A DNA stretch of 64,000 nt from Psychrobacter faecalis (lineage in GTDB: Bacteria; Pseudomonadota; Gammaproteobacteria; Pseudomonadales; Moraxellaceae), in the NCBI RefSeq assembly GCF_016107575.1, contig NZ_JABAST010000002.1, positions 1 through 64,000 of the forward strand. The letters are read 5' to 3'. The position numbers and the translations under genes are program-made. Positions 1 to 64,000 of this stretch are shown in pieces. Within the stretch, counting starts at the first letter, position 1, and each line of letters opens with the position of its first letter. The notes below the pieces were generated by a model. That model made no database searches. It saw only the letters and a list, made by a program, of their open reading frames with translations, and was not told where the DNA came from.

Positions 1-37
1 TCAAACCTATCTAATAGTCAATATTGGCTAGGTTTGA
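1..37. repeat. Inverted repeat at window edge, possible terminator
   Basis: Nine-base arms TCAAACCTA (1-9) and TAGGTTTGA (29-37) are perfect complements around a 19-nt loop, followed by a weak T-rich stretch (ATTTTTGG, 43-50). It may be the terminator of a gene lying left of the window. The gene it would serve is not visible, so the role is a guess. Confidence 0.3.
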
Positions 38-242
38 GTAAGATTTTTGGAACGGTTAATGAGCAGCATGAATGATGTTGAGTATTTACTTTATCTACCA
101 TGAAATGACAGAATTTTTAAGGGCATAAATATGGCTTAAAAGGGCGATTTTTCAGCTATTTTGAGATATGTGTTAATATAGAGGACTGTAAACATCCTAA
201 GATAGCATTCTAGGCGTTCATTCACTTGAGGAGCGGTAATCC

Positions 243-1901
243 ATGACCCATAACCAGCAACAAGCAGAAATTATCGACGATAGTCAGGCTCAGCTCAATA
301 ATAAGCAAGATAGCGAGCAAAATAAAAAAGTGCCCCATGTCTTAATGATATTAGATGGTTTTGGGCATCGTGAAGACGATAAGGATAATGCGATTGCTGC
401 CGCCCATATGCCAAATTTGGATAAGATTTATCAGCAATATCCGCATGGATTGATATCGGCTTCAGGAGAGGATGTCGGTCTGCCAGATGGTCAGTTTGGT
501 AACTCAGAAGTTGGTCATATGAATTTGGGCGCTGGCCGCGTGCTTTATCAAGACTCCACTCGTATCTCAAATGAAGTCGCCAATCGTGAGTTCTATAAAA
601 ACGAAGCACTGGTTAATGCCGTAAAAGCGGCAAATAAGCTCGGTGGTAACGTGCATATTATGGGATTGTTGTCTGATGGCGGCGTGCACTCACATCAAGA
701 CCATATCGAGGCTATGTGCCATTCGGCATTGGTACACGGTGCCGAAAATGTCTTTGTGCATTGTTTTTTAGATGGCCGTGATACGCCGCCAAAATCTGCT
801 GATAAGTACATCAACCGCTTACGCGATCATATTGCTAAGCTCAATGACCACTATGAAGGTGGCCGCGTGCAAATTGCCAGTATTATTGGGCGCTATTATG
901 CAATGGATCGTGACAATCGCTGGGACCGCGTGCAAAAAGCCTATGAGCTTATCACCGAGGGTAAAGCCGACCGCTTAGCAACACGTGCCGATGGCGCCAT
1001 ACAAGCGGCGTATAAAGCACGCGAAACCGATGAGTTCATCAATCCAACGGTGGTGATTGGTCGCGACGAAGTGCCTTATACTGTCGATGACAATGATGCA
1101 CTTATCTTTATGAACTTCCGCGCTGACCGTGCCCGTGAGCTTGCGCAAGCCTTTGTGCTACCAGATCATGAGTTTTCTGGTTTTGCCCGTCATAAGCAAC
1201 CAAAGCTTGCTGCTTTTGTGATGTTGACGAAGTATTCTGACGTGTTAGCGGACAATCCAAAAACCAGTATCGCTTATTATCCAGCGTCTTTGACCAATAC
1301 GCTTGGCGAGTATTTACAAGATAAAGGTAAAACCCAGCTACGTATCGCTGAAACTGAAAAATATGCGCACGTGACCTTTTTCTTTAGCGGCGGCCGCGAA
1401 GATGAATATGAAGGCGAGACGCGGATTTTAGTGCCATCGCCTGATGTTGCTACTTATGATTTACAGCCAGAAATGAGCGCGCCTGAAGTGACCGATGAGC
1501 TAGTCGCTGCTATCGAATCTGGTAAATACGATGTGTTAGTTGTTAATTATGCTAATGGCGATATGGTCGGGCATACAGGTGTTTTTGAAGCTGCTGTCAA
1601 GGCGGTAGAAGCGTTGGATGTGTGCATTGGTCGTTTGGAAAAAGCGGTACGCGCTGCGGGCGGGGATATGCTGATCACCGCTGACCATGGCAACTGTGAG
1701 CAGATGCAGGACTACGAAAGTGGTCAGGTACATACGCAGCATACCACTGAGCTTGTGCCATTGATTTATATTGGTGGGAAAGCCGTAAAAGTACGTAGTG
1801 GCGGCAAGCTTAGTGATATCGCGCCTACGATTTTGGCATTGATGGATATCGAACAGCCAGATGAGATGACCGGTAAAAACTTACTGCTTTCGGCTACATA
1901 A
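243..1901 (+). CDS. gpmI: 2,3-bisphosphoglycerate-independent phosphoglycerate mutase
   Basis: Interconverts 3- and 2-phosphoglycerate in glycolysis and gluconeogenesis as a cytosolic Mn-dependent enzyme. The alkaline-phosphatase-fold signature [10 protein letters not shown] places a metal ligand at Asp38. [14 protein letters not shown] holds the phosphorylated serine at Ser88, and the C-terminal [10 protein letters not shown] carries further metal ligands. At 552 residues it is about 35 longer than usual, because a Gln/Asn/Asp-rich N-terminal extension (residues 1-30) precedes the fold. The start is supported by GAGGAG about 10 bases upstream. It stands alone and is followed by a strong terminator. 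pgk and fba elsewhere in the window belong to the same pathway. Confidence 0.97.
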
Positions 1902-1963
1902 ACGAGACATTTAATAAGATCATTTAGCAGTCTATTATTACTGCTAAAGCTATTGGGTTTTAT

Positions 1964-2000
1964 AAAAAGGGAAAGATATTGAGTATCTTTCCCTTTTTTT
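1964..2000 (+). terminator. Rho-independent terminator after gpmI
   Basis: GGGAAAGATA and TATCTTTCCC form a perfect stem around TTGAG. It is followed by seven T residues and extended by flanking A/T pairs. Confidence 0.9.
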
Positions 2001-2195
2001 GCATTTTTTCTACGCTTCGCCGCATTTTGCTTGATACATATTGTTTAAGTTACTTGCAATACTGTCCTAGTCTTAGGTAGAAGCTCAGTGTTATTTTAGA
2101 CGACATCGTTCATGAATAACTTTATAATCATAAATATCCATATAATCCAAAAGTTATAAAAATAATAACCAAATCCTTTTTTTGAGTAATTTATT

Positions 2196-3875
2196 ATGCG
2201 TCCAATTCGCCATTTATTCTTATTGCGGTCTAAAAGCTTGAGAAATATCATCATGCCATTGCCTGTTGCTTCTAAATCTATTGCTTCTAAATCTTTTAAA
2301 ATGAAGTCTTTTAATGTCAAATTAATCGGCTCTCAGCTATTAAAACCCGCTCTTATAAGCAGTGTAGTAGGGCTAGGTGTGGTCAATATGCCAGCACAAG
2401 CTGCTACCAACAATAACGGTAAAATCAATAGTACTGGCGAAAATCCCACGGCAAGCTTGCAATTGATTGGTCTTAATGACGACGATGTATCCTTAAATAA
2501 TAACGAGGAAGCTAATAGCGCCGACGATTTATCAGATATCGCCGATATGCTCGAATCTGCCGATCAAGTCGATGACTCGATAGATGCTGTCGCCGATGAA
2601 AGCGCGCTAAATGACGAGTCAGAGGTGATAAACACCGATATTCCCGCCGAAGTTGCGCAAGTATCGTTAAAGGCCATTTCGCCTGAAACACTAAAGACCT
2701 TTGTGGCTGTCGTTGATTTGGTACGCCGTGAATATGTGGATACGGTGAATGACGAAGAGTTATTTAGCAATGCCATGAGCGGTATGTTGACCAAGCTTGA
2801 TAGCCATGCTGAGTTTTTGGATGCAGAATCTTATGAGAATCTGCGTGCTTTTACTGAAGGCGACGTCGGTGATATCGGTGTCAAGGTGCAGTATCAGCCT
2901 AAAGTAGGCTATTGGGTGATTACTGAGGTGGTTGATGGCTCACCTGCCGATAAAAAAGGTATTGCCGTTGGTGATTATTTGCACCAAGTAGACGAGTTTA
3001 AACTTGGTGAAGACGAAGAAAGTAATGACATTGAGCAATTGTTAACAGGCATTGCAGGTACCCAAGTGGATGTCGTGACATCAAAAGCAGGACGCCGTAA
3101 ACATACCACGACTTTACAGCGTAATCACAACCATCCACAAATTATTGAAACGCGGCTGGTAGATGGAATGGCTATTGTTAGATTACCCGCCTTTCAAAAC
3201 AATAGCCGTGAAAAGCTGTTACAAGGGTTAATTGATTTGGATGCGCCTGTTAAGGGAATTTTATTAGACATGCGTGACAACCCAGGCGGTGTATTAGCGT
3301 CAGCGGTAAGCGTTGCCAGCTTATTTATGACCAATACCGATGTGGTACAAGTCAAAGGTCGTCAAAGCGACTCCCGCACACTATCGACGCAAGGTGCAGC
3401 GTTATTAGATACCATGCCAGTTGTAGTGTTGCAAAATCGTTATTCTGCTTCAGCGGCTGAGGTCTTAGCCAGTAGTTTGCAAGCGCAAAAACGCGCGACT
3501 ATTTTAGGCGAGGTCAGTTATGGTAAAGGTTCGGTGCAGTCCGTGATACCGCTGAATGACGAGCAGGCGGTGAAGCTGACCGTTGCCCATTACATGACCG
3601 CTTCAGGTAAAAAAATAGATGGGGTTGGGGTAGCGCCTGATGTGACTTTAACAGGAAATGAAAGCACATGGGAGCAACAGGCGCTTGATTTACTCAGACA
3701 AAAAGCCCTGCCGTCGGGTGTTCGCTTTGTACGCAAGCCTCAAGCAGCGAATAATCCTAGTCAAGGTGACACTAATACTAAAGCGATTAAAAATAAAGTG
3801 ACTCAAAACAACAGGCTTATCGACCATGTGACTGAAAAGCCGACTGAAAAACCGGCTGTTAAAACTAAGCCCTAA
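2196..3875 (+). CDS. ctpA: S41 family C-terminal processing peptidase
   Basis: Periplasmic serine protease of the Ctp/Tsp type, which trims C-termini of envelope proteins. A basic N-terminal stretch, a hydrophobic segment (about residues 45-68) and MPAQA-A indicate a signal peptide. An acidic linker (about 75-145) follows, then a PDZ domain (about 215-300) with GDIGVKVQY, then the S41 domain. LLDMRDNPGG is the substrate-binding strand. The Ser/Lys dyad lies in SASAAE (residues 417-422) and YGKGSVQ (Lys444). The tail after residue 510 is Thr/Lys/Pro-rich. Start choice is uncertain: no strong ribosome site is visible, and Met20 or Met36 would also leave a signal peptide. The physiological substrate cannot be read from the sequence. 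Confidence 0.92.
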   Translation: MRPIRHLFLLRSKSLRNIIMPLPVASKSIASKSFKMKSFNVKLIGSQLLKPALISSVVGLGVVNMPAQAATNNNGKINSTGENPTASLQLIGLNDDDVSLNNNEEANSADDLSDIADMLESADQVDDSIDAVADESALNDESEVINTDIPAEVAQVSLKAISPETLKTFVAVVDLVRREYVDTVNDEELFSNAMSGMLTKLDSHAEFLDAESYENLRAFTEGDVGDIGVKVQYQPKVGYWVITEVVDGSPADKKGIAVGDYLHQVDEFKLGEDEESNDIEQLLTGIAGTQVDVVTSKAGRRKHTTTLQRNHNHPQIIETRLVDGMAIVRLPAFQNNSREKLLQGLIDLDAPVKGILLDMRDNPGGVLASAVSVASLFMTNTDVVQVKGRQSDSRTLSTQGAALLDTMPVVVLQNRYSASAAEVLASSLQAQKRATILGEVSYGKGSVQSVIPLNDEQAVKLTVAHYMTASGKKIDGVGVAPDVTLTGNESTWEQQALDLLRQKALPSGVRFVRKPQAANNPSQGDTNTKAIKNKVTQNNRLIDHVTEKPTEKPAVKTKP

Positions 3876-3944
3876 TTTCGTTAGCATTTAGACTGAGACT
3901 TTTCGAGCTGATTTAATTATCGTCTTACGGTTAGCGCTTATATA

Positions 3945-5670
3945 TTATTCAGACTGATTTTCAGCAATTTCAAGCTTTGACATACGATAGCGTAACGAGC
4001 GGAAAGTGGTGCCCAACAATTCAGCAGCTTGGGTCTTATTCCAGTTTGTCTGTTTAAGGGCGGTAATAATCAGCTGCCTTTCCTGCTCTTGCAAATAATG
4101 CTCTAAGCCTTGGGCAGGTAATTGACAAGCGACAACTTCTTCTTTTATTGATTTATCTAATTTCTCTTTCTCATTAGCTTCATTGCTTAATGGTTCTGAC
4201 ATAGCGCTAGGTACTGTTTTATCAAGTTGTGCTGTAGGACTGGCTGCAGCGCGCGCGTTCATTGAAGGATAGTGCTGCGTAATGGTGCGATAAGGAGATA
4301 TAGTAGTTTTTGCTTGTTGCGCGCTGTCTTTTTCTACGGCTTCTACGTCATTTTTTACCACATTATCTTTTATAGATTGCGCTTCTAAGCTTTCACTTTT
4401 ATCTAAAATAGCATTGCTCGAAAGGGTCGCTTTGTCAGCGTTGTTATTTTGCTCTACTTCTGCAATAGCTTCTTGCGCGTTCTCTAGTTGTTGGTTGTCG
4501 AAATCAGCCAAGCCCAAATGACTGGCATCAATAGTGGATGTCTCCGCTAAGGTTATCGCGCGTTCAAGGATATTACGTAATTCGCGTACATTACCCGCAA
4601 AGTCGTGATGTTGTAGGCGCGCGCACGCAGCATGGGTCAGTGTTGGCGGCGACTCCAATTGCCATTCATCGGCAATCAGGGTCAAAAAGTGCTTGGCCAA
4701 TACCGGTATATCATCACGTCTTGCGTTAAGCGTCGGCAGTTTAAGCTCAATGACATTGATGCGGTAATATAAATCTTGGCGAAAGCTACCTGCTTGTACC
4801 AGCTGATTTAAATCCTTATGCGTCGCTGATAGGATACGAATATCAACTGGCACTTCTTTGGTATCGCCGATTGCACGCACGGTTTTTTCTTGAATGGCGC
4901 GCAGTAATTTGACCTGCATCGCTAGTGGCAAGTCAGCGACCTCATCTAAAAATAGCGTGCCGCCATTGGCCTGTTGAAACAGTCCTTGTTTATCAGCGAC
5001 AGCGCCAGTAAAGCTGCCTTTTTTATGACCAAAAAATTCTGACTCCATCAGTTCTGATGGAATCGCGCCGCAGTTGACTGGTACAAAGCTGCCATCACGG
5101 CGCGGACTTAAGTCATGGATTAAGCGCGCAACCACTTCTTTACCAGTGCCCGATGCCCCCCGATAAAAAAACTGGCGCTTGCGAACGCGCTAATTTTAAA
5201 ATGGTACTTTTTAGCGGGTGCATGACGGCTGAGTCGCCAATCAGACGGCTATCGAGCATTTGCTGCTCAGGTGAGCGCTCAGGCGTTGACTTTGCGGCGT
5301 TATCTTGATGAGTAACCTTGAGTGCATTTTCAACCAATTGACGTAGACGCGGCAGCTCGAGCGGCTTATTAACAAAGTCAAAAGCGCCCAGTTTCAGTGC
5401 TTCAATCGCCAAATCCATGCTGCCATGCGCGGTAATCACGGCAATGGGCGTACTTGAACTGCTGCTAATATGCTTAACCAACTCTAAGCCTGACCCATCA
5501 GGGAGTTTTAAATCGGTTAGACAAAAGTCATAGTCGTTTGCTTGCCAATAGGTTTTGGCTTGCGATAAGGTATAAGCCACATCGCTTTTGATGCCCATCT
5601 TGGTTAAGGTAATTTGCATCAAGCGGCATAAATCTACTTCATCATCAACGACTAGCGCGGTTGTGGTCAT
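3945..5670 (-). pseudogene. pilR: Sigma-54 response regulator PilR, interrupted by a frameshift in Walker A
   Basis: Transcriptional activator of type IV pilin genes, paired with the kinase upstream. The first piece (5670-5140) holds the receiver domain (phosphoacceptor Asp53 in CLTDLKLP) and the beginning of the AAA+ domain. The second (5135-3945) holds the rest of the AAA+ domain, with GSFTGAVADK and the Fis-type C-terminal helix-turn-helix (NWNKTQAAELLGTTFRSLRY). Reading breaks at a run of six C on the plus strand (5156-5161). Dropping one base restores LSGASGTGKEVV, a proper Walker A loop. As written, the protein ends at residue 176 and cannot bind ATP. A low-complexity linker of about 130 residues precedes the DNA-binding helix. 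It could be a true null, a phase-variable tract or a sequencing error. Confidence 0.85.
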
Positions 5671-5704
5671 ACATCATCTCATTGTCTTAAAATATTGCAA
5701 GGCA

Positions 5705-7610
5705 TTAAAAATAGGTTTTATCTAAGTTTTCAACTGCTTCATTATCAATGGCCGCGTTGTCAATAGCAGGCGCAATCAAACGAAAACAAGTCTTTTTGTG
5801 TTCTGGAATATAAAGTAGGCGCGCATGGTTGGCTTCACAAAATGCTTGCGATAAATACAAGCCTAAACCCGTACCCGCCTTATCAGTGGTAAAAAATGGA
5901 TTGAACAGGTGGGTTAAGTCTGCCGTGCTTACACCTGTGCCATCGTCCAATACATCAATTATAACATCGTTGTCGGCACAATAAATCTCGATTTCCACAA
6001 CGGCATGAGGGTGAGCATAACTGCTATGACGTAAGCCATTGTTAATTAAATTGATAAAAATTTGCTCTAATTGATGTGGGTCAAATGAGATGGACGGCTG
6101 TGCATGACTATGTAAAAAAACATCGTGACCTTGAAAATAGTTTGCCAAAAATTCTGGCATCCAGTCGGTAAGGGCAATGAATTGCTGCTTGGCGGTTTGC
6201 TGACGTGACAGTTTTAAGACATCTTCAATAATACGATTAACGCGCTTTGTTTGCGTGAATATCATTTTATAAAGCTCATGATTTCCAGCCAACGCATCAT
6301 TTGCGCTTGCACTCTCTATGGCCTGACTTTCTTCAATATCTTCTATCAGTAGTTGACTGGCTTGCGAGATAGCGGCTAACGGATTTCTTATTTCATGAGC
6401 GATACTGGCGGTCAGTTGCCCGAGTGAGGCCAATTCTAACTGTTGGGCGCTGGCTTGTTCGCGGCGTAAGTCTTCCAATATGACAAGCTTACTGTCATCT
6501 TTTAGCGGGATAATTTCAACGCGAAGCTTACCAAAGACAGAGGCATTGGCAGTAGCTGGCAACTCATAAATAAAAGTACGAGATTGTCCCGTCTCTATCG
6601 ATAAGCAAGCTTCAAATAACTGTAGATGTTGCGCGCGAAGCTGCTGCTGAAAGTCGGCGAGTGGTTTGTTTGCAATATGATTTCTAATATTATTTGAAGA
6701 GTTGTTTGCATGGCTGTTTAAAGAATTGTTTAACAAGCTGTTTGGCGAGCTGGTGAGCGCAGCATTTGTCTCAACATACTCTGCCTCCATTGCCGTAGCA
6801 TTTGGAATACTCAGTAATTGATAAGCCGAAAGGTTGGCTAAAACCACTTGTTCACAATCGATGACGATGACACCGTTGGCCATTTGGGTGATGACTTCTT
6901 GATTGATAACGTTTAAGCGTTCGACTTCTTTGGCGTGGCGGGCCGCTACTTTCTCAACTTGTACCAAGCGCTGCGAGATTGACCAACTCAAACCGCCGAC
7001 TGCCAAAAAGCTGGCTGACATCAGGAGCGCATCGCCTAAATTTGCCAAATTCATGCTATTGGCAATCGCATAAAAAAACTGCTGATAGATAACGAAAATA
7101 ATCGCCAGTAAAGTAATAATCAGCGCTTGCGAGCTATGAAGCAGCATAAAGCTGGCGGCAACCACCACCATATACAGCATGGTCAACTGCAAATCAGGCG
7201 CGCCAGCGGTATAGAGCAGTAAGCTTAAAATAATGACGTCTACCGCTAAACCAAACGCCAGCTGTTGCCGTGGATGCTTGGTCACCACATAAAATAAACC
7301 CAATAAAATTAAGCTTAAAAGGACATAAAAACTGAGCGCGGTTTGCTGCAAAAAACTTGGTAATGATGAACCATCGCTAGCGCGCTGTGATATACACCAT
7401 CAGCATAGAAAATAGGCTGACGACAAAGCGATAGCTGCTATAAATCAAACCCAACCTGCGCAGCTGCGGCAAAGGTAAGGTGTCATCGCGCTGAAAATAA
7501 TCCGTAATAGCGGCTATAACGCTAGGAGCAGATTTCTTATGCTGCTCATGTTGCTTAGACTTTGACGATGGCACAGGCTTTGAAGGTTTCATAGGCTTTA
7601 AAGTTTTCAC
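5705..7610 (-). pseudogene. pilS: Sensor kinase PilS, split by a frameshift near its N-terminus
   Basis: Membrane histidine kinase that controls PilR. The N-terminal piece (7610-7377, 77 residues) carries the cytoplasmic lead and first membrane helix, ending VYITAR and a stop. The main piece (7351-5705, 548 residues) carries the remaining membrane helices, a PAS-like domain, the phosphoacceptor helix ASIAHEIRNPLAAIS, and the ATPase motifs NLINNGLRH, DDGTGV and GTGLGLYL. Removing one base near 7379 joins the frames as ITARSDGSSLPSFLQQ, the expected PilS continuity. Without that, the main piece has only a TTG start with no ribosome site. An Asn/Ser-rich insert lies at about residues 200-225 of the main piece. 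pilR follows 34 bases downstream and is also broken. Confidence 0.82.
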
Positions 7611-7686
7611 TGGCTCTAAAGCCTTTTAAGTTGAGCGTAATAGAAGGGAAGGTGCTTACTATACTTAGTTATTTATGCTTAGTAAC

Positions 7687-8322
7687 TTACGGTTGAATAA
7701 GCCCGTGACGAATGGCCAAATGGGTCAATTTTACATCGCTATCGACACCGACTTTTTCATAAATGCGGTAACGATAAGTATTGATGGTTTTGACGCTGAC
7801 AAATAACTGGTCGGCGATTTGCTGCGGGCTTTGGCAATTCACCACCATCATCGCGACCTGTTTTTCTCGGTCACTTAATAAGTCAAAAGGTGAGCTGGCA
7901 TTATCAGATAGCAGAACATCCGCCAATTGCTCAGCAACGTCTTGGCTAAAGTAACGCCCGCCCTGATAGACTTTTTTCACCGCGCGTATCATCTCATCAA
8001 GCGGCGTCCCTTTGGTGATATAACCATTGACACCCGCTTTGATGAGCATCGACGGGTAAGGCTGCGCTGACATGCTACTCACGGCCAAAATCTTAAAGCC
8101 CATATCAAGCTGAATAAGGCGTTTGGTGGCTTCAAGCCCGCCAATATTGGGCATATTGACATCGAGCAATATCACATCCGGACGCAGTTGTTTTGCCAAT
8201 TTAATCGCCATATCGCCGCTATCTGCTTCGCCGACGACTTCGATATCGGCACTATCTGCCAACATGCGGCTAATGCCCATTCGCACCAAATCATGATCAT
8301 CTACTACTAGTACTCGAATCAT
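7687..8322 (-). CDS. gacA: NarL/LuxR-type response regulator, GacA/UvrY group
   Basis: DNA-binding response regulator of the GacA type, which in relatives activates small RNAs of the Csr/Rsm system. The receiver domain (1-118) has VDDHD, phosphoacceptor Asp54 in ILLDVNMP, and Lys104 in ITKGTP. The LuxR helix-turn-helix (about 145-205) contains LSDREKQVAMMV and SVKTINTYRYRIYEK. Its 211 residues are standard for the family. The cognate BarA/GacS kinase is not in the window. It lies 76 bases upstream of pilS on the same strand. The intact gene beside two broken ones argues against a generally poor sequence here. Confidence 0.9.
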   Translation of the reverse strand: MIRVLVVDDHDLVRMGISRMLADSADIEVVGEADSGDMAIKLAKQLRPDVILLDVNMPNIGGLEATKRLIQLDMGFKILAVSSMSAQPYPSMLIKAGVNGYITKGTPLDEMIRAVKKVYQGGRYFSQDVAEQLADVLLSDNASSPFDLLSDREKQVAMMVVNCQSPQQIADQLFVSVKTINTYRYRIYEKVGVDSDVKLTHLAIRHGLIQP

Positions 8323-8771
8323 AGTTATACTCTTTTCTATTGGTCAGAATAAAGGGTGCACTGTTAAACTTAAACTATCTAAATGATTTTATTTTCTTAT
8401 TATAAATGTCAGCTGCTATAAATTTATTGACTAAAATATGTAAACTCACAAACTCCCTTATATTAAGCAGCATACTTTTATATGAACCTTGCAATTGTGC
8501 CCTTATAAGCTTAAATGTAATGCTATATTGCGCCATTGTTAATTAATATTGCTGTAATATAAAGTAAATGTAGTAAAATTTGAATGTGGTCAAAAAACGA
8601 CATCTAATTGATTTAGTAGATTAAACTTAAATGCAAACCATGATACACTAAAAATACAAAAACTCTATGCGAGTATCTACAAACACAACCACAAACGCTA
8701 CGTACGTTGTTGGTGTTAGTTAGTATGTAACTAATTTTCTAACTAATGGCAGCGCGGCTGCAGGAGGCATA
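8323..8771. other. AT-rich divergent intergenic region
   Basis: Divergent promoter region between gacA and pbpG. I see no gene. Just before pbpG, TTAGTTA (8716-8722) and TAACTAA (8728-8734) form an inverted repeat. TAACTAA recurs at 8740-8746, close to the AGGAGG ribosome site, and may mark an operator or a leader structure. Confidence 0.4.
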
Positions 8772-9863
8772 ATGAAGCAACTACCATTAACCAAACAGCA
8801 ATTAATCGCTGCTCTGATTTCATTGAGTTTGGGCAGTGTTGCACAAGCGGCGCTTACCATTAATGGTAGTTCTGGCTCTGAGTCTAGTGCTCGTGTGAGC
8901 TGGGGCGGTGCCGATAGCTTATCTGAAGCGCGTAAAATCATGTACAACAGCAGTAATAGCTCGGCGATTAAAAAAGTAGACAATGGCTACGGCGCCACCA
9001 ATATTACTAATGCACACAGTTTTGGTAGCAGCAATAATAGCTTCAATAATACCAACAGCTATAACACCGCCTATCGTGGTGGTTTTAACAGCGGTAGTAT
9101 GATTCCGATCAGTACCGATTCGCGCAGTGTTGTGGTCATCGATGCTGAAACCGGCGAATCTATCTACGAAAAAGCTGCTGATATTGCCCGTCCGATGGCA
9201 AGTATTACTAAGATTATGACAGCGATGGTGGTGCTAGACGCCGGTCTAGACATGCGTGAAGAGATTACCCTTGATCCAGAAGATTTCGTCGGTCCAAAAC
9301 GCGCCAGCTCAAACCTTAAGTCAGGTGACCGTTTGAACCGTGCTGAGATGCTACTCATGGCATTGATGAAGTCAGAAAACCCAGCCGCAAAAAGCCTAGC
9401 GCGTAACTATCCAGGTGGTTATAGTGCCTTTATGCGCGCTATGAACCGTAAAGCTCAAGACTTGGGCATGACCACCGCTTTCTTCGGTGACCCAACGGGT
9501 CTTGATAAGCGTAACGTCGCTTCATCAAATGATCTCGTTAAAATGGTACGTGCAGCTGGCAACTACGATGTCATTCGTCGTTTTTCGACCACCAAAAGCT
9601 ATGACTTTTATGTCTCTAACTACTCAAGCGGCAACCGTACCTATAAAGCCAACAACACCAGCAGCTTAGTGCGTGATGGCAGCTATCCAATCGGTATCTC
9701 AAAAACTGGCTTTATCAATGAAGCAGGGCGCTGCGTGGTGATGGAAACCCGCGTTAATAACCGTCCAGCGATTATCGTGATTTTGGGCGCAAACAGTTCA
9801 GCGACGCGTTGGGGTGATGCGAAAAATATCTTAAACAGTTTGGCGACTCGCCGTACCGTATAA
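8772..9863 (+). CDS. pbpG: D-alanyl-D-alanine endopeptidase (PBP7-like, S11 family)
   Basis: Periplasmic penicillin-binding peptidase that acts on peptidoglycan cross-links. It begins with a signal peptide (ISLSLGSVAQA-A). An Asn/Ser-rich linker (about 30-105) follows, then the S11 catalytic domain. The active-site motifs are SITK (Ser144, Lys147), SEN in MKSENPAAK, and KTG starting at Lys311. Its 363 residues exceed E. coli PBP7 by about 50, which the Asn/Ser linker explains. There is a full AGGAGG ribosome site seven bases before the ATG. It is a single-gene unit closed by a clear terminator. Confidence 0.93.
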   Translation: MKQLPLTKQQLIAALISLSLGSVAQAALTINGSSGSESSARVSWGGADSLSEARKIMYNSSNSSAIKKVDNGYGATNITNAHSFGSSNNSFNNTNSYNTAYRGGFNSGSMIPISTDSRSVVVIDAETGESIYEKAADIARPMASITKIMTAMVVLDAGLDMREEITLDPEDFVGPKRASSNLKSGDRLNRAEMLLMALMKSENPAAKSLARNYPGGYSAFMRAMNRKAQDLGMTTAFFGDPTGLDKRNVASSNDLVKMVRAAGNYDVIRRFSTTKSYDFYVSNYSSGNRTYKANNTSSLVRDGSYPIGISKTGFINEAGRCVVMETRVNNRPAIIVILGANSSATRWGDAKNILNSLATRRTV

Positions 9864-9889
9864 GCGTGTTATTTTAATATTGATGTACA

Positions 9890-9918
9890 AGGCTGTTATG
9901 TAATATAACAGCCTTTTT
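9890..9918 (+). terminator. Rho-independent terminator after pbpG
   Basis: AGGCTGTTAT pairs perfectly with ATAACAGCCT around a five-base loop, followed by TTTTTAT. Confidence 0.9.
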
Positions 9919-9955
9919 ATTGGGTCAAATTTAAGCCCATTTAAGGAAAAACCAT

Positions 9956-10624
9956 ATGTTCCAAGTATCGGCTATGACGCCCGCGCCCAAACTATATTTA
10001 CTTACCAATGATGATGAATTTGTGGTTTTATATGCAAAACTAGAAGCAGCATTAGCAACAGGGCTGGTAGCATTATTGCAAATTCGCCGTAAAAAAACCT
10101 TACAAGCGGTCAATGGCAAAGCAGAACTCTATGAAGAAGCGCGGCAGATAGTCAGCTTGGCCAAAGCTCATGACGTTGCAGTTGTAATGAACGATGATGT
10201 TGCACTTGCCAAAAAACTTGGCATCGGGGTGCATTTAGGTCAACAAGATGGCGCTATCGATGATGCCAAACGTTATCTTACAGCCGAACAAATTATTGGG
10301 CGAACTTGTCACGGCGATGTAGCGCTGGTCAAACAAGCCAAAGAAGACGGCGCAAGCTATGCGGCGATGGGCGCAGTTTTTGCTTCAAATACCAAACCTA
10401 ATGCCCATGTGATATCTCGCCAGCAACTTATTGAAGGTTGTCAACAGGGGATTGATATCTGCGTGATAGGGGGGTTGACGGCGGAAAATATAACCGAGCT
10501 GGCGGGTTTGCCAATTACCTATGTGGCGGTCGTTGGCGATATTATGGATTTGCCTGTAGAGAAAATTGCCGCGCGTTGTCAGCAATGGCAGCAGGCGCTT
10601 AGCAGATGGCAAACGCCTGCTTAA
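9956..10624 (+). CDS. thiE: Thiamine phosphate synthase family protein
   Basis: TIM-barrel protein of the TMP-TENI superfamily; ThiE joins the pyrimidine and thiazole halves of thiamine. Visible are the strand-1 segment KLYLLTND, the basic phosphate-contact region LLQIRRK, VVMNDDVALA (usual form NDR.DLA), GVHLGQQDG, GRTCHGD (usual GxSxH), and the phosphate-binding end ICVIGGLTAENI. The glycine-rich GPxxxTxTK loop appears only as GAVFASNTKPNAHV. The changes from NDR and TxTK are those seen in TenI-like or divergent ThiE proteins, so activity on thiamine precursors is likely but not certain. The start is supported by AAGGA at 9943-9947. Confidence 0.8.
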   Translation: MFQVSAMTPAPKLYLLTNDDEFVVLYAKLEAALATGLVALLQIRRKKTLQAVNGKAELYEEARQIVSLAKAHDVAVVMNDDVALAKKLGIGVHLGQQDGAIDDAKRYLTAEQIIGRTCHGDVALVKQAKEDGASYAAMGAVFASNTKPNAHVISRQQLIEGCQQGIDICVIGGLTAENITELAGLPITYVAVVGDIMDLPVEKIAARCQQWQQALSRWQTPA

Positions 10625-10719
10625 TTAGAAAGTTATATCAATTCTTTAATCTTTAAAGCTAACATTTATTTCAAGTAACATTATTTTAAGTGACATTTAT
10701 TTAAAATAGCCATTAAAAA

Positions 10720-11049
10720 TTATTCTGCATGTTCCATACACAACGTAGCATATGGCAGCGCTTTTAAGCGTTGCGCTTCAATTTGTTTGCCGCACACTTC
10801 ACATTCACCGTAGGTACCGTTTTCAATACGGCTTAGCGCGTTTTCGACGTAGATAAGGCTTTGACGTGCTTCATCCATCAAGCTTGCGCGCATGTCGTTT
10901 TGACGGTATGAGATGGCCTGATCTTCCCAATGTTCATTGAGGTCGTCTTGCGGGTTTTGAATATGGTCTTCGATTTTATCAATGCGAGTTTCATATTCTT
11001 CCTTTAGGTTTAGCAGGTCTTGTTTGGCAGTTTCAATATCAATACTCAT
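10720..11049 (-). CDS. Short DksA/TraR-family zinc-finger protein
   Basis: Transcription factor of the DksA/TraR group, whose members bind the secondary channel of RNA polymerase. It has 109 residues against 151 for E. coli DksA. The N-terminal coiled coil (about 1-75) is followed by the zinc finger CEVCGKQIEAQRLKALPYA and then LCMEH. The finger is therefore Cys-x2-Cys-x17-Cys-x2-His, rather than four cysteines. The acidic tip residues of the coiled coil cannot be assigned confidently. The start has a strong ribosome site (GGAGGAAATTATG). It is a single gene, divergent from the pgk region. Confidence 0.85.
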   Translation of the reverse strand: MSIDIETAKQDLLNLKEEYETRIDKIEDHIQNPQDDLNEHWEDQAISYRQNDMRASLMDEARQSLIYVENALSRIENGTYGECEVCGKQIEAQRLKALPYATLCMEHAE

Positions 11050-11471
11050 AATTTCCTCCTGAGAAATTGTTTTTATTGTTAGGTTTATTATTCATTATCA
11101 TCATAGGTTTTATAATAAGCTGCTTTCTTATAATGAGCGGTGCTTATCATAAACACTCTTTTATCATAAACAGCCTGATGATGAAGTACCACCACGAAAT
11201 GTTACTGTTCTTAGTGCATATGATTACTATTGAAATTTGGCAGTTATATGAATTGATAATCTATAGCGCAAAATTTATCACAGTTCTTTATAAGAGAAGA
11301 CTAAAAACTGCTAGAATACACCGCTGAAATTCTTGCTGGGACAGTTCTATAACACCAAGTGTGAGAATGACCCATAATATACGTTTTAAGATGACTATTT
11401 CGTAAAAACGTTTTGCAGTTAGCAAAAAGCCATATTGTAGATTAACCATAGATGATGCATAGGAGCAGGTA
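11050..11471. other. Intergenic region before pgk
   Basis: AT-rich spacer of about 420 bases. An 86-codon hydrophobic frame (11067-11327) has no ribosome site or recognisable composition, and I do not call it. The direct repeat TTATCATAAACA occurs near 11144 and 11160. AGGAGC precedes the pgk start. Confidence 0.4.
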
Positions 11472-12674
11472 ATGAATTTTTTGCGTATGAGTGAGCTGAG
11501 CTTAGCGGATAAGGTGGTATTGATTCGTGAAGACTTAAATGTGCCTATCAAAGATGGCAAAGTCGCAAGCGATGCGCGCCTGCAAGCCAGTTTGCCTACC
11601 ATCAAAATGGCGTTAGAAAAAGGCGCGGCGGTGATTGTTTGCTCACACCTTGGTCGTCCGACAGAAGGCAGTCCTGAGGCCATCTATTCGCTTGCGCCAG
11701 TTGCTGATTATTTAAGCGATAAGCTAGCTGCGCCAGTCAGCTTAAATAAAGACTATCTAACGGCAGGCGTGGCAATCAAGGCAGGCGAAGTCGTGCTGTT
11801 AGAAAACGTGCGCTTTAATAACGGCGAGAAGAAAAACGACACAGCGTTGGCGCAAAAATATGCGGATTTGTGCGATGTCTTTGTCATGGACGCTTTTGGC
11901 ACGGCGCACCGCGCGCAAGCGTCAACCGAAGGCGTGACCCAAGCGATGCATCAAGCGGGCAAAGTCGCTTGCGCTGGACCTTTATTGGCCGCTGAGCTTG
12001 ATGCCTTAAGTATTGCGCTTGAAACGCCAGCCCAACCGATGCTGGCAATCGTTGGTGGCTCAAAAGTCTCGACCAAGCTTGAAGTACTGCATAGCTTAGC
12101 TGAAGTCTGCTCGCAAATTATCGTTGGCGGCGGTATTGCCAATACTTTTTTGGCAGCGCAAGGTCATAGCGTTGGAGCATCATTATATGAGGCGGAACTG
12201 GTCGATACCGCTCGTGATATTATGAATAAAACTGAGATTTTATTGCCAGAGTATGTGGTCGTGGCCGATAAAAATGAGATTGATTTTGCGGACTTTACCG
12301 GCTCATTACAGAAAGCTACCGCTACTATCAAGTCGGTCGATACCATCGGCGATAATGACATGATTTTAGACATCGCGCCAGAGAGCGCCAAGCAATTAGC
12401 GGCTGCTATTATTAAGGCAAAAACCATTTTATGGAATGGACCGGTCGGCGTATTTGAAGTCGATGCTTTTGGTCAAGGTACACAAATCGTGGCAAACGCG
12501 GTTAAAGACAGCCAAGGGTTTTCGATTGCAGGCGGCGGTGACACGTTAGCGGCAATTGATAAATATCAAGTGGCTGATGGGGTTAGCTATATGTCAACGG
12601 GCGGCGGCGCTTTTTTGGAATTTGTAGAAGGTAAAGTGTTGCCAGCAGTCGCTGCTTTACAAATCGGCGAGTAA
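11472..12674 (+). CDS. pgk: Phosphoglycerate kinase
   Basis: Cytosolic glycolytic kinase transferring phosphate from 1,3-bisphosphoglycerate to ADP. The N-terminal domain has [10 protein letters not shown] and [10 protein letters not shown], the basic substrate-binding patch. [16 protein letters not shown] and [16 protein letters not shown] follow. The hinge and nucleotide domain show [26 protein letters not shown] and the C-terminal [12 protein letters not shown]. Its 400 residues are normal. The start is supported by AGGAGCAGGTA ahead of the ATG. fba lies about 1.1 kb downstream with a lipoprotein gene between, so the two are not a simple operon. Confidence 0.97.
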
Positions 12675-12886
12675 TCGTTCTATCGTCATTTATCAATTAA
12701 GTAACATTAGACGTACAACTTATTATGAGCATCTGGGGTAGGCTATAAAAATAATAAAGTGACCACCGTGTTTGATTTTATTGTTGTTTGGCCTGTCTGT
12801 ATGAGAGCTGCAGGATAAAGGTGAGCGTGAAAGGTCACAGCTTATTATTAAGTAGTAATTATTTGTTTCCATACTGAAAATTATGA

Positions 12887-12915
12887 TTGCATGCCCAATT
12901 TGTACTCTATAAAAT
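12887..12915 (+). promoter_or_regulatory. Sigma-70-type promoter for the lipoprotein gene
   Basis: TTGCAT (12887-12892) and TAAAAT (12910-12915) are separated by 17 bases and lie 47 bases before the start codon. Confidence 0.55.
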
Positions 12916-12961
12916 AGCGAAAATCATGTATTTGGCATGCTTTATTTACGAGAGGTTTATT

Positions 12962-13348
12962 ATGTTAAAACGTCATTTGTTACTTGCTAGTGTCCTTGCT
13001 GGTACCTTTGCAATTACTGCATGTAGCCAAGAAACACAAGATAAAACGGAAGCTGCTGCTGAGTCTGCGGGTGATGATGCTGCTGCTAACACAGAAGTTG
13101 CTACTGCTGAAACCGAAGCCGCTGCTGCTGACGCTGAAGTTGCTGCCCAAAACGCCGGCGCAGAAGTTGCCGAAGGCGCTGAAACAGCTGGTGCTGCTGC
13201 GACTGACGCGATAGAAAATACTGGTGAAGCAGTTGTAGTTGGCGCAAATGAAGCCGTTTCCGCTACTGCTGGCGTGGTTGCTGATGGTGCCTCTGCTGTT
13301 GAAGAGAAAGCCAGTGAAAACGCAGTAGAAGCAGAACAACAGTACTAA
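12962..13348 (+). CDS. Small Ala/Glu-rich lipoprotein
   Basis: Envelope lipoprotein of 128 residues with no recognised enzymatic domain. The signal sequence runs MLKRHLLLASVLAGTFAITAC, so Cys21 is the lipidation site. The mature part is almost entirely Ala, Glu, Val, Thr and Asp, in a loose repeat built from AAAE/AEVA units. It is predicted to be acidic and helical, resembling small alanine-rich outer-membrane lipoproteins. I chose the ATG at 12962 over the longer frame from 12887 because it has GAGAGG upstream, gives a clean lipobox and lies downstream of the promoter. Function is unknown. Confidence 0.8.
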   Translation: MLKRHLLLASVLAGTFAITACSQETQDKTEAAAESAGDDAAANTEVATAETEAAAADAEVAAQNAGAEVAEGAETAGAAATDAIENTGEAVVVGANEAVSATAGVVADGASAVEEKASENAVEAEQQY

Positions 13349-13452
13349 TTGATTGCTAATCAGTTATGATTCATTCAAGTTATTTGATTTTAATAATCGA
13401 CTTGCATGCATAGCGCTATAATCAATAGCGGTCTTATAAGCCTCGAAATACT

Positions 13453-13482
13453 AAAAAGCTTTGGTGATGACCAAGGCTTTTT
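13453..13482 (+). terminator. Rho-independent terminator after the lipoprotein gene
   Basis: AAAAAGCTTTGGT and ACCAAGGCTTTTT pair around GATG with one wobble. T and A tracts on both sides mean it could work in both directions. Confidence 0.8.
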
Positions 13483-13654
13483 GCGTTTTATGCATTGCTA
13501 AAAGTAAAGTATGCAATAGCATCATTCATCAATTAAACCAAAGCTGTAACCTCAATACAATCGGTATGCTCAATAAAACCGCAAGCTTAATCGAGCTTAA
13601 TAATGTGAGCCTAATAAATAGTCGCTCAACCGCTACGAAGCGTGGGCAAAATTT

Positions 13655-13662
13655 GCTATAAT
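13655..13662 (+). promoter_or_regulatory. fba: Extended -10 promoter candidate upstream of fba
   Basis: TGCTATAAT is an extended -10 element, but the -35 region is weak. It would leave an untranslated leader of about 150 bases before fba, in which I see no convincing small gene. Confidence 0.4.
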
Positions 13663-13815
13663 CTGCGCGTGATAATTGCTAGTAAAAATCCTGCATTTTC
13701 CCAACTGTTCTATAGTGCTGCTTGTCGATTTACCTACCTTGCAGCGAGGATGGAACACTTGTAATCACCAAATCGTTATAAGTATTTATTTTAAAATCTA
13801 ATCAGAGAGCGTTTT

Positions 13816-14853
13816 ATGGCCTTAATATCTTTACGTCAACTTTTGGATCATGCCGCTGAGCACAGCTATGGTGTCCCTGCCTTTAACGTCAATAACTTAG
13901 AGCAGATGCGTGCCATTATGATGGCGGCCGACGCTTGTGATTCACCTGTTATCGTGCAAGCCAGTGCGGGTGCGCGTAGTTATGCAGGGTCAGCATTTTT
14001 ACGTCATCTGATTATTGCTGCGATTGAAGAATGGCCGCATATTCCGGTGGTGATGCATCAAGATCATGGTATGTCACCTGCGATTTGCCAGCGCTCAATT
14101 CAGCTTGGTTTTTCATCGGTGATGATGGACGGCTCGCTCGGTGAAGACGGAAAAACGCCAATGGATTATGATTATAATGCCAGCGTGACCCGCGAAGTGG
14201 TGAAAATGGCCCACGCGTGCGGCGTGTCTGTCGAAGGTGAAATCGGTTGCTTAGGTAGTCTTGAGACTGGCATGGCAGGCGAAGAAGACGGCTCAGGCGC
14301 AGAAGGCGTATTGGATCACGAGCAACTATTGACCAGTGCTGATGAAGCCGAGCAGTTTGTTAAAGATACTAATGTCGATGCATTAGCCATTGCCATTGGT
14401 ACCAGTCATGGCGCGTATAAATTTACCCGCCCACCGACAGGCGATATCTTATCGATTGAGCGCGTCAAAGAGATTCATGCGCGTATCCCGCATACCCATT
14501 TGGTGATGCATGGTTCGTCGTCAGTACCGCAAGAATGGCTAAAAGTCATCAATGAAAATGGCGGCGATATCGGGGAAACCTATGGTGTACCGGTTGAACA
14601 AATCGTTGAAGCGATTAAGCACGGCGTCCGCAAAGTCAATATCGATACCGATTTACGTTTGGCATCAACGGGCGCTATCCGTAAATTCTTGGCAGAAAAT
14701 CCAAGCGAATTTGATCCACGTAAATATTTCAAAGCCTCTATGGTTGCGATGTCAGATATCTGTACCAATCGTTTTGAAGCCTTTGGCTCAGCGGGTCAGG
14801 CGCATAAAATTCGTCCTATCAGCCTTGAAGGTATGGTCGATTTTTATAAATAA
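13816..14853 (+). CDS. fba: Class II fructose-1,6-bisphosphate aldolase
   Basis: Zinc-dependent aldolase cleaving or forming fructose-1,6-bisphosphate. The N-terminus [14 protein letters not shown] and [13 protein letters not shown] are those of the 345-residue Calvin-type class IIB enzymes. Zinc ligands are in VMHQDHGMS and [11 protein letters not shown], and later HGAYKF and [11 protein letters not shown]. The acidic loop [10 protein letters not shown] and the phosphate-binding [11 protein letters not shown] are present. The length matches the family exactly. It is followed at about 100 bases by ruvAB on the same strand, with no strong terminator between them. Confidence 0.96.
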
Positions 14854-14957
14854 GCGTGGTTAGCAAAGCATGCTCATTGAGCCATAACAGCCGCTTATTT
14901 TTAGCGCAAATGCTATAAGCAGTTTTTATATTAAATCTTATAAAAGGTGGTGGATTA

Positions 14958-15578
14958 ATGATTGGATTGATTACGGGGCAGGTGCAATATTTGATGGCGC
15001 CGACTGCCTGTGTCATGACTGCCTCTGGCGTAGGCTACGATATAGAGCTGCCGCTGCCGTCATTTTGCCAGTTGCGTCTTAATGAGCAGGCGAGCATTTG
15101 GACGCATTTTCACGTGCGTGAAGATGCGCAGCTGCTTTTTGGTTTTATCGATCGTAAAGAGCGCGATGTTTTTCGCCAATTGATTAAAATCAATGGCGTT
15201 GGGGCAAAAATGGCACTGGCAATGCTGTCTGCGATGTCAGCGGCTGAGCTAAAAATGCATGTCGAGCAAGAGTCAGAGACGGCATTAACGCGTATTCCCG
15301 GTATCGGTAAAAAGACCGCACAGCGTTTGTTGATTGAGTTAAAAGATAAGCTGAAAAATATCGAGGTTGATAATAGTAGTTTAGAATTTGCGCTTCAGCC
15401 TGCGCCTATGTCTGTTGAAGGCAGTATCATCGCTGAGGTCGAGGGCGCGTTGATTAGCTTGGGTTATAAAGAACGAGAAGCGCAGCAAGCTATTAAAGCG
15501 GCGAAAAGTAATGGTGATACCTTTGCCGATACGCAAAGCTTGTTAAAAGCCACTCTGCAACAGCTCTCTGGCTTTTAA
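14958..15578 (+). CDS. ruvA: Holliday junction branch migration protein RuvA
   Basis: DNA-binding subunit of the RuvAB branch-migration complex. Domain I (1-63) begins MIGLITGQVQYL and contains IWTHFHVREDAQLLFGF. Domain II has the two helix-hairpin-helix motifs, INGVGAKMALAMLSAM and IPGIGKKTAQRLLIELKDK. The C-terminal domain III (about 155-206), which contacts RuvB, ends with SLGYKEREAQQAIK. Its 206 residues are typical. The start is supported by GGTGGTGG upstream. ruvB follows after about 180 bases. ruvC is not in the window. Confidence 0.97.
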   Translation: MIGLITGQVQYLMAPTACVMTASGVGYDIELPLPSFCQLRLNEQASIWTHFHVREDAQLLFGFIDRKERDVFRQLIKINGVGAKMALAMLSAMSAAELKMHVEQESETALTRIPGIGKKTAQRLLIELKDKLKNIEVDNSSLEFALQPAPMSVEGSIIAEVEGALISLGYKEREAQQAIKAAKSNGDTFADTQSLLKATLQQLSGF

Positions 15579-15760
15579 TTATTTAAACTATAAGTAATTA
15601 TGTTAAATTTTAAACAGATAAGCGACATTGATTGTCGCTTATTTTCGTTTTAGGCTGTGTTTTATTGACTACCTGCTTTATGATGTTTTGCATGACTTAT
15701 GCGCAGCGTTTGGTTATGCTGTTTATGATTTAGTCTTTTAAAAATAATGATTTTAATAAA

Positions 15761-16756
15761 ATGATAAAACCTATGATGCAAGATCGTTTGATTAATCCGT
15801 TAGAAGGGGCAGGTGATGCGCCTGACTCTAATATTCGACCGGCATTATTGGCTGAATATATCGGTCAGCCGGTGGTGCGTGAACAGATGGAAGTGTTTAT
15901 TGGCGCGGCACGTGGTCGCGACGAGGCATTAGATCATACTTTGATTTTTGGTCCGCCGGGGCTTGGTAAAACCACACTTGCTAATATTATTGCCCGTGAA
16001 ATGGGTGGCAATCTGCGTTCTACCTCAGGGCCTGTACTTGAGCGTGCTGGTGATTTGGCCGCCATGCTGACCAATTTAGAAGCGGGCGATGTGCTCTTTA
16101 TCGATGAGATTCATCGTCTAAGTCCGGTCATTGAAGAAATTCTTTATCCAGCAATGGAAGATTTTCAGCTTGATATTATGATTGGCGAAGGTCCAGCGGC
16201 ACGTTCTATCAAGCTTGATTTACCGCCGTTTACTTTGGTGGCAGCAACCACACGCGCAGGGCTGCTGACTTCGCCATTGCGAGATCGTTTTGGCATCGTG
16301 CAGCGCTTAGAGTTTTATAATATCGCTGATCTGACAACGATTGTTAGCCGTGCGGCGCGTTTGATGCGGGTACCGATGAGCGAAGATGGCGCAGTAGAGA
16401 TTGCGCGCCGTTCGCGCGGAACGCCAAGGATTGCCAATCGGCTATTACGCCGTGTGCGTGATTATGCGCAAGTCAGAGGAGATGGCAGTATCAATGGCGC
16501 GATAGCGGGTAGTGCGCTTGATATGCTCGCCGTAGATAGGCGTGGTCTTGATCATTTGGACAGACGCTATATAGAGATATTACACGAGCGTTTTGATGGG
16601 GGGCCAGCTGGCGTTGAAGCGATAGCAGCAGCGATGGCCGAAGATCGCGGTACGCTTGAGGATGTGATTGAACCATATTTAATACAACAAGGTTATGTGC
16701 TGCGTACGGCGCGTGGTCGGGTATTGACGCAGATGGCGATTGACCAGATGTTGTAG
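15761..16756 (+). CDS. ruvB: Holliday junction ATPase RuvB
   Basis: Hexameric AAA+ motor that drives branch migration with RuvA. Walker A is GPPGLGKTT, Walker B is LFIDEIHRL, sensor 1 is AATTRAG and the arginine finger region is LRDRFG. The C-terminal winged helix includes [20 protein letters not shown]. Its 331 residues are standard. Two starts are possible, at 15761 and at 15773 (MQDRLIN). Neither has a strong ribosome site, so I kept the longer one. Confidence 0.97.
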
Positions 16757-16901
16757 GATAGTCAGTTCGAAACGCACGAAGCGTGTCTTTAATAGCGTGG
16801 TGCGGGTACCAATTGTCCTCGCTTGCTTTGTGCTGTGCACGCTAGAGGCTTCAAAAAATTGATACCTGCAGTCACGTATTTACTTCAAAATAATTAAAAC
16901 C

Positions 16902-16951
16902 AAAAATGCGTTTGCGTCTAATCTTTTAATTAAACGCAAACGCATTTTTTT
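16902..16951. terminator. Bidirectional terminator between ruvB and the convergent flavoprotein gene
   Basis: AAAAATGCGTTTGCGT pairs with ACGCAAACGCATTTTT across a 16-base loop. A run of T on one strand and A on the other serves both convergent genes. Confidence 0.85.
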
Positions 16952-16972
16952 GCTTTGATTTTATTAAAATTA

Positions 16973-18409
16973 TTAAATAGTCGGTAAAGTCTCAGGCCAT
17001 ATTTTCCCAGGGTTCAGGATGTTTTTAGGATCAAGCGCCGACTTAATCGCTTGCATCAGCACTAGGGCATTACCATGCTCTTGCTGCATATATTTTTGTT
17101 TGCCTTGCCCAATACCGTGCTCGCCGGTACAGGTGCCATCCATCTCAATCGCACGCGAGGCAAGGCGGCTGATAATACCGTCAGCGGTAGCGACTTCTTC
17201 AGGGTTGTTGGTATCGACCAATAATAAAACATGAAAATTACCATCGCCGACGTGACCGACGATAGGTCCAATCATACCCGATGCTTCGATGTCTTTTGCC
17301 GTAGCGCTGACGCATTCTGCCAAGCGTGAAATGGGCACGCAGGCATCAGTCGATAAGGCGCTGGCTTCAGGTCGTAAGGCAGAGCTGGCATGATAGGCGT
17401 TATGGCGCGCTTGCCACAGACGTTTACGCTCGGCTTCGTTGGTATCCCAAGCAAAATCTGTACCGCCGAACTCTTCGATGATATCGGTAAAGATTTGCGC
17501 TTGCTCGGCGACGCTGGCTTCTGTGCCATGGAATTCTACAAATAGCGTAGGCGTTTCTGTTAAATTCAAATTGGCATATTGGTTACAAGCTTTGATTTGC
17601 ATCGCATCGAGCAGCTCGATACGGGCAATTGGCAAGCACATTTGAATCGTCAACATCACCGCCTGACAGGCATCCTCAATCGTTGGGAAATGACAAATAC
17701 CACTACCAATACACTCACTAATACCAAATAGTTTAAGCGTAATCTCGGTTACAATGCCAAGTGTCCCCTCAGAGCCTATCATTAAGCGCGTCAAGTCATA
17801 ACCAGCGGCCGACTTTTTGGCGCGAGTACCAGTGCGCACAATGTCTCCACTGGCGGTCACCACTTCAAGGGCGAGTACCACATCTTTCATGGTGCCATAG
17901 CGGACGGCATTGGTGCCTGAAGCACGGGTCGCGACCATACCGCCGATACTGGCATTGGCACCGGGGTCTATTGGAAAAAATAGTCCAGTATCACGTAAAT
18001 AATGATTGAGCTGCTCGCGCGTGACCCCAGGTTGTACGGTAACGGTCAGGTCTTCATTATTAACCTGTAATATCGCATCCATGCCATGCATATCAATACA
18101 TAGCCCGCCATAGGGCGCATTTAATTGACCTTCTAAGGATGAGCCAATACCAAAGGCGATGACTGGCATCTGATGCTGATTGCAAATCTCAACCGCAGCA
18201 GCAACCTCGTGTTTATCCTGCACGGTCAATACCGCGTCGGGTGGCTGGTTAGTAAGCCAGGTCATGGTATGACCATGCTGTTCACGTACAGTGGTATTGG
18301 TGCTAAGTTGTTTGCCAAAGCGTGTTTGCAAAGCGGCAATAGCGTCACTATGGTCTGATTTAATTAAATCATGAGATTTGGAAGGCGATATAGATGATAT
18401 GGTCGACAT
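16973..18409 (-). CDS. FAD-binding D-lactate dehydrogenase / GlcD-like oxidase
   Basis: Flavoprotein of the D-lactate dehydrogenase (cytochrome)/GlcD family, which oxidises D-2-hydroxy acids and passes electrons to the respiratory chain. The FAD_binding_4 domain (about 50-230) has AFGIGSSLEGQ and GANASIGGMVATRASGTNAV. The C-terminal domain ends with GHVGDGNFHVLLL, GTCTGEHGIGQGKQ and DPKNILNPGKI, the signatures of the group. I prefer the start at 18409 over 18424 because GGAG lies nine bases before it. The substrate could be D-lactate or another 2-hydroxy acid. No lactate permease or regulator is adjacent. Confidence 0.87.
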   Translation of the reverse strand: MSTISSISPSKSHDLIKSDHSDAIAALQTRFGKQLSTNTTVREQHGHTMTWLTNQPPDAVLTVQDKHEVAAAVEICNQHQMPVIAFGIGSSLEGQLNAPYGGLCIDMHGMDAILQVNNEDLTVTVQPGVTREQLNHYLRDTGLFFPIDPGANASIGGMVATRASGTNAVRYGTMKDVVLALEVVTASGDIVRTGTRAKKSAAGYDLTRLMIGSEGTLGIVTEITLKLFGISECIGSGICHFPTIEDACQAVMLTIQMCLPIARIELLDAMQIKACNQYANLNLTETPTLFVEFHGTEASVAEQAQIFTDIIEEFGGTDFAWDTNEAERKRLWQARHNAYHASSALRPEASALSTDACVPISRLAECVSATAKDIEASGMIGPIVGHVGDGNFHVLLLVDTNNPEEVATADGIISRLASRAIEMDGTCTGEHGIGQGKQKYMQQEHGNALVLMQAIKSALDPKNILNPGKIWPETLPTI

Positions 18410-18475
18410 AGGTAAATTCTCCATATAAGACGTATATTTACTGGGTAAACGACATGCTAAATAAGATAAAAAGTT

Positions 18476-18530
18476 AAGCTCTAATGCATTTTAATTGCCC
18501 TTTAACGACAATTAAAATGCATTAGAGCTT
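18476..18530. repeat. Perfect 22-bp inverted repeat
   Basis: Arms 18476-18497 and 18509-18530 are exact reverse complements (core CTAATGCATTTTAATTG) around an 11-base loop. It lies between the end of ubiB and the start of the flavoprotein gene. On the minus strand a T tract follows only after a few bases (AACTTTTT), so it may be the ubiB terminator or a mobile repeat. Confidence 0.6.
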
Positions 18531-18589
18531 ATTCAAGTGCGATTTTTTGATAATGATTAACGGATATTTTTTCGTTAAAAATTAATAGT

Positions 18590-20248
18590 CTAAGCTAAAA
18601 CCCGCCAAATAACGACGATAATGGCTAATAGATAAAAGATAGGCGCAAACCAACCAACTTGGGTGGCAATAGCAATAAACACCGCAAAACCCGATAGCGC
18701 TAACCAATCTCGGCGTCGATCATTGAGCATGTCGGCGCGAATTTTCTGGATCTCGCGCAGTTGACTGTCTTGGCGCGAACCTTGTGAGGCAAGGCTTTGT
18801 AAACCCTGATCTAGCAGTTTAGGAATATCCGTCGTTGATAATAAAATCTCTGGCAACTGCTGCCGGAAGTGTTGCAAATTACGCATCGGGTCTAGCTGCT
18901 CTTTAATCCAGCCGCTTAAAATGGGCTTCGCAAGTGACCAAATATCCAGCTCAGGATATAAATCGCGACCAAGGCCCTCAACATGCACCAAGGTTTTCAG
19001 CAGCAGCATCAATTGCGGCGGGATACTCATATGATGGCGACGGGCGATATCTAAAATTTGCATCAAGACACCAGCAAAGTCGATATCATTAATGGATTTT
19101 TGCAGCATCGGACCGACAGTGCGTTTCATATCGCGCATGAGTGCATGCTTATCGGTATTGGGCGGTATCCACCCAGCACGGCTGACGATATCAACCATCG
19201 CCGTAAAGTTATTATTCATCACCGCCAACAGCATGCGCGCGACGATAAGCTGATCGTCTTTTGATAGCGTACCCATAATGGCACAATCAAGCCCGATATA
19301 GCGTGGCTCATGCCCTAAGTCAACTGCTGTCATATCTGCCGCGAGCATTTTAACCGGCGGCGTTTCTACAAAGACATTACCCGGATGCATATCGGCATGA
19401 AAAAAGTTATCGCGAAATACTTGGGTGAAAAATATCGTTAAGCCTTTTTCTGCTAGTGTCGCACGGTCATAACCAAGCTTATCAAACACCTCAACTTGCG
19501 AGATAGGAACGCCTTGGATACGTTCCATAATCATGACATTTTTAGCAGCGTCATAAACTTCAGGCACATACATCAGTGCTGAACCTAAAAAGTTGTTGCG
19601 CATATGGGTGGTATTGTCCGCTTCCAAGGTTAAATCCAATTCATTAAGCATCACTTGGCGATAATCTTCGACAATATCAACAATGTGAATCGCGCGCGCC
19701 GCTTCGATACGCGCTGATGCCCAATTAGCAAGCTCACGCAGTAGCTCAAAGTCTGCCACGATAGTGGTGCGAATATCAGGGCGAACGACCTTAACCACTA
19801 CCTCACGGCCATCGTGCAAAGCGGCCGTATGTACTTGAGCGATAGAGGCTGCTGCTAATGGTTTAACATCAAAGCGTGCAAATAGCGTAGCGATAGATTG
19901 ACCCAAACCATGTTTTGGGTCTTGGATTTGGGCAATGGCAACATCAGAGTCAAAAGGCTTGACCTTGTCTTGTAGCTGCACCAATTGCTCGATAATCTCA
20001 GGCGGCACCAAATCGCGGCGCGTCGAGAGCAATTGACCCAGTTTTAAAAATAACGTACCCATATCTTCAAGCGCATACTTAATCGCATTGGGCTGATGTT
20101 TTTTACCCCAAGCCGCCGGATGTAAACGGATTAAACGCGCTAACGGTTGCAGCTGCGGCGCTTCTTCGACAGACAGATGGGTATCAATGCGATAAGCGGC
20201 GGCAATACGCCAAAGTTCAAGCAAGCGGGCGCGATGGGATAGTAGCAT
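18590..20248 (-). CDS. ubiB: UbiB kinase-like ubiquinone biosynthesis protein
   Basis: Atypical ABC1/ADCK-family ATPase needed for ubiquinone synthesis and bound to the inner membrane. Visible are the KxGQ motif (FLKLGQLLSTR), the Ala-rich loop AAASIAQVH, the kinase lysine region VVVKVVRP, and the catalytic segment FFHADMHPGNVFV. The C-terminus holds hydrophobic segments (about 510-550) forming the membrane hairpin. Its 552 residues are typical. The segment between HPGNVFV and the metal-binding GLDCAIMG carries about 28 residues, more than in E. coli. It is the third gene of a ubiE-ubiJ-ubiB set on one strand. Confidence 0.95.
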   Translation of the reverse strand: MLLSHRARLLELWRIAAAYRIDTHLSVEEAPQLQPLARLIRLHPAAWGKKHQPNAIKYALEDMGTLFLKLGQLLSTRRDLVPPEIIEQLVQLQDKVKPFDSDVAIAQIQDPKHGLGQSIATLFARFDVKPLAAASIAQVHTAALHDGREVVVKVVRPDIRTTIVADFELLRELANWASARIEAARAIHIVDIVEDYRQVMLNELDLTLEADNTTHMRNNFLGSALMYVPEVYDAAKNVMIMERIQGVPISQVEVFDKLGYDRATLAEKGLTIFFTQVFRDNFFHADMHPGNVFVETPPVKMLAADMTAVDLGHEPRYIGLDCAIMGTLSKDDQLIVARMLLAVMNNNFTAMVDIVSRAGWIPPNTDKHALMRDMKRTVGPMLQKSINDIDFAGVLMQILDIARRHHMSIPPQLMLLLKTLVHVEGLGRDLYPELDIWSLAKPILSGWIKEQLDPMRNLQHFRQQLPEILLSTTDIPKLLDQGLQSLASQGSRQDSQLREIQKIRADMLNDRRRDWLALSGFAVFIAIATQVGWFAPIFYLLAIIVVIWRVLA

Positions 20249-20283
20249 GAGATAGGGTTACTCTAAAAAGTCGAAAATAGGGC

Positions 20284-20330
20284 AGAGTCTATGCCTATGT
20301 GTGATGAACGTTTAGACAGTCATAGACTCT
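20284..20330. repeat. Inverted repeat between ubiJ and ubiB
   Basis: AGAGTCTATG (20284-20293) and CATAGACTCT (20321-20330) are perfect complements around a 27-base loop. No T tract follows, so it may be an mRNA structure rather than a terminator. Confidence 0.4.
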
Positions 20331-20338
20331 ATTTATTA

Positions 20339-21034
20339 TTATCTATGATTGGTTAAACGTGCTTGCTCATCTTTGATAGCGGCAAGCTTGGCTTCTTCAC
20401 GCTCAATGTCGGCACGCAGTTTTAATAACTGCTGCTTTAGATCATTAACTTCGGCAGCTTCCATCGGGTCAGGAGTAACATTACCCGCTACGTCATTGGC
20501 CCAGTCGCTGACATCGTTAAAGGCGCGCTTGGCATTATAACGCCAGCTGCCTTTTAGTTGTGATATCAGCAAATGAAGTTGGCTGGCCATCGGTTTCCCA
20601 ATAAACGGCTCAAGCTGGCCGGCAACATCAGGGTCAAATCCTGCAACCAGCTGCTTAAGTTGCATCAGCACTTTGTAATCACCAGCAATCGGTAAGTTGC
20701 CTTCTGTGCCGCGCATAAGATTCAGCAGCTGCGCAGGATTATCAACGGTAATGGTGCAATCTGGTCGACTATGGCCAAGTCGCGAACGCTCTAGGCTGGC
20801 CTGTTGGCGCTCATTCATACTGCCGCTTGGTTCAAACACGCCTTCTGTCATGACGGGCTCAAAGCGCAAACGATCTTCGGTAAATAAAACGTCTAGATTA
20901 ATCTCGGGCATGCCCATATTGAGACGCAGCACTTTGCCCGCAAGCGGCGCTAGCCCAGCTTTGGTAATCTCATCGCTGGCAATGGCGATATTAATAAACT
21001 TTTCGGCACCTGCCAAAAGTAACACAGTCAGCAT
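20339..21034 (-). CDS. ubiJ: UbiJ, SCP2-domain ubiquinone biosynthesis factor
   Basis: Soluble accessory protein of the Ubi complex with a sterol-carrier (SCP2) fold that binds polyprenyl intermediates. The order ubiE-ubiJ-ubiB supports the identity strongly. The SCP2 part spans about residues 10-130, including RPDCTITVDNPAQLLNLM. The C-terminal third is a charged coiled coil (NDLKQQLLKLRADIEREEAK). I chose the ATG at 21034 (MLTVLLLAGAEKFIN) instead of 21085. GAGGG lies five bases ahead of it, and the extra 17 residues of the longer frame have no family counterpart. That gives 231 residues. Confidence 0.87.
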   Translation of the reverse strand: MLTVLLLAGAEKFINIAIASDEITKAGLAPLAGKVLRLNMGMPEINLDVLFTEDRLRFEPVMTEGVFEPSGSMNERQQASLERSRLGHSRPDCTITVDNPAQLLNLMRGTEGNLPIAGDYKVLMQLKQLVAGFDPDVAGQLEPFIGKPMASQLHLLISQLKGSWRYNAKRAFNDVSDWANDVAGNVTPDPMEAAEVNDLKQQLLKLRADIEREEAKLAAIKDEQARLTNHR

Positions 21035-21216
21035 AAGGCCCTCACAATGTTTGGTTGAGCGCCATAAGCGCGGCGCATATTTCAATATTGGCTGTTATAA
21101 CGATGTAAACGCCTGCTCAACGACAGACGTTTTTGTATTATAAAAAGCGTGTTTATCTAAGCAGCTTTTGAAAAGCGCTAAAGCTATTCTTTTTCTAAAA
21201 CTGTGATTTTTTAAAA

Positions 21217-22341
21217 CTAAGCTTTAAAGCCGCGATGCACTGCAACGATACCAGCGGTCAAGTTATGATAATCACAATTCTCAAAGCCTGCTTGCTGCAT
21301 CATCTGCTTAAGTGTTTGCTGATCAGGGTGCATACGAATTGATTCTGCTAAGTATTGATAGCTCTCAGAGTCATTGGCAACTAACTTACCCATAATCGGC
21401 AACGCCGTAAATGAATACAAATCATAAGCTTTCGATAATGGCTCAAACACGGGTTTTGAGAATTCTAAAATCAATAAACGACCGCCTGGCTTGAGGACGC
21501 GATACATAGATTTTAGCGCCGCATCTTTGTCTGTGACGTTACGCAGACCAAAACTGATAGTCACCAAATCAAAGCTTTCATCATCAAATGGCGCCAAAGT
21601 TTCAGCGTTTGCTAAGACGAAATCAACGTTATTACAGCCGGCATTGATGAGGCGTTCGCGGCCAACTTCTAGCATCGCTGCATTGATATCTGATAATACC
21701 ACATGGCCGTTGCGACCCACTTCACGGCTAAATACTTTGGCCAAATCACCCGTACCGCCAGCGATATCGAGCACCTGCTGGCCGGCGCGTACGCCCGACA
21801 GGCTAATCGCATAACGTTTCCACAGGCGATGAATACCAAACGACATTAAGTCATTCATAATGTCGTATTTTTTGGCAACTGAGGTAAAAACATCGGCAAC
21901 GCGCGCTTGTTTTTCTGCTTTATTAACCGTTTTATAGCCGAAATGTGTTTGCTCATTACCATCGGTATCAGGCGTATGGGGATTATTGATGTCATCACGT
22001 TGGTTAAAAAGCGTTTGCTTGGCCGTTTGTGCGTGCGTAGCAGTAGGATTGGCGCTGTTATTTATGGTGTTTGGCATAGTCGTTTGTTGACCTTGTGGGG
22101 TTCCGGTTGGTAAGTCTTGTACTTGGGTGAAGTCATTATTATTGCTGCTATCAGCTGCAGCATTGGCATTCAGCGTCGTACTAGCGCTTTGGTTTTGACG
22201 CGCTTTTACTTGCGCGGTGATGCTTTGATTATGAGCAATACTATCTTTAACCAATTTATCTTGCAGATGACCATGAGAAGTAGGGTTATCAGTATGGGAT
22301 TGATCGGCTTGGCTAAGGTTGTTATTTGAGTTATCAGTCAT
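21217..22341 (-). CDS. ubiE: UbiE C-methyltransferase with a long low-complexity N-terminal extension
   Basis: SAM-dependent methyltransferase for the C-methylation step of ubiquinone (and menaquinone) synthesis. The core starts at about residue 133 with THFGYKTV and [18 protein letters not shown]. It continues with the SAM loop [12 protein letters not shown], with [19 protein letters not shown], and with [20 protein letters not shown]. coli UbiE has 251 residues. This one has 374, the surplus being about 123 N-terminal residues rich in Asn, Gln, Thr, Ser and His. The distal start is supported by AGGAT upstream of 22341, and the frame is uninterrupted, so the extension is probably translated. 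Confidence 0.94.
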
Positions 22342-22392
22342 ACGATTATCCTATTATTTGTTTTTATGATGGCGTATTTAAGCGTTGTTTGC

Positions 22393-22432
22393 ATAGGGTT
22401 TAAACACTGATTGCATACGGTTTAAACCCTAT
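22393..22432. repeat. 13-bp perfect inverted repeat upstream of ubiE
   Basis: ATAGGGTTTAAAC (22393-22405) and GTTTAAACCCTAT (22420-22432) flank 14 bases, about 50 bases before the ubiE start and 45 after the previous gene. There is no T tract. An operator for ubiE or an mRNA hairpin is possible. Confidence 0.45.
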
Positions 22433-22477
22433 TTAAGCACTATAACGGTCAGTTAGCCACGGGCATTATTTACCTTA

Positions 22478-23188
22478 TCATACACCAAACGCTGCTGGCT
22501 TACCGCCATTATTGGTGTCATGAACTTCGTCAATAATCTCAAGCTCGCGCTCACAAAACGGTTCAATAAAGCTGCTGACACTTTTTAGCGGTTTCATCGC
22601 TTTAAAGCCTGAATCGATAAAGTCGTAAAGCGGCTGGAAGTTATGGCGATAAGCCGTGCCTTTTGCGAGACCAAAGGCTTTTTTGAGCATAAATGAATTC
22701 AAATCTTTATCGGTACGGTAGCAGACCTCTTTTAGATTGTTAATCTGCACGCGGCGCTCATTGGCCTCATCGACTGCGCGGTAAGCGGCAAGCATATTTT
22801 CTTCATTGACTGCTAAATCTTGCGCAACCAACCACTCGGCCAAATGTAAATCCAGCTCAATGGCCAAGATAGACGCTTGAGTGCCCATGCTGCCCGCTTC
22901 TAAAGAAGCTTCTTTAGCAAGGCGTTCAAGTTTTTTGGCTTTGGGTAAGATACGATCTAACTGCTCTGCCAATACTTTAAATTCATCACCACCGTATAGC
23001 TGGGTTAAAAAATACTCTGCCATCGGTTTGTTTTTTGGTTGTTCAAACAGCGCGCTATGGGTATGCTTAATACGTGCCTGTTGCCATGCTTGCACTTCTT
23101 TGAGCTTGGTATTTAAGGCAGCATCTTTATGGTGTGGCAGCGCCCAAAAACGGTTTAAGTGCTGTTGTAAATTGGCTAACGCAGACAT
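22478..23188 (-). CDS. Conserved hypothetical protein, FFLEE-motif-like
   Basis: Soluble, helix-rich protein of 236 residues without catalytic motifs that I recognise. Residues about 55-75 read AEYFLTQLYGGDEF, resembling the RFFLxxLYG segment of the so-called FFLEE motif proteins of gammaproteobacteria, whose function is unknown. The start at 23188 (MSALANLQ) is preferred over 23221 because AGGA lies eight bases upstream of it. Located directly upstream of ubiE on the same strand, but separated by 136 bases and an inverted repeat. Confidence 0.7.
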   Translation of the reverse strand: MSALANLQQHLNRFWALPHHKDAALNTKLKEVQAWQQARIKHTHSALFEQPKNKPMAEYFLTQLYGGDEFKVLAEQLDRILPKAKKLERLAKEASLEAGSMGTQASILAIELDLHLAEWLVAQDLAVNEENMLAAYRAVDEANERRVQINNLKEVCYRTDKDLNSFMLKKAFGLAKGTAYRHNFQPLYDFIDSGFKAMKPLKSVSSFIEPFCERELEIIDEVHDTNNGGKPAAFGV

Positions 23189-23464
23189 GGCAGGTAATCC
23201 TATAAAAAGTAAAAATGGCAATAAAATTGCTAATAAAAGAGTGGAAATGATACTAAATTCTTATCTTTGTGGGCAGCTATTAAAGCATGCGCGCAAGATT
23301 TTGTTCACCTTAAAAGAAAATACCACAGAATACAAATGCCAAACTGTTACATAGCAGGGTTATTTACTGGTTTTACGCAATGCTATGATTCACTATATAA
23401 ATAAGACAGCTTATAAAAACTACAAATAAGAGATGTATAAAAATTATCTAACAATAAAGCGAGT

Positions 23465-25138
23465 ATGGACATGAGCAAAAAAAATAAATCGACTGAAAGC
23501 CAAGCGCCAGAAGCGGTAAGTGACCAGTTTAGTAAGCAAGTCGTTGAGCAGCGTTTGACGCCCAATCCGTTAAATATCTTTGCTATGGACAAAGATACAT
23601 TGCGCTTGGCGTTAGTCACCGCTCAGTTTGCCCTACGCGCCACGCGGCAGCAAACACCGCCGACTACCAATAAACCAACTGGGCTCTTGGTGTTGGTCAA
23701 CGGCATGGAGCAAGCGGGCAAGGGCACCGCAGTCACCCAGCTGCGGCAATGGGTTGACCCGCGCTTACTCAAGGTTGAGGCGACTATCGGAGATTGTCCC
23801 TTAGAGCATCAGCCGATTTGGCAAGCGCATACCAAAGCGCTGCCACGTCATGGCGATGTGATGGTGTATTTTGGCAACTGGTATGCCGACTTACTCTATA
23901 ACGTCATGCGCATGGCGACCCTAGATGATGACGATAAGGTGAAAAAAAGTGAAGATAAGAATAATAAGACGCTGAAAAATAACGCCTTGCCTATTGGCCA
24001 ATGGCAAGACTATTTAAAGAAAGAACTCACCAAACTACAAGCCTTTGAACAAGACCTTGCTGCTAACCAAACCAAACTGCTTAAATGCTGGTTTCATGTC
24101 GATATCGAAACCTTGAAGGCGCGGCTCAACGATGATGAAGCTGATCCAGAGTTTTTATATCAAATCGATTGGAAAAGTAAACAGGTCGTCAATACTTTTA
24201 ATAAGGTAGCAACCGCGCTATTACGCCAGCAGAATGACTGGATTATTATCAATGGCGATGATAAATCAGAGGCTGCCACCCATTTTTGTCATGAAGTATT
24301 GCAGGCGATGCAAACCGCGCTCGAAAGGAGTAAAGCAGAAAGCGGTAAAGCAGAAAGTCAGAATATAAAAGAAGCAGCAAGATTCGAGCCTGTAGCAGTC
24401 CCTAAAACTTTGATAAATGTTGACGATACCGAGATAGAGAAATCTGACTATCATAAAGCGCTTGCTGACAAGCAAGCACACCTTGCCAAATTGCTGCGGG
24501 CGCGTCAGGGGCGGCACGTGGTTTTTGCCTTTGAAGGGATGGACGCTGCTGGCAAAGGCGGCGCGATCAAGAGACTGGTTGCGCCACTCGATCCGCGCGA
24601 ATATCAGATTTATAATATTGGCGTACCGATGTTATATGAATTGCAGCATCCTTATTTATGGCGTTTTTGGACCAAACTGCCCAATGAGCAAATCGATCGT
24701 ATCAGCCGTATCGCCATCTTTGACCGTACGTGGTATGGGCGCGTATTGGTCGAACGTATCGAGGGCTTTGCGACTGACGCAGAATGGCAGCGCGCTTATG
24801 ACGAAATCAATCGTTTTGAAGCAGATTTGGTCGCTGCTGGCACAATAGTTATCAAATATTGGCTCGCTATTGATAAAGGGGAGCAACTCAAACGCTTTGA
24901 GGCGCGCGAAGAGACGCCGCATAAACAGTTTAAATTAACCGATGATGATTGGCGTAATCGTGATAAATGGGTGGATTATGTGCAATCGGCAGCTGATATG
25001 TTGGCACGTACCAATACCAAGGATGCACCTTGGGCAATCATCGCGACTAATGAAAAGCGTCAAGCGCGCCTAGAGGTATTAGACCACGCTATTAAACAGC
25101 TATCCGCGGCATTGTCTATCACTGCTGATACTAAATAA
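23465..25138 (+). CDS. pap: Polyphosphate:AMP phosphotransferase (two-domain PPK2)
   Basis: Transfers phosphate from polyphosphate to AMP, giving ADP, like Pap of Acinetobacter johnsonii. There are two tandem PPK2 (P-loop) domains, at residues about 35-275 and 320-550. The second has the full set: Walker A EGMDAAGKGGAIKRL, the arginine-rich lid and DRTWYGRVLVER. The first keeps NGMEQAGKGTAV but has FGNWYADLLY in place of DRxWY, so it is probably structural or impaired. A variable Lys/Glu-rich linker (about 285-315) joins them. The length of 557 residues fits class II PPK2. The pit phosphate carrier downstream fits a phosphate-economy context, but 650 bases separate them. Confidence 0.93.
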   Translation: MDMSKKNKSTESQAPEAVSDQFSKQVVEQRLTPNPLNIFAMDKDTLRLALVTAQFALRATRQQTPPTTNKPTGLLVLVNGMEQAGKGTAVTQLRQWVDPRLLKVEATIGDCPLEHQPIWQAHTKALPRHGDVMVYFGNWYADLLYNVMRMATLDDDDKVKKSEDKNNKTLKNNALPIGQWQDYLKKELTKLQAFEQDLAANQTKLLKCWFHVDIETLKARLNDDEADPEFLYQIDWKSKQVVNTFNKVATALLRQQNDWIIINGDDKSEAATHFCHEVLQAMQTALERSKAESGKAESQNIKEAARFEPVAVPKTLINVDDTEIEKSDYHKALADKQAHLAKLLRARQGRHVVFAFEGMDAAGKGGAIKRLVAPLDPREYQIYNIGVPMLYELQHPYLWRFWTKLPNEQIDRISRIAIFDRTWYGRVLVERIEGFATDAEWQRAYDEINRFEADLVAAGTIVIKYWLAIDKGEQLKRFEAREETPHKQFKLTDDDWRNRDKWVDYVQSAADMLARTNTKDAPWAIIATNEKRQARLEVLDHAIKQLSAALSITADTK

Positions 25139-25791
25139 ATGGATGATAAGTGATGGCTCGTATTGAATAGTAATAGTGATAAAGGCTTTATACGAGTTTA
25201 AAAGTTAATATTATTTTTTATTTGAAGTCTTAGGAAAAATTAACAACATTTTTCTACTAAATAAGCAGCTTTTTTGAGTGATATATTCAAAGTTACAAAT
25301 CTCGTAATATCATCATGCAATCTGTGTCTATATTTAATATAATAGGCGCGTAACAACTTCTGCCTGCTCACAAAATAGCTGCACAGTCAGAGATGGTATT
25401 TATCCTATAAATATTTTAATTATTAACAACAGATTTTTTATAACCAACGCTATCACTATAAAACCTAAGCCGCAAGCTGCTGTAATCGGACGATTTGGCA
25501 AGACTACTTGCGGCTTTATGGTATTTTGTGGCTTAGGTTTTTCGCTGATAGGTGGGCAAGCTTGCGCGTAAATATTTACAAGCACGCAGAGCTATCAGGA
25601 CAATATAGAGCGCAGTAGATAGTAACTTTTTATAACCCTATTTTCAAATTCGTACATTCAAAACAGTATGACAAAACCACGTTGCGGACACGCTATCATG
25701 ATGTTGGGTGGTAAAAACGACACCATCAATAGCGCCGCAATGACATCAATCACCTATAATTTCAATCAGCTTACGCAGGACGTATCAACGT
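25139..25791. other. Long intergenic region with alternative hairpins, upstream of pit
   Basis: No gene is supported in this 653-base gap. AAGCCGCAAG (25467-25476) can pair with CTTGCGGCTT (25507-25516). The overlapping AAACCTAAGCC (25461-25471) can instead pair with GGCTTAGGTTT (25530-25540). The two stems exclude each other. No PhoB box is evident by eye. Confidence 0.45.
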
Positions 25792-27399
25792 ATGGGTATT
25801 AGCAGCAGTTCTACAGGACCAACCAAAGCAGTCGGTTCTATGAGAATCAATCTATTTTTTGCCATTTTACTGATTGCGATGACCGCTTACTTTTTATGGT
25901 GGGGTCTAGATTACACCATGCATCAGCAGACGACGCTATTTATCGTAGCGACGGCTTTTGGTGTCTTTATGGCATTTAATATCGGCGGTAACGACGTCGC
26001 CAACTCCTTCGGTACTTCAGTGGGCGCAGGGACATTGACGATTCCGCAAGCTTTGGGTATCGCCGCGATATTTGAAGTGTCGGGCGCGGTGCTGGCGGGC
26101 GGTGAAGTTACCGATACCATCCGCAGCGGCATCGTTGACTTAGATGGTTTATCGGTTTCGCCCAATCAGTTTATTTATGTCATGCTCTCAGCGCTTATCG
26201 CGGCGGCATTTTGGCTGTTGTTTGCCACCAAAAAAGGTCTGCCTGTTTCGACCACCCATGCCATTATTGGCGGCGTCGTTGGTAGCTCTATTGTACTCGG
26301 TATCTCTTTAGGTGGTACCGACATGGCACTATCGACCGTCGATTGGGGTACGATTGGAACAATTGCTATCTCTTGGGTCATCTCACCCGTGTTAGGCGGC
26401 GTATTTTCTTACCTTTTATATGGTCAAATTAAGAAAAAAATCATTGAATATAATGATCGAACCGAAGCGCATATTGCGACGCTAAAAGACGATAAAAAAA
26501 CTGTCAAGCAAAACCATAAAGAGTATCTAGAAAGTCTAACCGAGTCAGAGCAATTGGCGTATACCTCAGCGATGCTGCGCGATCAAGAAATCTATAAAGA
26601 TGATGATTGTGACATTGAGGATTTAGAAACCGATTATTACAAACAGCTTTATAAGATTGAGCACGAACGTAGCAACCTTGATACCCTAAAAGCCCTTAAA
26701 CAATGGGTACCGCTCATCGCTGGCGCAGGCGGCGCGGTCATGACTTCGTTGGTGGTGTTCAAAGGCCTAAAAAACGTCAACAGTAACATGACGACGCTGC
26801 AAGGCTTTTTAATCATGGGTATGATAGCGGCGCTGGTATGGCTGGCGACCTTTATTTATACCAAGAGTATCCGCGGTAAGCATAAAGAAGATTTGACCAA
26901 AGCGACGTTTATTATGTTTAGCTGGATGCAGGTCTTTACTGCTTCTGCCTTTGCTTTTAGTCATGGTTCAAACGATATTGCCAACGCCGTCGGTCCTTTT
27001 GCCGCGATTATGGACGTTATCCGTACCAATAGCATAGCGACCGAGGCTGCCGTGCCGCCTGCGGTGATGTTGACCTTTGGTGTGGCGCTTATCGTTGGCC
27101 TTTGGTTTATCGGTAAAGAAGTTATTCAAACCGTCGGTACTAATCTAGCAAAAATGCATCCAGCTTCAGGCTTTTCAGCGGAATTGGCTGCGGCTGCCGT
27201 CGTCATGGGCGCATCGACCATGGGTCTGCCCGTATCCAGTACGCATACGCTGGTTGGTGCAGTACTTGGCATCGGTATCGTTAATCGTGATACCAATTGG
27301 GCGCTGATGAAGCCTATCGGTTTGGCATGGGTAATTACCCTGCCTGCGGCGGCTTCGATGTCGGCTATCAGCTATCTGTTATTAAGTAATATTTTTTAA
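25792..27399 (+). CDS. Pit-family inorganic phosphate transporter
   Basis: Proton- or cation-coupled low-affinity phosphate carrier of the inner membrane (PiT family). The two inverted signature repeats are present: FNIGGNDVANSFGTSVGAG near residue 65 and SHGSNDIANAVGPF near 400. Each is followed by the substrate-binding helical hairpin, containing PVSTTHAIIGGVVG and PVSSTHTLVGAVLG. About ten membrane helices are visible. The large charged cytoplasmic insert (about 215-300) is normal for bacterial Pit proteins. It has 535 residues and is a single gene ending in a bidirectional terminator. No PhoU-like gene is adjacent. Confidence 0.93.
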   Translation: MGISSSSTGPTKAVGSMRINLFFAILLIAMTAYFLWWGLDYTMHQQTTLFIVATAFGVFMAFNIGGNDVANSFGTSVGAGTLTIPQALGIAAIFEVSGAVLAGGEVTDTIRSGIVDLDGLSVSPNQFIYVMLSALIAAAFWLLFATKKGLPVSTTHAIIGGVVGSSIVLGISLGGTDMALSTVDWGTIGTIAISWVISPVLGGVFSYLLYGQIKKKIIEYNDRTEAHIATLKDDKKTVKQNHKEYLESLTESEQLAYTSAMLRDQEIYKDDDCDIEDLETDYYKQLYKIEHERSNLDTLKALKQWVPLIAGAGGAVMTSLVVFKGLKNVNSNMTTLQGFLIMGMIAALVWLATFIYTKSIRGKHKEDLTKATFIMFSWMQVFTASAFAFSHGSNDIANAVGPFAAIMDVIRTNSIATEAAVPPAVMLTFGVALIVGLWFIGKEVIQTVGTNLAKMHPASGFSAELAAAAVVMGASTMGLPVSSTHTLVGAVLGIGIVNRDTNWALMKPIGLAWVITLPAAASMSAISYLLLSNIF

Positions 27400-27443
27400 A
27401 TAAAAGTTCTATTGTTTTTTATTATAGTGTTTTATTAAAGAAT

Positions 27444-27482
27444 AAAAAACGCTTATCGGCAGCTGCTGATAAGCGTTTTTTT
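27444..27482. terminator. Bidirectional terminator between pit and alaA
   Basis: AAAAAACGCTTATC pairs with GATAAGCGTTTTTT, and the loop contains the self-complementary GCAGCTGC. T and A tracts serve both convergent genes. Confidence 0.9.
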
Positions 27483-27498
27483 ATACAAGTTTGAATGT

Positions 27499-29130
27499 TT
27501 ACTCGGTACCAAACTGCTTACGTTTTTTGGCAAAGAAGCGGTCCAATCTATCCATGGCATCTTCTAAATCATGCAGATTGGGCAAAAACACCAAGCGGAA
27601 GTGGTCAGGTGCATCCCAATTAAAACCGGTCCCTTGTACCATTAAGACGTTTTCTTCTATCAATAAATCCATCATAAACTGCATATCGTCTTTGATAGGA
27701 TAAACCTCAGGGTCCATCTTTGGAAAGCAATAAAACGCCCCTTGCGGCATGGTGCAAGAAATACCTTTTATTGCGTTAAGACGTGAAACGGCCAGTTCGC
27801 GCTGCTTTGATAGCCGTCCTGATTTTGAAGTGAGCTCTTTCATACTTTGATAGCCGCCCATTGCTGTTTGAATGGCATATTGACCTTGAACGTTAGAACA
27901 TAGGCGCATAGACGCCAGCATATCTAAGCCTTCGATAAAGTCGGCAGCATGGTCTTTTTTACCAGAAACCATCATCCAGCCCGCACGGAAACCAGCGATA
28001 CGGTGCGACTTTGATAAGCCGTTATAAGACAGCACCAGTACATCATCGGTCAAGGTGCTCATCGGCGTATGCGTCATGTCATCATAAAGAATACGGTCAT
28101 AAATCTCATCGGCCATGATGATTAAATCATGCTCTTTGGCGACTTCGATAATTTGCAATAATACTTCATCACTATACAGCGCGCCCGTTGGATTATTGGG
28201 GTTGATCACCACAATACCTTTGGTTTTGGGCGTAATTTTAGACTTGATATCTTCGATATCAGGATGCCAATTGTCGTCTTCATTACAGCGATAATGTACC
28301 GCTGTACCGCCTGCTAAATTGGCCGCTGCTGTCCAAAGCGGGTAGTCGGGCATTGGAACTAGCACTTCATCGCCATCGTTCATGAGTGCTTGCATGGTCA
28401 TCACAATCAGCTCAGAGACGCCATTACCCAAATATACATCGCGCACATCGACAGCCGACAGCAGACCTTTTGATTGATAATATTGCAAGACCGCTTTACG
28501 TGCCGCAAAAATCCCTTGCGAGTCCGAGTATCCTGTCGCTTCTGGCAGGTTCATCGCTACATCGCGCAAAATCTCGTGCGGTGCTTCAAGGCCAAACGGC
28601 GCAGGGTTGCCAATATTCAGCTTTAAAATACGCTTACCTTCAGCTTCCATTTTATTGGCTGTTTGCAAAAGTGGACCACGAATGTCGTAGCAAACGTTTT
28701 GTAATTTATCGGATTTTTTAATTGGATTCATAGAGTGACCACTCATCGGATTGGGTTGTGAATTTGCGGTAGAAGTAGGGGATACGCTTTGCTGCCTAGG
28801 CGTTTCGTTCTTATTATAAGTATTGGCTGTATTATAAGAATTGATAGGTTGATTTGAATTAGCAACGCTATCCATGTCATTTTGCAAATCGCCACGTAAT
28901 AAATAGCCTTCGCTACAGCCTAAGATACGCGCTAGGGTCGGCAGCTTCGATGACACGATGCCATTGGTGCCGCGCTCCCAATTAGAAATCGCACCACGAC
29001 TCACCTTGGCACCTGCTGCCGTCATTGCCTGCGCCAATTGCTCGGCGGTCATGCCTTTATCGCGGCGCAGCTGTACCAGTCGTTCGGCTTGCGTGCTTTG
29101 AGAAGTTTGGGAAAATTCGCTATCAGCCAT
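27499..29130 (-). CDS. alaA: AlaA-type aminotransferase with N-terminal XRE helix-turn-helix domain
   Basis: PLP-dependent class I aminotransferase resembling AlaA, which makes alanine from pyruvate and glutamate. Residues about 135-543 align with it throughout: KLQNVCYDIRGP, KLNIGNPAPFGLEAP, GNGVSELIV, INPNNPTGA and DEIYDRILYD. The PLP lysine is Lys374 in YNGLSKSHRIAGFR. Residues about 15-75 form an XRE-type domain (LVQLRRDKGMTAEQLAQAM, then VSRGAISNWERG). An Asn/Ser/Thr-rich linker (about 85-130) joins the two. Since all catalytic residues are kept, it may be enzyme and regulator at once. Two TGCAA-N7-TTGCA palindromes in its own promoter region suggest autoregulation. Confidence 0.9.
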   Translation of the reverse strand: MADSEFSQTSQSTQAERLVQLRRDKGMTAEQLAQAMTAAGAKVSRGAISNWERGTNGIVSSKLPTLARILGCSEGYLLRGDLQNDMDSVANSNQPINSYNTANTYNKNETPRQQSVSPTSTANSQPNPMSGHSMNPIKKSDKLQNVCYDIRGPLLQTANKMEAEGKRILKLNIGNPAPFGLEAPHEILRDVAMNLPEATGYSDSQGIFAARKAVLQYYQSKGLLSAVDVRDVYLGNGVSELIVMTMQALMNDGDEVLVPMPDYPLWTAAANLAGGTAVHYRCNEDDNWHPDIEDIKSKITPKTKGIVVINPNNPTGALYSDEVLLQIIEVAKEHDLIIMADEIYDRILYDDMTHTPMSTLTDDVLVLSYNGLSKSHRIAGFRAGWMMVSGKKDHAADFIEGLDMLASMRLCSNVQGQYAIQTAMGGYQSMKELTSKSGRLSKQRELAVSRLNAIKGISCTMPQGAFYCFPKMDPEVYPIKDDMQFMMDLLIEENVLMVQGTGFNWDAPDHFRLVFLPNLHDLEDAMDRLDRFFAKKRKQFGTE

Positions 29131-29169
29131 TGTTGTTTAAGCCTTTTATTAAAGATAATCTATTCCTAA

Positions 29170-29267
29170 TGCAAGATATTATTGCATACACTTTATTAAT
29201 GCAAGTCTAAAGATAAAAACTTTATAGAATTATTTAAGATAGAGATAATTTGCAAGAATAACTTGCA
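29170..29267 (-). promoter_or_regulatory. Paired palindromes upstream of the XRE-AlaA gene
   Basis: TGCAA-N7-TTGCA occurs at 29170-29186 and again at 29251-29267, with a half site ATGCAAG at 29199-29205. The nearer copy is 40 bases before the start codon, a position fit for repression. Binding by the gene's own XRE domain is an inference. Confidence 0.5.
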
Positions 29268-29614
29268 TAATGTGCTTGTTTTGAGGGTGTTATTAATTAT
29301 TAAATAATAAAAGATAATTTTTACTAAATTATTTAGCAACAAAAAAGCAAGTCAGAGGCGCGTTTAATAAAATTACAACTTTACTGATTTAGGCGGCAGC
29401 GTAATTTGCTATATTTTACTTCTCTATCTCTAATGTTGTTTCTTTAAACCTGAAACTTTAAACTGCTAGATTGAGGACTTTTATAGTCACTACCTTGAAT
29501 AGTCAGACAATCAGCAGCAGATAAAGCCTAGCGTTTTTATAAAAACGTACGATAAATTGATCACTAACTGACACATCGCAAATGAGATAACCAATCATTT
29601 AATAAGGATAAAAG

Positions 29615-30037
29615 ATGCAAGACAATCAATTAAGCAAAGAAGAAATCAGCCAATTGACCGACGCAGATTGGAAAGCGCGTTTAAGTGCCGACGAGTATCA
29701 CGTCATGCGCGAGAAGGGCACAGAGCGCCCATTTACTGGCGTTTATAACGACGTCAATGATAAAGGTATCTACCGCTGTAAAGGCTGCGGTGCCAGCTTG
29801 TTTGAGTCGGACAATAAGTTTGACGCCGGTTGCGGCTGGCCAAGCTTCGATCAGAGTATCGATAATAGCGCTATCGATGAGCACGAAGACAATTCACTTG
29901 GCATGCGCCGTACCGAAGTGACGTGTAGCAATTGCGGCGCGCATTTGGGACACGTATTCCCTGATGGCCCACGTGAGACCACTGGTATGCGCTACTGTAT
30001 CAACTCAGTGTCTATCGATTTGGATAAAGTTGAATAA
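29615..30037 (+). CDS. msrB: Peptide methionine-R-sulfoxide reductase
   Basis: Repairs the R-epimer of methionine sulfoxide in proteins. Two CxxC pairs bind zinc: CKGCG and CSNCG. The core motifs are [19 protein letters not shown] and [12 protein letters not shown]. The catalytic cysteine is Cys128 in [11 protein letters not shown]. Its 140 residues are standard for a single-domain cytosolic enzyme. It ends in its own terminator. The neighbouring glutathione peroxidase gene suggests a shared oxidative-stress theme, although an inserted element and terminator separate them. Confidence 0.96.
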
Positions 30038-30080
30038 TAAGTATTAATATAATCAATGTTTTAGCCAAAGTTGGCATGAT

Positions 30081-30110
30081 AAAAGGGAAGTACGCGGTAC
30101 TTCCTTTTTT
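30081..30110 (+). terminator. Rho-independent terminator after msrB
   Basis: GGAAGTAC pairs with GTACTTCC around GCG, flanked by AAAAG upstream and TTTTTT downstream. Confidence 0.9.
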
Positions 30111-30144
30111 CTTATCAGTACGCACGTTAATAGTAAAAATAATA

Positions 30145-30276
30145 GGTGGTGTTCTAAAAAGTATGCTAGCGATAGAAGTCAATAAGAAATCTATGCTAAG
30201 TTCTCTGATTCTATAGGGCTTTCAAGGCTTCAAAAATTGTTCAAGTTTTAATCAGCATACTTTTTGACACACCACC
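30145..30276. mobile_element. 132-bp MITE-like element with 23-bp terminal inverted repeats
   Basis: The left end (30145-30167) begins GGTGGTGT and ends AAAAAGTATGCT. The right end (30254-30276) is its reverse complement at 20 of 23 positions, differing only at positions 9-11. It is flanked by an exact 8-bp direct repeat, AAATAATA, at 30137-30144 and 30277-30284. There is no coding capacity inside. The GG termini and 8-bp duplication fit non-autonomous relatives of IS1595- or IS1-family elements. The family cannot be fixed without a full copy. Confidence 0.85.
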
Positions 30277-30308
30277 AAATAATAAAACAATCAATTTAAG
30301 GATGAATC

Positions 30309-30794
30309 ATGAGCACTATTTACGATTTTACCGCTGAGCGTATGGATGGCACCTCGCAAGCCTTTGCCGATTATAAAGGCAAAATATTATTAATCGTCAA
30401 TACCGCCAGTAAATGTGGCTTTACGCCGCAGTTTGAAGGCCTAGAGGCGCTGTATCAACGATATAAAGAGCAAGGATTGGTGGTGATTGGCTTTCCTTGT
30501 AATCAGTACGGCGCGCAAGACCCTGGGACTAACGAGGAGATTGGCACGTTTTGCCAAAAAAATTACGGCGTCAGCTTTCCAATGATGGCAAAAATTGATG
30601 TCAACGGTAAGGACGCCCATCCGATTTTTGATTGGCTTAAAGACCAAAAAGGCGGGCTGCTGACAGATGGTATCAAATGGAATTTTACTAAGTTTTTAAT
30701 TGGCACCGATGGACAAGTAATTGACCGTTATGCGCCAACGACGAAGCCTGATGCCTTAAAAGTAGATATCGAACAAGCATTAGCGGCCAAATAA
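30309..30794 (+). CDS. Glutathione peroxidase family protein
   Basis: Thiol peroxidase of the GPx/BtuE family that reduces hydrogen and lipid peroxides in the cytosol. The peroxidatic cysteine is Cys36 in VNTASKCGFTPQFEGL. The conserved GFPCNQYGAQDPGTNEEI supplies Gln and a second cysteine, and the WNFTKFLI segment gives the catalytic Trp and Asn. Its 161 residues match bacterial Cys-type enzymes, and no signal peptide is present. RBS-like AAGGATG precedes the start, 33 bases after the inserted element. The MITE may therefore have replaced or altered the native promoter. Confidence 0.93.
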   Translation: MSTIYDFTAERMDGTSQAFADYKGKILLIVNTASKCGFTPQFEGLEALYQRYKEQGLVVIGFPCNQYGAQDPGTNEEIGTFCQKNYGVSFPMMAKIDVNGKDAHPIFDWLKDQKGGLLTDGIKWNFTKFLIGTDGQVIDRYAPTTKPDALKVDIEQALAAK

Positions 30795-30910
30795 ATAATA
30801 AGCTAGAGAAATTATTGGTTTTATATAAAATATAAAGCCAATAAAAACATAGGTTTGCATAAATTGCTGCTAAATTAAGAAAAAATACGCAAGAAAAAGG
30901 CAAATAGGGT

Positions 30911-30938
30911 TTGACAGCCATGTGTAAATCTATATAAT
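30911..30938 (+). promoter_or_regulatory. Consensus sigma-70 promoter for the tRNA unit
   Basis: Perfect TTGACA (30911-30916) and TATAAT (30933-30938) are separated by 16 bases, about 150 bases before tRNA-Val. Confidence 0.85.
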
Positions 30939-31023
30939 ACACACCCACAGAGCGAGGCTTTAGTTAGTTCTCTTCTGTTGAAAGTTATTTAAAGGGTGAC
31001 AGCTTTAAATGTTAAAACTTTCA

Positions 31024-31047
31024 GGAAATCCTATTTAAAGGATTTCC
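31024..31047 (+). repeat. Hairpin in the tRNA precursor leader
   Basis: GGAAATCC and GGATTTCC form a perfect stem around TATTTAAA. The flanking GAAAGTT (30981-30987) and AACTTTC (31015-31021) can pair as a second stem just upstream. They probably shape the precursor RNA. Confidence 0.45.
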
Positions 31048-31090
31048 CTTGCGAAGCTAAAATTGCGGTGCAATTCTTTAACGCTTCTCA

Positions 31091-31166
31091 GGGTGATTAG
31101 CTCAGTTGGTAGAGCGTCTGCCTTACACGCAGAATGTCGGCGGTTCGAATCCGTCATCACCCACCA
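31091..31166 (+). tRNA. tRNA-Val (anticodon TAC)
   Basis: Acceptor stem GGGTGAT/ATCACCC, D arm GCTCAGTTGGTAGAGC, anticodon loop CTTACAC with TAC, and T arm GGCGGTTCGAATCCGTC. The encoded ACCA tail gives 76 nt. Confidence 0.96.
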
Positions 31167-31217
31167 CTCATTTAGCGAGTGGGTCTTTTAGAAGACGATA
31201 TGCTAAAGACGACCTAA

Positions 31218-31294
31218 GCAGCGGTAGTTCAGTTGGTTAGAATACCGGCCTGTCACGCCGGGGGTCGCGGGTTCGAGTCCCGTCCGCTGCGCCA
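31218..31294 (+). tRNA. tRNA-Asp (anticodon GTC)
   Basis: Acceptor stem GCAGCGG/CCGCTGC, D arm with AGTTCAGTTGGTTAGAAT, anticodon loop CTGTCAC with GTC, and T arm CGCGGGTTCGAGTCCCG. The encoded GCCA tail gives 77 nt. It is cotranscribed with tRNA-Val, 51 bases upstream. Confidence 0.95.
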
Positions 31295-31336
31295 TATTTA
31301 AAACGAATTTAGACTGTTAAGTCTAAGCAAGTTTCG

Positions 31337-31367
31337 CCTCAAACATTAGATTGTTTGAGGTTTTTTT
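31337..31367 (+). terminator. Rho-independent terminator of the tRNA unit
   Basis: CCTCAAAC pairs with GTTTGAGG around ATTAGATT, followed by seven T residues. Confidence 0.92.
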
Positions 31368-31472
31368 GTGTCTGCTCGTTTTAAATAGTAGCGGCGTGAC
31401 TTATATTTCTATTGTATGCTGTGCTAACAGATAATTTCTACATGGCTATTGATAATAGGGATAGAAAATAAC

Positions 31473-32489
31473 ATGGAATATAACCACATACCTAGAGAGC
31501 TGCTAGGCTTTTTTCCAACCCCTCTGGTTGAGCTGAAACGATTGAGTGCAGCCTTGGGCGGTCCCAAAATCTATATGAAAAGAGATGACAATACGGGGCT
31601 GGCATTGGGTGGCAATAAAACTCGTAAGCTTGAATTTATCCTCGGTGACGCGCTCGCCAAAGGTGCCGATACCATCATCACTGCGGGCGCGATACAGTCA
31701 AACCATTGCCGTCAGACAGCAGCAGCGGCGGCAAGCTTAGGACTGGAGTGTCATTTAGTCTTAGGCGGCGAAGAGCCGGAGCAGGCAAATGGGAATCTCT
31801 TGCTAGATAAGCTGTTTGGTTGCCATATCCACTGGGCAGGCAATCATCGCAAAGGCGAGGATATTCCTCGCATCGTTGAGCAATTAACCAACCAAGGTAA
31901 AAACGTCTACGTGGTGCCGTACGGTGGTTCAAGCGAGCTTGGGGCGTTAGCCTTTGTAGAGGCGTTTAAAGAGCTAGAATCGCAGCGTCAAAGCATGGGC
32001 TTCTCCTTGACCCACATCGTGTTTGCCTCAAGCTCTGGCGGCACGCAAGCGGGCTTAATGCTTGGCAACAAAATCTTTAACTCACCTTATCAAATCGTTG
32101 GCATCAATATTGATAAAGGCGAAACCGATAAAGTCGCCTTTGATCAATATACTTTGGCGCTTGCTAATAATACGGCAAAATTAATCAATACAGATTATGA
32201 ATTTACCGCGTCAGACTTGATTCTTAACTCTGATTATGTTGGTGAAGGCTATGGCGTAGTGGGCGCATTAGAAAATGAGGCGATCGCTTTGACGGCGCAA
32301 ACAGAAGGGATATTGGTCGACCCTGTTTATACTGGTCGCGCGATGGGCGGGCTTACCGATATGATTCGTACGGGGAAGATTAAGAAAACTGATAGTGTGT
32401 TGTTTTGGCATACTGGCGGTGCGCCGGCTTTATTTGCTTATGGCAACGATTTGGATTTGGCGAAAAAAAGCAGTAAGCAAGAAGTTTGA
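31473..32489 (+). CDS. dcyD: D-cysteine desulfhydrase / ACC-deaminase-like PLP enzyme
   Basis: PLP-dependent fold-type II enzyme that most resembles D-cysteine desulfhydrase (D-cysteine to pyruvate, sulfide and ammonia). The PLP lysine lies in LALGGNKTRKLEF, AGAIQSNHCRQTAAAA holds the substrate loop, and the phosphate loop is SSSGGTQAG. The C-terminal FWHTGGAPALFAY is typical. Its 338 residues match DcyD (328). I chose the ATG at 31473 because the longer frame begins with TTG and lacks a ribosome site. 1-aminocyclopropane-1-carboxylate deaminase is the main alternative. No cysteine or sulfur genes are adjacent. Confidence 0.85.
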   Translation: MEYNHIPRELLGFFPTPLVELKRLSAALGGPKIYMKRDDNTGLALGGNKTRKLEFILGDALAKGADTIITAGAIQSNHCRQTAAAAASLGLECHLVLGGEEPEQANGNLLLDKLFGCHIHWAGNHRKGEDIPRIVEQLTNQGKNVYVVPYGGSSELGALAFVEAFKELESQRQSMGFSLTHIVFASSSGGTQAGLMLGNKIFNSPYQIVGINIDKGETDKVAFDQYTLALANNTAKLINTDYEFTASDLILNSDYVGEGYGVVGALENEAIALTAQTEGILVDPVYTGRAMGGLTDMIRTGKIKKTDSVLFWHTGGAPALFAYGNDLDLAKKSSKQEV

Positions 32490-32538
32490 TTCCTTACAAC
32501 AAGAAATTTGACTTGTTATTGGTTGATAAAACAAGTGC

Positions 32539-33240
32539 TTACGGGCGCTGATTAAGCCGACTGACAGCAGCAATCAGCGCCACCATAATAATACCCATAA
32601 TAATAAGAATCCCCGACATCAGGTGCGCTGCTTCATAATTTAGCGCCTCTACTTGCTCATATATCGCAATAGAGACAACCTTGGTCTCACCTGAAATGCT
32701 GCCACCTATCATCAGTACCACGCCAAATTCGCCAATGGTATGCGCAAAACTGATTAAGCCGCCTAGAATGATGCCAATGCGCGCTTGCGGTAGGACAATT
32801 TTTATAAAACGTCTAAGACGGCTAGGCTCTAATAAGCTTGCCACTTCCATGACGCTTTGGGGAATACGCAAAAACTGAGCATAGACGGGCTGAATATAAA
32901 AGGGTAAGGAGTAGATGATAGAGCCAATTACCAGCCCTTCAAAGGTAAAAACCAAAGGGCTGATATTATGCTCGATAAGCCATTGACCAATACCGACGCT
33001 CGGGCTTAGCAATAATAATAAATAAAAACCAATGACGGTAGGCGGTAAAACAAGCGGCATCGCAATAATACCCATCAATAGAATCTTTATACGCCCAGCG
33101 ACATTTCCGCGGCTAGGCTTGGCAAGCCAATAGGCGAGTGGCGTTGCAAATAACAATAAGCAAAGGGTGGTAATGCTGGCAAGCTTGATGCTTACCCATA
33201 CCGGCAGCAGCATGTCTGAGATAAGAAACTGGGACATCAT
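32539..33240 (-). CDS. modB: Molybdate ABC transporter permease
   Basis: Inner-membrane channel of the molybdate importer. Six hydrophobic segments are visible in 233 residues. The cytoplasmic EAA loop VMEVASLLEPSRLRRFIKIV, which docks the ATPase, is followed by LPQARIGIILGG. FAHTIGEFGVVLMIGG is the usual ModB/CysT-type segment. It lies 210 bases downstream of modA. The expected modC ATPase gene does not follow: the next gene is the convergent dcyD. The ATPase must come from elsewhere. Confidence 0.93.
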   Translation of the reverse strand: MMSQFLISDMLLPVWVSIKLASITTLCLLLFATPLAYWLAKPSRGNVAGRIKILLMGIIAMPLVLPPTVIGFYLLLLLSPSVGIGQWLIEHNISPLVFTFEGLVIGSIIYSLPFYIQPVYAQFLRIPQSVMEVASLLEPSRLRRFIKIVLPQARIGIILGGLISFAHTIGEFGVVLMIGGSISGETKVVSIAIYEQVEALNYEAAHLMSGILIIMGIIMVALIAAVSRLNQRP

Positions 33241-33450
33241 AGCGTGATTATCTATCTACCTTTTATCCAGTGCGCCGCTGATAGGACATTATTTATGCTG
33301 CTACTTTATTTATAGATCGCTTGCCTTGATAACGTGTCACTTATGTCACATTTCACTTATTTCACGCAGGCAAGCTTATCAAAGGGCTAAAGTATTCACT
33401 TGAGCAAACCTAAGCCGTACTTATTCTCTCGATAGATTGCTACAAACAAG

Positions 33451-34356
33451 CTACTTAACAGCCAAATAACCTGCTTTAGCAAAATAAGCCTGTCCAGCAG
33501 GCGAGCGCAGGTAATCAGTAAAATCTGCTGCGCTAGCACCATCGGTAATGACGATACCGTCCTGCAGGATAGCAGGATAAGAGTCGGCTGGTAAAATATA
33601 AAATTGCTCGGGCGTCGCTTTGATGGCGGTCACTTGCGACTGGGCGACAAAGCCATAATCGACATTACCTGTGTGGGCATATTGAAAAGCTTGGCCAATA
33701 TTTTCCGCCTGAATGATGCGCTTTTGTGCCGTTAGAGAGTCGTAAAGGTTTTGTGCTTGTAAATAAGCCTTGGCAGATTCGCCGTAAGGCGCAAGCTCAG
33801 GGTTGGCAATAGTAATTTTCGTCTTGTCATCACGCTTTAATAGCTCCGTCAGTGTACTCTGATTCAAACTATCAACCGGCTTGGTCGCGCTATAAATGGA
33901 GAGTTGACCTTGAGTATAGGTAAACGGCGTATGGCTGCTGTCACCTTTAAACATCTCATCGACCAGTTTAGCGGGGAACTCTTGGTTGGCGGCTAAAAAA
34001 ATATCGTAAGGTGCGCCGGCAGTGATTTGCGAATATAGTTTACCTGAAGAAGCAAAGGTAACTTCGATCTCTTGATTCGGCAGGTTCTTATCTTTTTTAT
34101 AGCCTTCGATGATTTCAGGCAATACGTCTGATAAATTGGCGGCGGCAGCAATACGAATGGCTTCACTAGGTTGAGTGGTCTGTGGTGCGTTTTCTGCAAC
34201 GGTCGCCGTTTCATTAGGGCTGTTTTCTTGGCTACAAGCGCCTAACGTCAAAGCCAAGCACGCGGATGCGCCCAATATTGCTATCGATTTAGACCGTTTT
34301 AAATAAGACAAATTGGTAATGGGTTGATGCTGAGCATTTGATGATTTTGATAGCAT
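33451..34356 (-). CDS. modA: Molybdate-binding protein, lipoprotein form
   Basis: Captures molybdate and hands it to ModB. The signal region has an unusually long hydrophilic lead, then the hydrophobic core and lipobox LTLGAC. It is therefore predicted to be membrane-anchored, whereas E. coli ModA is free in the periplasm. Mature features are IRIAAAANLSDVLPEII, VTFASSGKLYSQITAGAPYDIFLAAN and VDYGFVAQSQ, all contacts of the ModA oxyanion pocket. At 301 residues it is longer than E. coli ModA (257), mostly through the leader. GAGGAT lies ahead of the start. The palindrome GATATGCATATC at 34462-34473, about 100 bases upstream, could be an operator. Confidence 0.92.
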   Translation of the reverse strand: MLSKSSNAQHQPITNLSYLKRSKSIAILGASACLALTLGACSQENSPNETATVAENAPQTTQPSEAIRIAAAANLSDVLPEIIEGYKKDKNLPNQEIEVTFASSGKLYSQITAGAPYDIFLAANQEFPAKLVDEMFKGDSSHTPFTYTQGQLSIYSATKPVDSLNQSTLTELLKRDDKTKITIANPELAPYGESAKAYLQAQNLYDSLTAQKRIIQAENIGQAFQYAHTGNVDYGFVAQSQVTAIKATPEQFYILPADSYPAILQDGIVITDGASAADFTDYLRSPAGQAYFAKAGYLAVK

Positions 34357-34530
34357 AACCTAAATCCTCTACTTTAAAAAAGGAACAATAGTCAGTAAGA
34401 GTTAATAATTTTGCAGTATATATCAGTTATTTATAGTTATTGGCTTAATTGTTTTCTAAACGATATGCATATCACGACTACATATTTTTCATCAATGTTA
34501 TTGAGTGAGTCGTCATTAATTAACCGTTAA

Positions 34531-35022
34531 TTAGCCATTATTACTCAGCCATTTTGAAGAATCATCTTGGTAATATTCTTGTTTCCACACCGGAATATCG
34601 GCTTTAATCGTATCTAATATCCAGCGGCAAGCGTCAAAAGCAGGATAGCGATGGGCAGAAACCACACCAACCCAAACTGCCACATCGCCAATCTCTAACG
34701 CGCCAATGCGATGGATAGCAATGGCATCGAGAATCTCAAAACGCTTTTTGGCTTCTTCAATGATGGCTCGGCCTTGATTGATGGCCAAATCTTCATAGCC
34801 ATAGTAGGTTAGACGATTAACACTCGTGGCATTATTATGATTGCGTACGCGGCCTTCAAAGCAGACAAAGGCGCCGCAGCTGTCATTATCGAGCGTCTTT
34901 TTAAGGCGACTTTCGTCAATATCGGTATCTAACAGCGCAAAACCATCACGTTCAGCGATGAGGTACGCTTCATCGATGCTACGTTTGATACTCATAGATT
35001 GCCCATGTACGTTGTCTGTCAT
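34531..35022 (-). CDS. moaE: Molybdopterin synthase catalytic subunit
   Basis: Large subunit of molybdopterin synthase, which inserts two sulfurs into cyclic pyranopterin using thiocarboxylated MoaD. Characteristic segments are CGAFVCFEGRVRNHN, LTYYGYEDLA, AIHRIGALEIGDVAVWVGV, and SAHRYPAFDACRWILD with the lysine-bearing KADIPVWKQEYY. Its 163 residues are normal. It is the last gene of the moaA-to-moaE series on this strand. It is separated from moaD by 134 bases, a wider gap than in most moa operons. Confidence 0.95.
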   Translation of the reverse strand: MTDNVHGQSMSIKRSIDEAYLIAERDGFALLDTDIDESRLKKTLDNDSCGAFVCFEGRVRNHNNATSVNRLTYYGYEDLAINQGRAIIEEAKKRFEILDAIAIHRIGALEIGDVAVWVGVVSAHRYPAFDACRWILDTIKADIPVWKQEYYQDDSSKWLSNNG

Positions 35023-35156
35023 TTTTTCTGCCTATTATTTAACAATATTGTATAACGAGATTTTTAACTTTAAGCATCGCGTAAAGTTACGGCGCTCATA
35101 AAAAGTGAATTCATAAAAAAGGATAAATAAGTAGGTTAATAAAAAGCTATGTTAAA

Positions 35157-35447
35157 TTAACCACCAGCCACTGGCGTGATAAAAACCACGCTATCGCCGT
35201 CATAAATCTCATCCGTCCACTTAGCAAAATAGTCATTTACCGCCACCCGTAGCTCCGACTGCGGACGACTGAAGCGATGTTTTTGGCGCAGCTGCTCATA
35301 TAGCTCAGTTAATGAAGTCGACTGTGGCACCGTGATTTTTTCTTCGTGACAATTGGCTTCATCGGCTAAGCTGGCAAAATATAAGACGCTAATATTCATC
35401 ATAGTTTCTAATTTAGAGTCTGTATTGCTTTCTACTAAGGTGCTCAT
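35157..35447 (-). CDS. moaD: Molybdopterin synthase sulfur carrier subunit
   Basis: Ubiquitin-fold sulfur carrier ending in the diagnostic Gly-Gly (FITPVAGG), which is adenylated and thiocarboxylated before docking into MoaE. About 15 N-terminal residues precede the first strand (ISVLYFASLADEA). With 96 residues it is slightly longer than E. coli MoaD (81). GGGAG lies before the start. A MoeB-type activating enzyme is not in the window. Confidence 0.93.
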   Translation of the reverse strand: MSTLVESNTDSKLETMMNISVLYFASLADEANCHEEKITVPQSTSLTELYEQLRQKHRFSRPQSELRVAVNDYFAKWTDEIYDGDSVVFITPVAGG

Positions 35448-35526
35448 AGCAATCTCCCTTATTGATAAACTGGTTATTCACTGTCTAACGTTAGGCTTTT
35501 CAGAACTTTACTTTTTCAAATCACTC

Positions 35527-36072
35527 TTACTTATGCTGATAATCGGATTTACCGCCGGTTTTTTTCATAAGATGAATATTATCAATCACAATGTCATGCG
35601 AGATGGCTTTAGTCATATCATAAATGGTTAAGCAGGCGACACTAACGGCGGTTAATGCTTCCATTTCTACCCCAGTTTTGTGGGTGACTTTCACGGTGGC
35701 GGTCACAGTAATGCTATGGTTGGCATCATCGTATGCAAAGCTTAGACCAATTTTATCCAAGGGCAAGGGGTGACAAAGTGGAATGAGGTCATGGGTACGT
35801 TTGGCTGCCATGATACCAGCAATATGAGCGGTTTGAGTGATGCTGCCTTTTTTGGTCATGCCATCCGCGGCTTTAATTTGCGTATAGATATCTGCAGGAA
35901 AAACCACTTGTCCGCTTGCATGTGCTTCTCTGGTACTGGCCGTTTTACCACTCACATCAACCATGGTGATATCACCGTCGCTATCTAAATGCGATAAGCC
36001 AGATTGGTTACTTGGTTGCTTAGTTGCTTGTTTGGTCGCTTGGTTGTTGTCTTTTTGACTATCGCTATTCAT
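35527..36072 (-). CDS. moaC: Cyclic pyranopterin monophosphate synthase
   Basis: Converts the MoaA product to cyclic pyranopterin monophosphate. The core begins with GDITMVDVSGKTASTREA and contains KKGSITQTAHIAGIMAAKRT, DLIPLCHPLPL and KTGVEMEALTAVSVACLTIY, which carry the catalytic Lys and Asp residues (KAISHD, KTGGKS). The N-terminal 22 residues are a Gln/Asn/Lys-rich tail. It has 181 residues. A near-perfect 21-base direct repeat lies in the leader upstream. Confidence 0.95.
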   Translation of the reverse strand: MNSDSQKDNNQATKQATKQPSNQSGLSHLDSDGDITMVDVSGKTASTREAHASGQVVFPADIYTQIKAADGMTKKGSITQTAHIAGIMAAKRTHDLIPLCHPLPLDKIGLSFAYDDANHSITVTATVKVTHKTGVEMEALTAVSVACLTIYDMTKAISHDIVIDNIHLMKKTGGKSDYQHK

Positions 36073-36086
36073 TTTTTATGTCTCTT

Positions 36087-36141
36087 AAATGGCTCGTTTT
36101 TCTTAAATACAGTGCTTATTAAATGGCTCATTTTTCTTAAA
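36087..36141. repeat. Direct repeat upstream of moaC
   Basis: A 21-base unit beginning AAATGGCTC and ending TTTTTCTTAAA occurs at 36087-36107 and 36121-36141 with one difference. The period is 34 bases. It falls in the mobA-moaC spacer. Confidence 0.6.
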
Positions 36142-36177
36142 GTTACTTTCTTTAACCAAACCTTTAACTAAACCTTT

Positions 36178-36963
36178 TTATAAGTTATTTAAGGCTAAAC
36201 AAGCACTTGCAAAATCTTTAGGCGTATTAAAATTGGTTAACGCTTGCCATACTTGGGTAAAGGGTACAGGCTGCACAATCGGCTTAATAAGCTTCATTAC
36301 TTGCCGCTGTCCGTCATCAATATACTGCTTTAACTCAGACTCAATACTTAAACGATATAAACCTAATAATGGATATAAATGGCTGTCATCGGTTAGGCAA
36401 ATGACAGATTTATCATCAGCCTGCGTGATATAAGGTTGCAGTTTTTGCCATAAATCGCTGATAGGAATCAAGCTATCACAGCTAATGACCAGCAGCCAAG
36501 ATTGTTGCCAGTTTGCGTCTCTCGTTAATGAATTTGAACTTGCCAAACGTTTTAATGATTGTAGCGCTGCTTCAATCGCCACCAACGCGCCGCCGGTTTC
36601 AATCGGTTTATTATGCCTAATAGAAAACTCATTGCTAGAGATGTTGTTAACCGAAATATTATCAACCGAAAGATAGTCCTCAATATAAAAAACTGACGAC
36701 TGCGCTTCTTTTTTAGGCAAATCTGCATTGACGCTAAAACCACGTCCATTATCGGCAATCATAATAGGTAGATCGCTCATCATCGCAGCGCTTAATTTAA
36801 GCGCTTGTCTGACATGATAATCAAGCAAACGCTCACCCGTTGGTAAGATAAGCTCAGCTTTTGGCGAACCCATACGTTTGGAGGCGCCGCCTGCTAAAAT
36901 AACGATACCGGCTAAGCGGCTGAGTTCATCTGCTTGGGCTGAGCTGTCTGCAACTTCTAGCAT
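36178..36963 (-). CDS. mobA: Molybdenum cofactor guanylyltransferase
   Basis: Attaches GMP to molybdopterin to form the guanine dinucleotide cofactor used by NarG-type enzymes. The nucleotide-binding N-terminus GIVILAGGASKRMGSPKAEL is diagnostic. LLVISCDSLIPI corresponds to the metal-binding strand, usually CDxP. Its 261 residues exceed E. coli MobA (194), with an insert at about residues 75-120 rich in Asn, Ser and Val. It starts three bases after the moaB stop, so the two are translationally coupled. CTP-using MocA is a less likely alternative given the nitrate reductase beside it. Confidence 0.88.
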   Translation of the reverse strand: MLEVADSSAQADELSRLAGIVILAGGASKRMGSPKAELILPTGERLLDYHVRQALKLSAAMMSDLPIMIADNGRGFSVNADLPKKEAQSSVFYIEDYLSVDNISVNNISSNEFSIRHNKPIETGGALVAIEAALQSLKRLASSNSLTRDANWQQSWLLVISCDSLIPISDLWQKLQPYITQADDKSVICLTDDSHLYPLLGLYRLSIESELKQYIDDGQRQVMKLIKPIVQPVPFTQVWQALTNFNTPKDFASACLALNNL

Positions 36964-36966
36964 GAA

Positions 36967-37497
36967 CTAATCGTGACCTGGGTTGGTGCGCATAAAGTGT
37001 GGCACAAAGTTACAAGGGCGTGTGCGACTATCGAGCTGCTCTTGTAAGATACCTTCCCACGCAGTGCGGCAAGCACCTGATGAACCGGGCAGGCAGAAGA
37101 TGCCCGTACCGTTTGCCATACCAGCCACGGCGCGAGATTGGATGGTAGACATGCCGATATCGTCTTTTGAGATTAAGCGGAACATCTCGCCAAAGCCATC
37201 AACCGATTTATCAAACAAGACGCCAACCGCTTCTGGCATACTGTCGCGGATATAAAAACCAGTACCGCCCGTGGTGATAATAGCGTGCACATCTGGGTCG
37301 GCAATCCAGTTACTAATGACGGCTCTGATTTTATAAATATCATCAATAATCAGCTGACGGTCGGCAAGTTGATGCCCTGCTGCGGTCAGTTGGTCGACCA
37401 AATATTGCCCTGAAGTATCTTCTGCAAGAGTACGACTGTCAGAAACCGTTAGGATGGCGATATTAAGCGGGGTAAAGGGTGCTTGCAGCTTACTCAT
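36967..37497 (-). CDS. moaB: MoaB/Mog-type molybdopterin adenylyltransferase family protein
   Basis: Trimeric MoCF-fold protein of the MoaB/Mog group, linked to molybdopterin adenylation. Visible are IAILTVSDSRTLAEDTSGQY, VHAIITTGGTGFYIRDSMPE and GTGIFCLPGSSGACRTAWEG, which form the pterin-binding loops. Its 176 residues match MoaB (170), while Mog is about 195. MoaB in E. coli has no clear activity. Here it may be the only adenylyltransferase in the cluster, so it could act as Mog does. AAGGAAC precedes the start. Confidence 0.9.
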   Translation of the reverse strand: MSKLQAPFTPLNIAILTVSDSRTLAEDTSGQYLVDQLTAAGHQLADRQLIIDDIYKIRAVISNWIADPDVHAIITTGGTGFYIRDSMPEAVGVLFDKSVDGFGEMFRLISKDDIGMSTIQSRAVAGMANGTGIFCLPGSSGACRTAWEGILQEQLDSRTRPCNFVPHFMRTNPGHD

Positions 37498-37564
37498 GAA
37501 TGTTCCTTAATAAATACGCTTGTGGTAAAAAATGAAAAATTTGATTATTAGTATATTTTTGATT

Positions 37565-38668
37565 CTAACCGCCAATCATCGACAAATTATTCATCATGCC
37601 GCTGTTTGATTCATGAAGATGATGATGCTCAGGTTTAATTGGCATAAAGCTGTGCAGGATATTCACAAGCCCTGCGACATCATCTTGTTCTAGATGCTGA
37701 CGAATATCGTAATTACCTTGGTCGAATAGACACAGATGCACCTTGCCTTGACTGCTGACCCGCAGACGATTGCAGCTGTCACAGAAATGGGCAGCATAAG
37801 GGGCTATCATGCCGATACGGCCTTTATAATCTGGATGGCTATATTCTATCGCTGGACCGTCATTGCTGCCACGCACATGGGTTTGCCAGCCGTGCTTGAT
37901 TAGATAATTGGTGATGATGTCAGACTGTGCGTGCTGGGCAAAAAACAAATCGCTGTTGTCACTAGTCTGCATAAATTCAATAAAGCGGTAAGTAACAGCT
38001 CTATCTTTGACATAGTCGATCGCATTCATCAGATTTTCAAAGGCGGTTTCTGCCATTAAAATACTGTTAATCTTTAGCTTAATATCTGTGGTCGCAAGCA
38101 GAGTATCCATATCAGCCAACAGCTGCGGCAACATATCAAAGCCAGTCATTTTATGGAAGGTTGCGGCATCAAAGCTGTCCATACTGATATTGATTTGATT
38201 CAGTCCAGCCGCTTGCCAAGCAGCCAAATGCTTGCCAAGCTTATAGCCATTGCTGGTCATAGCAACCGTTTCAATACCTTCGGTGTTTTTGATGGTTTTA
38301 ATAATGTCTACCACGTCACGGCGTATAGAGGGCTCACCGCCGGTAATCCTAACTTTTTTGGTGCCAACTTGGGCAAAGCCGCGGATTAGGGTAGCAATTT
38401 CCGTGACGCTGAGTTCGTTTTGTGGGGGTTTACCTTGATAGCCATCTGGCAGGCAATATTCACAGCGAAAATTACAGAAATCAGTAATCGATAAACGCAA
38501 ATAGGTAAGACGTCGTGCGAAACCATCGGTTAATGGTTGAGAGAGCGTGACCGGAGAATACTTTGACGAGAGAGCCGTTGTCGACGACAAGTCACCGTCA
38601 AAAATAGCAGGTGCAGCGGCAGGCGAGTACAATTGCACATTGCCTGCGTTGGGGGCAAGATGGTTCAT
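37565..38668 (-). CDS. moaA: GTP 3',8-cyclase
   Basis: Radical-SAM enzyme that begins molybdopterin synthesis from GTP. The N-terminal SAM cluster motif is CNFRCEYCLPDGY. The C-terminal second Fe-S cluster is CDSCNRLRVSSQGKVHLCLF. The protein ends in Gly-Gly (NLSMIGG), which is needed in the family for activity. Its N-terminal extension of about 45 residues makes it 367 long, against 329 in E. coli. It is the first gene of the moaA-moaB-mobA-moaC-moaD-moaE series. A NarL-type heptamer pair lies about 140 bases upstream. Confidence 0.96.
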   Translation of the reverse strand: MNHLAPNAGNVQLYSPAAAPAIFDGDLSSTTALSSKYSPVTLSQPLTDGFARRLTYLRLSITDFCNFRCEYCLPDGYQGKPPQNELSVTEIATLIRGFAQVGTKKVRITGGEPSIRRDVVDIIKTIKNTEGIETVAMTSNGYKLGKHLAAWQAAGLNQINISMDSFDAATFHKMTGFDMLPQLLADMDTLLATTDIKLKINSILMAETAFENLMNAIDYVKDRAVTYRFIEFMQTSDNSDLFFAQHAQSDIITNYLIKHGWQTHVRGSNDGPAIEYSHPDYKGRIGMIAPYAAHFCDSCNRLRVSSQGKVHLCLFDQGNYDIRQHLEQDDVAGLVNILHSFMPIKPEHHHLHESNSGMMNNLSMIGG

Positions 38669-38802
38669 AGATGATTACCATTAATATTAAGTATAGTGTG
38701 TACTTTTAGGCGTTGCCTCAGGTTGTGAGTGGGAAATTCCATTTATAGTTAATTATGACAGCTTGCGCGCAAATAACCATTCACCGTAAGTAAGCTAAAA
38801 AC

Positions 38803-38818
38803 TACCACCAAAGTAGTA
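38803..38818 (-). promoter_or_regulatory. NarL-type 7-2-7 site upstream of moaA
   Basis: TACCACC-AA-AGTAGTA is an inverted pair of NarL heptamers (consensus TACYNMT) with the preferred two-base spacing, matching at 13 of 14 positions. The same pair occurs upstream of narG. Confidence 0.55.
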
Positions 38819-38940
38819 GATAGCATTTGATAGCAAAGCCTCAGTTTCTCACGATTAATGGCATAAAGAGTTATTAACTATGTAACCATTAATCCGCTAT
38901 GTAAGGATTAATAGTGCAGTCCTTATTAATAACACAGCGT

Positions 38941-40236
38941 TTAGCTATATAACCAAGGAAAAGGCTGAACCAATACTTGCTCGCCAGCGGCTACATTGCC
39001 AGAATCTTGCGCCAAGACAATAAAGCAATTGGCGTGGCTCAGCTGTTTGATACGGTGCGATTGCTGCTTGCTAAAGCTTTCTACTTCAAACTCACCAGCT
39101 GCATTCTGCGACATAATGCCCCTTTGAAAGTCCATCCGTCCGGCTGATTTTTTGATATCGTTTTTAAGGGTAGCGGTCAGGCTAAGCTGCATGGGTCGCT
39201 CTTGTGGTGCAGCGCCTGCCATTTGCCACAAAGCGGGAATGACAAATTGTAAGCTGCCAACGACAGTTGATAGGGGATTGCCGGGTAAACCAAAGTATAG
39301 TACCGGCTTGGCAAGATTTTGCGTCAGCTCGCCAAAGACAAACGGTTTGCCGGGTTTCATGGCGACTTTATAATGATTAATCTGCCCCAGCTGCTCAATG
39401 ACGGTGGTTAAAAAGTCATAGTCACCAACCGATACGCCAGCGGTAGAGATAAGGACGTCGCACTCTTGCATCGCTTGGGTTACGGCAGCGGTCGTTTTAT
39501 CTAAATCATCAGCAATGATGCCATAATCGCGGACAGTGACGGGTAAGCTTGAGAGTAAGGTTTTTAGCGTCGGGGTGTTGGAATTATAGATTTGCGCTAG
39601 GCTGGTCAGCTCATTGCCAATCGCCACCAATTCATCGCCCGTCGCGAGTACACCAACGATTAAAGGCTGATAAACATCGACTTTATCAAAACCCAAATTC
39701 GCTAATAGGCTGATATCAGTAGGATTTAAGCGTTTACCTTTTTGTAATACCACATCCTTAGCTTCAATCTCTTCGCCTTGCTTACGGATATTGTCATTAG
39801 CCTTAGCAGTTTTGCTAAGCGTCATATCATAAGGCTTTGATTTATCAATACGGTCTTTTATAGCGGCAAAATTGGTGTTTTCTTGCATGACGACCGTATC
39901 GCAGCTGTCAGGAACGACGGCACCCGTAAAGATGCGCACCCCTTGTCCTGCGACAATGTCACCACGATAAGGACTGCCCGCTTGCGACTCACCGACGATC
40001 GCAATCGTGCTTTCGGCGTCAAGCGTACTGCCTTGTGCCAACGCATAACCATCCATCGCCGACAGATTTTGTCTAGGGACAGCAAACGGCGAGACGATAT
40101 CTTTTGCCAAGATATGATTGCGACTGTCTAATAAATCGTAGCTTACGACGTCTCTTTTGCTGAGCGGAAAATCGTCATTATTATACGTTTCTATACGCTG
40201 CGTTATTTTTGCGGTAAGCCCTGCGACAGTAATCAT
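38941..40236 (-). CDS. moeA: Molybdopterin molybdenumtransferase
   Basis: Inserts molybdate into adenylated molybdopterin. Key segments are FAVPRQNLSAMDGYALA, the substrate loop RIFTGAVVPDSCDTVVMQEN, VGVLATGDELV, the MoCF motif STAGVSVGDYDF and VFGLPGNPLSTV-like FGLPGNPLSTVV. Domain IV occupies the C-terminal 90 residues. Its 431 residues are usual. It sits upstream of moaA on the same strand, but 272 bases separate them and the NarL-type site falls in that gap. moeA is therefore probably transcribed separately. Confidence 0.95.
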   Translation of the reverse strand: MITVAGLTAKITQRIETYNNDDFPLSKRDVVSYDLLDSRNHILAKDIVSPFAVPRQNLSAMDGYALAQGSTLDAESTIAIVGESQAGSPYRGDIVAGQGVRIFTGAVVPDSCDTVVMQENTNFAAIKDRIDKSKPYDMTLSKTAKANDNIRKQGEEIEAKDVVLQKGKRLNPTDISLLANLGFDKVDVYQPLIVGVLATGDELVAIGNELTSLAQIYNSNTPTLKTLLSSLPVTVRDYGIIADDLDKTTAAVTQAMQECDVLISTAGVSVGDYDFLTTVIEQLGQINHYKVAMKPGKPFVFGELTQNLAKPVLYFGLPGNPLSTVVGSLQFVIPALWQMAGAAPQERPMQLSLTATLKNDIKKSAGRMDFQRGIMSQNAAGEFEVESFSKQQSHRIKQLSHANCFIVLAQDSGNVAAGEQVLVQPFPWLYS

Positions 40237-40331
40237 AAATCCCTACTTATTTTATTTATATATATTGAACTGGTATTGAACTGAGATAGCTATTTAGCTT
40301 ATACAACGGCTAAAGTCATCTAGCTATCGAG

Positions 40332-40363
40332 ATGGTATAACCTAACAAGATACGTTATACCAT
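40332..40363. repeat. 10-bp perfect inverted repeat upstream of moeA
   Basis: ATGGTATAAC (40332-40341) and GTTATACCAT (40354-40363) flank 12 bases, about 100 bases before the moeA start. No T tract follows on the minus strand, so an operator or mRNA structure is more likely than a terminator. Confidence 0.4.
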
Positions 40364-40441
40364 ACGAGCTATTTTATATCATCACTACCTATCATAATGC
40401 GGCTTTATCATATGAAAATTAATTGAATGAAAATAGATTGT

Positions 40442-41500
40442 TTAGCCGCGGAATATGTTTTCTTGTTCAAGCGACATCTCGATACCTTCGATATCGGCAT
40501 CATTTGCTAAGGTAAATAAGTAATCGCACAAGGATTGGTGAAACGCTTGTTGGCTAAGCTTATTATGAATCGCAGGGCTGACTTGCTCATAAGTCATCTG
40601 AATGCCAGGCTCTTTGGTTAGCACGTCGACAACATGAAAACCGTAACGGCTCTCGATAGGGCTTGGCGCCAGTCCTGCATCCATTTTAAATAACGCGCCT
40701 TCAAATTCTGGTACAGTCTGACCTTTATTAATAATGCCAAGCTCGCCGCTTTGCTCTTTCGATGGGCAAGCGGAATGCTGGCGCGCCAGTTGGATAAACT
40801 CGGCATCGGGGTTGGCATTATTTTTGATTTGTTCGATAAATTCGTAGGCGGTTTTTTTAAGTTTTAATCGCTCATCGCCGTCTTCTGGCGGACATGCCAA
40901 CAAAATATGACGGACATTCATAATAGGGTCGGTCTTAAAGTCAGTGATATTCTGCTTATAATAGCGCTCGCAGGTTGCCATATCGGGCATCGTTGCTTGC
41001 ACGTTTTTTTCTATTAAGTCAGAGATGGCTTTTTCTTCATCGTCAAGCCATGCTGTCTCGCCAAGGCTTGGCTCATCTAAAACGGCAAGGCGCAAGAGTT
41101 CACGCACCACCAAGGCTTGCGTCGCTAGAAACACCGCATCTTCTTTATTGGGGGCAGGGTGGTATTGCAGCTCTTGGGCAATCGCGGTTCTATCTATCAT
41201 CACACCATTGACGGTCACCGATGGCAGTTCATCACGGCTAGAGGCAATCAGATTTTTATGGTTGCTGCGTTCTTCTGCCATGGCTTTTTCGATAAACTCT
41301 TGGTCAGAATGCGGTTTTTGCAAATCATTTAAGGTTGGCATAACCCGCAAGATATCATCACCGCGACCCGTCGGAGCATGGCTATGGCTATGACTATGAT
41401 GGTCATGGTCGTGATTGCCATGACCATGATGATTGTCACTATGCCCATGAGTGTGTTGATGGTTTGCATGGTCGGCTGGATTATAAGTACTGACAGTCAT
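40442..41500 (-). CDS. Parvulin-type peptidyl-prolyl isomerase with His-rich N-terminus
   Basis: PpiC-domain protein (NifM-like layout) in the nitrate reductase cluster, as in pseudomonads where such a gene follows narI. The rotamase domain is at about residues 195-300, with MNVRHILLACPPE, SGELGIINKGQTVPEFE and SRYGFHVVDVLTKEPG. Residues 11-45 contain about 17 His in a Gly/Asp/Ser/Asn context, a probable Ni, Zn or Cu binding tail. The middle part (about 70-190) is helical, with no signal peptide, so it should be cytosolic. It may assist folding of NarG. A metal-delivery role is only a guess. Confidence 0.87.
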   Translation of the reverse strand: MTVSTYNPADHANHQHTHGHSDNHHGHGNHDHDHHSHSHSHAPTGRGDDILRVMPTLNDLQKPHSDQEFIEKAMAEERSNHKNLIASSRDELPSVTVNGVMIDRTAIAQELQYHPAPNKEDAVFLATQALVVRELLRLAVLDEPSLGETAWLDDEEKAISDLIEKNVQATMPDMATCERYYKQNITDFKTDPIMNVRHILLACPPEDGDERLKLKKTAYEFIEQIKNNANPDAEFIQLARQHSACPSKEQSGELGIINKGQTVPEFEGALFKMDAGLAPSPIESRYGFHVVDVLTKEPGIQMTYEQVSPAIHNKLSQQAFHQSLCDYLFTLANDADIEGIEMSLEQENIFRG

Positions 41501-41643
41501 GGCGTTACTCCACTAAGGGTTTTGGTAATAGAAATTCTAAAATACGAAATCACGTTACTGTGAAAAATATGGCTAATAAAAATTCGCTTTAAAACAAGCT
41601 TTATGAAAACTATAAGGCTTAAGACTATTTGTAAAAGTCTAAA

Positions 41644-41705
41644 CAAAAAAATAGAGCCACCTTTAAATATTTACTCACTAATGAAGCGTTTAAAGGTGAC
41701 TCTAT
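41644..41705 (-). terminator. Rho-independent terminator after hmp
   Basis: On the minus strand ATAGAGTCACCTTTAAA pairs with TTTAAAGGTGGCTCTAT (one mismatch), followed by TTTTTTT. Confidence 0.8.
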
Positions 41706-41795
41706 GGCAATTGCATTTGCATACTGACTTTATATTTCTTTAACAAAGTATCGAGCGTATTTTTCGCACCCTCAATACTTTATTAAATGGATAGT

Positions 41796-42977
41796 TTAAG
41801 CCAGCTCTAGGCTCATTTTAGGGCCAAACGGCTCATAATGAACGCTATCAACGCCATGGTCTAAGGCCATTAGACCATCGATAATGCTTTCCATAAACAT
41901 CATAGAACCACAGACATAAATATCAGCAGGCTTCGGTAAATTAGCAAGCCATGCTTCATCTAAAATTTGCCCAGATTCAAAGTAAAAAATGTGCTTTTCT
42001 ACGTTGTCGGCGGCGGCAAGTAATTCGTTAACTTTACTATCAAAGGCATGATGCTCTTTATTCTGACAAGCATAAACCCAAACGATAGGACGTTTTGGAT
42101 TGGCGGTGACTTGCGCCTCTAACATCGACAAAATCGGGGTGACGCCAACGCCTGCGCTCACCAGTACCAATGGAATATCATTTTGCTGAATTAAGTCTTG
42201 GTTGAGCTCAAAATCACCCGCTGGGGCAGATAATAAAATCGTATCGCCAACGTCTAAATGATCATGTAAGTGGTTTGATACCAAGCCATAATGCTCATTA
42301 CGGTTGTCGCGTCTAACGGCAAATTGGATGCCTTTATCGCTTGTGGCTGAGTATAAAGAATAATGGCGTAGAGCAAGATGATCGCTGTCTTCTGGGTCGG
42401 CTTTGACCGTGATGTATTGACCGGCGCTCAGGCTTAATTTGCTTAAATCGATATCGTCGTTTGCGGGAACGACGGTAAAGGCGGCGATATCTGTCGCGGC
42501 TTCTACTTTTTCAGTGATTTTAAACGGTGCAAAGCCTTCCCACATTTCTTGCTCATACATGGTTTTTTCTAGCTGAATAAAGACATCAGCAATTTCATCA
42601 TAGGCTTCAGTCCACGCATCGATGATGTCATCGTTGGCGGCTTCGCCCAATACTTCTTTGATAGCGCCTATTAAGTGATGACCAACAATCGGGTAGTGCT
42701 CTGGCAAAATTTGTAAGGCGCGGTGTTTATGGCTGATTTGCGTGACTTGTGGTAGTAGTACAGCCAATTTATCCAAGTGCTTTGCTGCGGCCAAAACCGT
42801 CATAGCCAGTGCAGTCTGCTGGCGACCTAGTTTTTGGTTGGTTTCGTTAAAGATATCTAAGAGTTCAGGATGTTGGTTGAACATGTTTTTATAAAAGACG
42901 GTCGTAATTGCTGTGCCATGTTCTTCAAGTACAGGAACAGTTGCTTTTACGATCTCTAGTGTTTTTGGTGACGCCAT
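41796..42977 (-). CDS. hmp: Flavohaemoglobin, nitric oxide dioxygenase
   Basis: Oxidises NO to nitrate with O2 and NAD(P)H. The globin domain (1-140) has the proximal haem His in SHKHRALQILPEHYPIVG. The FAD domain (about 150-255) shows LALRHYSLYSA, the RxYS motif. The NAD domain contains LVSAGVGVTPILSML and ends with YEPFGPKMSL. Its 393 residues are typical. AGGATCC precedes the start. It lies downstream of narI on the same strand, with its own upstream palindrome of NsrR type. It is likely to remove NO formed during nitrite accumulation. Confidence 0.96.
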   Translation of the reverse strand: MASPKTLEIVKATVPVLEEHGTAITTVFYKNMFNQHPELLDIFNETNQKLGRQQTALAMTVLAAAKHLDKLAVLLPQVTQISHKHRALQILPEHYPIVGHHLIGAIKEVLGEAANDDIIDAWTEAYDEIADVFIQLEKTMYEQEMWEGFAPFKITEKVEAATDIAAFTVVPANDDIDLSKLSLSAGQYITVKADPEDSDHLALRHYSLYSATSDKGIQFAVRRDNRNEHYGLVSNHLHDHLDVGDTILLSAPAGDFELNQDLIQQNDIPLVLVSAGVGVTPILSMLEAQVTANPKRPIVWVYACQNKEHHAFDSKVNELLAAADNVEKHIFYFESGQILDEAWLANLPKPADIYVCGSMMFMESIIDGLMALDHGVDSVHYEPFGPKMSLELA

Positions 42978-43110
42978 GGTGGATCCTTTAGTGATTTACA
43001 CAGTGATAAGTTTAGAAGCGTTAGCTCAGTGTATGAGCGTAATAACCTTCATTAAACTGCTTTAGAAAACGCTGGGATTGAGCGTTTAGCGGTCTAGTAA
43101 TTAATATTTT

Positions 43111-43143
43111 ACCATAAGATTCATTAAAAATGAATCTTATGGT
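43111..43143 (-). promoter_or_regulatory. 33-bp perfect palindrome upstream of hmp, NsrR-like
   Basis: ACCATAAGATTCATT (43111-43125) is mirrored exactly by AATGAATCTTATGGT (43129-43143) around AAA. The inner half site AAGATTCATT resembles the NsrR consensus half AAGATGCATT. It is about 135 bases before hmp. It also lies 65 bases past narI, but has no T tract for termination. Confidence 0.55.
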
Positions 43144-43207
43144 ATCGTAGCTTTATCTAAACTTGAATGCTGTATCACTATTGTGGCTATTCCTATTAGG
43201 AACGTTT

Positions 43208-43933
43208 CTATTGCGAACGTTTCTCTCTCACAATCTGATAACGGCGACCGAAATACCAAATTGGTGCACTGATAATATGGATAAGCCGTGTGAACGGGAA
43301 TATCGCAATCAGTGTAATACCGAGTGCCATATGCAGCTGATAAATCAAGTCGGTTTGCTCGATACGCGCCGCTGCCTGCCAAGGTCTTAAAATGGTAATA
43401 TCTTGTGCCCAGCCGGCCAAATTCATCATGGTATAACCATCTAAATGCTTGACTGAAGTAAAGATAGAAATTAGACCAAGATTGAGCTGAATAAATAACA
43501 ACACCAGTACCAGCTTGTCTGAGAACGTCGAGGTGTGCGAGATACGCTCATCGGTAAAGCGTCGCCATAGCAGCATCACCAGACCAAACCAACAAAATAC
43601 TCCCGCGATACCACCGACGACCACCGCTAAAATCTGCTTGTTGCCGGCGCTAATAAAGCGGTCGTACAGAAAGTGCGGCGTCAACATCCCAAATAAATGG
43701 CCGAGCAAAACCACGATAATACCAACGTGAAAGAGGTTGCTGGCAAGGCGCATGTTTTTGCTTCTGAGCATCTGTGTTGAGCCGGATTTCCATGAATACT
43801 GAGATAAGTCAAAACGTACCCAAGTACCAATGATTGCAATGGTCAACGCAATATACGGATAAACACCAAAAAGGAAGATTTGTAGCCAATTGAGGTTGGC
43901 GACAGACTGTACGCTCGGATCTGCAATATTCAT
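43208..43933 (-). CDS. narI: Respiratory nitrate reductase gamma subunit
   Basis: Membrane cytochrome b that takes electrons from quinol and passes them to NarH. Five membrane helices lie in 241 residues. Haem b ligands are in FHVGIIVVLLGHLFGM on helix 2 and QLHMALGITLIAIFPFTRLIH on helix 5. The C-terminal tail is short and basic. AGGAGAG precedes the start, 14 bases after narJ. It is the last gene of narGHJI, followed by hmp after about 230 bases. Confidence 0.96.
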   Translation of the reverse strand: MNIADPSVQSVANLNWLQIFLFGVYPYIALTIAIIGTWVRFDLSQYSWKSGSTQMLRSKNMRLASNLFHVGIIVVLLGHLFGMLTPHFLYDRFISAGNKQILAVVVGGIAGVFCWFGLVMLLWRRFTDERISHTSTFSDKLVLVLLFIQLNLGLISIFTSVKHLDGYTMMNLAGWAQDITILRPWQAAARIEQTDLIYQLHMALGITLIAIFPFTRLIHIISAPIWYFGRRYQIVREKRSQ

Positions 43934-43947
43934 GTCATCTCTCCTTA

Positions 43948-44802
43948 TTATTGTTTAACCGGTTGGCTGGTTTTAAAATCGACCCAATGTACAGGGGCAT
44001 CGACCGTATTTGTCGCGGGAGTGGTTCGAACGCCCGCTTTGGCCGCAAGATTCTGGGTACTCGTTTGCGACGGGCAGCGATCTTCTTGCTGTGCATCCAA
44101 AAACGTCACCACTTCCTCTTCCCATTCTTTATCTAGCGCTTCAAAGGTGTCGTCGCGCTGTTCTTTGCTGATTTGCTCTTGGTACTCTTCAACGATAGCA
44201 AGTGGCTTACCAGCGATTTGCAATAGTGCATTAAAGCAGCCTTGATAAATACTGCCGCGATCCTCTAATCGAGCAGCAAGCAGGGCGATAATATGGCTAA
44301 CATCGGCAATATCCATACGAATCTGAATATCGTCATTAATCACCGACGCTTGATAGGCTAAAAACTCAAGGTATAAAGGCAGATAGTCGGGTAATTCTTT
44401 AACACTAATCTCAAAACCAGCTGCTTCATATTGACCCATCAAATCGACCATCGCTTGACCGCGATCACGCGATTCGCCGTGTACGTGCTCGAACAACCAC
44501 AGCGATAGCGAACGACCGCGCTCAAACAGACCGTCATAACGCGCTTGTGCTTCAAGGCAACCGGTATCGATTAAATCTTCGATTAAGTCGGTGATTTGGG
44601 TGCGTACTTCTGGGCTAATTAGCGTCGAGCGCGCGACAATTTCGGTACAATCGGCGAGGGTATCACCACTAAATAGCTCATTGTTTGGATAATCTATCAG
44701 TAAGCTTAATACCTTGAGAATCATCAAATCCGAAGCACCGATAGTCGGGGGTGTCATAGGTTCATGCACGGAATGACTGTTAGGAAATTGAGTAGTTTGC
44801 AT
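43948..44802 (-). CDS. narJ: Nitrate reductase assembly chaperone
   Basis: System-specific chaperone for cofactor insertion into NarG and its membrane attachment; not part of the final complex. The helical TorD-like fold spans about residues 25-200, with LKVLSLLIDYPN and SLSLWLFEHVHGESRDRGQAM, the conserved core. The start at 44802 (MQTTQFPNS) is chosen because narH ends at 44804 and GGGAG lies seven bases before this ATG. The longer frame to 44943 would lie wholly within narH. That gives 284 residues with a C-terminal tail of about 45 Thr/Ala/Pro-rich residues, longer than most NarJ proteins. Confidence 0.94.
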   Translation of the reverse strand: MQTTQFPNSHSVHEPMTPPTIGASDLMILKVLSLLIDYPNNELFSGDTLADCTEIVARSTLISPEVRTQITDLIEDLIDTGCLEAQARYDGLFERGRSLSLWLFEHVHGESRDRGQAMVDLMGQYEAAGFEISVKELPDYLPLYLEFLAYQASVINDDIQIRMDIADVSHIIALLAARLEDRGSIYQGCFNALLQIAGKPLAIVEEYQEQISKEQRDDTFEALDKEWEEEVVTFLDAQQEDRCPSQTSTQNLAAKAGVRTTPATNTVDAPVHWVDFKTSQPVKQ

Positions 44803-44803
44803 C

Positions 44804-46342
44804 TTATGACTCCCATTTTTGGACGGTATCGATGAAATCACGGCGATTGGCTTTACGTTGTCCAAACATGCTGTTGTCAGAATGTCCTGAACAGCCTTCG
44901 CCAAAGGTGAAGCCGCAACCGTTACGCTCAGCAAAAGCGTCACTTAAAGCTTCTTCGCGGTGCGCGGTTGGGATGACAAAACGGTCTTCGTAATTGGCGA
45001 TCGCCAAGTAGCGATACATCTCTTCTACTTGCAGTTTGGTCAGACCAACATCGTCCAAGATACTTTGCACTTCTTGTTTTTCTACCAATTGCATACGCTT
45101 ATAACTGCGCATGGCAAGTAGACGTTTTAGCGCCAAACGTACTGGCTCTTCATCGCCTGCGGTTAGCATATTGGCAAGATAGCGCAGCGGAATACGTAAG
45201 CTGTCAACATCCGGAATCAGACCATCCATACCAACTTTACCGGCTTCGGCGGCGTTCTGAATCGGTGATAATGGCGGTACATACCAAACCATCGGTAGCG
45301 TACGGTATTCAGGATGCAATGGCAGCGCAAGTTTCCAATCCATCGCCAGTTTATAAACCGGCGAGCGCTGAGCTGAATCTATCACCGATTGTGGTACGCC
45401 ATCTTTTAGTGCTTGGGCGATGACCGCAGGATCATTAGGATCTAAGAAGACATCCAACTGTGCTTGATAAAGGTCTTGCTCATTCGGGGTGCTAGCGGCT
45501 TCGGCAATTTTGTCGGCATCATAAAGTAGGACGCCTAAGTAGCGGATACGGCCAACACAGGTTTCAGAACAAACCGTTGGCAGACCAGCTTCAATACGCG
45601 GATAACAAAAGATACATTTCTCAGACTTGCCCGATTTCCAGTTGTAGTAAATCTTTTTGTACGGGCAGCCTGAGATACACATACGCCAGCCGCGGCATTT
45701 TTCTTGGTCAATCAAGACAATGCCATCTTCTTCACGCTTATAAATTGCGCCGCTCGGGCATGACGCCACGCAGGTTGGGTTCAAACAATGCTCGCACAAA
45801 CGCGGCAAATACATCATAAAAGTGTTTTCGTACTGGCCATAAATATCGGCTTGGATATTGTCAAAGTTTTTGTCTTTACGGCGTTTTTCAAACTCTGAAC
45901 CTAAGATTTCTTCCCAGTTCGGACCCCACTCAATCTTTTGCATACGCTTGCCAGTAATGGCTGAGCGCGGGCGGGCGATAGGCGAGTAGTTACCGAGCGG
46001 GGCAGTATGCAAGTGCTGATAGTCAAAATCAAAGGGTTCGTAATAATCATCAATCTCTGGCAAATCAGGGTTGGCAAAAATATTCGCCAAGACGCGGAAC
46101 TTGCCACCAATACGCGGGTTTATCGTGCCGTTGGCATTACGTATCCAGCCGCCATTCCATTTATTTTGATTTTCCCATTCCTTGGGATAGCCAATGCCAG
46201 GCTTTGATTCAACGTTGTTGAACCACGCGTATTCCATGCCTTCACGGCTGGTCCAAACGTTTTTACAGGTGACCGAGCAGGTGTGACAACCGATACATTT
46301 ATCGAGGTTAAGCACCATGCCGACTTGTGAACGAATTTTCAT
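44804..46342 (-). CDS. narH: Respiratory nitrate reductase beta subunit
   Basis: Iron-sulfur electron-transfer subunit between NarI and NarG. The four cluster motifs are visible: CIGCHTCSVTC, CEHCLNPTCVASCPSG, CRGWRMCISGCPYK (Trp in place of Cys, giving the [3Fe-4S] cluster) and CIFCYPRIEAG with CSETCVGRIRY. Its 512 residues match the family. narG ends 74 bases upstream and narJ starts immediately downstream. It is cytoplasmic-side, membrane-attached through NarI. Confidence 0.97.
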   Translation of the reverse strand: MKIRSQVGMVLNLDKCIGCHTCSVTCKNVWTSREGMEYAWFNNVESKPGIGYPKEWENQNKWNGGWIRNANGTINPRIGGKFRVLANIFANPDLPEIDDYYEPFDFDYQHLHTAPLGNYSPIARPRSAITGKRMQKIEWGPNWEEILGSEFEKRRKDKNFDNIQADIYGQYENTFMMYLPRLCEHCLNPTCVASCPSGAIYKREEDGIVLIDQEKCRGWRMCISGCPYKKIYYNWKSGKSEKCIFCYPRIEAGLPTVCSETCVGRIRYLGVLLYDADKIAEAASTPNEQDLYQAQLDVFLDPNDPAVIAQALKDGVPQSVIDSAQRSPVYKLAMDWKLALPLHPEYRTLPMVWYVPPLSPIQNAAEAGKVGMDGLIPDVDSLRIPLRYLANMLTAGDEEPVRLALKRLLAMRSYKRMQLVEKQEVQSILDDVGLTKLQVEEMYRYLAIANYEDRFVIPTAHREEALSDAFAERNGCGFTFGEGCSGHSDNSMFGQRKANRRDFIDTVQKWES

Positions 46343-46415
46343 GGGGTGTGCTCCAAGCTTTTGTATAAAAGCAATTAATATAAGTACTTATCAGTAGCAA
46401 TGTATAAACGTGCTA

Positions 46416-49400
46416 TTAACCATCAAGGGTGGTTGGCAACGGACGTGGTAATGAGTCATCTGGTTTTTCTTCCAACCAATCGATTTTCGACATTTTGCGA
46501 ATCACCACGAACTCATCACGGTTACAACCGACAGTGCCATAGTAGTTAAAACCGTAAGACTGCTGCGCATAGCTGCCAATCATGTGCGTCGGTTTTAAAA
46601 TAGTACGGGTCACTGAGTTGTGAATACCACCGCGAATACCGGTTTGCTGCGAGCCCGGTACGTTGACCAATTTTTCTTGGGCGTGGTACATCATGGTCAT
46701 GCCTTCTTTGACGCGCTGACTAACGATGGCACGCGCGGTAATGGCACCGTTGGCGTTAAAGACTTCAATCCAGTCGTTATCGACGATACCGGCTTTTGCA
46801 GCATCGACTTCTGATAACCACACACAAGGACCGCCGCGGCTCAATGTCAGCATGAGCAAGTTTTCAGAGTAAGTACTATGAATACCCCATTTTTGGTGCG
46901 GTGTTAAAAAGTTCAGCACGATCTCTTTATTACCATTGGGCTTGGTATTTTGGATAATCTCCGTCGTCTTGGTGTCGATAGGCGGACGATACTGCTGCAT
47001 TTGCTCACCAAACGCCTGCATCCAAGGGTGATCTTGATAAAATTGCTGACGACCGGTAATCGTACGCCAAGGAATCAGCTCATGGACGTTGGTATAACCG
47101 GCGTTATAGCTCACTTCATCAGATTCAATACCTGACCACGTCGGGCTTGAGATGATTTTGCGTGGCTGCGCAACGATATCTTTAAAGCGAATCTTTTCAT
47201 GCTCACTGGATTTCGCCAAATGCGTATGGTCGCGACCGGTAAATTCAGACAATGCTGCCCAGCCTTTAACGGCGACGTGACCATTGGTTTCAGGAGCCAG
47301 CATCAAAATCATCTCAGACGCATTCACCGCGGTATTTAGACGAGGACGACCTTCAGAGATACCCGGCTCAGTAACACGGTGGTTTAAATCCCCCAGTTGT
47401 TTGACCTCGGTTTTCATGTCCCAATTCAAACCTTTTGAGCCATTGCCCAGTTTTTCTAAAGCCGGACCCATAGAGGTGAATTTCTTATAGGTATTGGGAT
47501 AGTCACGCTCAACGATTTTAATCATCGGGCAGTTTTTACCAGGAACTGGTTTTTCGCCAGCGGTTTTCCAGTCGGTGCCACCAAATGGCTGCGCAAGCTC
47601 GCCTGGGCTATCATGCTGCATAGGCAGAGTAACCACGTCGGTTTCCACGCCCAAATGACCTTTTGATATCTCAGAGAAGCTCTTAGCAATGCCTTTATAA
47701 ATCTCCCAATCCGTTTTAGATTCCCAAGCAGGGTCGGTGGCGGCGGTTAATGGGTGAATAAACGGGTGCATGTCTGAGGTATTCATGTCGTCTTTTTCAT
47801 ACCAAGTTGCGGTCGGCAGGACGATATCAGAGTACAAACAGGTCGAGGACATACGGAAATCAAGTGTTACGACCAAATCAAGCTTGCCAGTAGGGCCTTT
47901 TTCTACCCAATCGACTTCTTTTGGCTGCAAATGACCCGTCGGGTTTTCTTCGTTAAGCAGACCGTTTCTGGTGCCCAAGAAGTAATGAAGCATATATTCA
48001 TGACCCTTACCTGATGAACCCAAGAGGTTTGAGCGCCAAATAAACATATTGCGCGGGAAGTTCACAGGGTTGTCTGGAGACTCACAAGCAAAGCGTAAGC
48101 TGCCGTCTTCTAATGAGTCGACCACATACTCTTCCACGTCTTTACCGCTGGCTTTTGCGGCGGCGGCTATGGTCAATGGATTACGGTTGAGCTGCGGCGC
48201 TGATGGTAACCAACCTGCGCGCTCTGCTTGGATGTTGTAATCAAGCATGTGCTCTGGGAAGAATTTTTTATTGGCATTTGGCGAGAGAATCTCATGAGCT
48301 GAGATGGTTTCATGACGCCACTGTGAGCTGTGCTCATAAAAGAAGCTGGTACCGGCCATTTGGCGCGGTGGACGATGCCAATCAAGGGCAAAGGCAAGGG
48401 GTAACCAACCAGTTTGTGGGCGCAGTTTTTCTTGACCAACATAGTGCGCCCAGCCGCCGCCAGATTTGCCGATACAGCCGCACAGCATGAGCATATTAAT
48501 CACGCCGCGATAGTTCATATCGAGGTGATACCAGTGGTTCATACCCGCACCGATGATAATCATCGATTTACCATGGGTTTTATGAGCGTTTTCAGCAAAC
48601 TCGCGAGCCACTTGAATCACGCGCTCACGGCTAAGGCCGGTAATCACTTCTTGCCAAGCTGGCGTGCCCGGTACGCTTGCATCGTTATAATCATCGGTGA
48701 CGTGCTCGCCGCCGACGCCATTGTCAACACCAAGGTTGGCCACGGTTAAATCAAATACTGTCGCAACGATGGCGGTGCTGCCATCGGCAAGGGTAATGGT
48801 TTTGCAAGGGACGGTTTTTTGCTGGATAGGCTCGCCTGGTACCGAGGTAAAATGCGGATGATCCACATGACCGAAGTAGTCAAAGCCCACGACACAAGTC
48901 TCAGCGCTGTCTTTTAAGGTTAGCGTCAGATCGATATCTTCACCTGTGGTACCGTTTTTTTGCTCAAGATTCCACTTGCCTTTTTCGCCCCAACGGTAGC
49001 CGATTGAGCCCAGCGGAGAGACCAATTCGCCGTCATTATTTAAGGCAATGGTTTTCCATTCAGGATTGTTTTCTTGACCCAAATCATCGACCAAGTCAGA
49101 AGCACGCAGGTAGCGACCCGCACGGCGCGCGCCATCTTCACCTTCTAGCATTACAAGCACCGGCAAATCGGTATAACGTTTGGCGTAGTCTAAGAAGTAA
49201 TCGCTTGGCTGTTTGAGATAAAACTCTTTGATAATGACATGACAAAACGCCTGCGCCACTGCCGCATCGGTACCTTGTTTAGGATTGAGCCATAAGTCGG
49301 TGAGCTTAGAGATTTCTGCATAGTCAGGGGTGATAGAGACGGTTTTCGTGCCTTTATAACGTACTTCGGTAAAGAAATGCGCATCTGGCGTCCGCGTTTG

Positions 49401-50174
49401 CGGCACGTTTGAGCCCCAAGCGATGATATAGTCAGAGTTGTACCAATCGGCTGATTCTGGTACGTCGGTTTGCTCGCCCCAGACCATCGGTGATGACGGA
49501 GGTAAGTCACAATACCAGTCATAAAATGACAAACAAACACCGCCGATAAGCGATAAATAGCGGCTACCAGAGGCGTAACTGACCATCGACATCGCAGGAA
49601 TCGGTGAGAAACCAATAATACGGTCCGGCCCAAAGGTTTTGGCTGTATAAACGTTACTGGCAGCGATGATTTCGTTGACCTCTGCCCACGTCGAGCGGAT
49701 AAAACCACCAAGACCACGCTTAGATTTATACTGTTCAGCTTTGATAGGGTCTTGAACGATACTGCCCCAAGCATCGACAGGGTCAGGATATTGAGCTCTG
49801 GCTTCGCGCCATAATTTTAGTAGGGGTTTACGTACCTTTGGATATTTCACACGGTTAGCAGAGTACATATACCAGCTATAGCTTGCGCCGCGAGGGCAGC
49901 CGCGTGGTTCGTGGTTTGGTAAGTCGGGGCGGGTTTCAGGATAGTCGGTTTGCTGGGTTTCCCACGTCACCAAGCCGTTTTTCACATAAATTTTCCACGA
50001 GCAAGAACCGGTACAGTTGACGCCATGCGTTGAGCGCACGATTTTGTCATACTGCCAACGGCTACGATACACGTTTTCCCAGTCACGAGACTCATCACGC
50101 GTCTCGCCATGCCCATCGGAAAATTCGCCCTGTTTACGTTTAAAAAAACGGAATTGGTCGAGTAAATGGCTCAT
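46416..50174 (-). CDS. narG: Respiratory nitrate reductase alpha subunit
   Basis: Catalytic Mo-bisMGD subunit reducing nitrate to nitrite on the cytoplasmic side. The N-terminal FS0 cluster is His-ligated: THGVNCTGSCSW with GCPRGASYSW. The molybdenum aspartate lies in SFYDWYCDLPPSSPM. TGWLPLAFALDWHRPPRQ is a NarG-type active-site region, and MYHAQEKLVNVPG lies near the end. Its 1252 residues are standard (E. coli 1247). AGAGGA precedes the start. First gene of narGHJI, with a NarL-type heptamer pair about 180 bases upstream. It depends on the Mo-cofactor genes to its left. Confidence 0.98.
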   Translation of the reverse strand: MSHLLDQFRFFKRKQGEFSDGHGETRDESRDWENVYRSRWQYDKIVRSTHGVNCTGSCSWKIYVKNGLVTWETQQTDYPETRPDLPNHEPRGCPRGASYSWYMYSANRVKYPKVRKPLLKLWREARAQYPDPVDAWGSIVQDPIKAEQYKSKRGLGGFIRSTWAEVNEIIAASNVYTAKTFGPDRIIGFSPIPAMSMVSYASGSRYLSLIGGVCLSFYDWYCDLPPSSPMVWGEQTDVPESADWYNSDYIIAWGSNVPQTRTPDAHFFTEVRYKGTKTVSITPDYAEISKLTDLWLNPKQGTDAAVAQAFCHVIIKEFYLKQPSDYFLDYAKRYTDLPVLVMLEGEDGARRAGRYLRASDLVDDLGQENNPEWKTIALNNDGELVSPLGSIGYRWGEKGKWNLEQKNGTTGEDIDLTLTLKDSAETCVVGFDYFGHVDHPHFTSVPGEPIQQKTVPCKTITLADGSTAIVATVFDLTVANLGVDNGVGGEHVTDDYNDASVPGTPAWQEVITGLSRERVIQVAREFAENAHKTHGKSMIIIGAGMNHWYHLDMNYRGVINMLMLCGCIGKSGGGWAHYVGQEKLRPQTGWLPLAFALDWHRPPRQMAGTSFFYEHSSQWRHETISAHEILSPNANKKFFPEHMLDYNIQAERAGWLPSAPQLNRNPLTIAAAAKASGKDVEEYVVDSLEDGSLRFACESPDNPVNFPRNMFIWRSNLLGSSGKGHEYMLHYFLGTRNGLLNEENPTGHLQPKEVDWVEKGPTGKLDLVVTLDFRMSSTCLYSDIVLPTATWYEKDDMNTSDMHPFIHPLTAATDPAWESKTDWEIYKGIAKSFSEISKGHLGVETDVVTLPMQHDSPGELAQPFGGTDWKTAGEKPVPGKNCPMIKIVERDYPNTYKKFTSMGPALEKLGNGSKGLNWDMKTEVKQLGDLNHRVTEPGISEGRPRLNTAVNASEMILMLAPETNGHVAVKGWAALSEFTGRDHTHLAKSSEHEKIRFKDIVAQPRKIISSPTWSGIESDEVSYNAGYTNVHELIPWRTITGRQQFYQDHPWMQAFGEQMQQYRPPIDTKTTEIIQNTKPNGNKEIVLNFLTPHQKWGIHSTYSENLLMLTLSRGGPCVWLSEVDAAKAGIVDNDWIEVFNANGAITARAIVSQRVKEGMTMMYHAQEKLVNVPGSQQTGIRGGIHNSVTRTILKPTHMIGSYAQQSYGFNYYGTVGCNRDEFVVIRKMSKIDWLEEKPDDSLPRPLPTTLDG

Positions 50175-50346
50175 TTCGCTATCCTCTGTTTTATTGCCTA
50201 TGGTGTATCTAAAGCTGAGTGCCGCATGCTGGTATCGTCGTACTTGATTCGATATTGGTATGCACCTAAGCCGTAAATATTATTTCAATAGCGTCATTTT
50301 AAGTAAGCCATAGCACCCTTACTATCCGCTAACATGAGCAGAGCAC

Positions 50347-50362
50347 TACCACCTTAGTAGTA
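50347..50362 (-). promoter_or_regulatory. NarL-type 7-2-7 site upstream of narG
   Basis: TACCACC-TT-AGTAGTA matches inverted NarL heptamers at 13 of 14 positions, identical in both arms to the site upstream of moaA. A position near -180 from the start codon suits nitrate activation at a distance. No good FNR box is visible nearby. Confidence 0.6.
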
Positions 50363-50460
50363 GCTGCTAAAAATAAATGCACTGGAAATTAGAGGCTAAA
50401 TAGCTGCTCAGTGACGGCGTGTGACGCTGATTGTTAAGCCAATCATGAGCAGTAAAAATT

Positions 50461-50502
50461 TAAAATAAAAAAAGTGCTACTTACATGGGCAAGTAGCACT
50501 TT
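50461..50502 (-). terminator. Rho-independent terminator after narK (50.6 kb copy)
   Basis: AAAGTGCTACTT (50471-50482) and AAGTAGCACTTT (50491-50502) pair perfectly. On the minus strand the stem is followed by TTTTTTTATTTTA. It separates narK from narG. Confidence 0.88.
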
Positions 50503-50559
50503 ATAGATTTAGTTTTGCTTGTATAAAAGTCGCTTTAAAGGACTTATAACACAGCCGTT

Positions 50560-51939
50560 TTAGCAAGGTATCTCAGCATTCGGGCGGCTGTAATACCACC
50601 AAGTTAATGCAATACAGAGGACATAAAAGGTGATTAAAGAGATAAAGGTGCCATCGATACCCAGCCCTGAACCGAACATTTTTGGCACAAAGAAAGCGCC
50701 ATAAGCGGCAACCGCTGAGGTAAAGCCGACCACTGCTGCTGACTCTTTACGTATCTCGACAAATAACTCTTCTGTACCCGCTTTTTCAGGCTCACGGCGG
50801 TCATGAAAGGTTCTAAAAATAACCGGAATCATGGTAAAGGTTGAGCCGTTACCGATACCGGTGGTGATAAAGAGCACCATAAAGGAGATAAAGTAGCCGA
50901 CAAAGCTGCCGTCACTGGTCTCACTAGGTAAGAAGTACATCACCGCTAGTACCGCTAGTACCATCACGATATAGTTCCAAAACGTGACCTTTGCGCCGCT
51001 GGTTTTATCAGATATCCAGCCCCCTAATGGGCGAAATAACGCGCCAACCAAAGGCCCTAAAAAGGCAAATTTAAGTGCGTCAATAGCAGGGAAGGAGTTT
51101 TTAATCAACATCGGGAAGGCGGCAGAAAAGCCAATAAAAGAGCCAAACGTCGCCATATAAAGGATACACATAATCCAGTTATGTTTGCGTTTAAAGATAA
51201 CCGATTGGTCTTTGAACGACGCTTTAGCAGTGGCGATATCGTTCATGCCAAACCAAGCCAATGCCGTAAATAGCAAGATAAAGGGTACCCAAATAAAGCC
51301 TGCATTTTGTAGATAAAATAATCGACCGCTGTCAGATACTTGTGGATCGCCGCCCAAGCTACCAAAAGCGCCAATTAAGATAATCATCGGTACCACAAAC
51401 TGCATGACAGAGACGCCTAGATTACCCAAACCAGCGTTTAGGCCAAGCGCTGTACCTTGTTCGGCTTTTGGATAAAAGAACGAAATATTGGACATAGACG
51501 ACGCAAAGTTACCACCGCCAAAGCCGCACAGTAGGGCGATAATGGCAAATATAATAAACGGTGTATCAGGGTTTTGTACCGCAAAACCCATCCATAACGC
51601 GGGTATTAATAAAGATAAGGTGGATATCGCTGTCCAACGACGTCCACCAAAAATAGGTACCATAAAAGAATAAAAAATCCGCAGCGTCGCCCCTGACAGC
51701 CCCGGTAATGCAGCCAGCCAAAATAGCTGTCCGCCATCAAAATCAAAGCCAATCTCTGGCAAGCGCACGATGACCGCGCTCCATACCATCCATACTGCAA
51801 ACGCCAATAGCAAAGATGGAATAGATATCCATAAATTTCGCGTGGCGACTTTTTTGCCGCCGCCTTGCCAAAACTCTTCTACTTCAGGTCGCCAGTCAGT
51901 AATGAGCGTACCACCTTTGAAGTTGTATTTATTGCCCAT
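50560..51939 (-). CDS. narK: Nitrate/nitrite transporter, NarK type II (antiporter-like)
   Basis: Major-facilitator protein of the nitrate/nitrite porter group. The N-terminal cytoplasmic lead MGNKYNFKGGTLITDWRPE and the first helix region WSAVIVRLPEIGF match E. coli NarK. The NNP signature in helix 5 is GFGGGNFASSMSNISFFYPK, and a second Gly-rich one is TTGIGNGSTFTMIPVIF. It has twelve helices in 459 residues. The start at 51939 is preferred because GAGGAAGAGT precedes it. Its type suggests nitrate/nitrite exchange. The other NarK in the window is of the symporter type, as in pseudomonad NarK1K2 pairs. Confidence 0.93.
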   Translation of the reverse strand: MGNKYNFKGGTLITDWRPEVEEFWQGGGKKVATRNLWISIPSLLLAFAVWMVWSAVIVRLPEIGFDFDGGQLFWLAALPGLSGATLRIFYSFMVPIFGGRRWTAISTLSLLIPALWMGFAVQNPDTPFIIFAIIALLCGFGGGNFASSMSNISFFYPKAEQGTALGLNAGLGNLGVSVMQFVVPMIILIGAFGSLGGDPQVSDSGRLFYLQNAGFIWVPFILLFTALAWFGMNDIATAKASFKDQSVIFKRKHNWIMCILYMATFGSFIGFSAAFPMLIKNSFPAIDALKFAFLGPLVGALFRPLGGWISDKTSGAKVTFWNYIVMVLAVLAVMYFLPSETSDGSFVGYFISFMVLFITTGIGNGSTFTMIPVIFRTFHDRREPEKAGTEELFVEIRKESAAVVGFTSAVAAYGAFFVPKMFGSGLGIDGTFISLITFYVLCIALTWWYYSRPNAEIPC

Positions 51940-52034
51940 ACTCTTCCTCACTTATTGTCTTTATAAAAAATAAGTATTTATAAAAAATGATAACTCACGG
52001 TACTTTGTTATCGGGATAATGAGTATTCATACAT

Positions 52035-52070
52035 AGTGGTATACTGATGGCTAAAAGGGGTATAGTAGTA
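52035..52070. promoter_or_regulatory. Cluster of NarL heptamers between narK and narX
   Basis: Four matches to TACYNMT or its complement lie close together: AGTGGTA (52035-52041), TACTGAT (52042-52048), AGGGGTA (52056-52062) and AGTAGTA (52064-52070). They sit between two divergent genes that NarL would be expected to control. Confidence 0.5.
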
Positions 52071-52227
52071 ATAGAATTATTACCAAAAGTTTGGTTTTTT
52101 AATGATTAATAAGCGCATTTGTTATTTTGAATACGGATGGTTTTGAATGTCGACGGTTTTAAAATGAACGACTCTAATAGTGTTATTTATCCCCTGTTTT
52201 CGCTAATTTGCTAGGTGAATGCCATTC

Positions 52228-54279
52228 ATGAGGTCTAAACAACACAGACAGTCTTTATCGCTGCATGCTTGGGGCGCTATTTTGATCATAGCCACCTTAG
52301 CGGTGATGTCTACGCTAGGAAGTGGCGCGCTGGCATGGGTAGCAAGGTCGGATGCTGAGGCCATTAATGTGGCAGGTTCGGTGCGTATGGCAACTTACCG
52401 ACTCAATTTTCAGATAGCCACGGATTTTTCAGATGACCATCCTTTTAGCCCAAGTTTACATGTCGGACAAAACAGCGTAGGCGATAAAACCAATGCGCAG
52501 AGCGCCAAACAGGATAAATTAGACTTTGCCAATAAAACGACCGCTGAAAAGATAGATATTCTCAGCCGCGATATGGAAAACCGTCTCGAAGAATTGCAGG
52601 TCTATCAGCTGACGAGCGCCAATCGACATGTGCGCATCAATGAGCAGCTTAAAGAGATAAAAGAGCAGTGGTATCAAGATTTAAAGCCAGCATTATTGGC
52701 GCAAGATAAGCAAGGGTTTTATAGCGTCTCGTCGCGTTATATCGAAGATGTCAATGACTTCGTCGGTGAGTTGCAATACCGAAACGAGCAGCGCCAGACA
52801 TGGCAACAAAACTTACAAATCCTCTCATTGCTGCTTATCGCTATTATCGTATTAATCGGCATGCGCCGTTTGCAAAAATCGATACTGCTGCCCATTCAGC
52901 AATTGATTAAAGCCAATAACCAATTCAAACGAGGGCAGACTCAGACGCGTGTGTCCATCAAGGGCTACCGAGAATTTGAAGTATTGGGCAGCTCTTTTAA
53001 TGACATGGCGGGCACGATTGAAACCTATCAGCGCTCGCTTGAGAGTGAAGTACAAATAAAAACCCAGCATTTGGTTAAAGCCAATCAAGTGCTATCGCTG
53101 TTTTATGACTTTTCAAAATCGCTGACCACCAGCCAAGTGAGCTTATATCAGCTCGATGACTTGATTGCAGACTTTAGCAAAGCGCTGCCGCATTTAGAAT
53201 TTACCTTGTGTATTCAAAATAAATATATCACCAATAAAAATGCTATCGTGCTGCACGGCGAAAAAATGAAAGAGCTATGCAAAAAGCTGAGCTGTGAAAG
53301 CTGTGGCATTAAAAATGGCGAGCATACCAAGTCTTATCCTATCGTCCATCAGCAAGAAACCTTTGGGGAATTGCGCGTACGACCAAAGTCGACGCTGGTC
53401 ATGAATCGCTCTTTTGTCACTGATGGCGACGATAATGCTGATAATCATAGCAATATAACGGCAGAACAGCGTATTCAAATGACCGAAGCGGGCAGCATTT
53501 TCCCGTTTGTCAGTGCCGAGTTGGATGCACAAAATGACGAGCTCATCGTGGCGCTGACCAATTTAATCAGTACCGCCTTATCACTGCGCAAACAAAGACA
53601 GCAAGAGCATCAGCTGATTTTGTTTGAAGAGCGCTCAACCATTGCCCGTGAGCTGCATGATTCCTTGGCGCAGTCGTTATCTTATTTAAAAATCCAAGTC
53701 AGCGTCCTTGAGCGACATCTAAAAAATGCGGGTAGCGAGCCAGTACAAGCGCCTGTTTATCAAAACATTGAGCAGATAAAAATAGGTTTGGGTTCCGCTT
53801 ATCAGCAGCTAAGAGACTTGTTGGTGACGTTCCGCTTGACCATTGATAATGATAACTTTGATGAAGCACTACGTGATGCTGCCAGTGAGTTTGCCTCAAA
53901 AGGCAATTTTAATATGACCGTGCACAATCGGATTATGACGCTCAATTTAAGCGCCACTGAACAGATAGATTTGATACAGATTGCCAGAGAAGCACTATCA
54001 AACATCAGCCGTCACGCCAAGGCAAAAAATGTAGAGATTCAATTGGCGTACGAGGACGGCGATAAATATATCGTCATGAGTATCATCGACGATGGCGTTG
54101 GCATGTCAGGAAGTGTCGATCAAACCCAACACCACGGCCTCATCATTATGAAAGAGCGCGCCCACAACATCGGCGGCGAGCTTATTGTCACAGACAATCA
54201 ACCGCAGGGTACCATCATCACGGTCAGATTTGCGCCCAACTTCTTTGATGAAAAAAATACCCAAGACGCTTATTTATAA
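52228..54279 (+). CDS. narX: Nitrate/nitrite sensor histidine kinase
   Basis: Membrane sensor that phosphorylates NarL in response to nitrate. Two membrane helices (about 12-35 and 195-215) flank a periplasmic domain. This begins with the nitrate-binding P-box AINVAGSVRMATYRLNFQIA. A HAMP domain follows, then a cysteine-bearing central module (CKKLSCESCG, as in NarX), the HisKA_3 helix ARELHDSLAQSLSYLK, and an ATPase domain ending DDGVGMSG and HHGLIIMKERA. The ATG at 52228 has AGGTG ten bases ahead. An alternative ATG at 52219 overlaps that ribosome site. It has about 683 residues, somewhat over E. coli NarX (598). narL follows. Confidence 0.94.
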   Translation: MRSKQHRQSLSLHAWGAILIIATLAVMSTLGSGALAWVARSDAEAINVAGSVRMATYRLNFQIATDFSDDHPFSPSLHVGQNSVGDKTNAQSAKQDKLDFANKTTAEKIDILSRDMENRLEELQVYQLTSANRHVRINEQLKEIKEQWYQDLKPALLAQDKQGFYSVSSRYIEDVNDFVGELQYRNEQRQTWQQNLQILSLLLIAIIVLIGMRRLQKSILLPIQQLIKANNQFKRGQTQTRVSIKGYREFEVLGSSFNDMAGTIETYQRSLESEVQIKTQHLVKANQVLSLFYDFSKSLTTSQVSLYQLDDLIADFSKALPHLEFTLCIQNKYITNKNAIVLHGEKMKELCKKLSCESCGIKNGEHTKSYPIVHQQETFGELRVRPKSTLVMNRSFVTDGDDNADNHSNITAEQRIQMTEAGSIFPFVSAELDAQNDELIVALTNLISTALSLRKQRQQEHQLILFEERSTIARELHDSLAQSLSYLKIQVSVLERHLKNAGSEPVQAPVYQNIEQIKIGLGSAYQQLRDLLVTFRLTIDNDNFDEALRDAASEFASKGNFNMTVHNRIMTLNLSATEQIDLIQIAREALSNISRHAKAKNVEIQLAYEDGDKYIVMSIIDDGVGMSGSVDQTQHHGLIIMKERAHNIGGELIVTDNQPQGTIITVRFAPNFFDEKNTQDAYL

Positions 54280-54412
54280 TCGAATAAAATTACGCTTTTA
54301 GATAATAGATTTATCATTTTCGCTGTTTTTACTTTGCCATTTTTTGTTTTTTTAAGCAGTTTTTTTGAGTAAGAGAGTTTTTGTACCATTTTTTCTAATT
54401 TGTGAGTATGTT

Positions 54413-55072
54413 ATGAGCACTAAAGTTTATACCAGCATGTCGCCTGCGCGCCTACTATTGGTCGATGACCATCCGATGTTACGCCGCGGTATCTCTGAAT
54501 TACTAAGCCTTGAGGACGATGTCGAAGTCGTTGGCGAAGCCAGTAACGGTCAAGAAGCATTGGCATTTTTAGAAAATAACGACGTGGATTTGGTGATACT
54601 TGATCATAAAATGCCAGTACTGACCGGTATCGAAACCTTACGAGAAATCAAAGCCAGAAATATCAATACCAAGACCGTGTTATTCACGGTTTCAGATAGC
54701 GGCGAGGATGTCCAAGAGGCATTGAAATTGGGCGTCGATGGTTATCTACTAAAAGATATGGAACCTGAGCTGATTATCATTGATATCAGAAAAATCCTGC
54801 GCGGCGAGCTGGTCATTAGTCCAAACCTTGCCTCGATACTTGCCCAAACCTTGCGCACACCCAGTATCGAAGATATCGCCAGTAATTTGACCAGCCGAGA
54901 GCTGCAAGTGATTCAGATGATTGCTGAAGGGCTGAGTAATAAAATGATTGCCAACAATTTGGATATTGCCGAGTCGACAGTAAAAGTCCATGTCAAACAT
55001 ATTCTCAATAAAACGGGTCTGCGCACGCGTGTAGAAGCGGCGGTGTGGACGGTTAATCATTTATCTAAATAA
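54413..55072 (+). CDS. narL: Nitrate response regulator
   Basis: Partner of NarX that binds TACYNMT heptamers. The receiver domain has LLLVDDHPMLRRGI, phosphoacceptor Asp64 in LVILDHKMP and Lys at YLLKDMEPE. The LuxR-type helix-turn-helix is LTSRELQVIQMIAEGLSNKMIA and TVKVHVKHILNKTGL. The ATG at 54413 gives 219 residues, close to E. coli NarL (216). The longer frame from 54365 adds a hydrophobic stretch without family support. The heptamer pairs near narG, moaA and narK-narX are its likely targets. Confidence 0.95.
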   Translation: MSTKVYTSMSPARLLLVDDHPMLRRGISELLSLEDDVEVVGEASNGQEALAFLENNDVDLVILDHKMPVLTGIETLREIKARNINTKTVLFTVSDSGEDVQEALKLGVDGYLLKDMEPELIIIDIRKILRGELVISPNLASILAQTLRTPSIEDIASNLTSRELQVIQMIAEGLSNKMIANNLDIAESTVKVHVKHILNKTGLRTRVEAAVWTVNHLSK

Positions 55073-55237
55073 AGGGAGCTTTAAGCGTGCCTTGCTTATC
55101 CATTACTTCCTTGTTCATTAAAAACTTATGGATTTGCGTGTATGATGGTTGTCGTTTATAAAGTTGCCTAGAAGTATAAACGAAACATGTAGAGGATTGA
55201 AAGGCACTACAAAACCGAATACCTGCTGTAAGGATTT

Positions 55238-56494
55238 ATGATGACATCTAACTTATTTGACCAAAAAACCGCTCATGCGACTGCTGAGGTCACTATTTGT
55301 AAAGACAGTGATTTGCGCGTCCTGACCGATAACTTACGGCAAGCGCATGATGTCATAAAAAATGACGCAGGGGAGTGGGTGTTGTTACGCCATGCAGATG
55401 TAGTGGCGGCGGCTTTAGATGATGAGCGTTTTTCTAGTCAGGTGTCGCGTTTTTTGCAAGTACCCAATGGTTTGGACGGCGCAGAGCACGAGCATTTTAG
55501 GGCGCTGATTGATGGCTACCTTAGTAAAGAAGCGCTGATGGATTATGTCCCTGTTTTTGACAAGGTTGCAACAGAATTAATGAGTGAGCTACCAAAAGGT
55601 AAAATGCTCAATGCAGTCGTTGATATCGGCGCGGTATTTGCGGTCCGCGCCCAATGCGCGTGGCTTGGTTGGCCTACTGAATTAGAACCGAAACTTTTAC
55701 AGTGGATGCGCGACAATCACAGCGCTACTCGCTCAAAAGACGACGTAAAAATGGCACAAGTCGCGCAAGACTTCGATGATATTATCCGCTCGGTGTTACA
55801 GCCGTACCGCAATACTGACGAAGTGACTGGCATGTTTAAAGCGAGCACTGCTGAAACCAACACTGCTGGAAACAATATCGCTAAAAATAATATCGCTAAA
55901 AACAGCCTTGATATGAATAGCGTCACCGCTCAATTGTGCCGTGAGCGTATCGATGGGCGTGAGCTGAGCGAAGCCGAACTGGTTTCTATTTTGCGTAATT
56001 GGACTGGCGGCGATTTGGGGTCTATCGCTTTGTGTGTCGGCGTTATCATCGCTCATATTGTCAAGCATCCTGAGCAAGTAAACTTCTGGTCGCAGGCTGC
56101 TGATAGCGAACTTGAGGCTATCATCGACGAGGTATTACGAATTGACGACCCTTTCGTCTCAAACCGCCGTATCACTACGTGTCCCGTTTCCATTGGCGCG
56201 CATAAGCTACCCAAAGGCGCGCGCGTACAGTTAAACTGGACATCAGCCAATCGCGACGAAGCGGTGTTTGGTGATAACAGTTTCGATCCTCAAGAGCATG
56301 CCGCTGCTAACGTGGTTTATGGTATTGGCAAGCACGTTTGCCCGGGGCGCCTGCTTGCTACTTGGCAGCTTAGAATTGCTACTCAAGCACTATTAGCCCA
56401 TTTCACAGATATCACCTTAGCGGCAGGTTTTTCTTTAGAGCGTGAGCAGCCACCATTGGGCGGTTATAGTCATGTGCCTGTGGTGCTAGCTTAA
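55238..56494 (+). CDS. Cytochrome P450 of unknown substrate
   Basis: Soluble P450 of 418 residues located between narXL and narK. The haem-thiolate cysteine is Cys368 in VYGIGKHVCPGRLLA, with Tyr in place of the usual Phe of FxxGxxxCxG. The K-helix ExxR is Glu298-Arg301. The I-helix, normally A/G-G-x-D/E-T, reads TGGDL (256-260), so the oxygen-activating Thr is missing. An Asn/Ala/Lys-rich insert (about 200-230) contains two copies of a 15-bp tandem repeat. No redox partner gene is adjacent. Loss of the Thr and the location among N-oxide genes hint at a non-monooxygenase reaction. That is speculation. Confidence 0.88.
   Translation: MMTSNLFDQKTAHATAEVTICKDSDLRVLTDNLRQAHDVIKNDAGEWVLLRHADVVAAALDDERFSSQVSRFLQVPNGLDGAEHEHFRALIDGYLSKEALMDYVPVFDKVATELMSELPKGKMLNAVVDIGAVFAVRAQCAWLGWPTELEPKLLQWMRDNHSATRSKDDVKMAQVAQDFDDIIRSVLQPYRNTDEVTGMFKASTAETNTAGNNIAKNNIAKNSLDMNSVTAQLCRERIDGRELSEAELVSILRNWTGGDLGSIALCVGVIIAHIVKHPEQVNFWSQAADSELEAIIDEVLRIDDPFVSNRRITTCPVSIGAHKLPKGARVQLNWTSANRDEAVFGDNSFDPQEHAAANVVYGIGKHVCPGRLLATWQLRIATQALLAHFTDITLAAGFSLEREQPPLGGYSHVPVVLA
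55871..55900 (+). repeat. 15-bp tandem repeat inside the P450 gene
   Basis: AACAATATCGCTAAA (55871-55885) is followed by AATAATATCGCTAAA (55886-55900), one difference. It encodes NNIAK-NNIAK. The unit keeps the frame, so copy number could vary without breaking the gene. Confidence 0.7.
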
Positions 56495-56554
56495 ATCGTT
56501 TTAGGTTAAATTATTTTAGAAAAAATTACTCTGAGATAAATATCGCCCCCATTA

Positions 56555-56592
56555 AAAAACCCACTTAACGTTTGCTAAGTAGGTTTTTTTTC
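56555..56592. terminator. Bidirectional terminator between P450 and narK
   Basis: AAAAAACCCACTTA pairs with TAAGTAGGTTTTTT with one mismatch around an eight-base loop. A and T tracts serve both convergent genes. Confidence 0.82.
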
Positions 56593-56614
56593 GGTAAAAA
56601 GCTATTATGAATAA

Positions 56615-58093
56615 TTAGCCTTGTTCTGCGGCAATCTGACGATCGACAGAGGACATTTTATATTCATCACCAAAGGCGTCTTCGGGCTCTGCCAACCAGA
56701 AATAACACACAATCCATGCGACAAATGCGCCAACTGCAATGATATAAAAGAACTGATTGGGCTCTACAAAGGTATAAATGAATAAGTAAAATACCGCGCC
56801 CACGTTCCCATAAGCGCCTGCCATACCTGATATCTGACCGGTCAGACGACGTTTAATCGAGGGAATGATACCAAAGGTCGCGCCTTCGGCTCCTTGTACA
56901 AATACCGAGCACAAAATGGTAAACACCACGGCGATAAATAACGGCCACTCGGCATTAAGCACGCCCATCAGCACAAAACCAATGCCGATACCAAACATAT
57001 AAACCAACATCACCAAACGGCGATTACCGATTTTGTCAGAGATATAGCCGCCAAGTGGCCGCGCCCATAAGTTAACAAAGGCAAAGGTAGAGGCAATCAA
57101 ACCAGCCGCCGTTGGATCAAGTTTCCAAGTTGCGGCAAAGAACATCGGCAGCATAGAAACCACCGCCAGTTCTGCACCAAAGTTAGCAAAATAGCTGACG
57201 TTTAGCGCCGCTACCGATTTAAAGGGGTATTTATCATCTTCTGGAATACCGGCTTTAATCACAGGTACGTTAACGCTAATGGCTTTATAGATTTGGTAAA
57301 TGACCATCACTATAATGACGCTATAACAAATAATACCGCCAGTGGCACTTAAAAACCCCATCGCTTGGGTACGATACACCAGCAGCGATAAGACGCCGTA
57401 TAAAGGAATGATAAATAAGCAATATAACCACAAATCCTTCCACGTCGATACTTCTAACGCGCCCGCTTTGCGAGATTTTTTATGCGTACCAACTTCTGGC
57501 CCATCGGTAATCAAAAACCAATAGGCCACGCCGTATAAGGCCATTAACAAACCTGATAGCGCAATTGCCCAGCGCCAGCCATCGTCGCCGCCAAAGAACT
57601 GCAAAGCAACGGTTGGAATGGTAATCGCCGCCGCCGCTGAACCAAAGTTGCCCCAGCCAGCATAAAAACCTTCGGCAAAACCGATGTCTTTTGGCTTAAA
57701 CCATAAAGTGGTCATATGAATACCGACGACGAAACCGGCTCCGACGATCGACATAAATAAGCGCGAGACGAATAGCTGGGTTGCCGAGTTACCAAACGCA
57801 AAAAACCACGTCGGTATCGCCATCACGACCATCAGGATAGAAAACACACGCCGCGGACCAAAACGGTCCAATGCCATGCCGACGATAACCCGCCCAGGAA
57901 TCGTTAGCGCGACGTTGGCGATTAAAAATAATTTGATGTGGTCAGGGGTCAGATAGCTTTCTGTCTGTAGCATCGATGTTGCCAGCGGTGCCATATTAAA
58001 CCAGACATAAAAGGTGAGGAAAAAAGCAATCCACGTATAGTGCAGCGCCCTGATATCACGGCGCTCAAGCTCAAGTAATTCTTTGGCATGCAT
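56615..58093 (-). CDS. narK: Nitrate transporter, NarK type I (symporter-like)
   Basis: Major-facilitator nitrate porter of 492 residues, clearly different from the other NarK. It begins MHAKELLELERRDIRALHYTW and shows the type I segments FVWFNMAPL-like FYVWFNMAPLATSM, EGFYAGWGNFGSAAAA (helix 5) and EGATFGIIPSIKRRLTGQISG (helix 11). Type I proteins are proton/nitrate symporters that start nitrate respiration. GGGGAC lies before the ATG at 58093. The longer frame from 58165 has no ribosome site. Heptamer TACTACT (58197-58203) lies about 105 bases upstream, compatible with NarL control. Confidence 0.93.
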   Translation of the reverse strand: MHAKELLELERRDIRALHYTWIAFFLTFYVWFNMAPLATSMLQTESYLTPDHIKLFLIANVALTIPGRVIVGMALDRFGPRRVFSILMVVMAIPTWFFAFGNSATQLFVSRLFMSIVGAGFVVGIHMTTLWFKPKDIGFAEGFYAGWGNFGSAAAAITIPTVALQFFGGDDGWRWAIALSGLLMALYGVAYWFLITDGPEVGTHKKSRKAGALEVSTWKDLWLYCLFIIPLYGVLSLLVYRTQAMGFLSATGGIICYSVIIVMVIYQIYKAISVNVPVIKAGIPEDDKYPFKSVAALNVSYFANFGAELAVVSMLPMFFAATWKLDPTAAGLIASTFAFVNLWARPLGGYISDKIGNRRLVMLVYMFGIGIGFVLMGVLNAEWPLFIAVVFTILCSVFVQGAEGATFGIIPSIKRRLTGQISGMAGAYGNVGAVFYLFIYTFVEPNQFFYIIAVGAFVAWIVCYFWLAEPEDAFGDEYKMSSVDRQIAAEQG

Positions 58094-58314
58094 AATAATG
58101 TCCCCATTATAAATTCTGATGCTGGTAATGGATACAAAATAGCAATAATGGGGCAGCATCACCATTGAGCGAAAGCAGTATAGGGCGTAGTTTGTATACT
58201 ACTTATGGACAGGGCGACCGTTAATGGGGCGGCGATCGCATTTAAGGTGTTACATTTTTATAGATAGTCAAAACATACAAAGCTAGTAAAAGCTTTTAAA
58301 AGGTGCTATTTTAT

Positions 58315-58333
58315 ATTAATGATAATTATTCTC
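58315..58333 (+). promoter_or_regulatory. Fur-box-like site upstream of the DUF1971 gene
   Basis: ATTAATGATAATTATTCTC matches the 19-base Fur consensus GATAATGATAATCATTATC at 15 of 19 positions, about 80 bases before the start codon. It falls where a promoter is expected. Confidence 0.5.
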
Positions 58334-58414
58334 AATTGCGCACTTAACTGCATATTGGTTTTAAGGCAGATTGAGATAAAAATCTATACTCAGCAAACCA
58401 GCTAAGGAGTTATC

Positions 58415-58822
58415 ATGAGTTCTGATACCCAAACCAATCCTAATCCCGTCATTCCAAGCCATTGGAAAATCAAACGTTCGACACACTTCTTCACCAAAGA
58501 TAAAGTACCCAATGCTTTATTGACCCATCACAATACGGCTGAGGGCGTTTACGGCCAAATCTGCGTCATGCAAGGTACGGTGACTTTTTATGGTTTCGCT
58601 GACGAAGCGGCCACTGAGCCAGAAAAAACAGTCGTTATCAACGCCGGACAGTTTGCGGTCAGTCCACCGCAATATTGGCACCGCGTAGAGTTAAGCGATG
58701 ATGCTCAGTTTAATATCAACTTTTGGACAGAAGGCGATACTGGCAATAAATCGATGTTTAACAGCTCGAAAATCCATAGTAAACCTATCGAAAAGTTATT
58801 TGATAAACCAGAGGAATCTTAA
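58415..58822 (+). CDS. DUF1971 (YeaR/TehB-like) cupin protein
   Basis: Small cupin-like protein of 135 residues of the DUF1971 family, whose E. coli member YeaR is induced by nitrate and NO through NarL and NsrR. Biochemical function is not known. Segments visible are WKIKRSTHFFTKDKVPNALL, THHNTAEGVYGQICVMQGTV, the cupin-type PPQYWHRVELS with a possible metal-binding His, and FNINFWTEGD. TAAGGAG precedes the ATG. The next gene starts 110 bases downstream. Location between narK and norZ fits the known nitrate/NO link. The Fur-like box adds possible iron control. Confidence 0.87.
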   Translation: MSSDTQTNPNPVIPSHWKIKRSTHFFTKDKVPNALLTHHNTAEGVYGQICVMQGTVTFYGFADEAATEPEKTVVINAGQFAVSPPQYWHRVELSDDAQFNINFWTEGDTGNKSMFNSSKIHSKPIEKLFDKPEES

Positions 58823-58931
58823 TATCCAGCGTTATAACCAACTAGCGTTATTAGGCTATGACAAGCGCTTTTGTCGTGGCACAATAACGTTAAGTGTTTA
58901 TATGATGAATATCTACCTCTAGGAATCGAGT

Positions 58932-59855
58932 ATGTCACCTTCTAGCAATCAGTCTACCCATAAAAATACGGGTATCGATACCAATACTGAATCGCCAAGT
59001 TACCGAGCTGTTATCAAATCACTTGCTGATACCAAGACGTGGTTATTTGTGCCAGCAACGCGCATAGATCGGGTAGAAAAAGCCTTTGCTAGCGGGGGAG
59101 ATGCAGTGATTGTTGATTTAGAAGATGCGGTTGCGCAAGCAGACAAGGCCCAAGCTCGTGCGGCATTAAAAGCCTACTATGCTGTTGAGCATGAGGCGCA
59201 AGGCTATCGCCCGATTTGGCTACGTATCAATCAAGCGAGTAGTGCTGAATTTGCCAAAGATTTGGTGCTATGTCAGCAGTTGCCAAAGCTGGCAGGCGTC
59301 CTATTAGCAAAAGCGGAGCAGGCAGCAGATATAGAGAAAGTTAACCAAGAAACGGGTCTGCCGGTGATTGCGGTGATAGAAAATGCTATTGGTTTATACC
59401 GTGCCAACGACATGGCAAAAGCGCGTGGTATGGTGGCATTTAGCTACGGCTTTTTAGACTTATGTAACGATTTGCAGGTACAGGTGGGCACAGCATCAGC
59501 GGATATCATCGCCAATCAAATTCGCTATCAGCTTATTTTAACCTCAAAAGTCCATCAACTGCTCGCACCGATTGATAGCGTGTATGTGGACTTTAATGAC
59601 AGCGCGGGTCTGCACAAACGCGTACAACTATGGTCGCAAATGGGCATGTCAGGCATGCTTTGTATCCATCCTAAGCAAGTCGATATTGTTAAAGAAGCCC
59701 TGCAACCAACTGAGAGCGAGATTGAATTTGCGCAGCGGGTAGTCGCAGAATACGAAAGCAGTGGGCAAGCCATCTTTAAGATAGACGGTAATATGGTCGA
59801 TGCGCCGGTGATTGAGCGCAGTTATCATCTGCTATCAAATCGTCTGAGTAATTAA
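58932..59855 (+). CDS. CitE-like HpcH/HpaI aldolase/lyase family protein
   Basis: TIM-barrel protein of the citrate lyase beta-like (CitE) family, 307 residues. Motifs are TWLFVPATRIDRVEKAFASG, DAVIVDLEDAVAQADKAQAR, WLRINQASS, LLAKAEQAADI, VIAVIENAIGLYRA and GMLCIHPKQVDIVKEAL. The conserved Glu and Asp are Mg ligands in relatives. Other citrate lyase subunits (CitD, CitF) are absent, so it belongs with stand-alone CitE proteins that cleave or hydrolyse malyl-, citramalyl- or related CoA esters. The N-terminal 25 residues are an Asn/Thr/Ser-rich tail. Its link to nitrate metabolism is unclear. Confidence 0.82.
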   Translation: MSPSSNQSTHKNTGIDTNTESPSYRAVIKSLADTKTWLFVPATRIDRVEKAFASGGDAVIVDLEDAVAQADKAQARAALKAYYAVEHEAQGYRPIWLRINQASSAEFAKDLVLCQQLPKLAGVLLAKAEQAADIEKVNQETGLPVIAVIENAIGLYRANDMAKARGMVAFSYGFLDLCNDLQVQVGTASADIIANQIRYQLILTSKVHQLLAPIDSVYVDFNDSAGLHKRVQLWSQMGMSGMLCIHPKQVDIVKEALQPTESEIEFAQRVVAEYESSGQAIFKIDGNMVDAPVIERSYHLLSNRLSN

Positions 59856-59886
59856 TAAGTGTTCCTAATAAAAAACTAGACAACTT

Positions 59887-59932
59887 TGAACTGACCCCCA
59901 TAAGTCGGACACAACTTTTGGGGGTCGGTTCA
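59887..59932. repeat. Inverted repeat resembling IS3-family ends, likely remnant
   Basis: TGAACTGACCCCC (59887-59899) and GGGGGTCGGTTCA (59920-59932) are complementary with one mismatch. The sequences GACCCCCATAAGTCGGACAC and, on the other strand, GACCCCCAAAAGTTG resemble outer ends of IS3-group elements. Only ends remain, with 20 bases between them. It might double as a hairpin after the CitE-like gene. Confidence 0.5.
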
Positions 59933-60069
59933 CTTCCATTATCTGGTTTTTTTATGTTTTTGCATTAGGTATAAGTAATATTTGGTTATAAATGAAGGAC
60001 TTCACTCGTGATTTGATAAAAGTGAACCGCGCAGTTTATAAGAAACATAAGAATAAGCAAAAATAACTC

Positions 60070-60096
60070 TTAACATTCATATTAAATGAATGTTAA
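60070..60096 (+). promoter_or_regulatory. NsrR-like palindrome far upstream of norZ
   Basis: TTAACATTCAT (60070-60080) is mirrored exactly by ATGAATGTTAA (60086-60096) with a five-base centre. Its half site shares ATTCAT with the hmp palindrome. Confidence 0.5.
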
Positions 60097-60117
60097 AATG
60101 TTTCCAATTTGATGCTA

Positions 60118-60133
60118 GATGTAAATATACATC
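60118..60133. promoter_or_regulatory. Palindrome GATGTA-N4-TACATC in the norZ leader
   Basis: A 16-base perfect palindrome about 280 bases before norZ and 22 bases after the first NsrR-like site. It could be another regulator site. I cannot name the protein. Confidence 0.3.
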
Positions 60134-60348
60134 AAATAGGTTTAGCGCATGAAGCGATAAAATCTATTCATTAACTCTAATGTCATCAAAGATTTAAGCC
60201 TTTAATCCCAGCTTTTATTGTACTTTATTCTTAATCCCAAGACTAAAGTATCACTCAGGCAGCAGGCTTAATATTCACCAGATGATTGATAGATTTATCG
60301 TAACAGGCAGCGGTATTAATCATTTATGGAATTATAATTGCGCTTATA

Positions 60349-60371
60349 AAAATTCATTTAAAATGAATGTT
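60349..60371 (+). promoter_or_regulatory. NsrR-like palindrome near the norZ start
   Basis: ATTCATTT (60352-60359) and AAATGAAT (60361-60368) are perfect around one A. Both half sites resemble those at hmp. The site is about 40 bases before the norZ ATG, where binding would block transcription. Confidence 0.55.
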
Positions 60372-60410
60372 AAGCGTTCAGTTTATCTATCTAGCCAGTA
60401 GGAGCAAGAT

Positions 60411-62717
60411 ATGGGCGAATATAAAAAGTATTGGTGGGGCTTAATCGCCGTCCTCGTCATTACCTTTACCTTTTTAGGTTGGGGCGGCGTGGAAGTCTAT
60501 CGCACCGCACCTCCTATCCCTGATCAGTATATTGATAGCAGCGGAAAGGCATTAATCACAGAAGAAGATATTTTAGATGGTCAATCTGCTTGGCAGCGCA
60601 CGGGAGGACAGCAGCTTGGCTCGATACTTGGACATGGTGCCTATCAAGCGCCTGACTGGACAGCAGATTGGTTACACAGAGAGCTTGTGGCGTGGTTAGA
60701 TATCCGGGCGCAAGAGTTATATGGACATGATTTTGCCGCGGCAACGAATGATCAAAAAGCGGTACTTAGCGCGCAACTGAAAAAAGAATATCGTGGCAGC
60801 AATACCAATGCTAACAATCAAGTGGTACTGTCAGATACGCGTATCGCCGCTATTAATGAAGTCGCGCCTTACTATATCGGTCTCTACGGTAATGAGCCTT
60901 CATTGCAAAAGTCGCGTGAAAATTTTGCCATGAAAAACAATACTTTGGCAGATATTGAAGACAGACAAAAACTGACTAACTTTTTCTTTTGGACCACTTG
61001 GGTTGCGTCTACCAACCGTCCGGGTACTGATGCGACATATACCAATAACTGGCCGCATGAGCCTTTAATTGATAACGTCCCAACCTCTGAAAATATCATG
61101 TGGTCTATCGCCAGTGTGGTGTTCTTAATCGCTGGGGTTGGTTTTCTTATTTGGGGCTGGTCGTTCTTACGTAAAGAAGAAGACGTCAAAGAAGCAACGG
61201 CAAGTTCTGATCCATTAACCAAAGTGGCGTTAACACCGTCACAAAAAGCCTTGGCAAAATACGGTGTACTAGTCGTTGCTCTATTCGTATTTCAGGTATT
61301 TATTGGTGGCTTTGTCGCGCACTATACCGTTGAAGGGCAAGAGTTTTATGGTATCGCCGTATCCGATTACTTCCCGTATTCGTTAGTACGTACGTGGCAT
61401 ATTCAGGCAGCACTATTTTGGATTGCTACTGCTTTCTTGATGGCAGGCTTGTACTTAACGCCACTTATCAATGGCGGTAAAGACCCCAAATACCAGAAAT
61501 TGGGCGTAGACATCCTTTGGGTGGCATTAATACTCGTGGTTGTAGGCTCATTTGTTAGTCAGTACTTTGCGATTGCCGGTATTATGCCTGCAAAATACAA
61601 CTTCTGGTTTGGTCATCAAGGCTATGAATTCATTGACCTTGGTCGCTTCTGGCAGATTTTAAAATGGGTTGGTATCTTATTCTGGTTGGTATTGATGACC
61701 CGTGGCTGTTTACCAGCGCTTAGAAGAAAAGAGGGCGGTGATAAAAATTTATTGGCCATCTTCTTTGCATCAGTCGTTTGCGTGGGTTTATTCTACGGTG
61801 CAGGCTTGTTCTACGGCGAGCGTACCCACTTAACCATCATGGAATACTGGCGCTGGTGGGTGGTACATTTATGGGTAGAAGGCTTCTTTGAAGTATTCGC
61901 CACCGTCTCACTCGCATTCATTTTCTACAACTTAGGCTTGGTCAACAAAAAAATCGCCACCGGTTCTGCCATCGCTTCAGCAGCCCTATTCATGCTTGGC
62001 GGTGTCCCAGGTACGTTCCACCATTTATATTTCTCTGGTACAACCACACCAGTCATGGCAATCGGCGCGTCATTTAGTGCTTTAGAAGTGGTACCTTTAG
62101 TGGTGCTAGGCTATGAAGGTTATGAGCATTGGTCTATGCAGCGTCAAGCGCCATGGATGAATAAGCTTAAATGGCCTATCATGTGTTTCGTTGCGGTCGC
62201 GTTCTGGAATATGTTGGGTGCAGGGGTGTTCGGCTTTATGATTAACCCACCAGTCTCATTGTTCTATTTACAAGGGTTAAATACTACCGCCACTCACTCA
62301 CATGCTGCACTGTTTGGGGTCTATGGCTTCTTAGCAATCGGCTTTGTATTACTGGTCATGCGCTATATCCGTCCTGATTATGTGTTTAGTGAAAACCTTA
62401 TCAAAACTGGTTTTTGGGCACTAAATGCAGGCTTGGTATTGATGATTGTCACTAGCTTATTACCGATTGGTATTTTCCAAGCGCACGCGTCAATGACCGA
62501 AGGTCTATGGTACGCACGTAGTGAAGGCTTCTTACAACAAGATTTCTTAGTAACACTGCGCTGGATTCGTACCTTTGCTGACGTGATCTTTATTACTGGT
62601 GCGGTTTGTGTGGCACTGCAGGTCGTCAAGTTTGCTTTTGCCAAACCCTCACATGCAAACTATCAACCTGATAGCCCTGTAAATTCAGATAACTTACCAA
62701 CCAACACCGTACATTAA
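60411..62717 (+). CDS. norZ: Quinol-dependent nitric oxide reductase (qNOR)
   Basis: Inner-membrane enzyme reducing two NO to N2O with electrons from quinol. At 768 residues it is the fused single-subunit form. The N-terminal helix and a periplasmic cytochrome-c-like domain without a CxxCH haem site (about 35-220) are followed by twelve helices of the NorB core. Haem and FeB ligands are in RTWHIQAALFWIATAF, WWVVHLWVEGFFEVFATV and GTFHHLYFSGTT, with Glu residues for proton transfer. AGGAGC precedes the start. A nirK or nirS gene is not in the window, so the role here may be NO detoxification as much as denitrification. Confidence 0.97.
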   Translation: MGEYKKYWWGLIAVLVITFTFLGWGGVEVYRTAPPIPDQYIDSSGKALITEEDILDGQSAWQRTGGQQLGSILGHGAYQAPDWTADWLHRELVAWLDIRAQELYGHDFAAATNDQKAVLSAQLKKEYRGSNTNANNQVVLSDTRIAAINEVAPYYIGLYGNEPSLQKSRENFAMKNNTLADIEDRQKLTNFFFWTTWVASTNRPGTDATYTNNWPHEPLIDNVPTSENIMWSIASVVFLIAGVGFLIWGWSFLRKEEDVKEATASSDPLTKVALTPSQKALAKYGVLVVALFVFQVFIGGFVAHYTVEGQEFYGIAVSDYFPYSLVRTWHIQAALFWIATAFLMAGLYLTPLINGGKDPKYQKLGVDILWVALILVVVGSFVSQYFAIAGIMPAKYNFWFGHQGYEFIDLGRFWQILKWVGILFWLVLMTRGCLPALRRKEGGDKNLLAIFFASVVCVGLFYGAGLFYGERTHLTIMEYWRWWVVHLWVEGFFEVFATVSLAFIFYNLGLVNKKIATGSAIASAALFMLGGVPGTFHHLYFSGTTTPVMAIGASFSALEVVPLVVLGYEGYEHWSMQRQAPWMNKLKWPIMCFVAVAFWNMLGAGVFGFMINPPVSLFYLQGLNTTATHSHAALFGVYGFLAIGFVLLVMRYIRPDYVFSENLIKTGFWALNAGLVLMIVTSLLPIGIFQAHASMTEGLWYARSEGFLQQDFLVTLRWIRTFADVIFITGAVCVALQVVKFAFAKPSHANYQPDSPVNSDNLPTNTVH

Positions 62718-62752
62718 AAGGTAAAAATAGTAAAATCAATTAAAAGCAAAAG

Positions 62753-62778
62753 AAGCTCTGCAATGGCAGGGCTTTTTT
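62753..62778 (+). terminator. Rho-independent terminator after norZ
   Basis: AAGCTCTGC pairs with GCAGGGCTT (one wobble) around AATG, followed by TTTTT. Confidence 0.85.
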
Positions 62779-62782
62779 GTGG

Positions 62783-64000
62783 CTAAGCAAGAAGGAGTTT
62801 GATACTGACCTCAAAGTAATAGCCGTCTTTTACCGTAATAGCTATTTTACCATTGTGGGCATTGACAATCGCATGCACAATTGACAAACCTAAGCCCGAC
62901 CCTGCATGCATTGATAGAGTTTTATGATGGCGATAAAAACGCTCTGATAATTTATCCACCTCTGCTTGCGTCATCGGGGCGGTTAGACGGTTAGTAAAGG
63001 AGATTTGCAGGTATGAGGCTGGCATGCCTGATGAAGATAAAACCTGCCTATTTTCTGCAACCTTATCCGTAACAATTTTGCCATTAATATGAATAATACT
63101 ATCACTGGCGGCATAATAAACGGCATTGGCAATTAAGTTAGCAAACAACCTTTGCAATAGGCTTGCATCGCCAAGTATGGTTTTAAAGTCACCTGTTTTT
63201 TTAAAGGTGATAGCGCGGTCTTCGGCTATCCATTCATAATACTCCATCATCTTAGTCAGCAGTAAATCGCTATCTACGCGGTTAAACTGCGAATGAATCA
63301 AGCCTTTTTGCGTTTTTGCCAGTAGCAGCATGTTGTTAATGAGGCTCGATAGTTGCGCTAAGGTGTCATGCTGATGATGCAGCTGCTCGATATACTCATT
63401 GCTGGCTCGCGGTTTGCTGAGCATGACTTGGGTTTGGGTGCTGAGGGTGGCAAGCGGCGTGCGCAGCTCGTGGGCGATATCGTCTGAGAAGCGCGACAAC
63501 GTTTCAAAGTTATGCGCGAGCTTAACCATCATTGCATTATAGGATTCTGCAAGCGCTCGCAATTCACTGGGCATATCCGCTATCACAATTCTATCGTCGA
63601 GCTGGTCGGCATTGATACGGCTCATTTTTTGCCGAATGGTCGCAAGCGGTGCAAAGCCTAAATGCACACTAAAAGCGGCGATAGAGACTAAAAGAAAGGT
63701 AATGGCGATTAAGATAACAATCAGCTGACGGTTAAATTGCGCCAAATACTGATGATGAACATCGACGGGTAGGGCGATGAGTGCTAAGCGGCTGGCGTGC
63801 TGAATGACAATAGCGCGATAATGGCGGTCGTTAATTTTTAGATCGAACGGCTGTTCGTGATGTTTTTGCCACAACGCTTTGACCGCGCCATGATGACTCG
63901 ACTGATTGATAAAACCAGTTGGCACACTGATAAGCACTTGCCCGTTATTATCGGTAATCACGGTTTTGACTTCATAGTCGATACTAGCGTTCTGTAAAGC
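62783..64000 (-). CDS. Sensor histidine kinase, CusS/heavy-metal type, 5' end outside window
   Basis: Membrane two-component sensor with the frame open through the right edge, so the N-terminus is missing. At least 405 residues are present. Order: end of a periplasmic domain, a membrane helix (LIVILIAITFLLVSIAAFSV), a HAMP domain, and the phosphoacceptor FSDDIAHELRTPLATLSTQ. The ATPase part has NLIANAVYYA and GSGLGLSIVHAIVNAHNG. The layout resembles CusS/CopS metal sensors. The usual DGGxG (G1) box is not evident between the N box and the GxGLGL motif, where LTAPMTQAEVDKL occurs. The cognate regulator gene probably lies to the right of the window. Confidence 0.85.
   Translation of the reverse strand, partial: ALQNASIDYEVKTVITDNNGQVLISVPTGFINQSSHHGAVKALWQKHHEQPFDLKINDRHYRAIVIQHASRLALIALPVDVHHQYLAQFNRQLIVILIAITFLLVSIAAFSVHLGFAPLATIRQKMSRINADQLDDRIVIADMPSELRALAESYNAMMVKLAHNFETLSRFSDDIAHELRTPLATLSTQTQVMLSKPRASNEYIEQLHHQHDTLAQLSSLINNMLLLAKTQKGLIHSQFNRVDSDLLLTKMMEYYEWIAEDRAITFKKTGDFKTILGDASLLQRLFANLIANAVYYAASDSIIHINGKIVTDKVAENRQVLSSSGMPASYLQISFTNRLTAPMTQAEVDKLSERFYRHHKTLSMHAGSGLGLSIVHAIVNAHNGKIAITVKDGYYFEVSIKLLLA

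Follow-up and report, generated by a model that had tools for sequence, protein, structure and literature searches.

The window, by which we mean the whole stretch of 64,000 nucleotides of Psychrobacter faecalis DNA analysed here, carries a cytochrome P450 gene within a nitrate respiration cluster. The earlier note had placed this P450 inside such a cluster, right after narXL and facing narK, and the annotation agrees: narGHJI, the narX/narL pair and two narK-type genes surround the open reading frame, the kinase and NarL genes precede it on the same strand, and the nearer narK-type gene approaches it on the other. The features are as follows.

41796-42977, minus strand: flavohaemoglobin of hmp type, with globin, FAD and NAD domains (domain matches)
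43208-50174, minus strand: narGHJI, as the four genes below
43208-43933, minus strand: narI (position and recognition)
about 43948-44943, minus strand: narJ (position and recognition)
44804-46342, minus strand: narH, part of narGHJI
46416-50174, minus strand: narG (2288 bits against TIGR01580)
50560-51951, minus strand: narK-type transporter (sequence recognition; homologues in other nar loci)
52219-54279, plus strand: nitrate sensor kinase of NarX/NarQ type (NarQ 362 bits, under the curated cut-off of 553)
54365-55072, plus strand: NarL response regulator, start codon uncertain (NCBIfam NarL 258.6 bits, cut-off 250)
55238-56494, plus strand: P450 gene, 418 amino acids (open reading frame and Pfam match)
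55430-55489, plus strand: short B-C loop FSSQVSRFLQVPNGLDGAEH, residues 65-84 (alignment to P450nor and other P450s)
55991-56026, plus strand: I-helix signature LRNWTGGDLGSI, residues 252-263 (family alignment)
56129-56140, plus strand: ExxR, E298-R301 (E and R invariant in 32/32)
56318-56347, plus strand: haem loop YGIGKHVCPG, residues 361-370, with Cys368 as ligand and Tyr361 in place of Phe (32-sequence alignment)
56615-58165, minus strand: second narK-type transporter, convergent with the P450 gene (similarity to the transporter of locus L013)
58415-58822, plus strand: DUF1971 protein, a relative of the TehB N-terminal domain (domain match)
60411-62717, plus strand: quinol-type nitric oxide reductase, norB (sequence recognition; NCBIfam gave no match)

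The P450 reading frame is intact from its ATG start, matches the Pfam p450 model (PF00067) at E 2.7e-15, and is the single P450 found by a PF00067 scan of the source genome (G000, 106 contigs); no NCBIfam model claims it at its cut-off. It begins 165 bases after narL, itself preceded by the kinase gene. Comparison with the P. immobilis copy (dN 0.10, dS 0.56, dN/dS about 0.17) indicates that the gene is under purifying selection. Among its neighbours, the second narK-type protein is 28% identical over 220 residues to the annotated nitrate/nitrite transporter of L013, and the flavohaemoglobin scores 410 bits on the NCBIfam model for NO-inducible flavohaemoprotein, slightly below the cut-off of 432. 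Ferredoxin or reductase partner genes for the P450 were not recognised between 26 and 64 kb of the window. The P450 gene also holds an Asn-rich insert at 55853-55915 with the short repeat NNIAKNNIAKN, which among 32 aligned P450s has a comparable but altered counterpart only in P. immobilis.

A profile built from ten relatives separated this P450 and its homologues sharply from other P450s: in the order sample, members scored 422-638 bits and the next P450s (L056 and L057) 192 and 180, and on a larger family profile these two reached 211 and 204 bits, with no P450 outside the family above 211. On these scores the family is distinct, and it is also rare. Counting the window's own genome in each sample, strong members occur in 5/105 genomes of the genus, and members in 16/293 genomes of the order, 6/303 at the class draw and 5/398 at the phylum draw. 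In 9/10 family genomes scanned with PF00067 the family member is the sole P450. Of 20 plasmid records listed, nine match with at least 30% identity across 90% of the query, their carriers being Deinococcus, Burkholderiales, Rhizobiaceae and a cyanobacterium; IMG/VR yielded one P450 only, a distant one (L073). We excluded L056, L057, L038 and L039 from the family, and a Neobacillus match (L003) turned out not to be a P450. The tree and residue counts rest on 32 of the 35 loci, leaving out L054, L061 (frame broken) and L072 (truncated; this G1007 copy scores 289 bits on the family profile). The frame change in the Ensifer copy (L061, 10001-11058) lies in a nor-like region with transposase-like genes, and the G1007 copy (L072, 9740-10300) looks broken by its truncation. 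In G296, a further family genome, the P450 (L055, 9443-10597) is found just downstream of a tuf-like gene and beside a transposase-like gene, both by recognition, and looks like an insertion.

The active-site residues required a re-reading of the I-helix. The earlier note took the letters TGGDL as a replacement of the AGxD/ET motif and concluded that the I-helix threonine is absent. These letters are present at residues 256-260, but the register is wrong: the threonine position corresponds to S262, and position 262 holds Thr in 20, Ser in 11 and Pro in 1 of 32 sequences. The proline belongs to the L036 P450, which has nar genes near it. Position 261, the place of the canonical acid (which we take to be P450cam Asp251), is Gly in 31/32 relatives including the window's G261. 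The stretch reaching to the HP motif aligns without gaps to P450nor and other P450s, and the distance from position 262 to the ExxR Glu is 35 residues in 20/32 sequences, 36 in 10/32 (window included) and 37 in 2/32, against 35 from T243 to E278 in P450nor by hand count on a PDB-verified sequence. HMMER itself placed the motif differently from one solved chain to another: it opened a gap within the motif against CYP125MRCA, put the gap later against 5vws and needed none against 4rm4 and 7y9o. The alignments therefore do not all agree on the register, and what settles it in our view is that the L015 and L071 P450s have one residue fewer and read A-G-H-G-T (A-G-x-G-T), which identifies the Thr/Ser as kept and the acid as Gly. 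The alignment thus points to an alcohol retained, an acid replaced by glycine and one residue apparently inserted upstream in the other 30 P450s, so that the acid-alcohol pair of class I monooxygenases, (A/G)Gx(D/E)T, is broken by Gly in 31/32 sequences.

E298, R301 and C368, which mark the P450 superfamily, are present in 32/32 sequences, an NRR after ExxR is nearly invariant, and the Tyr for Phe substitution ahead of the haem cysteine was read correctly by the earlier note, being Tyr in 31 and Trp in 1 of 32. Beyond these, R253, N254, W255, G258, N309 and W334 are identical in 32/32 sequences at identities to the window P450 down to 31%, the RNW of the I helix and the NRR forming a distal-side signature, and the B-C loop / B' helix region is reduced in length compared with P450nor and the other aligned P450s. 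Residues so fixed would suit a single, conserved small substrate more readily than the diverse substrates that monooxygenases accept. A single-sequence AlphaFold2 model of the window P450 reached a pLDDT of 34, too low for use.

The corrected register brings the family nearer to fungal P450nor (CYP55A1) in one respect. P450nor A242/T243 align to the window's G261/S262, and neither A-G-N-A-T in P450nor nor G-D-L-G-S in the window has an acid before the Thr/Ser; the Thr-to-ExxR spacing is comparable (35 against 35-37 in the family) and the denitrification setting is shared. The earlier objection to the analogy, that P450nor keeps its I-helix threonine, therefore falls, because the Thr/Ser is retained and the acid missing here as in the A-G-N-A-T of P450nor. 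In other respects the two proteins differ. On the family profile P450nor reaches 130 bits, a score exceeded by four of five other P450s, and it is absent from the window P450's 60 best solved chains; its own nearest solved chains outside CYP55 are pentalenic acid synthase and P450-SU1, whereas the family's best solved matches are CYP125MRCA (8vxi), 5vws and 4rm4. The NADH-site residues K62, R64, S73, S75, R174 and S286 align to S66, Q68, a gap, a gap, A163 and P305, the proton-path residue D393 falls in a gap with D88 also unmatched, and the B' helix region is missing. We accordingly rejected membership of CYP55, since the NADH-site residues are absent and P450nor is no nearer to the window P450 than ordinary P450s are. 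Of the P450nor-type role imagined by the earlier note, the N-oxide connection extends beyond the window and the Thr/Ser is kept, but a direct NADH-using mechanism is unsupported because the NADH-site residues are absent. An excerpt of PMC4030948 has Ser286, Thr243 and Ala239 of P450nor in contact with NADH, and a passage of PMC10743073 names its Cys352.

Ordinary soluble bacterial P450 monooxygenases share the superfamily sequence, ExxR and the Cys loop with the window family and differ in the Gly of the acid-alcohol pair, the short B-C loop and the invariant RNW. P450-derived glycosyltransferase activators (TIGR04515), in which the haem Cys is lost, are also set apart: the window P450 scores 52.7 against 343 bits and has the haem Cys. 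TxtE, the 4-nitrotryptophan synthase, is a P450 that uses NO according to part of PMC3840065, but the window P450 reaches 57.4 bits against the 500-bit cut-off of TIGR04458 and the gene setting differs. The nearest parallel by description is Nitrosocosmicus oleophilus, a prokaryote for which a section of PMC6775971 proposes a P450 in NO reduction; it is an archaeal nitrifier, and the same section calls the archaeal P450 NO reductases and the fungal clade polyphyletic. P450 NO reduction is otherwise thought of as fungal: in the portion of PMC4250227 consulted, p450nor was looked for in fungal genomes only, and an older paper on P450 in nitrate-grown rhizobia appears as a citation in an extract of PMC6710368. 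Our literature search, which covered few subscription papers, gave no report that we recognised of a P450 linked in bacteria to nar, nir or nnrS loci.

The nitrogen-oxide setting recurs across the family. By inspection, 20/35 family loci, window included, have N-oxide genes within about 10 kb of the P450. Namely, nar genes lie near it in the window, L002, L036, L037, L046, L047, L049, L050, L053, L070, L013 and L060, with narXL as neighbour in the window, L002 and L037 and narGHJI in L013 and L060; L045 has a haem-d1 cluster with NirJ and NorR above NCBIfam cut-offs and a flavohaemoglobin-type (hmp) gene; L062 has nirK above its NCBIfam cut-off; and nnrS is near in L014 and L061 (Pfam), in L069, and in L048, L068 and L072 (PF05940 positions). 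The arrangement can be tight: narL and the P450 of Psychrobacter G029 are just 25 bases apart, and on two Burkholderiales plasmids (L013, L060) the P450 lies downstream of narGHJI-ppi-narK, all on one strand. No firm N-oxide gene was found within about 10 kb in the other 15/35 loci (L041, L059, L040, L042, L043, L044, L051, L052, L054, L055, L058, L011, L012, L015 and L071), of which L051 and L054 are short contigs. L041 was left uncounted with a COX3/COX4-type pair by Pfam that may be norEF; its Rrf2 regulator was considered as NsrR and rejected, the best NCBIfam model being the SUF regulator (124 bits, above cut-off) and NsrR reaching 42 against 182. In L011 the P450 sits inside a sulfate/sulfite assimilation cluster. 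In L071 the genes for an Rrf2 regulator and a DUF1971-TehB fusion stand in line with the P450, and in the window the DUF1971 gene adjoins narK. In L059 (4437-9076; Psychrobacter G044) the genes recognised ahead of the P450 are molybdoenzyme and maturation genes, and not nar; narG of that genome lies at a distance of about 0.39 Mb.

A blind marker scan at a threshold of E 1e-20, with references from a locus excluded when that locus was scanned, was positive in 14/35 P450 loci (4.7 to 25 kb long) and in 6/60 random windows of 20 kb drawn from family genomes on the contigs carrying the P450 (p 8e-4). Before this exclusion the count was 17/35, a figure inflated because some marker references came from scanned loci. 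Without the five reference-donor loci (window, L013, L014, L045, L062) it was 12/30 (p 0.0013). Two of the six positive random windows contain the P450 (L109, L120) and one abuts a P450 locus (L090); without donors and without the three random windows that overlap or abut a P450, the comparison is 12/30 against 3/57 (p 1e-4). The same scan found an N-oxide marker in 0/4 other P450 loci. On the family tree the N-context label changes 7-8 times, with L041 counted as an N locus, and this number of changes with different N genes on different branches argues against one inherited accident. The association between this P450 and N-oxide genes exceeds chance and turns up in separate lineages that differ in their N genes. 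Whether homologues lie mostly outside nitrogen clusters, the finding that the earlier note held would count against a nitrogen link, is a close matter locally, with the majority inside by inspection and fewer than half by the strict scan, and is clearer at genome level.

There, the co-occurrence with narGHJI that the earlier note had proposed to check is seen with narG: counting narG when over the model cut-off, it is present in 12/16 P450-positive genomes of the order sample against 57/277 others (p 1e-5, kinship uncorrected), and in 5/5 against 40/100 in the genus (p 0.013, genomes treated as independent). Other NO-related genes were compared between 26 family genomes, six of them from the wider class (G698, G780, G900, G945, G1007, G1027), and 47 controls, every sixth genome handle, all from the order. 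NnrS is found in 25/26 against 25/47 (genomes treated as independent), and at least two NnrS matches in 15/26 against 3/47, one match being a fragment in G000 and G164. A qNor-like gene is found in 19/26 against 9/47 at E 1e-20 and in 17/26 against 5/47 at E < 1e-100, a cut picked after the search. One family genome, G310, has the P450 among unrelated genes and no narG over the cut-off; elsewhere it has a nir-like cluster that includes a gene with a cytochrome-d1 domain.

Several further genes accompany the family. A divergent NnrS paralogue (under 200 bits, PF05940) occurs in 14/26 family genomes (two as fragments or split) and 2/47 controls; it adjoins the P450 in G155 and G945, is one gene off in L014 (133 bits), and in G000 lies on contigs C73 (L074, 7583-8674) and C84 (L075, 710-1963). 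It may be a functional partner of the P450. Orphan genes for SdhB-like Fe-S proteins, with 2Fe-2S and 4Fe-4S domains, stand beside or near the P450 in 5/35 loci, the window not among them.

L050, 8531-9268: SdhB-like gene
L049, 10683-11408: SdhB-like gene
L043, 8618-9319: SdhB-like gene
L047, about 8959-9277: SdhB-like gene
L045, 12682-13383: SdhB-like gene

One SdhB homologue is found in each of five Psychrobacter genomes and two in G224, and the orphan protein is a possible electron donor candidate for the P450. Genes for HTHP, the hexameric tyrosine-coordinated haem protein (PF11534), lie near the P450 in four loci.

L045, 13451-13711: HTHP gene
L049, 8521-8832: HTHP gene
L050, 10607-10921: HTHP gene
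L070, 9102-9368: HTHP gene

Scans for FNR, NarL and NsrR motifs upstream of 23 family genes gave scattered matches and no common site. NarL heptamers stand upstream in the window, L041 and L069, that of the window being absent from its nearest relative; weak FNR-like sites occur in L045 and L050, and weak NsrR-like sites in L050, L061, L069 and L071. At the window's P450 locus, promoter-like sites number 3 against 2.9 in shuffles, no excess, and terminator-like sites 3 against 1.7, all three within the P450 gene.

Taken together, we favour, at a little short of an even chance, an accessory haem-thiolate enzyme of N-oxide metabolism that would most likely consume NO or an NO-derived species. 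The main alternative is a monooxygenase or peroxygenase whose substrate would be one fixed organic compound (a cofactor, quinone, haem or lipid) that nitrate respiration produces or requires, the enzyme being co-regulated with nar and having no contact with NO. The intact ExxR and Cys and the Ser/Thr retained at the O2-activating position suit such an enzyme, as do cofactor genes recognised near some family P450s (molybdoenzyme and maturation genes in L059, moeA/hemN-like in L068, mog-like in L014); yet these neighbours are few and differ between loci whereas genes for nar and NO stress are found near the P450 repeatedly, Gly takes the place of the acid in 31/32 sequences, and a dedicated redox partner was not seen in the window at 26-64 kb. 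We consider this alternative unlikely, with a modest chance of being right. That the protein is no enzyme but a haem-thiolate NO sensor or carrier signalling to a partner protein appears quite unlikely: its position after NarXL in the window, the invariant pocket residues and a lone PAS protein gene adjoining the P450 in two Burkholderiales loci (L013, L060) would agree with signalling, but a similarity scan of other loci detected no such PAS gene next to the P450, the P450 carries no added domain, and P450s are not known to act as sensors of this kind. An ordinary P450, horizontally transferred and lying near nar by chance, would account for the patchy spread over genus and order, the plasmid copies and the 15/35 loci without a firm N gene; the recurrence of the association in separate lineages with different N genes, and its persistence at genome level, make mere chance quite unlikely as well. 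Nitration of an aromatic compound with NO and O2, as by TxtE, draws on the NO-rich context and on TxtE being the second-best NCBIfam model (57 bits), but is very unlikely given a score so far under the 500-bit cut-off, contexts of mostly anoxic respiration, and NO synthase or peptide-synthesis genes that were not recognised nearby.

Under the favoured reading of an NO-consuming accessory enzyme, the window P450 would belong to a bacterial family serving N-oxide respiration or detoxification, in which the haem-thiolate iron would bind and consume NO, or a species derived from it such as HNO, peroxynitrite or an S-nitroso compound. The simplest route would be reduction to N2O, which fits the family because the chemistry of NO can do without the acid and without room for a bulky substrate, and P450nor offers a precedent. 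Since the NADH-site residues of P450nor are missing, another electron source would be needed, and electrons might come from a ferredoxin-like partner such as the orphan SdhB-like protein or from NAD(P)H through some other mode of binding. The enzyme's companions in Psychrobacter would be Hmp, NorB and the DUF1971 protein, and NarXL may control it. Counting against NO consumption are the 15/35 loci without a firm N gene and the lack of a shared FNR, NarL or NsrR site upstream; the need for an extra NO reductase is also not obvious, because most family genomes already hold a qNor-like gene. That a bacterial P450 lineage outside CYP55 independently became a soluble NO reductase, or another NO-consuming haem-thiolate enzyme, is a bolder proposition that we regard as rather unlikely.

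The accepted agents of NO removal in bacteria are haem-copper NorB, flavodiiron proteins and Hmp. If the proposition holds, the P450 would be an uncounted source of N2O in denitrifiers and nitrate respirers, and together with the divergent NnrS and an unusual Fe-S donor it would form a new NO-handling module. The tie of this P450 family to nar, nir and nnrS makes it a candidate NO-handling enzyme, and a possible source of N2O, in Psychrobacter and several proteobacterial groups.
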